Virus record (IMG/VR): IMGVR_UViG_3300040808_002403
Coordinates: 1-28,621 of that record
Source: a virus
Reading direction: 5' to 3' (one strand)
DNA length: 28,621 nt
Shown here in pieces: positions 1 through 28,621 of the stretch. Every line of letters begins with the position of its first letter. Position 1 is the stretch's first letter. Position numbers and translations under genes: made by a program. The notes under the pieces are model-generated. The model did not search any database. It had not been told where the DNA came from and saw only the letters and a program-made list of their open reading frames with translations.

Positions 1-30
1 CTTCAAGTATATATAGTAGATCGTCACTTG

Positions 31-54
31 TCAAGTACTTTCTTGATTTTTTTT
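31..54 (+). terminator. Possible weak rho-independent terminator
   Basis: A 5-bp stem, TCAAG (31-35) with CTTGA (42-46), has a six-base loop and is followed directly by eight T. The shape fits an intrinsic terminator for a gene left of the window, but the stem is short and AT-rich, so the call is weak. Confidence 0.3.
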
Positions 55-134
55 CGATTTTTTTTCTACTGCAAATTCCATGCCAAAATATTTTTTTCTT
101 ATTTGGCACACCATTTGCTGCACCCACTCTAACG

Positions 135-231
135 GGGGGTGCTGGGCGTACCCTATATACCTAAGTGTAGGGGGTGGTGTTTTATCTTCAAAATAATTCC
201 TGAAGTTTTGCACAAAAAATGCGGGGGTGGT
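135..231. repeat. Three direct copies of GGGGGTG(G/C)T
   Basis: GGGGGTGCT at 135-143, GGGGGTGGT at 170-178 and GGGGGTGGT at 223-231 are spaced 35 and 53 bases apart within the gene-free region. G-runs of this length are rare elsewhere in the window. The copies could be iteron-like protein sites or G-rich structures. With only three copies, chance or a coding origin on the other strand cannot be excluded. Confidence 0.4.
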
Positions 232-310
232 TCATACACAATTACCCAAATATTTATTTATGTATTACCCAATCCTCCCCCATAGCCCCCTTTGGTTGCA
301 AAATGTGTTG

Positions 311-324
311 TTTTTGTGTATAAG
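311..324 (+). promoter_or_regulatory. Putative phage promoter, TTTTTGTGTATA copy 1
   Basis: The 12-mer TTTTTGTGTATA (311-322) is identical to copies at 11331 and 14408. It lies 22 bases before the first + strand ATG (345), with a GGAG ribosome site between (333-336). Recurrence at unit boundaries is the evidence for a promoter; no -35 element is obvious. T4-type late promoters also consist of a single TATA-like box. Confidence 0.45.
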
Positions 325-344
325 AATGTATAGGAGCTTTCAAT

Positions 345-518
345 ATGAATGAATCAAAACAATTAGATTGTGAATTGAAATGTACTGCTTCCAGTAAATG
401 CTGTGATTCAGTACATAAGGATATGAATAGGCCAGATAGATGTTTGGCTAGCCTATTGGAACAGGAAGAAGATGAAACTAAAGAACACAAGAAAGCTAGC
501 GATAGAGCTAGCAACTAA
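345..518 (+). CDS. Small Cys-containing hypothetical protein (57 aa)
   Basis: I do not recognise this protein. The frame opens with ATG 8 bases after a good GGAG site and downstream of the first putative promoter, which makes it the best-supported first gene here despite its small size. It encodes 57 residues with five cysteines (9, 13, 19, 20, 33) in the N-terminal half and a charged Glu/Lys-rich C-terminal half; there is no membrane segment or signal peptide. The cysteines could bind a metal, but no standard zinc-finger spacing is evident. Its end overlaps the start of the next gene by 47 bases in another frame. The overlap leaves some doubt, but the promoter and ribosome-site context argue that it is translated. 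Confidence 0.55.
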   Translation: MNESKQLDCELKCTASSKCCDSVHKDMNRPDRCLASLLEQEEDETKEHKKASDRASN

Positions 519-1227
519 TCTATCTGATAACAGATTGAAACTACATGGCAATTCCGAGGTAAATGGAGTTATTGATAATGTCCATGTGGGCGAGACTAAC
601 ATAGAGAATACATTTTTATTCGTCTATGGTATTGAAACGAAGTTCTTTTATTCTGCTAGTATATTATGCAAGAATAAGTTCTCTTTTTCTGAGATTGGTA
701 TAGGCCACATTGAACTAGATGGCGCAAGCCCCATATTGCACAGGGATGAATGCCTCTATCACCAATCAGAAGACGGAGCATATAATTCAAGAAGATTTAG
801 CCCCCTTGAATGCAAGCATAGTGACGAAAGGATAATAATATCTTCTTACTACCCAACTTCCATTCATGAGATCTTATACTCCGATAACTGCGTCTTGACA
901 TCCATAGACTCGCACGTACCTTCAGCAACCAAAGTAGATAAAAACTCTTTCTTATTAAGACTTGATGGTGATATTGAATCCCTAAGCTTCGCAGAGCTTA
1001 AAAACGTAGATGAATTATCATCTGCCGTAAAAGACTTGTTGTGCAAGTATACTAAACAGATCGTAATGAAGACATCTAAACTTGATGTTAAAACTATTGG
1101 CGTTGAACATTTAATCATAAAGAGTTCCAGTAAACCTATTAGCAAGAAAGGCGAGATATACTATGATGAAAAAGAAAACGCCCTTAAATTTTTCGATGGG
1201 AAAAACTGGAAATACTTTTTTAAATGA
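472..1227 (+). CDS. Hypothetical protein with fibre-like C-terminal tip (251 aa)
   Basis: I do not recognise most of this 251-residue protein. The start has an AGGA site about 5 bases upstream. Its last 25 residues (GEIYYDEKENALKFFDGKNW and on) follow the pattern G-x-I-Y-Y-D...N-x-L-K-x-x-D-G-x-x-W that often ends phage tail-fibre and other virion proteins, so a virion role is possible. The middle is mixed beta-like sequence with scattered Cys and His, without signal peptide or membrane segment. The stop codon overlaps the next start as ATGA (1224-1227), indicating translational coupling to the sigma-like gene. It lies far from the main fibre cluster, so it may instead be a regulator or assembly protein carrying a borrowed tip. 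Confidence 0.8.
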   Translation: MKLKNTRKLAIELATNLSDNRLKLHGNSEVNGVIDNVHVGETNIENTFLFVYGIETKFFYSASILCKNKFSFSEIGIGHIELDGASPILHRDECLYHQSEDGAYNSRRFSPLECKHSDERIIISSYYPTSIHEILYSDNCVLTSIDSHVPSATKVDKNSFLLRLDGDIESLSFAELKNVDELSSAVKDLLCKYTKQIVMKTSKLDVKTIGVEHLIIKSSSKPISKKGEIYYDEKENALKFFDGKNWKYFFK

Positions 1228-1712
1228 ATATACCAAAAAATATGTCTCAGGAGGAAGTGCTTGAGACTATACAGATAATAATTGGGAGAATCGCCCCAAA
1301 GTACACATTTCAGGGGTACGAGATTGAAGATATAAAACAAGAGGCGTTTATTATATGTGTTGACGCCCTTGACAGGTACGATCCAACAAGACCTCTTGAA
1401 AACTTTCTGTCAGTAAACTTATCAAACAGACTGAAGAACTTTGTTCGTGATAATAACTATACAAAGTCTGGAGACCAGAAGAAAAAAGCCCTATTGCCAG
1501 TTTCCTTATCAAACGAAGATCACGTTGAAGACCACAGGGAAGACATTACGTTAGACACTAAAGAAATGCTTGAGATTATAGATGAACATATAGATATAGA
1601 CTTTCGTTCAGACTACTTGAAAATCATTAATAACGTACACGTACCAAAGAAACGCAAGATAGAAGTGCTTGACCATATACAATATATATTAAAGGAGAAT
1701 GGTTATGCGTAA
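1224..1712 (+). CDS. Sigma-70 region-2-like protein, putative late sigma factor
   Basis: This 162-residue protein carries a sigma-70 region-2 signature at about residues 30-78: GYEIEDIKQEAFIICVDALD, then RYDPTRP and a run ending in NRLKNFVRDN. That matches the core-binding and -10-recognition helices, where family members have E-D-x-x-Q-E, a-x-x-R-y-D-p and IrN-x-I-r-d patterns. Region 4 is not present. A short sigma with only region 2 is the plan of T4 gp55, which directs RNA polymerase to late promoters with the sliding clamp. The remaining sequence is acidic then basic (PKKRK at about 141). The start overlaps the upstream stop as ATGA and has no good ribosome site, so translation is probably coupled. 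By inference it may read the GTGTATA motif found in this window. Confidence 0.7.
   Translation: MNIPKNMSQEEVLETIQIIIGRIAPKYTFQGYEIEDIKQEAFIICVDALDRYDPTRPLENFLSVNLSNRLKNFVRDNNYTKSGDQKKKALLPVSLSNEDHVEDHREDITLDTKEMLEIIDEHIDIDFRSDYLKIINNVHVPKKRKIEVLDHIQYILKENGYA
1691..1698 (+). promoter_or_regulatory. Ribosome binding site that sets the start of the HTH gene
   Basis: AAAGGAGA ends directly against an ATG at 1699, too close for that codon. It lies 7 bases (from GGAG) before the second in-frame ATG at 1705, which is therefore preferred. Confidence 0.6.
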
Positions 1713-2490
1713 GGGCCGCATATCAAAAGACGAAGAGCGCACAATCGCCCGTTTAGTTGATAGCATGACTCCAGAAGATATTGCTAAGAAACTGAATAGA
1801 GACACTTCTTCTGTAGAAAGTTTTATTAAGCGCAAGTTCAAGGTAGGACTCACAAATGAAGAGTTCGCTGCGTATTCACTTGAAGACCGCCCCTATTGGG
1901 TTGAGCTAAAGGCCCAGTTTACTGATCATGAATTAGAGCTGTTTAAATATCACTGGTCACGCATTATCTCGCAGTTCAAGGATGACGTATTCCCAACAGA
2001 AGAATTACAGGTCGTTGATGTTATTAAGTTAGAGATTCTTATGAATAGGTGTCTTAAAGGTAATAAAGAAAACATAGAACAAATTAACGCATACGATCAG
2101 ATGATTAAGGACGAGCGATCTAGAGACAAGGACCAGCAAGACACAGACTATATTATTAACTTAGAACGCCAAGTTGCGTCTTTAAGAGCATCTCAGGAAA
2201 GCCTGAACAGAGACTATCGCGAGTTGCAAGCCAAAAAGGCAAGTATGTTGCGCGAAATGAAAGGAACCCGTGAACAAAGAATCAAAAGGCTGGAAGATAG
2301 CAAGCAAAGCTTCACAAGCTGGGTAGCGGCGATGATGCAAGATCCAGAACGCATGAGAAACTATGGAATACAGATGGAAAAGATGAAGGTGGCTATGGGT
2401 AAAGAAGAGGAAAGATTGGCATCTTTCCATAAATATGAAGACGGAACCGTTGACCAACCATTTTTAACACCAGAGACAGTAAAGGATTAA
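1705..2490 (+). CDS. HTH / coiled-coil DNA-binding protein, candidate small terminase
   Basis: The product has 261 residues from the preferred start at 1705; an ATG at 1699 is in frame but abuts the ribosome site. Residues about 8-45 look like a helix-turn-helix (MTPEDIAKKLNRDTSSVESF). A middle helical region includes FPTEELQVVDVIKLEILMNR (96-115), and about 145-200 is a long charged coiled coil. An N-terminal HTH followed by an oligomerising helical middle is the usual plan of small terminase subunits, and no other TerS candidate lies in this contig upstream of TerL. Alternatively it is a transcription regulator, since it overlaps the sigma-like gene and could supply a region-4-like function. 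The sequence does not decide between these. Confidence 0.75.
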   Translation: MRKGRISKDEERTIARLVDSMTPEDIAKKLNRDTSSVESFIKRKFKVGLTNEEFAAYSLEDRPYWVELKAQFTDHELELFKYHWSRIISQFKDDVFPTEELQVVDVIKLEILMNRCLKGNKENIEQINAYDQMIKDERSRDKDQQDTDYIINLERQVASLRASQESLNRDYRELQAKKASMLREMKGTREQRIKRLEDSKQSFTSWVAAMMQDPERMRNYGIQMEKMKVAMGKEEERLASFHKYEDGTVDQPFLTPETVKD

Positions 2491-2491
2491 T

Positions 2492-2593
2492 ATGACACCA
2501 CTATCGGTAATATTACCATGTTGGTTATTCGCTATTGGTATAGAATTACTAGTTTTCGGTTTCTTTTATAATCTGTGTAGAGATAAGAAATGA
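2492..2593 (+). CDS. Small single-pass membrane peptide (33 aa)
   Basis: A 33-codon frame starts one base after the upstream stop and ends in TGA overlapping the ATG of the next gene (ATGA at 2590-2593), so it fits the compact operon exactly. It encodes a hydrophobic stretch at about residues 4-26 (ILPCWLFAIGIELLVFGFFY) followed by a short positive tail (CRDKK), the layout of a small inner-membrane protein with a cytoplasmic C-terminus. I do not recognise it. It could anchor glycosylation enzymes, act in lysis or superinfection control, or merely couple translation. Confidence 0.5.
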   Translation: MTPLSVILPCWLFAIGIELLVFGFFYNLCRDKK

Positions 2594-3345
2594 AAAAAAT
2601 AGGAATAGTAATAATAGCAACGAATGCTTACTTCGTTCTTGGTATTAAACTGATAAAACAGTTTTACCATTTCTATTCTGGAGATAGTGAAATTGTATTT
2701 TATTTTTTCTCAGATACCGATCCGGCCCCTTATTTACAAGACGATATTCAATTTAAGTTCTATGAGGAGCATCACGAATCTTGGGTGAATGGAACCAACT
2801 CAAAGTTTATTAATATTATTTCACTAGAAAATGAAGATGTTGACTATCTTTATTATTTTGACGCTGATACGGGGATTAGCAGAAATTTCACCGAAGAATG
2901 GTTTATTGGAGATTTAGTTGGCGGTGAGCATTTTGCTAACAGAACATGGATGATAGACAAAAAGGGTTTTGATAGAAATCCAAAATCTAAAGCTTACGTA
3001 CCGTTAGATACAAATTTACCGCAGATGTATTACTACGGTGCGTTCTTTGGTGGCAAGAAAGATATTGTTGTAGATTTTTGTAAAACTCTTAGATTATGGC
3101 AGTTAGAAGACAAAAAAATTCCATATGAACCCGGAGTAAACGATGAGAGCTATATCAATGCTTATTTTCATTACAATCAACCAAAAGTTGTAACTAACGA
3201 CAATTTTGCTTTCAACATAAGTGATAAATCTGGAATTGGAGAAACAAGAAATACAAATTTGAACATAGAAGAAATTAAAAAAGATTTGCTGAAAAACAAA
3301 AATAAATCTATAAACATATGCAATGGTAAGGTTAATGAAATCTAG
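2590..3345 (+). CDS. Family GT6 (ABO / alpha-1,3-galactosyltransferase type) glycosyltransferase
   Basis: The 251-residue product aligns by eye along its catalytic core with the ABO blood-group enzymes. VDYLYYFDADTG (84-95) matches the DXD metal/UDP site (D91, D93). KSKAYVP (133-139 region) matches the SQAYIP segment, and YYYGAFFGG (147-155) matches the YYMGAFFGG segment. NDESYINAYF (184-193) matches HDESHLNKYL, and E186 corresponds to the catalytic Glu303 of ABO. These enzymes transfer Gal or GalNAc from UDP-sugar in alpha-1,3 linkage, often to a fucosylated galactose. A151 corresponds to Ala268 of the B (galactosyl) enzyme, hinting at UDP-Gal. There is no membrane anchor or signal peptide, so it is cytosolic as in bacterial members. 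It is coupled to the membrane peptide upstream and overlaps the next glycosyltransferase. The substrate is inferred. Confidence 0.85.
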   Translation: MKKIGIVIIATNAYFVLGIKLIKQFYHFYSGDSEIVFYFFSDTDPAPYLQDDIQFKFYEEHHESWVNGTNSKFINIISLENEDVDYLYYFDADTGISRNFTEEWFIGDLVGGEHFANRTWMIDKKGFDRNPKSKAYVPLDTNLPQMYYYGAFFGGKKDIVVDFCKTLRLWQLEDKKIPYEPGVNDESYINAYFHYNQPKVVTNDNFAFNISDKSGIGETRNTNLNIEEIKKDLLKNKNKSINICNGKVNEI

Positions 3346-4618
3346 TTATTCTTATATCAATGGAAGCATAAAGTTTGAGAATGTTGTATTACAAGGAGGC
3401 AATGTTCTGTATTGTGGAGATTGTTCTAATATACCTATAATAAATAAGTTTCCAGTTTCGAACTGTATACTCCCAATAAAGTCAGTAAAAGATTATTCAA
3501 ACATAACAATAAAAAAAGAAATAGAATATGGCTGCATTGGCGATAATCTATGGTATGGGAATATAGCCCATGCACTGCTAGACGGCCTGTATCCTATTTA
3601 TTTATCAATGATTAAATTTGGTGATATTCATAATGATTTCGTTTATTTCTCTCACAGTTGGGACAATAGAAAAACTCTTTCAACCGAAGCAATCAATACC
3701 TTTTCTGGAAATGAACTAGTCAATACGTCAGAAATGTCTAATAAATCTGTTTTTTGTAAAAACTTAGTGAGCGGCTGCGGAACCGGAAAAACACTAGCTG
3801 GCAATTGTGTTATTAATAAAAACTACAAGACATACGGACAAGAAGAACATAGTGCTTTCTCTATTTTTAAAGAGAGGATGTTATCTAGATTTGGATTATT
3901 TCCCAACAAACCAATCAATAGCATACCAAAGGTTATAATTGTTCACAACAAAAGATTTTCAGACAACGAAGTAAACATTCTGAAAAAATTAGAAAAAATA
4001 TTCAATAAAGAGCTAGACATAAGATACATAAACTGGTATCATGATTATAACTCTTTTGGGGATCAGATGAATGAAATTCAAGATGTCGATATACAAATTA
4101 GTGGCCCCGGAACAGGAATGTTATATTTACCATTCTTAAAAAATGGAGCCGTTAATATAAATCTTGGATACATCGATAGCACACAAAAAAACACATCAAG
4201 ACCAAACATTTTTATTGAGGGTTGCACCAAAGATGATCACTTAATACCCGGATGGATGGAGCAATCTGTTTGCTCTGCTACTGAATATGTTTCTACTTTA
4301 TATTACGATAGGTATAATTCAAATATTCTTGAAATAGAAAAATTATCAAGCTTGTTAAAAGAAGGATTGTCTATACTTGGAAAGAAGCAAATCAATAACT
4401 GGAACGTAGACGCATTAGTTTTTAAAGAATACTGTAAAAGATGCGATCACGCTCAAGATATATCAAGACATCTTACGAATATTTCCTTTTTTGTAGAATT
4501 TTTTGTAAATGAACACCCAAAAGCAATTACTGATTACGTTGATTTGGATTTATTGAGACAGATCAAAAAAGAGTTTGGATATGGAAACAAGTACTCTATA
4601 CTTATGAATGGGATTTAA
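3323..4618 (+). CDS. GT61-like (DUF563-type) glycosyltransferase
   Basis: This 431-residue protein shows the outline of family GT61. GNIAHALLDGLYPIYL (79-94) corresponds to the N-x-x-H...D-x-x-p segment. A segment with R after a beta strand (KVIIVHNKRFSDNE, about 203-216) follows. SFGDQMNEIQDVDIQISGPG (244-263), then TGMLYLPFL, corresponds to the F-x-e-Q...d-I-x-i-x-x-H-G-A-G-L-x-n-x-x-F nucleotide-sugar motif, here GPGTG in place of HGAGL. Family members include plant xylosyltransferases and animal EOGT and POMGNT2, which act on sugar or protein-linked acceptors. The C-terminal 120 residues are helical and unassigned. It overlaps the GT6 gene by 23 bases; a second ATG at 3335 is also possible. 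The family is likely; donor and acceptor are unknown. Confidence 0.7.
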   Translation: MVRLMKSSYSYINGSIKFENVVLQGGNVLYCGDCSNIPIINKFPVSNCILPIKSVKDYSNITIKKEIEYGCIGDNLWYGNIAHALLDGLYPIYLSMIKFGDIHNDFVYFSHSWDNRKTLSTEAINTFSGNELVNTSEMSNKSVFCKNLVSGCGTGKTLAGNCVINKNYKTYGQEEHSAFSIFKERMLSRFGLFPNKPINSIPKVIIVHNKRFSDNEVNILKKLEKIFNKELDIRYINWYHDYNSFGDQMNEIQDVDIQISGPGTGMLYLPFLKNGAVNINLGYIDSTQKNTSRPNIFIEGCTKDDHLIPGWMEQSVCSATEYVSTLYYDRYNSNILEIEKLSSLLKEGLSILGKKQINNWNVDALVFKEYCKRCDHAQDISRHLTNISFFVEFFVNEHPKAITDYVDLDLLRQIKKEFGYGNKYSILMNGI

Positions 4619-4619
4619 C

Positions 4620-5657
4620 ATGAAAGCAATTATCACCGGCATAACTGGACAGGATGGAAGCCATCTCGCAGACTTACTCCTTGAAAAGAACTACGAAGTA
4701 GTAGGAGTTTCAAGAAGGTGTAGCGTAGATACAACAGAGAGAATAAAACATCTAATTAATCACGAACGATTCAAGTTAATCGAGGGAGACATAACAGATG
4801 TAAGCAGTGTAATAAATATATTCCAAGATAACGAAGATGTTGATGAAGTCTACAATCTAGCGGCACAGTCGCATGTAGCGACCTCGTTTAAGCAACCGGC
4901 GCTAACTTGGGACATAACTGGAAAAGGCTGTTTAAACTTGTTACAGTCGCTCGTAGACCTATCCATGCTCAACGTTAGATTTTATCAAGCTTCCTCCAGT
5001 GAAATGTTTGGAAGCTCTTATGATATCAATGAAAACGGAGAGAAATATCAAAATGAAGAAACAAAGTTTATGCCTAACTCCCCATATGCGATTTCTAAGT
5101 GCGCTGCTCATTATTCCGTTCGTTTGTTTCGTGATGCCTATAATCTACATGCTAGCTGTGGTATACTGTTTAACCATGAAGGCCCACGTAGGGGGGAAAA
5201 CTTTGTTACACAGAAGATTGTTAAATGGATAGCTGACTTCATTCATTGGAGGAATTCTTACACAAATCCTATATTATTCTTTAGTGATGATTACATAAGT
5301 ATTAATAATGATAAATTTCCTAAGTTAAGACTTGGCAATCTAGAAGCCTATAGAGACTGGGGATATGCTGGTGATTATGTAGAGGCGATGTGGTTAATGC
5401 TACAGCAAGATATTCCAGAAGATTATGTTATTTGTACAGGAGAGACTCACACAATAGCCGAGTTCTTAAATATAGCATTTTATAGCGCTGGAATCACAGA
5501 TTATCAAAATCTATATGTAATAGATCAAGAATTTTATAGACCATCAGAGGTAGACTATTTACGAGGGGATTGTTCAAAGGCTAAAAATAAATTGGGCTGG
5601 CAACCCAAAACCAATTTGGAGGGGTTAGTCAAACTTATGCTGGATGAGAAACTATAA
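4620..5657 (+). CDS. gmd: GDP-mannose 4,6-dehydratase
   Basis: This enzyme converts GDP-D-mannose to GDP-4-keto-6-deoxymannose, the branch point to GDP-L-fucose, GDP-rhamnose and related sugars. The 345-residue product is an extended short-chain dehydrogenase. It has the NADP-binding GITGQDG (7-13) at the N-terminus, YNLAAQSHV (77-85), SSSEMFG (about 124-130), the catalytic YxxxK in PYAISK (about 154-159), NHEGPRRGENFVTQKI and RDWGYAGDYVEAMWLMLQ. The start at 4620 gives the canonical MKAIITGITGQDG; an in-frame ATG at 4608 adds four residues inside the previous gene. An insertion of about 20 residues (around 212-233) before LGNLEAYRDWG is unusual. No GDP-fucose synthase or rhamnose reductase is in the window, so the next step must come from the host or elsewhere in the phage. 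Confidence 0.92.
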   Translation: MKAIITGITGQDGSHLADLLLEKNYEVVGVSRRCSVDTTERIKHLINHERFKLIEGDITDVSSVINIFQDNEDVDEVYNLAAQSHVATSFKQPALTWDITGKGCLNLLQSLVDLSMLNVRFYQASSSEMFGSSYDINENGEKYQNEETKFMPNSPYAISKCAAHYSVRLFRDAYNLHASCGILFNHEGPRRGENFVTQKIVKWIADFIHWRNSYTNPILFFSDDYISINNDKFPKLRLGNLEAYRDWGYAGDYVEAMWLMLQQDIPEDYVICTGETHTIAEFLNIAFYSAGITDYQNLYVIDQEFYRPSEVDYLRGDCSKAKNKLGWQPKTNLEGLVKLMLDEKL

Positions 5658-5892
5658 ACTACATATAGATCTTGTCGATCTGTGGGAATATATCGCAGAA
5701 TTCAACTTGATTGAATATAGGAACTTTTTTATGATTGTGTTTGTCGAGGCAGCAAATCCAGACGACGCATGTAACTTAGTGAGAAAAAGAATTAAGTATT
5801 CAATCATGAATTCTAAAAATACTATTGAAGCTAGAATTACTTGCAGAAGAGTGAATCATCTTTTAAGAATAGATAAGGTCTATGCTTTATGA
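5644..5892 (+). CDS. Small conserved-looking hypothetical protein (82 aa)
   Basis: I do not recognise a named family. The 82-residue product starts MRNYKLHIDLVDLWEY and has a central strand-helix unit, FFMIVFVEAANPDDACNLVR, with an alanine-rich helix of the kind seen in small alpha/beta binding domains, then a basic C-terminal half. It overlaps the end of gmd by 14 bases and its stop overlaps the next ATG as ATGA (5889-5892), so it is embedded in the operon. No signal peptide, metal site or catalytic motif is visible. Overlap on both sides and sensible amino-acid composition support it as a real gene. Confidence 0.7.
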   Translation: MRNYKLHIDLVDLWEYIAEFNLIEYRNFFMIVFVEAANPDDACNLVRKRIKYSIMNSKNTIEARITCRRVNHLLRIDKVYAL

Positions 5893-6152
5893 GAAGAGAT
5901 TATAACGACCCTTACTACAAGAAATTCAGAATGTCTGTACTAAACAGAGATAGGTTTAAATGTCAAATGCCTAATTGTAAGAGCAGAAAAGAGCTACATG
6001 TACACCACATACAAACTTGGTCACATGCCTCTGCTTTGAGATATGAACCATCAAATGGAATTACTTTATGCAAACATTGCCACAAATCTATTACCGGAAA
6101 AGAATCACACTATGAAACATTATTCAGAGAAATTATAAATGGCAAAATATAA
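5889..6152 (+). CDS. HNH endonuclease
   Basis: This compact 87-residue HNH nuclease has the full metal-finger layout: Cys pair C25/C30 in FKCQMPNC, the HVHH core (39-42, with the catalytic His in HHI), Asn in NGITLC (about 58-63), and the second zinc pair in LCKHCHK. HNH proteins encoded near the large terminase take part in DNA packaging-end cleavage in HK97-type phages; other solo HNH genes are homing endonucleases. Here it sits three genes before TerL and overlaps both neighbours (ATGA with the upstream stop, 14 bases with the downstream start), which suggests a resident operon gene more than a recent homing insertion. Confidence 0.88.
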   Translation: MRRDYNDPYYKKFRMSVLNRDRFKCQMPNCKSRKELHVHHIQTWSHASALRYEPSNGITLCKHCHKSITGKESHYETLFREIINGKI

Positions 6153-6642
6153 ACAAGCCCCTGAGTTCATGGTCATTAAAGATACCAGAGAGCAAGAGGG
6201 ATATTACTTTAGTAAGTTTAACACTTGCGCAGGAATGGTTGAGCATAAGCTTGACACTGGAGACTATACAATACAAGGTCTTGAGGACAAAATATGTATA
6301 GAGAGAAAGGGGTGCGTAGAAGAACTGGCTATTAATTTAGGACAGAAGAAACACGCATTCATGAACGAGATTGAAAGAATGGAACCCTTTCCTCATAAGT
6401 ATTTAATTTTAGAATTCTCTGCTGAAGATTTAATTAAGTTTCCAAAAGACACTAGGATACCAGTTAGGAACAAATCTGCACTTAAGATAACTGGCAAGTA
6501 CATGTTAAAGTGCTTAATAGAATTTGAGTTATACAATGGCGTACACGTATTATTCTGTGGAGACAAACATACAGCATTCCTTGTTGTTAGCAGCATTTTC
6601 AAGCGGATTAACGAGATGTATACTGTCGGGAGAAAAACATAA
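6139..6642 (+). CDS. ERCC4-type (XPF/MUS81-like) nuclease
   Basis: The 167-residue product is a stand-alone ERCC4 nuclease domain. DTREQ (15-19), LDTGDYTI (38-45), IERKG (about 53-57) and the following EEL form the family active site, in which the Asp and the E-R-K triad bind metal. XPF/MUS81 nucleases cut branched or flapped DNA; single-domain phage versions lack the helicase and the helix-hairpin-helix tail. The likely role is resolving replication or recombination intermediates before packaging. It lies between the HNH nuclease and the ClpP-like gene, and its TAA is one base before the ClpP ATG. Activity is inferred from intact motif residues. Confidence 0.85.
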   Translation: MAKYKQAPEFMVIKDTREQEGYYFSKFNTCAGMVEHKLDTGDYTIQGLEDKICIERKGCVEELAINLGQKKHAFMNEIERMEPFPHKYLILEFSAEDLIKFPKDTRIPVRNKSALKITGKYMLKCLIEFELYNGVHVLFCGDKHTAFLVVSSIFKRINEMYTVGRKT

Positions 6643-6643
6643 G

Positions 6644-7288
6644 ATGACAAACAATGATAAAGACATTCTCTACGATTTTCATAATCATGGATCTAATATA
6701 GATTCGCGTGAAATCTTTTTACATAATTACTATAGCTCTGGAGATGACGAGAATCCCGGAGTTGAGTACAAGATGTCAAATACGTTCATTAAGAATATAC
6801 GAGCATTGGATATTAAATCAGACAAGCCAATACTTGTACATATGCATAGCGTTGGCGGTGAATGGCCTGACGGAATGGCTATTTACGACGCAATAACTAT
6901 GTGTAGATCTCACGTTACAATAATTGCTTATGGTCAAGCCGAGTCTATGAGCAGTATAATATTTCAAGCTGCTGACACAAGGCTTATTACACCTAACACA
7001 TATTTCATGTCTCATTACGGAAGCACCAGCGCCGGTGGCGACTATCTAAATGTTCAAAATTGGATAAAATATGAAAAACAGATTTGTGACACAATGCTGG
7101 ACATATACGCCAACCAGTGTTGTAACGGTCAGTTCTTCATAGAGAAATATGGGAAGAGCGCTGTCACGAAGGTTAAAAATTATCTTAGTACAAAACTCAA
7201 ATCTGGAGATTGGTACATCACCGCCAGTGAAGCTGTTAACTATGGTTTTGCTGACAAGGTTATAGACTCATGGCGAAATCTAAACTAA
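6644..7288 (+). CDS. ClpP-like serine protease
   Basis: The 214-residue product matches ClpP in length and motifs. MHSVGGEWPDGMAIYDAI (67-84) corresponds to the INSPGG oxyanion segment. GQAESMSS (97-104) holds the catalytic Ser101, FMSHYG (121-126) holds His124, and SGDWYITASEAVNYGFADKV aligns D189 with the ClpP Asp171. All three triad residues are present. ClpP assembles as a tetradecameric barrel fed by AAA+ unfoldases; no ClpX or ClpA partner is encoded here. Frame extension to a TTG at 6524 is possible, but ATG 6644 directly follows the ERCC4 stop and gives the natural N-terminus. The gene overlaps terL by 19 bases. It may mature virion proteins, degrade host proteins, or form mixed complexes with host ClpP. 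A distinct prohead protease exists at 11362, so this one need not do that job. Confidence 0.88.
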   Translation: MTNNDKDILYDFHNHGSNIDSREIFLHNYYSSGDDENPGVEYKMSNTFIKNIRALDIKSDKPILVHMHSVGGEWPDGMAIYDAITMCRSHVTIIAYGQAESMSSIIFQAADTRLITPNTYFMSHYGSTSAGGDYLNVQNWIKYEKQICDTMLDIYANQCCNGQFFIEKYGKSAVTKVKNYLSTKLKSGDWYITASEAVNYGFADKVIDSWRNLN

Positions 7289-9246
7289 AAACAATTGACG
7301 AAGCTTGGCTTGGTTTGGATTCTATTGATACAGAATTCTTCAATCCAATGTCTATACTTAATGTTCATGACGACGACTTTAACCTGAAGTTAGCTTGGCT
7401 AATGACAAGGCCAGAGTATTTATCGTTTATAACAAGTGAGATACTTGGCATACAGCTGCTTCCTTCTCAATCATTGTTCTTAAAAGAAATATGGAACAGA
7501 AAGTTTCCAATGCTTATTGCAAGCCGAGGCTTTGGTAAGTCTTTCATGCTATCTCTGTACGCTGTGCTTAGGGCGCTCATATTGCCACGCAGGAAGGTAG
7601 TTGTAGTTGGTGCTGCGTTCAGACAGTCTAAAGTTCTTTTTGAGTACATGGAGACGATATGGCGCAATTCTCCAATGCTTAGAGATATATGTGACGGAGA
7701 CAGTGGACCACGAAGAGATACCGACAGATGTACGCTTCGTTTGAATGACAGTACCGTTACTTGTCTTCCTCTTGGCGACGGCCAGAAGATTAGAGGTCAG
7801 AGAGCTAACGACATTATTGCTGACGAATTCGCCTCTATTCCAAGAGAGATTTTCGAAAACGTTGTTGCAGGTTTTGCTGCCGTTAGTGCAGACCCAGTGG
7901 AAAACGTTAAACGTTTAGCTGCACAAAAGAAAGCCAGTGAACTTGGCATCACACTAGAACAGGAAGAGAAAGAGGTCAAGAAAGATAATCAGATTATTCT
8001 TTCTGGTACGGCTTATTATGATTTTAATCATTTCGCTACATACTGGAAAAAATGGAAATCCATCATAAAGAGCCAAGGAGATCCAGCTAGACTTAGAGAG
8101 ATTTTTGGTGAAGATCCACCAGAAAGTTTTGATTGGACTCAGTATTCTATTATCCGTATGCCCTATGAGCTTTTACCTAAAGGTTTTATGGATGCTGATC
8201 AAGTTGCAAGATCTAAAGCTACTGTTCATACTGGTATTTATCAAATGGAATATGGCGCATGTTTCACTAGAGATAGCCAAGGTTTTTTCAAGAGATCTCT
8301 CATAGAATCTTGTGTCGTTTCAGAGAATTGTGATATCAAAGATGAAAAGGGAGAAGTGATCAACTTCGAAGCAGTACTTATGGGCAATAAAGATAAAAAG
8401 TACATTTTTGGTGTTGACCCTGCATCTGAAGTTGACAATTTTAGCATAGTTGTTCTTGAGGTTCATCCAACCCATAGGAGAATTGTTCACTGTTGGACAA
8501 CCACAAGATCGGAACACAAAGAAAAGGTAAAGCGTGGATATTCTACCGAGACTGACTTCTACTCTTACTGCGCCAGAAAGATCAGAGATCTTATGAATTT
8601 ATTTCCGTGCTTGCATATAGCTATGGACGCTCAGGGTGGCGGCGTTGCCGTTATGGAGTCTTTACATGACAATGATAAGCTCAGGGAGGGTGAAGTGCCA
8701 ATATGGCCAGTTATAGATGATGATAAGCCAAAGGATACTGACGGAGAGCGAGGACTACATATTTTAGAAATGTGCCAATTTGCGAAGTACGATTGGCTTG
8801 CAGAGGCTAATCACGGAATGAGAAAAGATTTCGAAGATAAAGCTCTATTATTTCCAGCGTTCGATCCACTAACCTTGTCGATGTCAGAACATGAAGATGA
8901 CACGAAAGGCAGAATGTTTGATACGCTAGAAGAGTGCGTACTTGATATAGAAGAACTAAAAGATGAACTAGCGATGATACAAATGACTCAGACCAATGCC
9001 GGTAGAGATAGATGGGATACTCCACAGGTTGTCGTTGGAACTGGCAAAAAGAGCAAAATCAGAAAAGATAGATATTCAGCGCTCTTAATGGCAAATATGT
9101 CATCTAGAATACTACAAAGAACACCAACTCAGGAAGAATATAGCTTCTACGGAGGCTTCGCAACGTCGTCACATATTGCAAAATCTGATAAAAAAATGTT
9201 TAATGGGCCAAGTTGGTTCTCAGATAACATGCAAGATGTGTATTAA
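7270..9246 (+). CDS. terL: Terminase large subunit
   Basis: This 658-residue packaging motor has both domains. The ATPase domain shows Walker A ASRGFGKS (84-91), Walker B DIIADE (181-186, catalytic E186) and the coupling motif SGTAYYD (245-251). The RNase H-like nuclease domain shows FGVDPASE (D383), HIAMDAQGGG (D453) and a final acidic site in RKDRYSALL (D600). It docks on the portal, pumps DNA into the prohead and cuts the concatemer. An insertion of about 40 charged residues (208-240) separates Walker B from the coupling motif. It overlaps the ClpP-like gene by 19 bases and is followed by the portal after a 41-base gap. Confidence 0.95.
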   Translation: MAKSKLKTIDEAWLGLDSIDTEFFNPMSILNVHDDDFNLKLAWLMTRPEYLSFITSEILGIQLLPSQSLFLKEIWNRKFPMLIASRGFGKSFMLSLYAVLRALILPRRKVVVVGAAFRQSKVLFEYMETIWRNSPMLRDICDGDSGPRRDTDRCTLRLNDSTVTCLPLGDGQKIRGQRANDIIADEFASIPREIFENVVAGFAAVSADPVENVKRLAAQKKASELGITLEQEEKEVKKDNQIILSGTAYYDFNHFATYWKKWKSIIKSQGDPARLREIFGEDPPESFDWTQYSIIRMPYELLPKGFMDADQVARSKATVHTGIYQMEYGACFTRDSQGFFKRSLIESCVVSENCDIKDEKGEVINFEAVLMGNKDKKYIFGVDPASEVDNFSIVVLEVHPTHRRIVHCWTTTRSEHKEKVKRGYSTETDFYSYCARKIRDLMNLFPCLHIAMDAQGGGVAVMESLHDNDKLREGEVPIWPVIDDDKPKDTDGERGLHILEMCQFAKYDWLAEANHGMRKDFEDKALLFPAFDPLTLSMSEHEDDTKGRMFDTLEECVLDIEELKDELAMIQMTQTNAGRDRWDTPQVVVGTGKKSKIRKDRYSALLMANMSSRILQRTPTQEEYSFYGGFATSSHIAKSDKKMFNGPSWFSDNMQDVY

Positions 9247-9287
9247 TAAGTATACAGTCCGAATACATTCCAATTGAGGTAAAAAGC

Positions 9288-11318
9288 ATGAGCGACGAAA
9301 TGTTTACATGGCGAGAAGAAGACGAAAATAGCAAAACCAATGCGATGTCACACCTATCACAGAATGTTGATGCTTATAGCGGATTAACTAAGTCGCAAGG
9401 TAGTCATTACCGCCATTTTATAGACATTGAGCCAAACAGATCCGTTCGCCCCGGCTTCACCTCTAGGGACTATTATGCTTTCAGGCCAGATGAAAATGTA
9501 CCAACGCAACAACGTCGTATTATTAAGATGTGTATGGATGCGTATGATAAAGTTGGAATCATTCGTAATATTATTGACCTTATGGGCGACTTTGGTAGTC
9601 AGGGTATCCAGATTGTCCACAAAGATAAAAGTGTTGAAAAGTTCTATCAGCAGTGGTTCAGAAGCGTAAACGGAAAAGAAAGATCAGAAAGATTTCTCAA
9701 TAATTTATACAGATGTGGTAATGTTATAGTTTATAGGAGTTATGCTAATATAACACCGCAACTAAAGAACTATATGAAAGCTCTGTCCTCAGATATTAAA
9801 GTTGAAGTTCCAACATCTACCCCAAACGAAATACCTTGGAGATACAACTTCTTCAATCCATTGACTGTAAAAATGAAGGATGGAAATCTTTCGTTATTTA
9901 TGGGCTTACAGAACTATACAATAACAACAAACTCATTTTTTGATAAATTCAAGGTTGGAGAAATCCCAAACCACATACTTGAATCTTTACCAATAAACAT
10001 TAAACAAAGCTTACTTCGCGGGGAAAAAGATATACCACTAGATCCAGAAAGATTGTCAATCTTCTACTACAAGAAAGACGATTGGAGACAATGGGCAAAC
10101 CCAATGATTTACGCCATTCTTGATGATATTGTAATGTTAGAAAAAATGAGACTTGCTGATATGTCAGCTTTAGACGGCGCTATTTCAAACATTAGACTTT
10201 GGACGCTTGGTAATCTAGAACACAAGATTTTACCAAACAAGGCAGCTATCAATAAGTTAAGAGACATACTTGCTACTAATGTTGGTGGCGGTACTATGGA
10301 ATTAGTTTGGGGTCCAGAGTTATCTTTCACCGAGTCGCATAGCGAAGTATACAAGTTCTTGGGTTCAGAAAAATACAATTCTGTACTCAACAGTATTTAC
10401 GCTGGACTTGGCGTTCCACCAACTCTGACTGGAATGGCTTCAAACGGTGGAGGTTTCACAAATAATTTCATATCTCTTAAAACTCTATTAGAAAGATTAC
10501 AGTACGGTAGAGATCAGCTTGTACGATTCTGGGAAAAAGAACTAGAAATTGTCAGAAAAGCTATGGGCTTCCGTTATAAAGCTCATATTCAATTTGACCA
10601 GATGACACTATCTGACGAGGCTGCTACAAAGAATCTTCTTATTCAACTTGCAGATCGTGACATTATTAGCCATGAAACACTACTTGAAAGATTTAAGGAA
10701 ATTCCTCAAATCGAAAACATTAGAATCAAAAGAGAGCTTGACAAAAGAGAAAGTTCTGGCCCACCAAAAGCTAGTCCTTATCATAACCCAAATCATTCTC
10801 AAGACTTAGAAAAAATGGATAAGCAGAATGAGATTAATATTAAGCAAGAAAAAATAAAACAAAAGAGCGGAAATGCTCCATCTAATATAGATATTAAAAA
10901 TAACGGCAGACCTCTTAACCAAAAAGATACCGAACCAAGAAAACGTCGCGTCGATACCCCAAGAAGTAATCCGGGCGTGGCTGAGTTATTCGTATGGGCA
11001 GAGAAATCTTGGGATCACATATCTTCTACAATCAACCAAGCGTATCTTAAATCTAAAAACAAAAAGAATTCAAGACAGTTAAATAAAGCAGAAATAAAAG
11101 ACCTTGAAAATATAAAACTTGAAATTTTTAGTAACATGATACCATTTGACAATGTTACTAGTGAGTACATACTAGATAATGTTAAAAGCAAGAATGGTAT
11201 CAAAAAAGAGTTCGCTGACAGATGCGTAGCTTCTAGCGTTAATATAGACAGCATGAATATCGATGATTATAGGAAACATGTTATCGGAATTTATGTCGAA
11301 CAGAATGTCCTAAATTGA
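9288..11318 (+). CDS. Portal protein
   Basis: The 676-residue product lies between terL and the prohead protease, the conserved place for the portal, the dodecameric ring through which DNA enters. The portal core runs to about residue 490, with VGIIRNIIDLMGDFGSQG (89-106) near the N-terminus. A later stretch, NSIYAGLGVPPTLTGMASNG and GGFTNNFISLKTLLERLQYG, is the typical crown/wing helix after a G-V-P loop. A basic linker (about 490-560) and a helical tail of about 110 residues follow, longer than in many portals, and could bind scaffold or ejection proteins. A GAGG ribosome site lies 8 bases before the ATG. Confidence 0.88.
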   Translation: MSDEMFTWREEDENSKTNAMSHLSQNVDAYSGLTKSQGSHYRHFIDIEPNRSVRPGFTSRDYYAFRPDENVPTQQRRIIKMCMDAYDKVGIIRNIIDLMGDFGSQGIQIVHKDKSVEKFYQQWFRSVNGKERSERFLNNLYRCGNVIVYRSYANITPQLKNYMKALSSDIKVEVPTSTPNEIPWRYNFFNPLTVKMKDGNLSLFMGLQNYTITTNSFFDKFKVGEIPNHILESLPINIKQSLLRGEKDIPLDPERLSIFYYKKDDWRQWANPMIYAILDDIVMLEKMRLADMSALDGAISNIRLWTLGNLEHKILPNKAAINKLRDILATNVGGGTMELVWGPELSFTESHSEVYKFLGSEKYNSVLNSIYAGLGVPPTLTGMASNGGGFTNNFISLKTLLERLQYGRDQLVRFWEKELEIVRKAMGFRYKAHIQFDQMTLSDEAATKNLLIQLADRDIISHETLLERFKEIPQIENIRIKRELDKRESSGPPKASPYHNPNHSQDLEKMDKQNEINIKQEKIKQKSGNAPSNIDIKNNGRPLNQKDTEPRKRRVDTPRSNPGVAELFVWAEKSWDHISSTINQAYLKSKNKKNSRQLNKAEIKDLENIKLEIFSNMIPFDNVTSEYILDNVKSKNGIKKEFADRCVASSVNIDSMNIDDYRKHVIGIYVEQNVLN

Positions 11319-11330
11319 AGTTTTTTCTGT

Positions 11331-11345
11331 TTTTTGTGTATATCT
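11331..11345 (+). promoter_or_regulatory. Putative phage promoter, TTTTTGTGTATA copy 2
   Basis: The 12-mer at 11331-11342 is identical to those at 311 and 14408 and falls in the 43-base gap between portal and protease-scaffold. It lies 19 bases before the ATG at 11362, with a GAGG ribosome site between. It would start a capsid transcription unit running to the terminator at 14383. Confidence 0.45.
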
Positions 11346-11361
11346 TTTTTAGAGGTAACAT

Positions 11362-12852
11362 ATGAAAATATTTAAGCAAGAAATAGCCGATGGAATTGCT
11401 GACATTGTTCAAGCAAATGCCAGTATAGCCTATTGTGTACCTACAGAAATTTCTGTCGATACAGAACATTCAACGCTTGAATCTAAGATTAAAGCTTCAA
11501 GCGCTAACCCAAATCAAATTGACTTATATTACATTAAGTCTGTACTAGTTTCTACTGGTTGGAACAAAAACGATGATGTTTTTGACGCAGCCTCAACTTG
11601 GGTCGCAAGGGAAACCCCAGTAGACAAACAATTCAACCTTATGCACAATGAGAATGATATCATTGGACATATTACTGGCAGTTACGTTGTCGATAAAAAT
11701 GGCAGCGAGGTTGGCGATACTCAGCCGGATGATTTCGATATTATCACTGAGGCTGTGTTGTATAATAGCTGGACTGATCCTGAAAATAGACAGAGAATGC
11801 AGCAGATCATTGCCGAAATTGAAGAAGGTAAATGGTTTGTTTCAATGGAATGTTTATTCTCTGGATTTGACTATGCTTTATTAGATGAAGTAGGAAATGC
11901 AAAACTTCTTGAACGTAATGAGGGTTCTGCATTTTTAACTAAACATTTACGTGCCTACGGTGGTAGTGGAGAGTATGAAGGCTACAAAATTGGTAGATCG
12001 TTAAGAGACATTTCTTTCTCTGGCAAGGGTCTTGTATCTAAGCCAGCGAACCCGAGAAGTGTCATTCTTGATGCTAGCAGGGCTTTCTCTTTAAACTATG
12101 ATTCATCAAACATTTTAACTAGTTTTCCTTTTAATGGAGATAATGACATGAGCGATAATAATCTTTTAGAGAAGCAGCTTGCAGAAGTTCAAAGCGAGCT
12201 AGCCTCTGCTAAAGAAGAAAATCAAGTTCTTCGTGCTGAAATTGAAGCTGCTGCTTCCAAGGAAGCTTCAGAATCAATTGCCAAGCTTGAGGAAACATTA
12301 GCTGAAAAAGAAGAAGCAATTAAAGCTCTTGAAGTCAGCGTTGCTGAAAAAGAAGCTGCAATTGTAGAGCTTAACGAGTCCATCGCTGCTAAAGACGGCG
12401 AAATGAATGAAAAGATGGAAGAACTCAACAAGATGAAGAAGGAAAAGAAGATGGAAGCCCGTAAGGCTGCTCTTCTTGACCTTGGCTTTGAATCCGAAGA
12501 AGCTGAAGAGTCAATTGCTTCTTATGAAGACTTTGATGACGCTACTTTTGAAGCTATCATTGTTGCCATGAAGAAGATGGACGACAAGAAGAAGAAGGAA
12601 GAAGAAGCTGCTTATAAGGGTAAGAAGCCAACTATGGCTGAAGATTCTGAAGAAGCTGAAGTAGAAGCCGAAGCAGAAGCCGAAGAAGCAATTGCTAAAG
12701 AAGCTGAAGCCGAAGTTGCTGCTGAAGAGGCTTTGGAAAGCGTAGAAACAACAGAGGCAACTCTTGTTGACGCTTCAAACGATAGTGATGAACTTGAAGC
12801 CACAAGAGCGAGTGTCGCTGAATGGCTCGAAAACAACGTACTTAGCAAATAA
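11362..12852 (+). CDS. Prohead protease fused to scaffold protein
   Basis: The 496-residue protein has two parts. Residues about 50-245 look like a prohead maturation protease: FNLMHNENDIIGHITG (92-106, candidate catalytic H95) matches the H...IG signature, WFVSMECLFSG (158-168, candidate nucleophile S161) the Ser strand, and ISFSGKGLVSKPANPRSVI (218-236) the conserved end. Residues 265-496 are a Glu/Ala/Lys-rich coiled coil with an acidic run (about 430-470), typical of an internal scaffold. The protease would trim scaffold and capsid in the assembling head and then destroy itself. A second start at 12148 could make the scaffold alone. The gene sits between portal and decoration/capsid genes behind its own putative promoter. 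Confidence 0.85.
   Translation: MKIFKQEIADGIADIVQANASIAYCVPTEISVDTEHSTLESKIKASSANPNQIDLYYIKSVLVSTGWNKNDDVFDAASTWVARETPVDKQFNLMHNENDIIGHITGSYVVDKNGSEVGDTQPDDFDIITEAVLYNSWTDPENRQRMQQIIAEIEEGKWFVSMECLFSGFDYALLDEVGNAKLLERNEGSAFLTKHLRAYGGSGEYEGYKIGRSLRDISFSGKGLVSKPANPRSVILDASRAFSLNYDSSNILTSFPFNGDNDMSDNNLLEKQLAEVQSELASAKEENQVLRAEIEAAASKEASESIAKLEETLAEKEEAIKALEVSVAEKEAAIVELNESIAAKDGEMNEKMEELNKMKKEKKMEARKAALLDLGFESEEAEESIASYEDFDDATFEAIIVAMKKMDDKKKKEEEAAYKGKKPTMAEDSEEAEVEAEAEAEEAIAKEAEAEVAAEEALESVETTEATLVDASNDSDELEATRASVAEWLENNVLSK
12148..12852 (+). CDS. Nested in-frame scaffold protein from an internal start
   Basis: An in-frame ATG at codon 263 of the protease-scaffold gene is preceded by GGAGA (12136-12140) at 7 bases spacing and falls exactly at the join between protease and coiled-coil scaffold. 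The product would be 234 residues (MSDNNLLEKQLAEVQSELAS at the start), all coiled coil and acidic tail. Phage lambda makes its scaffold Nu3 in the same way inside the protease gene C. Separate translation would give the many scaffold copies needed for few protease copies. The site is seen directly; its use is inferred. Confidence 0.55.
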   Translation: MSDNNLLEKQLAEVQSELASAKEENQVLRAEIEAAASKEASESIAKLEETLAEKEEAIKALEVSVAEKEAAIVELNESIAAKDGEMNEKMEELNKMKKEKKMEARKAALLDLGFESEEAEESIASYEDFDDATFEAIIVAMKKMDDKKKKEEEAAYKGKKPTMAEDSEEAEVEAEAEAEEAIAKEAEAEVAAEEALESVETTEATLVDASNDSDELEATRASVAEWLENNVLSK

Positions 12853-12870
12853 TTACAGGAGAAAATAATT

Positions 12871-13317
12871 ATGGCTCTAAAATCAGATAGATACGAACTA
12901 CAGACCGATATTAGTTTTTTCTACGATGCTGCTGCTACAACCCGTGGTTGTCTAGTTGCTCATGGTGGAACGGCTGGTACTGGCGCTGCAATGGATCAGG
13001 GTGCTAACCTTTGTGTTAAGTCAACAAGCGCCGCACCTCTTGGTATCCTTTTAAACGATGTTGTCGATAAAGATCTTACTCGTACTCATCTAAATCAGTA
13101 CAAGGATGAAGTACAGAAGGGTGGTAAGGTTACTATTCTTCGTAAGGGTTATGTCGTAACTAACAATGTTACTGGTAACCCAAGCGCTGGTGCTGCTGCT
13201 TATCAGTGCGAAACCACAGCTGGCAACGTTGCCACAAGTGGCACGAATGTAGTTGGCGCATTTCTATCAGCGCAGGATGCTGATGGTTATGCCAAAGTCG
13301 AAGTTAACCTTCCCTGA
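12871..13317 (+). CDS. Head decoration protein
   Basis: The 148-residue product sits immediately before the major capsid gene, the usual place of decoration or capsid-stabilising proteins. It is small, Ala/Gly/Thr-rich and beta-like. The stretch PLGILLNDVVDKDLT (about 56-70), with later VTILRKGYVVTN and GAFLSAQDADGYAKVEVNLP, has the look of a widespread phage capsid-associated family. There are no signal or membrane segments. A strong ribosome site AGGAGA (12857-12862) lies 8 bases before the ATG, fitting a high-copy virion protein. Arg codons are mostly CGT here, as in the capsid gene and unlike most neighbours. Position carries much of the evidence for the decoration role. Confidence 0.75.
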   Translation: MALKSDRYELQTDISFFYDAAATTRGCLVAHGGTAGTGAAMDQGANLCVKSTSAAPLGILLNDVVDKDLTRTHLNQYKDEVQKGGKVTILRKGYVVTNNVTGNPSAGAAAYQCETTAGNVATSGTNVVGAFLSAQDADGYAKVEVNLP

Positions 13318-13349
13318 ACTTAATAATACAATAAAAGGAGAAAATTAAT

Positions 13350-14357
13350 ATGCCTACAAATGAAAGACCTAGTGATGAATTTATCGCTCTCCTACGTAAG
13401 TCAGGTGATAGCGATGTAAATGTGGCTCAGGCCGCACAGCGTGAATTCGCTAAAGCTCTTGAGCTACCTCTTCGTAAGGGTGTACTCGTTGGTAACATCC
13501 TTGGTAATATCTTCGAAACCATCAATGTCGAAGCTGGTTCAACTACTGAGTTTCCTTTGGATCTCATTAGCCCCGGCCTAGAAGGCGAACATGTCGCTTA
13601 CACCAATCCCGGTCATGGTAGAATTCCAGAACGTGCGGTTGAAAGTGATTACGTCATGATTCCAACCTACAACATTGCTTCATCAGTCGATTACCTCCTA
13701 CGATATGCCCGTGAGGCACGTTGGGATGTTGTCGCCCGTGCAATGCAGGTTATGGAAGCCGGTTTCGTAAAGAAGATGAATGATGATGGTTGGCACACCC
13801 TTCTCGCCGCAGGTGTTGACCGTAACATCCTCGTCTTCGACGGTGACGCAACAGCTGGTCTATTCAGCAAGAGACTCGTTTCTCTTATGCAGACTGTCAT
13901 GCGTCGTAACTCAGGTGGTAATAGTGCTTCAGTTGGTCGCGGTCGCCTAACTGATCTCTATGTTTCACCAGAAGCTCTTGAAGATGTCCGCAACTGGGGT
14001 CTCGATCAGGTCGATGAGGTCACTCGTCGCGAGATTTATTCTGCTCCAGAAGGTGGCGCACCAATCACCCGCATCTTTGGTGTGAATCTTCATGATCTGG
14101 ACGAACTTGGCGAAGGCCAAGAGTATCAGACGTTCTTCACTGATGAACTCAGTGGGTTCGTTGAAACAGACGACCTTGAGTTGGTCGTTGGTCTTGATCA
14201 GTCTTCAAACGATAGCTTTGTAATGCCAGTTAAGGAGCAGTTACAGGTCTTCGAAGATCCAACTCTTCACAGACAGCAACGTGCTGGATATTACGGCTGG
14301 GCAGAGCTTGGCTTTGGTGTTCTAGACAATAGAAGAATCCTTCTTGGCTCATTCTGA
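13350..14357 (+). CDS. Major capsid protein
   Basis: The 335-residue protein lies at the end of the terL-portal-protease-decoration block and is read from the strongest ribosome site in the window (AAGGAG at 13335-13340). It has a helical, charged N-terminal segment (residues 1-50), then a beta-rich body with FETINVEAGSTTEFPLDLI, a long helix region (VVARAMQVMEAGFVKKMNDD) and a C-terminal QRAGYYGWAELGFGVLDNRR, consistent with an HK97-fold shell protein. Codon use favours CGT/CGC Arg and C-ending codons, unlike the AGA-rich neighbours, as expected of the most highly translated late gene. A terminator follows 26 bases after the stop. I assign it by position, length and composition, since capsid folds show few motifs. 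Confidence 0.85.
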   Translation: MPTNERPSDEFIALLRKSGDSDVNVAQAAQREFAKALELPLRKGVLVGNILGNIFETINVEAGSTTEFPLDLISPGLEGEHVAYTNPGHGRIPERAVESDYVMIPTYNIASSVDYLLRYAREARWDVVARAMQVMEAGFVKKMNDDGWHTLLAAGVDRNILVFDGDATAGLFSKRLVSLMQTVMRRNSGGNSASVGRGRLTDLYVSPEALEDVRNWGLDQVDEVTRREIYSAPEGGAPITRIFGVNLHDLDELGEGQEYQTFFTDELSGFVETDDLELVVGLDQSSNDSFVMPVKEQLQVFEDPTLHRQQRAGYYGWAELGFGVLDNRRILLGSF

Positions 14358-14382
14358 CATATTGTTCTAGTCACTAACATTG

Positions 14383-14412
14383 AGCCACCTTCTTCGCAGG
14401 AGGTGGCTTTTT
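14383..14412 (+). terminator. Rho-independent terminator after the capsid gene
   Basis: An 8-bp perfect stem, AGCCACCT (14383-14390) with AGGTGGCT (14401-14408), has a ten-base loop and ends in a run of T (14408-14412). It follows the capsid stop by 26 bases and would stop the capsid unit. Confidence 0.85.
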
Positions 14413-14422
14413 GTGTATATAT
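14408..14422 (+). promoter_or_regulatory. Putative phage promoter, TTTTTGTGTATA copy 3
   Basis: The 12-mer at 14408-14419 is the third identical copy. It shares its T-run with the terminator and lies 43 bases before the ATG at 14462, so termination of one unit and initiation of the next are packed together. Confidence 0.45.
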
Positions 14423-14461
14423 TAGTAGACTTGATCAGGATTTCTTTCAAGGGAGAATAAA

Positions 14462-15127
14462 ATGGCCGCATTATCGGACTACCTAGAATCTCAGCTTTTA
14501 AACCATCTTTTTAGAGATGAGTCTTTCCCCAAGCCAACCACGATAGCATTAGCTTTAACAAGTAAAGTTCCACTAGATTCTGACGATGGCACAACGCTAC
14601 CAGAGCTTCCTAGTGGCATAGACGGACTCAGTACCAATTATAAAAGAATTGACTTAGGCAATCCAAGTGATACCACTTGGACACAAGCTGGAGTATCAAA
14701 CAATACTGCGTTTGCTGTATATTATCCAACTGATGATGTTAATACAAGTGGTTATTATTATCCACTATATTTAAGAGAATCAGATGCTCAGGCTGAAAGC
14801 AGTAATGGAAATGCGAACGCTTATACTTTTGACGAGTTTCCAAGCGTAACCTTGTATGCGCCAGCTAGCAGTCAACAAACAGCACAAGAATCAAACCCCG
14901 GATACACCCTATACGAAGGTAATGGTTTTATACAGAATAAATCTCAAATAATTTTTAATCCTGCTCATACAGATTGGGGATGGGTTTCTGGTATTGCAAT
15001 TTTGGACAGCTCAGAATATGGATCTGGCAACATGCTAATGTATTCTCAGTTGACTAACCCAAGATTTGTTTATACTGGCGATAACCTAAAGTTTGATGTA
15101 CAATCCCTAGAAATCTGTCTAAAGTAG
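14462..15127 (+). CDS. Virion structural protein, tail-associated family (221 aa)
   Basis: The opening MAALSDYLESQLLNHLFRDE, then a PTTIALALTSKVP strand, matches a common phage virion family with the pattern LS-x-YLE-x-x-LLN-x-x-F-R...P-x-x-x-x-x-AL. The C-terminal half has FNPAHTDWGWVSGIAILDSS and GNMLMYSQLTNPRFVYTGDN, the family's W-G-x-V-x-x-x-x-I-x-D and G-N-x-L-x-x-x-x-L pattern. Such proteins are reported as minor tail or fibre-associated components; the exact role is not settled. An insert of about 50 residues (95-145) rich in Tyr, Ser and Asn interrupts the family core. A GGGAG ribosome site precedes the ATG and the gene opens the third transcription block. Confidence 0.7.
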   Translation: MAALSDYLESQLLNHLFRDESFPKPTTIALALTSKVPLDSDDGTTLPELPSGIDGLSTNYKRIDLGNPSDTTWTQAGVSNNTAFAVYYPTDDVNTSGYYYPLYLRESDAQAESSNGNANAYTFDEFPSVTLYAPASSQQTAQESNPGYTLYEGNGFIQNKSQIIFNPAHTDWGWVSGIAILDSSEYGSGNMLMYSQLTNPRFVYTGDNLKFDVQSLEICLK

Positions 15128-15133
15128 TGAACA

Positions 15134-18100
15134 ATGATTATTCCAAAAACCAGATTAGTTAATAATATAAATCAGGAGCTGTCTGATAACTCCACTGGTC
15201 AAATTTCACCAAGAGATATTAGACATAATCTTCTGGATATTATTGACTCTATTCACTTACTAACTAAAGATAGTGAAATAGAGTCTCTTAATCTTGGTAC
15301 TCCAGAAACTAGATCTGTTAGAGTTGGACAATTAAGCTTAGACAGTTTAAAGCTTGATGGTTACACATCTACTGACAACGTAGCCGTTGGCTATGCAACT
15401 CTTAGATCTAGCTATCAAACAAGAAGAAATACGGCGATTGGTTCATACGCACTTAGTTGTAATATTCACGGAGATGGAAATCTAGCACTTGGTTACAACT
15501 CCTTAGCCGGAAATACAACTGGCTATTCTAACGTTGGTATTGGAACACATTCGCTAAACGCCAACAAGCGTGGACATTTCAACATAGCAATAGGAAACGC
15601 CGCTGGCTACTACATTGGTCCAGACGATAGTTACAAGTTTTATCTTGCTTCTCACCAAGTTGACGAATCTTACATATGTGATAATCCAAACGGTATTGGA
15701 TTAACGCCACTTCTTTATGGTGATTTGCAAAATAATAAGCTTGGTATTAATACTAATTCTCTACACAGTGATTCTGTTTTACAGACAGCTGGTAATATTT
15801 CTCCATCTTCTGGAGATATTTATTCCGTAGGCTTGCCTTCTAAGAGGTGGAATGAAGCATATATAAACACGCTTCTTAATGGCGATACGTCCATATCAAT
15901 TAATCAGCAAAACATTGTATTAGCTTCCAACAGTGGTATAATTCTTGACTCCAATGAAATTATTATCGGTGGAGACATTCTTCCAGATGAAACCTCAACT
16001 CACGATATTGGAAAAGTTGACAATAGATTTAACCGTGGATATTTCGAAGAAGTTCTAACAAATTACCTGACGGCTTTGCAAAAGAGTTTCTTCGCCCATA
16101 AAACTATCTATCTAGCATCTAGCGGAGAGTGGTCAATAGATGGCGGTGGTCCATCTTCTTTGTACGAATACTATCCATGTCCAAACAGCCCAGACATAGT
16201 TCCTACGCTGGATGATGATGAGATTGACGGCGGTGGATTAGTATTACAGTCAACGTCAAATCAATATAACTTCACATTTAAATCGTCTGACGATTCCTGT
16301 GGAGCTAGCAAGAGGTGGTTTTCAAATATTGGCATAGAGATTTCTGGTATTGATAACTATCTTAAAACACCAGCTGTTATATCTAGCGAATCTATTAATT
16401 GTAAAGGCATTTTTATGTCTGGGGAGCAGATATTCTTCTCAGATAAAGATACATACTTGCTAAACGAAAACGTTGCTGGCAATGGTCATATAAATTACTA
16501 TGCACCTTCTGGCAATACTGACCTTAAAGAGTTTGTAGTTTCGCACATAGCCTTAGAGTCTGGCATAGATATAACACAACGCTTTTTATCATCTTCTTAT
16601 CCAAAACAAATTACAGATGACGAACAGCATTTTACTGGCTTTGAGACCAAGTTCTTTAATCAAAATGAAAATACTAGACTTGTTACAAGATCTTATTACG
16701 ATAGCATAAACGCTAACAAGCATCTTATTATGATGAGTAATGATGCTGGAACTTTAGGTCTTAATAATTTTTCCGCAAATGGTCATGAGCTTTTTCCAGA
16801 AACTATATTTAATATCAGAAGCGTAGACGATGCTGTTATTCGTGCTACTGCCGAGAACGATGCAGATTCATTCTCAGCGCTTCAGCTACTTGCTCATCAA
16901 AATTGCTTGAATAGTGGTGTCGATATTTCTTATCAAAACAATAGCGGAATATTTGCCCTTAACATCTACGATAACTTCAATAAGTATAATGTTCTGAATT
17001 CAACTAGCGGAACCTTCCTAGGAATATATGCATCGTCTGGCACTGGAGACTTGGTTAGCGTTGGTAGTTTTGGAAGCCCCAATACTTCTATTGCAATATA
17101 TCAGGCAGATAATCCCCCAATCCATACAGAGCTTTATGGCAAACTATACGTAACCAACAAAGACGTTACAAACCAAAGTCAGACTTTAAATTTCCTTGAC
17201 GACGAAGGAAATGTTTTTGATTTAATTCTTAGTCAGTATTCCACTACTGATGGATTAATTTATTCTGAAAATGGAAATACTTTTGGTGGAATTTGTCCAG
17301 ATGTACGAGGTGATATTCCAGAAGCATCAAACAACACAGCTTTTGGTTATCAAGCTCTTAATAATATTACAACTGGCGATTGCAATACAATGGTTGGCAA
17401 GAACGCTGGATCTACTATAACAACTGGATTTAATAATATTGGAATTGGCTGTGATGCACTAAATGGTGCTTCTTCCGAAGTTACTTACAACATTGTTATT
17501 GGCGGCGATAGCGTTGGCAGCTCTATTGAGAGTAACTATAATTTCATGCTCGGTCCTTCAAATTCTAACTTGCTTCTTGAAGGCAAGATGGGGCCAACCG
17601 TTTCAGATAAGCATCTATACATGCCAGATGGAAAACTAACTTTGTATGGACCATCTAAGTCTACGGCTCTTCATTTTCAAAGTAGCAAGATAGAAATACA
17701 AGACTTCTCTGGGCCTGACTATCCAGAAGATGATTTTTCAATTAAATTTACTGGTAACGAAACTAGCGATTTAATGGTATTAAATCATAATTGCAACCCA
17801 TTTGATCAACTCTATAGTTATAAAACATTTAGCCCTGCAAGACCATCTGTTGAAGTGAAGGGCGATGTTAGGGTTAAAGGAGCAATTGCTTTTAGAGATG
17901 GAAGCTTCATGGAAAGCGCCTCTCTGCTCAATAATATTCAGCCACTTGTTGATACTTTACAAGATATTTTTCTAGAAGGTTTTGCTTTAGAAGATATAGA
18001 TACTGCGGCTGGAGTAGAAGATCCAACAACCGGAATCATTAAATTAAGAAACACAAAAGAGGTTAGAGTAACTAACAGAGATAAATATTTGAGGATTAAG

Positions 18101-18196
18101 AAAGATGATTATATCATAGCAATAAAGATTGGTGGAGAATATAGGCCGATTTGGATAAGCAATTCTTCTTCAAGTTGCACATGTTGTACAAGATAA
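15134..18196 (+). CDS. Large tail fibre with YadA-head-like repeats (1020 aa)
   Basis: This is the longest gene in the window. The N-terminus (NINQELSDNSTGQISPRDIR, 11-30) is typical of phage fibre attachment segments. Two blocks of roughly 14-residue repeats with the pattern N-x-A-x-G-x-x-A-L...G (residues about 81-160 and 733-800, for example NNTAFGYQALNN) resemble YadA head repeats, which form trimeric left-handed beta rolls in bacterial adhesins and phage fibres. STHDIGKVDNRFNRGYFEEV (about 287-306) is another common fibre motif. The C-terminus ends in a Ser/Cys tip, SNSSSSCTCCTR. A trimeric fibre that binds the host surface is the likely role. No hydrolase motif is evident. The start lacks a clear ribosome site and follows the previous stop by 6 bases. 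Confidence 0.85.
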   Translation: MIIPKTRLVNNINQELSDNSTGQISPRDIRHNLLDIIDSIHLLTKDSEIESLNLGTPETRSVRVGQLSLDSLKLDGYTSTDNVAVGYATLRSSYQTRRNTAIGSYALSCNIHGDGNLALGYNSLAGNTTGYSNVGIGTHSLNANKRGHFNIAIGNAAGYYIGPDDSYKFYLASHQVDESYICDNPNGIGLTPLLYGDLQNNKLGINTNSLHSDSVLQTAGNISPSSGDIYSVGLPSKRWNEAYINTLLNGDTSISINQQNIVLASNSGIILDSNEIIIGGDILPDETSTHDIGKVDNRFNRGYFEEVLTNYLTALQKSFFAHKTIYLASSGEWSIDGGGPSSLYEYYPCPNSPDIVPTLDDDEIDGGGLVLQSTSNQYNFTFKSSDDSCGASKRWFSNIGIEISGIDNYLKTPAVISSESINCKGIFMSGEQIFFSDKDTYLLNENVAGNGHINYYAPSGNTDLKEFVVSHIALESGIDITQRFLSSSYPKQITDDEQHFTGFETKFFNQNENTRLVTRSYYDSINANKHLIMMSNDAGTLGLNNFSANGHELFPETIFNIRSVDDAVIRATAENDADSFSALQLLAHQNCLNSGVDISYQNNSGIFALNIYDNFNKYNVLNSTSGTFLGIYASSGTGDLVSVGSFGSPNTSIAIYQADNPPIHTELYGKLYVTNKDVTNQSQTLNFLDDEGNVFDLILSQYSTTDGLIYSENGNTFGGICPDVRGDIPEASNNTAFGYQALNNITTGDCNTMVGKNAGSTITTGFNNIGIGCDALNGASSEVTYNIVIGGDSVGSSIESNYNFMLGPSNSNLLLEGKMGPTVSDKHLYMPDGKLTLYGPSKSTALHFQSSKIEIQDFSGPDYPEDDFSIKFTGNETSDLMVLNHNCNPFDQLYSYKTFSPARPSVEVKGDVRVKGAIAFRDGSFMESASLLNNIQPLVDTLQDIFLEGFALEDIDTAAGVEDPTTGIIKLRNTKEVRVTNRDKYLRIKKDDYIIAIKIGGEYRPIWISNSSSSCTCCTR

Positions 18197-18223
18197 GATG
18201 GATACAAAAATAAGGATTGTAGG

Positions 18224-19831
18224 ATGGGAAGACCAAAACACTTTTGTGAAAAACCTCAAGATCCATACTTGCAGTATGTTGCTCCAACCACAACAACGTC
18301 AACTACTACAGCTCCATTTGAATCTTACATAAGATATCCAAACTACACAGATTGTATTGATTTATCAAATATTATTGACAATGTTTTACCTTATTATTCT
18401 GGAGGTTTAGTCTTAGACTTTGAAGGCGTTGTGGGTTGTCAGTTTATTCATTTAGAAACAATGGGTACGCCACTTTCTGAAGGTGCTATTGTTTCTTTTG
18501 GCTCTTGCGGTACAGTTACTGGCAGCAACGTTCTGCTGAGTAATGATTCTTGGCAGTGTTTAACATCTCCCGGAAATATTAAGATATTATCTGGTGATAT
18601 AGAATTAATAGAGAGTTCTGAATCTTGCGAATGTGGAGATGCGCCACCTGAACCTACTACCACAACACCTCCTACGCAGACCACAACACCTCCTACGCAG
18701 ACCACAACACCTCCTACGCAGACCACAACAACGCTTTCTCCAGATATTGACGGATCAACTGATAGATGCCCGATAATTTTACCAAGACACTCAACTGGTT
18801 ATAAAGAAGTTTATCCAGATAGTGTAATTGTGGCTTTTAGAGTAATCCCAAGCGCTTTTGATGATAGAGAAAGTGTTACTTTTGGCGTAAATACTTTCCG
18901 TAACAATTATGAAAGCTATAACACCTTTTTAACTGAGAATGCAAGTGAGAAGAAAGTTTTTTATGAAGGAACATGGCCCGACAGAGCTGGCCTTGGTGGT
19001 TGGCGGTACATGGAATTTCTTGACGCTTGTGTTGACGAACTTGACTATTGTGTACAATCTAAGGTTACTCAAACTACAGATCAATTCACATCTTCTTACG
19101 ACTATACGCATGGTCCAATTTGGGAATTAGTAGAACTTTACAGAGCTTCACAAAGCCAATATGATGACTTATACACCATGAACAGGTGGGTTGGCTCTTA
19201 TGGGGGCAGTAGTTGGCTTAAAGATAATAATACTCTTTATTTTCCAAACGTAGAAGAATTTTATGATATGCAAATAGAAGAAACGCAAGAATATCTACTC
19301 TCAGTTACAGTTAACCTAAGCAGAGTCTTTACAAGTAGACTTCTTCAGCGCCCCGGTGAGGCGGTAAGAAAATTTTTGAGTGATTCCATAGATCCTCAAA
19401 TCTGGGTTTGGACACAAGAGCGCAAAATAGAAGATAAAATAAATAAAAAAACCTATGCTGAACATAAACGAAGAGAAATTGTCATAGTTCAATACGATTC
19501 CCAATACTGGAATATAACTGACGCTGCATACAGTCCAGACATCAGCAGACAAGATACAATAAGCGTAAATATTACTTCTTACCCTCATTTTCCGGGTGTA
19601 ATAAGCTCTGATCCGTGGATTGATTTAAACGAAGGCACAACAGTACCAATTGGAGACGCAGAAGCTCAAAATATTTTAACCTTATATTCAAGCAATGATT
19701 TCAGTACTTTTGGTAACGATATTGCTTTCAAACGGTTTACTTTTCCCGCTGTGTGCAACCCGATTCCTTGGAAAGATACAGAGGAACTTGAGCCTCGTAT
19801 ATTCTTCCCCGGCTTAATAACCTATGAATAA
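18224..19831 (+). CDS. Putative virion adhesin with Thr/Pro mucin-like linkers (535 aa)
   Basis: I do not recognise the globular parts. A short N-terminal segment is followed by a Thr linker (PTTTTSTTTAP, 21-31), a Cys-containing beta-like domain (about 32-140), a second linker built from repeats of TTTPPTQ (143-172) and a C-terminal domain of about 360 residues. That last domain is rich in Tyr and Trp (EGTWPDRAGLGGWRY, WELVELYRASQSQYDD) and basic in the middle (ERKIEDKINKKTYAEHKRRE). Domain-linker-domain architecture between fibre genes points to a virion surface protein. No signal peptide is seen. A weak AGG site lies before the ATG at 18224. Its stop overlaps the next gene's start by 8 bases. 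Function beyond a virion component is inferred. Confidence 0.7.
   Translation: MGRPKHFCEKPQDPYLQYVAPTTTTSTTTAPFESYIRYPNYTDCIDLSNIIDNVLPYYSGGLVLDFEGVVGCQFIHLETMGTPLSEGAIVSFGSCGTVTGSNVLLSNDSWQCLTSPGNIKILSGDIELIESSESCECGDAPPEPTTTTPPTQTTTPPTQTTTPPTQTTTTLSPDIDGSTDRCPIILPRHSTGYKEVYPDSVIVAFRVIPSAFDDRESVTFGVNTFRNNYESYNTFLTENASEKKVFYEGTWPDRAGLGGWRYMEFLDACVDELDYCVQSKVTQTTDQFTSSYDYTHGPIWELVELYRASQSQYDDLYTMNRWVGSYGGSSWLKDNNTLYFPNVEEFYDMQIEETQEYLLSVTVNLSRVFTSRLLQRPGEAVRKFLSDSIDPQIWVWTQERKIEDKINKKTYAEHKRREIVIVQYDSQYWNITDAAYSPDISRQDTISVNITSYPHFPGVISSDPWIDLNEGTTVPIGDAEAQNILTLYSSNDFSTFGNDIAFKRFTFPAVCNPIPWKDTEELEPRIFFPGLITYE
18659..18730 (+). repeat. Tandem 21-base coding repeat (TTTPPTQ), three copies plus a partial
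   Basis: Three perfect 21-base units (18659-18679, 18680-18700, 18701-18721) and nine bases of a fourth encode TTTPPTQ. They are identical at every base, which implies recent duplication or gene conversion. Changes in copy number would keep the reading frame and only alter linker length. Confidence 0.9.
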
Positions 19832-21017
19832 AAGAACAATAAATAAAAACTCTGTGTTTTTGCCAGTTGCAAATATCTACGTATCTGAAGATAGATGCGA
19901 CAGCGTTGTTCTATCCATAGAGGGCGACACTGAAAATAATTTTATTATTCTAGACCGAATGTTATATCTAGTTAAAAAACCAAGAGTTGGCACTTATAAT
20001 ATTACAGTAAGGGCTAGTGACAAGTTTGACAGATACCCTTCTATAACAGATACTTACACTCTGACGGTTAGCGAGTGTGATAGTTGTGTATTAACAACTC
20101 CGCCGCCAACAACCCCGCCGCCAACAACCCCACCACCAACAACAACACCCCCTCCAACAACAACAACAACAAGTACAACAACTAGTACCACAACAAGCAC
20201 AACAACCAGCACTACCACAACAACCAGCACTACCACAACAACCAGCACTACCACAACTACCAGCACTACCACTAGCACCACAACAACTCCATGTCCTTGT
20301 GATTGGAATGGTGCTGGTACTGTTAATATTAGCAATTGTGGCTACGAAGAAGAATTAACTTGGCAAAGGAGCGGAGACAGTTGGACTGTTACTGTTCCTT
20401 TGTGTTCTAACGAATCTTTAAGTGCTACAATTACTTGCAACCCAAATGTATGTTTAAATACGTCAGTGCTGCCAGATGCTAATGAATGCTCAAAGAAATG
20501 GACTATTTCTGCCAGCTTAAGTTGTGGAACAGTTTCTGTTGGCCAAAATGATGGAAATTGCTCCAACACTTCACCGCCTTACTGGCCGTTTACTTTACAA
20601 AGTGTTTCTTGCCCAGATCCATGTTGTCCACAACCTCCAGTTGGAGCTTGCTGTTTTAGCAATGGTACTTGCATAGGCAATCAATTGGAAGGAAATTGTT
20701 TATCCCAGCAGGGTGCAGTAAGTTGGCATAAAGATCAAAGCTGTCAAGATGTTGATTGCAGCAATCCCGCAACAACAACAACAACAACAACAACAACACC
20801 ATTATGTACTGGTTCATGCACTTGGGAGCTTCAACAGCCAGACCCAGCTCCACCTGTCTGGGTAGGCATTGGCAGCGATCCTTGTGTGGGTGACTGCGAA
20901 TGTCCATATCCTCAAGATGATACAAATCAACCACTCGGAACCCAAGTTACCACCAATTGCGAACCATCTGCTTCTTCGTCTGGTTTAGATCTAGATTACT
21001 CTAACCCCCTACCTTGA
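19824..21017 (+). CDS. Cys-rich virion protein with long Thr-rich mucin-like linker (397 aa)
   Basis: Residues 1-85 resemble a cadherin-like beta sandwich (NITVRASDKF..., TDTYTLTV). A linker at 91-155 is almost only Pro, Thr and Ser (PPPTT units then TSTTT units). The rest is Cys-rich, with over 30 cysteines in the protein, and includes GACCFSNGTC (274-283), then further Cys to about 314. This follows the G-A-C-C-x-x-x-G-x-C...C...C-x-x-x-x-C pattern I know from secreted proteins of planctomycetes and other bacteria. A second all-Thr run of nine follows, then another Cys-rich segment. No enzyme motif is visible. Disulfide- or metal-stabilised domains on a flexible, possibly glycosylated stalk are the likely design of an exposed virion adhesin. 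Confidence 0.7.
   Translation: MNKRTINKNSVFLPVANIYVSEDRCDSVVLSIEGDTENNFIILDRMLYLVKKPRVGTYNITVRASDKFDRYPSITDTYTLTVSECDSCVLTTPPPTTPPPTTPPPTTTPPPTTTTTSTTTSTTTSTTTSTTTTTSTTTTTSTTTTTSTTTSTTTTPCPCDWNGAGTVNISNCGYEEELTWQRSGDSWTVTVPLCSNESLSATITCNPNVCLNTSVLPDANECSKKWTISASLSCGTVSVGQNDGNCSNTSPPYWPFTLQSVSCPDPCCPQPPVGACCFSNGTCIGNQLEGNCLSQQGAVSWHKDQSCQDVDCSNPATTTTTTTTTPLCTGSCTWELQQPDPAPPVWVGIGSDPCVGDCECPYPQDDTNQPLGTQVTTNCEPSASSSGLDLDYSNPLP
20095..20290 (+). repeat. Low-complexity Pro/Thr/Ser coding repeats
   Basis: The stretch encodes the Thr-rich stalk. PPPTT units (about 20098-20150) are followed by TSTTT-type units. From 20205 an 18-base unit, ACCAGCACTACCACAACA, repeats at 20205, 20223 and, slightly changed, 20241 and 20259. 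Identity at the base level shows expansion by slippage or unequal exchange. All unit lengths are multiples of three. Confidence 0.9.
20770..20796 (+). repeat. (CAA)9 trinucleotide run
   Basis: Nine CAA units, read in the gene's frame as ACA, encode a Thr9 linker between two Cys-rich segments of the same protein. Slippage here would change linker length in frame. Confidence 0.9.
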
Positions 21018-21018
21018 T

Positions 21019-21414
21019 ATGATTACTACCCATAAAAAAAATCTTATTGCAAGATGCAAAGAAAGACTTTATAAACTAGAAGAAGTCATGGACTGTGTAG
21101 TTAGTCAAAATGGAGATATTTGGACTATAGACGTAGACCATGCAAAATACCCACATACAATTAAGCAAGGAGTTGGAACAGAATTAAAGAAATTCCTTTC
21201 TAATTTTGGAATAAAAACAACTCCAAACTGTAGATGTACATACAGAGCTATAGAAATGAATTTTCAAGGAATAGAATGGTGTAAAAACAACCGTGAGCTT
21301 ATAGTTGATTGGCTTGAAGAAGAAGCAAAATCAAGAAAGTTGCCATTTCTAAGATTTGCTGGACGTAAAGCAGTAGATATAGCAATTAGAAGATCAGAAA
21401 AATTAAAGAAGTAA
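21019..21414 (+). CDS. Conserved-looking hypothetical protein (131 aa)
   Basis: The 131-residue product has the sequence TELKKFLSNFGIKTTPNCRC, then TYRAIEMNFQGIEWCKNNRE and LIVDWLEEEAKSRKLPF. This G-T-E-L-K-K...C-x-C...A-x-x-M-x-x-x-G-x-x-W-C-x-x-N...W-L-x-E-E-A layout recurs, as I recall, in small uncharacterised proteins of phages and environmental sequences. Three conserved-looking cysteines (about 72, 74 and 88) could bind metal. It is basic at the C-terminus (RRSEKLKK) and has no signal peptide. It sits between virion genes with one base to the previous stop and one to the next start. No function can be assigned. Confidence 0.75.
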   Translation: MITTHKKNLIARCKERLYKLEEVMDCVVSQNGDIWTIDVDHAKYPHTIKQGVGTELKKFLSNFGIKTTPNCRCTYRAIEMNFQGIEWCKNNRELIVDWLEEEAKSRKLPFLRFAGRKAVDIAIRRSEKLKK

Positions 21415-21415
21415 A

Positions 21416-22321
21416 ATGCCACACTACCAAAGACCAAAAAGAACTCTAAGATCATATACAAATTCTTCTGTCAGTATACCAACTGGCGAGAAGATAGCAA
21501 TAGTTATAGATAATAATGAATATCGACTTTTACATGACCGCGAAGTTTTGGTCGAAAGTGGCGCTGAATTTACTTCTACAAGCATCGTAAAAGAAACACT
21601 TAACAGTAACACAAGTGTAAAAATAGTATCAGCAGAACTTTTAGATGTTGTTGGATTGATAAATGTTTCTTTGTTCTCTAAAGATAAAAAGATAATAGCA
21701 ACAAAAAATATTACTAAGCCAACAAAAGTTATCAAGTTTGGGTGTGGAGAAATACTAAATGAAATCACGCTAGATTCTGATTATTTACTGATAACCTTCA
21801 GAAGCGTTTGTCAGATATCCAAAGAAGATTGTTGTGATAAACTTGAAGAGTTAACGATCTTTGATAAGATTGAAGACTTTTGCATTTATGACCCATGCGC
21901 AAACGTCATGCCTCTTCAGGCCCAATTAACTACAGATAGGAATACAAGTGTTAGATTTTTACTGTACCATGAAGAAATATTACTCGACACCGGATACGTG
22001 AACACTACGGACGATGTTATGAATTATGTTTTAACAATAGATGATAAGATATATTTTAAAAATCCAACGGGCGAGCTATATTTATTAGACTATTACCCTC
22101 AGCATATTTGTTCTGTAGACGATGATATCGTTGTCACTAATCGTCTATGCAAGAGTCAAGGCGTATCGTATGATTGCAGATCATCTATTCCTGACTGTCC
22201 ACCTCAAATACCAGCTTTGCCGCCGTTTACGATGTGTGGAGTTACAACAACGGTTGATAAATCATGCACTTGGGTATTCAATTTTGATGTTTGTGAAATG
22301 AAAGTGTGCGTGTTAGAATGA
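21416..22321 (+). CDS. Putative virion protein, beta-rich with paired cysteines (301 aa)
   Basis: I do not recognise a family. The first 30 residues are basic (MPHYQRPKRTLR), and the rest alternates short beta-like strands (EKIAIVIDNNEYRLLHDREV; VKIVSAELLDVVGLINVSLF) with Cys-containing joints (EDCCDKL, FCIYDPC, ICSV, DCRSSIPDCP). The C-terminus holds five Cys in about 30 residues (TMCGVTTTVDKSCTWVFN and on). No signal peptide, membrane segment or catalytic motif is visible. It is part of an unbroken run of structural genes and its TGA overlaps the next ATG (ATGA at 22318-22321), so it is probably a stoichiometric partner of the following linker protein. Confidence 0.65.
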   Translation: MPHYQRPKRTLRSYTNSSVSIPTGEKIAIVIDNNEYRLLHDREVLVESGAEFTSTSIVKETLNSNTSVKIVSAELLDVVGLINVSLFSKDKKIIATKNITKPTKVIKFGCGEILNEITLDSDYLLITFRSVCQISKEDCCDKLEELTIFDKIEDFCIYDPCANVMPLQAQLTTDRNTSVRFLLYHEEILLDTGYVNTTDDVMNYVLTIDDKIYFKNPTGELYLLDYYPQHICSVDDDIVVTNRLCKSQGVSYDCRSSIPDCPPQIPALPPFTMCGVTTTVDKSCTWVFNFDVCEMKVCVLE

Positions 22322-22899
22322 AGGATTTAGGAAATAAAATATTTGGCGGCTTAAGTAATAATTCGTTTGGAATTAATATAGAACAATTTTACTGTCGAAA
22401 CGTCTGGGAAGTTGTCATTCAAGACGGAGCTGGTTCTCCAATACTTCAGGCTACGAGTTGTAACGATGAAGCTTTAGATTGTAGCATTACTTTTCCATCA
22501 ACAACTATACCTCCAAGCATTACCACTACTACATTACCCCCAAGTGACTCAGCTTCTTTCGATATTACACCTCCGCATTTTTACTTGATTCCCCCTAGCG
22601 GTTATCGCTTTGAAACATTTCTTCGTCTTTTCAGCCCATCAAAATACATTTCTTATGCTAATGATAACGATGTAAGTTTTTTGATGTTTCAAGTTCAATT
22701 GTTAAACCCTAAAAACCAACCAATTAATTTTATTCTTGTGAATATTGATCCAAACAAGTCTGAACAAGTAGCATATTTTTCTCCCACTGATCCTTTTAAT
22801 TTCTCAACCGATCTTATAGATGGTGAAACATATACTATTATTGTTGAAGACGTTTTTGGCGATAGGTACAGCGTACAATACACTCACAGAATTCTTTAA
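22318..22899 (+). CDS. Virion protein with a Thr/Pro linker between two small domains (193 aa)
   Basis: From ATG 22318 the product has 193 residues; an in-frame GTG at 22306 is possible, but the ATGA overlap with the upstream stop favours the ATG. A short N-terminal domain with Cys (YCRNVWEVVIQDGAG, TSCN, LDC) leads to a PSTTIPPSITTTTLPP-type linker (about 57-76) and a beta-like C-terminal domain of about 115 residues with aromatic strands (PHFYLIPPSGYRFETFLRLF). It shares the domain-linker-domain plan of the proteins at 18224 and 19824 but has no internal DNA repeat of that kind. No family is recognised. Confidence 0.65.
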   Translation: MKDLGNKIFGGLSNNSFGINIEQFYCRNVWEVVIQDGAGSPILQATSCNDEALDCSITFPSTTIPPSITTTTLPPSDSASFDITPPHFYLIPPSGYRFETFLRLFSPSKYISYANDNDVSFLMFQVQLLNPKNQPINFILVNIDPNKSEQVAYFSPTDPFNFSTDLIDGETYTIIVEDVFGDRYSVQYTHRIL

Positions 22900-22900
22900 A

Positions 22901-24313
22901 ATGCTTAAAGTAAACGATAGAGTAAAACAGAGTTCATTAACAGAAGGCGACGTTAACTACGTTGTTCTTAATGATACGTTTGGTAGCTTTCAGTCGTTTG
23001 CTGACGGCATAGGCGACGGCAATACCACTTATTATACTATTGAAAATAACGATCAGTTTGAAGTTGGCATAGGAACATATGATCTTGCTACAGACACTTT
23101 ATATAGAGATAAAATTTTACAGAGTAGCAACAATGACCAAAGAATTACTCTACTGGGTGTTTCAGTTGTATTCTGTACATACCCAGCAGACAAAGCTGTA
23201 TTCTTAAATCCAAGTGGGTATATAGACTCACTCCCAACTTACTATAGCGGCATACAATTTCCAGATAGTGGAATTCAGTATCATGCCATCAATGGCTCTG
23301 GCAGTCCACATCTGTTGACATTCTGGAGCGATAACAGAGAGCTTTCAGCAGATGAAAATTTACACTGGAGCGTAGAAACTAATACGCTAACTGTTGGAGG
23401 AATAACAAATTTCTTATCCGATGTGACAGTTTATGGAAATCTGACAGTTCAAGGAACCCAATACGTATCAGAAACTCAAATTATCAACTCTCAGATTACT
23501 GACACAACGTTTAATAACACAACATTTTATCGTGATGATGCTGGCTGTTTCTTTCACGCATATGTAGATAATGAGTGGGACAATACAATAGCCCTCTATT
23601 CTACAAATGAACTTTGTACCGAGTGGAGGCTTGGTGTTAAAGATTATTCCACAGCGTTTGAATCTCCACCAACAAGAGGTTATGTTTTTGGAGATTGTAG
23701 AACAGTTGGCGGCGTTGTAAATCCAGATACTTATTATGTTATTGCTGATCCAGTTGGATTTTATATCAACCATAGAAGCTATAACGTTTTACATTCTTAT
23801 CAGGGTAGTGTTCTTACTCCATCAAATAACTTTTTTTCTTCTGTTGGTTCCATAACTCCTGTTGGAATACACGGAGCAGTGTCGCAAAGTGCAGATCTTA
23901 CAGTTTGGAGAAACTCTAACGACATTACTCTAGCTAAAGTTTATTACGACGGAAAAGCGAGCTTTAATTGTTATGAGTTCCCAGACCAAACCGTGCAATG
24001 TACAGCTTTTACCAAGGAGTGCATAACAATAGATCAGGAATCTTTCCTTAGTAGATCCTATGATTTTATGTTTTTAGAAGTAAATTCTACTTTTGATGTA
24101 TTTTTAGATTCAGCGGCGAATGTTGACTGCGGAACAACTATGGTAATTAAGCGTAAAAAAATACCAAACCAACCAAAGAACAACTACAAGGTGAATATTA
24201 GACCAAAGCTTGGATCGAACGAAACAATAGACGGATATAACATTCTTACAATAAATTATACCAATGAGGCGATGACGTTGGTTTCAGACGGAGAAAACTG
24301 GCAAATCATCTAA
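22901..24313 (+). CDS. Tail fibre protein (470 aa)
   Basis: ATG 22901, one base after the upstream stop, is preferred to an in-frame alternative at 22820 that would lie inside the previous gene. The N-terminal domain (residues about 1-105: MLKVNDRVKQ, GDGNTTYYTIENNDQFEVGI, then GTYDLATDTLYRD and VVFCTYPADKAV) is a recurring fibre domain in aquatic phages, probably the base that docks to the virion. DVTVYGNLTVQGTQYVSETQ (about 178-197) is a beta-helical repeat segment. The C-terminus (GSNETIDGYNILTINYTNEA and MTLVSDGENWQII) has the same tip pattern as the next gene. The role is receptor binding or fibre shaft; the receptor is unknown. Confidence 0.85.
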   Translation: MLKVNDRVKQSSLTEGDVNYVVLNDTFGSFQSFADGIGDGNTTYYTIENNDQFEVGIGTYDLATDTLYRDKILQSSNNDQRITLLGVSVVFCTYPADKAVFLNPSGYIDSLPTYYSGIQFPDSGIQYHAINGSGSPHLLTFWSDNRELSADENLHWSVETNTLTVGGITNFLSDVTVYGNLTVQGTQYVSETQIINSQITDTTFNNTTFYRDDAGCFFHAYVDNEWDNTIALYSTNELCTEWRLGVKDYSTAFESPPTRGYVFGDCRTVGGVVNPDTYYVIADPVGFYINHRSYNVLHSYQGSVLTPSNNFFSSVGSITPVGIHGAVSQSADLTVWRNSNDITLAKVYYDGKASFNCYEFPDQTVQCTAFTKECITIDQESFLSRSYDFMFLEVNSTFDVFLDSAANVDCGTTMVIKRKKIPNQPKNNYKVNIRPKLGSNETIDGYNILTINYTNEAMTLVSDGENWQII

Positions 24314-24316
24314 TTA

Positions 24317-24326
24317 GTGTATATTA
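24317..24326 (+). promoter_or_regulatory. Putative phage promoter, GTGTATA copy 4
   Basis: AGTGTATATTA at 24316-24326 repeats the GTGTATA core without the leading T-run. It lies in the 44-base gap before the next fibre gene (ATG 24358). A (CA)5 run and a CGGAGAAA ribosome site follow. Confidence 0.4.
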
Positions 24327-24357
24327 CTATGTAAGCACACACACACGGAGAAATAAA

Positions 24358-25746
24358 ATGGCATATCAACCTTACGATAGAACACCAAAGGGCATTGTGT
24401 TCTTTGGCGAAAACGCTGCCGATCAAGTTTACGAATCCACCTCTGGATTTGTTTATACCAGCGGCACTTCTACTTTAGATGTTCCAAATGTAAATATTTC
24501 TACTGATTTAGATGTTGGTGGAAATGTTGACGTTACCGGCAACGGAACTTTTGATGGAGATCTTACTGTTTATGGAGATCTTAATGTTTCTGGCGTTGTT
24601 AATCAGGTAAACCTAGAAGAATTATTAGTTGAAGATTCTAGCATTACCCTCAGAAGTAACGCTACTGGAACTCCATCAGACGGTGACGATGCAAGCATTG
24701 TTGTTAATAGGGGTGCTTCTAGCGATGTAGATATTCGCTGGGATGAGGGTAATGATTATTGGTCGTTTACCAATACCGCTTCTAACGTTGGCCCATATCA
24801 CCCATTACTTATTTCTGGAAGTGGACTAACAACAAATGGTAGTAATGTAGATTTAGATCTTTGCGGATTAGCCACAGTCACTTCAGCTACTGATAGCGAC
24901 GAAATTGCAATATGTCAAGGTGGTAATTCTGTTAAAATTACAAGATCAAATTTGCTATCTGGTCTTGGCGACATGAGTAGCTGGACTGTTGCAGACGAGT
25001 CTAACACCCAGAAAACTATACAAAATAATGATGTTGTCAGACATAGCGGTGTTGGCTTAGATGTCACAGTAACTGGTTCGTCTAGTCCATATCTACTAAC
25101 ATTTAGTGTGAACGTTGATGACTCTACATTAGAAGTACATACTGACGATAATCTTAGAATTAAAGATAGTGGCATAAGCTTTAATCATTTGTCTGACGCT
25201 TTAGTGATTGCTTCTGGCGAAGCATTTTCTGATTCTGATAATGCTTTAATGACAGCGGCGGCTATTGCCGATAAGATTGAGTCCTACAATTATGGGACCA
25301 TAACAGAGGTTGTTGGTGGTTCTGGCCTAAAGCCCGATAGCGGCCTGACAACTGGTTCTGTCACACTTAATGTTAACACAGATAATAATACCATAGGCGT
25401 TAATGGTAGCGATGAAGTTTATGTTAGAGATCTTGGCATCGACACTGCTCAACTTGCTGCTGGCGCTGTTACAGAAGCCAAGAGAGAAAGAACTGTTGGT
25501 ACATATAATTCTACTAGCTCTATAACTCACGACATAGCTCTTGGTTCTGGAGTTATTGATTTAACTTTGCCGCCAGCTGCTTCTGGCCAAATGGTATTCG
25601 TAAAAAGAACAGATAGTACAACTGGAGCTTTAACGGTTTCCGCTAGCGGATCTCAGACAATAGATGGTGCTGGAAATAAAGCCCTGTACTATCAATATGA
25701 ATCTATTAACGTTGTTTCAGATGGGAATAATTGGTTTATAGTCTAA
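24358..25746 (+). CDS. Tail fibre protein (462 aa)
   Basis: The 462-residue product has fibre character throughout. The N-terminus is MAYQPYDRTPKGIVFFGENA. DLDVGGNVDVTGNGTFDGDL (about 51-70) is a beta-helix ladder. EELLVEDSSITLRSNATGTP leads to DVDIRWDEGNDYWSF, a conserved module of aquatic phage fibres. Repeats of SGSGLTTNGSNVDLD and SGLKPDSGLTTGSVTLN form later parts. The C-terminus has TIDGAGNKALYYQYESINVV and SDGNNWFIV, the same tip as in the gene before it. A good CGGAG ribosome site and a putative promoter precede it. Its stop overlaps the next ATG (TAATG). Confidence 0.85.
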   Translation: MAYQPYDRTPKGIVFFGENAADQVYESTSGFVYTSGTSTLDVPNVNISTDLDVGGNVDVTGNGTFDGDLTVYGDLNVSGVVNQVNLEELLVEDSSITLRSNATGTPSDGDDASIVVNRGASSDVDIRWDEGNDYWSFTNTASNVGPYHPLLISGSGLTTNGSNVDLDLCGLATVTSATDSDEIAICQGGNSVKITRSNLLSGLGDMSSWTVADESNTQKTIQNNDVVRHSGVGLDVTVTGSSSPYLLTFSVNVDDSTLEVHTDDNLRIKDSGISFNHLSDALVIASGEAFSDSDNALMTAAAIADKIESYNYGTITEVVGGSGLKPDSGLTTGSVTLNVNTDNNTIGVNGSDEVYVRDLGIDTAQLAAGAVTEAKRERTVGTYNSTSSITHDIALGSGVIDLTLPPAASGQMVFVKRTDSTTGALTVSASGSQTIDGAGNKALYYQYESINVVSDGNNWFIV

Positions 25747-26984
25747 TGCAATCAATAACCTTACAGAGTTCTGATTCTTCAGTAATTGAAAGTGACGTTC
25801 TGGGTCGCTTGGGGTTTGCTGCCTCAAGCGAGTCAGACGGCGCTGATTCTGTACTTGTCGCTGCTATAATTGAAGCTGTCGCTGAAGGAAATTTCACACA
25901 AACTTCCAACGCCACATCTTTGGTTTTCTCTACCGCCTCTAGCTCTACTGCTGAAGAAAAGTTAAAAATAGATAGTAATGGAAATTTTATTCCAATGAGC
26001 GGAATTAATTCTGACATTGGATCTTCCACTTATCCATTTACTAGCGTGTATTCAGATTCTTTCATTAAATCTGGTGGTACATCTTCCCAGTATTTAATGG
26101 CTGACGGTTCTATTAGTATTAGTAGCGGTGGTTTAGCTGATGTCGTAGATGACACTTCTCCACAGCTTGGTGGAAATCTGGATCTTCAGACTTATGATAT
26201 CACCTCGGATGGCACTACCGGTGGAGATCTTAAAATAGGATATATTACTACACAGCCACGGTACTATACATTAATTACTGATAATGATAATACTAGAGTA
26301 GGCATTAATATACTATCGCCATCTTACACTTTAGATATTGGAACTCAATCAGGCGGAAATTCTAGCTCTGCTATTAGGGCAAGAAATTACATTATTTTAA
26401 ATAGTTTTAACATAACCAACGGCAGTAACGTAGATTCTTCTACTACCCCAATGGGTACCCATTATTCTCCGCTTGTTGTTGGCTATGGGGCAAAACCATT
26501 CACCAGCAAATGCACCTCTTATGCAACAAACTATTTTAGTAGCGCTGGTGATGCGCAAAAGGTTTCAATGGTTGTGCAATATGAATCTACAGATGCAACA
26601 ACAAAATACTTGAATGCAGCAAAAACCGGAGGATATCTTTATTCTACGTATGTAAGAAACGATACTTTTATTTTGCCTCCAGATTCTTCAGCTACTTTTA
26701 CGATACATTTAATAGCAAATAACGATACAGATTCAACTTCTGCTGGTTGGATATTCAGAGGTTGTGTTAAAAGTGTAAATAAATCTTTGAGCTTTGTTGG
26801 TTCTCCTATCGTAGAAAATTTTAATGATGCTGGCATGTCTGGCGCAGCCGCAGATATTGAGGTCCAGGATGGCTCTGGTGTTAGTGCATTTAGGGCTGGG
26901 GGTTTGTTGATAAAAGTTAATGGATTATCCGGTAAAACAATTAGATGGGTAGCAACAATTGATGCTGTCCTAACATCATTTTAA
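25746..26984 (+). CDS. Tail fibre protein with DIGS-type motif (412 aa)
   Basis: From ATG 25746 the product has 412 residues; the longer frame to a TTG at 25731 is unlikely. The N-terminal LQSSDSSVIESDVLGRLGFA, then ASSESDGADSVLVAAIIEAV and EGNFTQTSNATSLVF, is a module frequent in marine phage fibre and structural proteins. DIGSSTYPFTSVYSDSFI (about 94-111) and LGGNLDLQTYDIT (about 144-156) are further fibre motifs. The C-terminal 180 residues (from about 230) form a separate Ser/Gly-rich domain with a strand-rich tip, probably receptor-binding. The overlap with the upstream stop suggests coupled expression and a shared fibre complex. Confidence 0.82.
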   Translation: MQSITLQSSDSSVIESDVLGRLGFAASSESDGADSVLVAAIIEAVAEGNFTQTSNATSLVFSTASSSTAEEKLKIDSNGNFIPMSGINSDIGSSTYPFTSVYSDSFIKSGGTSSQYLMADGSISISSGGLADVVDDTSPQLGGNLDLQTYDITSDGTTGGDLKIGYITTQPRYYTLITDNDNTRVGINILSPSYTLDIGTQSGGNSSSAIRARNYIILNSFNITNGSNVDSSTTPMGTHYSPLVVGYGAKPFTSKCTSYATNYFSSAGDAQKVSMVVQYESTDATTKYLNAAKTGGYLYSTYVRNDTFILPPDSSATFTIHLIANNDTDSTSAGWIFRGCVKSVNKSLSFVGSPIVENFNDAGMSGAAADIEVQDGSGVSAFRAGGLLIKVNGLSGKTIRWVATIDAVLTSF

Positions 26985-26997
26985 AAGGTATATAGTT

Positions 26998-27318
26998 ATG
27001 TCAATACTAGACAAAGAAATACAACAAGATAACAATGCAGTATTAGTCAGCGCAGATATTTTAAGAGTATTTAAATCTCTGTTTAATCACATGATAGATG
27101 AATATAGACATGCGACCAATTTATTTTGGCGAAATTCTAAAGCAACTCCTCAAGAAATTGCAAATGTTTTTGGTGAAGATGCTGGTGAAGTTTTTCAAAA
27201 ACATTATGCTCTTGGTCAGCTTCTATCTAGTTTAGATGCAGAGCAAGTTAATGAAATAAATCAGGTGATAGGTAATTTTATCATTAACCAAGATGGAACA
27301 GTCACAATTACTGAGTAG
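26998..27318 (+). CDS. Small fibre-associated hypothetical protein (106 aa)
   Basis: The 106-residue product is predicted mostly helical: ADILRVFKSLFNHMIDEYRH, then LFWRNSKATPQEIANVFGED and AGEVFQKHYALGQLLSSL. The W-x-N...TPQEI...G-x-x-A-x-x-x-F pattern recurs, as I recall, in small proteins encoded beside fibre genes of aquatic phages, without known function. It could be a fibre chaperone or adaptor. It lies between two fibre genes, with AAAAGG about 11 bases before the ATG. No membrane or signal segments are visible. Confidence 0.75.
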   Translation: MSILDKEIQQDNNAVLVSADILRVFKSLFNHMIDEYRHATNLFWRNSKATPQEIANVFGEDAGEVFQKHYALGQLLSSLDAEQVNEINQVIGNFIINQDGTVTITE

Positions 27319-27325
27319 GTAAATT

Positions 27326-28621
27326 ATGTCAGCAAATTTCGGATTAAATAATATAGTTACTAGTGGCAACCTTGGTGTTAATACATACTCACCATTATAT
27401 CAGCTAGATGTTGCTGGTACTGGAAATATAAATCTTCTTAAGATTAATGATCAATATATGCTTCCAACGGGAGTTGGTAGTGTTGGGGATAGTCTTGTTT
27501 ACGCTGGATCAAACCAAGTAGCTTGGAGTGGCGTGTCCGTGTCTTTATCCGACCAGCTAGATGGCAACCTAGACCTTAACGGTTACGACATAGTTGGTAC
27601 TGGTAACATTACAATAGATGGAGATGTTGAAGCCAACCAATTTATTGGTAATTTAAGAGGCGCTATATATTTTACAGCCAGCGCTGGCGAAGCACTAACT
27701 AAGGGCGATGCGGTTTATATATCTGGCATATCAGGCAATACAACCGTTGTTTCTAAAGCAGACGCTAATGACTCTTCTAAAATGCCAGCTTTTGGAATAG
27801 CCGCTGAAACTGTAAACAATAACGCAAATGTAAATATTATTACTTTTGGTTCGCTTTACAACATAGACACAGATACTCCAGATTGGGATGAGGGAGACGA
27901 GCTTTATGTTAGTAATACTGCTGGAGTACTAACTAAAACTGCTCCTACTGGCGAGTCTTCACAAATACAAAAAATCGCTAAAGTAACAAGAAGAGACAAT
28001 TCTGCTGGCTCTATAAAAGTCATGGGCGCTGGTCGTAGCAATGCTACCCCTAACTTAAATGAGGGCAGATTGTTTGTAGGTAATTCAAGTAATCAAGCAG
28101 TTGCAGATGGTACTATTCATGTGGATATATCTAATAGTAGGGTTGGTATAGGGACGCCTTCGCCACGGGCCAAACTAGACGTTAACGGTACGGTTGAATT
28201 CGATGATCTTGTAAGGTGGGAATATCCAGACAAAGCACTTGATACAAGCACATCAACGTTGGGGTATATGCGTCTTTATGATGAAGCTGGTGCGTATTGT
28301 GGGCTGGGTGTTTCTACTAGCAGTTTTAATGTTGGAACCAGTGGCGCAATTAATCTACGATTTGCAACAGATGCAGTTGAAAGAATAATAGTTGGATTTA
28401 ATGGTAATACGGTTATTAATGAACTGGGACATCCAGTTAATTTTAGGGTTGAGGGAGATGCTGATGAAAACCTATTGTTGGTCAAGGGTGCTGGTGGTGC
28501 TGACAAGGTTGGTGTTGGTACATCTTTGCTTAACGGAAAGTTTAATGTTTATCATTCTACTACAGATAATTCTTTTCAGTATGGAATACATAACAGCGCT
28601 AATCATTATACCACCACGGGC
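27326..28621 (+). CDS. Tail fibre protein, incomplete at the window end (at least 432 aa)
   Basis: An open frame of 432 codons runs from ATG 27326 to the window edge without a stop. It opens MSANFGLNNIVTSGNLGVNT, then SPLYQLDVAG. It contains LDGNLDLNGYDIVGTGNITI (about 74-93), a stretch FTASAGEALTKGDAVYISG (about 112-130) leading to PAFGIAAETV, the conserved NLNEGRLFVGNSSNQAV (about 245-261) and RVGIGTPSPRAKLDVNGTVE (about 272-291). G-I-G-T-x-S-P-x-A-K-L-x-V is one of the most typical motifs of phage fibre shafts and peptidase-tipped fibres. The C-terminal part, including any intramolecular chaperone or receptor tip, lies outside the window. It follows the 106-residue gene by 7 bases. Confidence 0.85.
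   Translation, partial: MSANFGLNNIVTSGNLGVNTYSPLYQLDVAGTGNINLLKINDQYMLPTGVGSVGDSLVYAGSNQVAWSGVSVSLSDQLDGNLDLNGYDIVGTGNITIDGDVEANQFIGNLRGAIYFTASAGEALTKGDAVYISGISGNTTVVSKADANDSSKMPAFGIAAETVNNNANVNIITFGSLYNIDTDTPDWDEGDELYVSNTAGVLTKTAPTGESSQIQKIAKVTRRDNSAGSIKVMGAGRSNATPNLNEGRLFVGNSSNQAVADGTIHVDISNSRVGIGTPSPRAKLDVNGTVEFDDLVRWEYPDKALDTSTSTLGYMRLYDEAGAYCGLGVSTSSFNVGTSGAINLRFATDAVERIIVGFNGNTVINELGHPVNFRVEGDADENLLLVKGAGGADKVGVGTSLLNGKFNVYHSTTDNSFQYGIHNSANHYTTTG

Follow-up and report, generated by a model that had tools for sequence, protein, structure and literature searches.

Can a phage glycosylate the threonine-rich stalks of its own virion proteins? The question is raised by a window of 28.6 kb (the whole stretch of DNA that was analysed, a complete linear IMG/VR record), for which two features had been noted in the original prediction, namely, linkers of Thr, Pro, and Ser in three of five consecutive genes and two glycosyltransferase genes assigned to families GT6 and GT61. 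The record is probably a piece of a larger phage, and its relatives are up to 174 kb long. Its gene order comprises conserved genes, a sugar cassette, a GDP-mannose 4,6-dehydratase-like (GMD-like) gene, HNH-type and other small genes, and the terminase, followed by the portal, a protease-like gene, the capsid gene, and the tail genes (Table 1). Judging from its position, the gene that serves as the anchor of the clade would encode the major capsid protein (MCP). IMG/VR contains at least 599 relatives of this gene, with 85 to 96% identity for the best 80, and none of the 50,697 records of cultured or deposited phages in INPHARED matches it; for the terminase, only matches of ~25% identity were obtained. 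The clade represents abundant, uncultured aquatic phages. The sole lead to a host came from L408, a SAR202 MAG bin in which a close relative of the capsid gene occurs, and it was distrusted as host evidence. The comparison within the clade comprised 33 relatives, represented by whole or partial records, nearly all of which retain the genes as far as the long structural gene in front of the adhesins; this gene itself is present in 32 of the 33 records with a median identity of 34%.

Table 1. Features of the window, all on the plus strand (positions in nucleotides)
Feature	Position	Strand	Evidence or remark
Conserved gene, other edge of the cassette	1699..2490	+	30/33 records, median identity 77%
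GT6 glycosyltransferase, variable cassette member	2590..3345	+	PF03414, DAD at DxD position
GT61-like gene, variable cassette member	3323..4618	+	Weak Pfam match, below curated cut-off
GMD-like gene, conserved, edge of the cassette	4608..5657	+	PF16363
Capsid-position gene, conserved, clade anchor	13350..14357	+	IMG/VR matches
Long conserved structural gene, upstream of adhesins	15134..18196	+	PHROG matches: tail-spike/virion structural
Thr-linker adhesin gene 1, 535 aa	18224..19831	+	ORF and tracts read directly
Gene 1, first tract, aa 20-31	18281..18316	+	
Gene 1, Thr/Pro/Gln tract, aa 141-173	18644..18742	+	Exact 21-bp repeat, 3.4 copies
Thr-linker adhesin gene 2, 397 aa, 27 Cys	19824..21017	+	ORF and tracts read directly
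Gene 2, main Thr/Pro/Ser tract, 69 aa, aa 90-158	20091..20297	+	Mixed ACA/ACC/ACT codons, 18-bp tandem units
Gene 2, second tract PATTTTTTTTTPL, Thr9 at aa 317-325	20766..20804	+	
Small conserved gene within variable adhesin region, tract-free	21019..21414	+	Homologues in 14/33 clade records
Third gene, 197 aa, short Thr/Pro linker at ~aa 57-77	22306..22899	+	15/20 residues T/P/S

When the tracts were read again, the linkers in three of the five genes were confirmed, two of them long and one short, and the predicted coordinates proved correct within a few residues. For none of the three proteins did any of 1,000 shuffles reach the observed tract density, and the Thr/Pro/Ser tracts of the window cannot be due to chance. 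The second protein consists of an N-terminal domain, the tract of 69 residues, a central domain, and then the Thr9 stretch, whereas the small conserved gene and its neighbor at 21416-22321 lack a Thr tract. With respect to dense Thr/Ser/Pro stretches, the proteins qualify as mucin-like, a label that covers the tract only and not O-glycans. Pfam and PHROGs provide no name for any of the three, whose position in the structural module suggests that they are virion proteins. Gene 1 has no homologue in the 33 clade records, IMG/VR, or INPHARED, and the third gene has none among the 33 clade records; gene 2 has partial homologues only, in two of these records, and its first two domains have matches among the tract-bounded segments of relatives.

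Thr tracts are present in most relatives of the clade and nearly restricted to adhesin genes that evolve fast and lie downstream of the capsid gene, with only two tracts located upstream of capsid +3 kb in ~1.75 Mb. Splitting of the proteins at the tracts resulted in 271 segments, including 36 multimember families that recur with different partners, a pattern that marks the tracts, on the level of the sequence, as linkers joining shuffled domains, i.e., as extended interdomain linkers of predicted modular tail adhesins. The mucin-like coat of the original prediction was therefore an overstatement, since the tracts join domains of variable tail adhesins. Thr-negative phages mostly have no low-complexity linker of any kind in the adhesin region, and a few of them have Gly-rich or other short ones.

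The sugar cassette occupies a slot between two conserved genes within the packaging/structural gene module, and its set of enzymes differs from phage to phage or is missing. The predicted enzymes of the window fared unequally. The GT6 gene is a solid member of its family (PF03414, E value of 5e-13, 48.9 bits versus a cut-off of 25). Its PDB alignments are to alpha-1,3-galactosyltransferase and ABO enzymes, and its motif YYFDADTG falls on the DVD of the former. The assignment to GT61 is weak, with an E value of 0.005 and 17.5 bits versus a curated cut-off of 27; all three relatives of this gene match the Pfam model as well (best E value of 3e-4), and the predicted structure, built from three sequences, is poor (pLDDT of 41). 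The adjacent GMD-like gene is the third sugar gene of the window and was missing from the list in the original prediction. It matches PF16363 with an E value of 6e-111 (371.6 bits versus a cut-off of 27) and was found in 31 of 34 records, including the window, the other three of which do not span the position. It is named GMD-like rather than GMD because its score for TIGR01472, by far the best equivalog, is 363.7 bits and thus below the NCBIfam equivalog cut-off of 415. Pfam families in the cassettes of the clade comprise GT6, GT2, GT92-like, GT11, GT17, GT25, GT29, and GT32-type (Gly_transf_sug) enzymes as well as sulfotransferases (9 of 45 records searched), sugar-type methyltransferases, and cytidylyltransferases. 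According to a hydropathy scan, the cassette enzymes are soluble; 3 of 34 protein clusters are wholly or mostly membrane proteins, and G034-type cassettes, which have membrane partners, are the exception.

The predicted co-occurrence of Thr-rich genes with GT6 and GT61 did not hold in its literal form. GT61 was detected in 0 and the GT6 Pfam model in 2 of the 33 relatives, and the exact GT6-GT61 pair is therefore not the general partner in this clade; the window's own GT6 was found in nine clade records, and all eight with a known tract status are Thr positive. The association did hold, also under control for the tree, for sugar-type enzymes in the cassette slot. Among 56 records with both states available, 31 have tract and cassette, 4 only the tract, 8 only the cassette, and 13 neither. 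Removal of near duplicates left 48 lineages, which were coded in two ways. In the strict coding (tract within MCP +3 to 14 kb, any slot ORF of ≥120 aa), the respective numbers are 25, 4, 7, and 12 (Fisher P = 6e-4), and in the wider coding (tract within 30 kb, sugar-type ORFs only), they are 24, 7, 2, and 15 (Fisher P = 1.4e-5). The wider window was picked after tracts had been seen further downstream in G010 and G013, and the unnamed families of clusters 2, 9, 21, and 29 were called sugar type by judgement; the strict coding therefore provides the safer figure. On a tree of terminase, portal, and capsid, a model of dependent evolution outperformed independence (likelihood ratio [LR] of 14 to 18, P = 0.001 to 0.006), an LR as large was obtained in 0 of 150 null simulations under independence, and the fitted rate of tract gain was about zero in the absence of a cassette. 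A continuous Thr measure agrees (P values of 4e-5 and 2e-4), with Thr-dense residues amounting to 7.5 per 100 aa with versus 0.9 without a cassette (P = 4e-5). Contrasts between nearest relatives, the later pairs of which are not fully independent, gave 13 cases for, 0 against, and 9 ties, and Thr-negative records are no shorter downstream. Sugar enzymes accordingly co-occur with, or are linked to, the gene of the presumed substrate. The link has exceptions on both sides. In four Thr-positive lineages (G002, G007, G015, and G031), the cassette is empty, so their linkers can stay bare or are served by other genes, e.g., the GT2 located elsewhere in the G002 record. On the other side, G029 carries a GT29 in its slot and no Thr tract.

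Apart from L083, a near-identical copy of the window, the GT61-like gene was detected only on contigs L412 and L413, and a profile search for further GT61-like genes returned only these loci. Both contigs have the same GT6-GT61 order as the window, preceded by a Thr-rich gene and then phrog_4417; an FkbM-type methyltransferase gene follows in L412 and a similarly starting gene in L413. Within the stretches read, they have no other gene in common with the clade. They represent another phage lineage, in which GT6-GT61 recurs independently beside Thr-rich genes. The family phrog_4417 ("prophage pi2 protein 34") is present in 74 INPHARED records, and in 14 of 19 cultured-phage regions examined, several of which stem from close relatives and hence count as fewer independent cases, a Thr tract is located ≤0.9 kb upstream of it, including 12 at ≤330 bp. 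These tracts often lie in or just after the gene for the major capsid or tail protein, as exemplified by the Thr tail of the major tail protein of Enterococcus phage phiFL1A, which ends with TTTTTSTTTTTTSSTTTTTTTQASSK; Chryseobacterium phage MA9V-3 likewise combines phrog_4417 with a Thr tail. The DxD motif, set in Y-x-D-x-D, is invariant among 13 diverse members, and the profile has no Pfam match and no sequence match in the PDB. The top fold matches of a low-confidence model from two sequences (pLDDT of 53, pTM of 0.57) are largely GT-A enzymes (Z of ≤6.9, Foldseek E value of 0.004), a weak resemblance that is suggestive only. The family is absent from the window and from the 20 clade records tested; what it shares with the window is the Thr-tract neighborhood and, in L412 and L413, that of GT6-GT61.

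Since the tracts occur in step with swappable sugar genes, sugars are probably attached to the tail proteins by the virus itself, and a phage-encoded glycosylation of the Thr linkers in tail adhesins by its own sugar enzymes is the best and, in our opinion, a reasonably probable explanation. This part of the original prediction gains from the cassette-tract link and from the GT6-GT61 pair beside Thr-rich genes, and loses GT6-GT61 as the general partner. We infer the Thr tract as substrate and, likewise, the enzyme of the first bond, the sugar, and the benefit. Cytoplasmic, soluble enzymes of the late module would add O-linked glycans to the Thr linkers before assembly and virion release. The conserved GMD-like dehydratase would supply an activated GDP-deoxysugar, and the swappable cassette would set which glycan is made, here by GT6 plus the GT61-like enzyme and elsewhere by other glycosyl-, sulfo-, and methyltransferases that may build or cap it. 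The GT61-like protein, despite its weak assignment, is a natural candidate for the first Thr-sugar bond because the GT61 family includes protein-O-linked enzymes. Some cassettes contain only a methyl- or sulfotransferase, so that the initiating enzyme would be located elsewhere or come from the host. The glycans might stiffen the linkers, confer protection against proteases, and diversify the surface of the virion. More tentatively, and just short of probable in our judgement, Thr-tract glycosylation of virions may be a widespread phage strategy, in which the clade couples a swappable cassette to Thr-linked adhesins and, in the L412/L413 lineage and in Enterococcus, Lactobacillus, Staphylococcus, and Chryseobacterium phages, phrog_4417 would be responsible for modifying the Thr tails or stalks of structural proteins.

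A different scenario, which we regard as unlikely, is that the tracts are plain, unmodified linkers and the cassette alters the surface glycans of the host, e.g., for receptor masking or superinfection exclusion, both traits being suited to one type of host. Cyanophages such as P-SSM2 have glycosyltransferase clusters with a GMD away from the tail genes and without Thr tracts, as this scenario would suggest, and the GC content of Thr-positive phages is slightly lower than that of Thr-negative ones, so host or habitat could confound the tract-cassette link. Yet, this link persists under tree control, the cassette is located in the packaging/structural module, its enzymes are small, soluble, and, except for G034-type cassettes, without membrane partners, and in a separate lineage the GT6-GT61 pair directly follows Thr-rich genes. 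Even less would we expect the enzymes to glycosylate phage DNA in a T4-type hypermodification unrelated to the stalks. Phage glycosyltransferases are known to glucosylate DNA (PMC12619734), but a member of the thymidylate synthase/hydroxymethylase family (PF00303) is lacking in all 15 clade records searched, the cassettes include sulfotransferases, GT11, GT29, and methyltransferases, and their presence tracks a trait of tail proteins.

The tracts themselves might have a trivial origin, i.e., neutral trinucleotide slippage in weakly constrained genes. Two recent DNA duplications are indeed visible in the window, since the exact 21-bp repeats of gene 1 and the 18-bp units of gene 2 reflect recent tandem duplication. 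In 126 tracts, however, identical neighboring Thr codons account for 30.9% compared with 29.7% expected from codon frequencies, and this mixing argues for selection acting at the protein level and against raw slippage. The near absence of tracts upstream of the adhesin region, their location between domains, and their correlation with the cassette point in the same direction. Slippage as the sole origin is thus disfavored and appears highly improbable. Glycosylation of the Thr linkers by the phage would have consequences beyond this window. Only few phages have a documented glycosylation of their virions, and threonine stalks bearing sugars would then be a common feature of an abundant aquatic clade. 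The variable sugar enzymes of the clade would gain a substrate, whereas they could otherwise be mistaken for modifiers of the host surface or of DNA, and the unassigned family phrog_4417 would acquire a function amenable to testing in cultured phages that infect food and clinical bacteria.

Searches of the open-licence literature yielded nothing direct on the glycosylation of Thr tracts in phages, nor a variable glycan cassette coupled to Thr-linked adhesins or the connection with phrog_4417. Virion glycosylation is known in mycobacteriophages (PMC10877033), whose glycosyltransferases add glycans at the C termini of capsid and tail tube subunits, according to PMC12619734, which refers to Freeman et al. 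2023. The common idea, here a prediction, is that of phage glycosyltransferases acting on structural proteins; the presumed substrates differ, being Thr/Pro/Ser linkers in the variable adhesins of the tail, and so do the enzymes, which belong to a hypervariable cassette accompanied by a conserved nucleotide-sugar dehydratase. The sugar cluster of cyanophage P-SSM2 (GMD, GT6, GT11, and GT25) comprises the same enzyme families as the clade of the window, but it is large, located away from the tail genes, and free of Thr tracts within 10 kb, and its GT6 is distant from that of the window (only ~30% identity); Thr tracts were found near 0 of 7 distant GT6 regions of cyanophages and huge phages. 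A further parallel is provided by the serine-rich-repeat adhesins of streptococci and staphylococci. These are secreted proteins of bacteria, and their Gtf enzymes belong to a different GT family; their Ser/Thr low-complexity stalk is glycosylated in the cytoplasm by adjacent Gtf enzymes, and the set of later-acting enzymes varies by strain.

The phrog_4417 gene, which in another phage lineage (contigs L412 and L413) accompanies a Thr-rich gene, belongs to the 'prophage pi2 protein 34' family and carries a DxD motif. Thr-rich virion sequence lies at most 0.9 kb upstream of it in 14 of the 19 cultured phages examined (L421 to L439), and phrog_4417 is a candidate for an enzyme that modifies the Thr-rich tails.

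Coordinates of phrog_4417 and protease-like genes (G020, G021, and G028 are oriented with the capsid gene on the plus strand)
Feature	Record	Positions	Strand	Basis
phrog_4417 gene	L412	8249-9202		
phrog_4417 gene	L413	8300-9226		
Subtilisin-type protease-like gene	G020	8490-9692	-	resemblance by eye
Subtilisin-type protease-like gene	G021	16834-18003	-	resemblance by eye
Subtilisin-type protease-like gene	G028	3198-4382	-	resemblance by eye

With respect to the clade of the window, the window's first 11.5 kb have a counterpart in a separate IMG/VR record, the 11.5-kb contig L083; for the genes that were compared, those of the GT6-GT61 cassette among them, the encoded proteins are 100% identical. 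The clade member L408 (VFHP01000009.1), which is nearly identical to the Thr-negative relative G041 with its empty cassette, was binned in a SAR202 metagenome-assembled genome (MAG), a possible host hint, although binning of phage contigs is unreliable. The packaging module of G022, G023, and G027 holds a large insertion, the distance from terminase start to capsid gene being about 16 to 17 kb versus the usual 6 kb or so. The subtilisin-like genes of some relatives are located immediately upstream of the conserved block, on the opposite strand.

In two of the cultured phages, a Thr-rich stretch within an open frame (position ~5833 in L424, ~7785 in L432) directly follows the annotated stop of the capsid-position gene, which is annotated as major capsid protein in L424 and as hypothetical protein in L432, and a C-terminal extension via frameshift or readthrough is therefore suggested for both genes.
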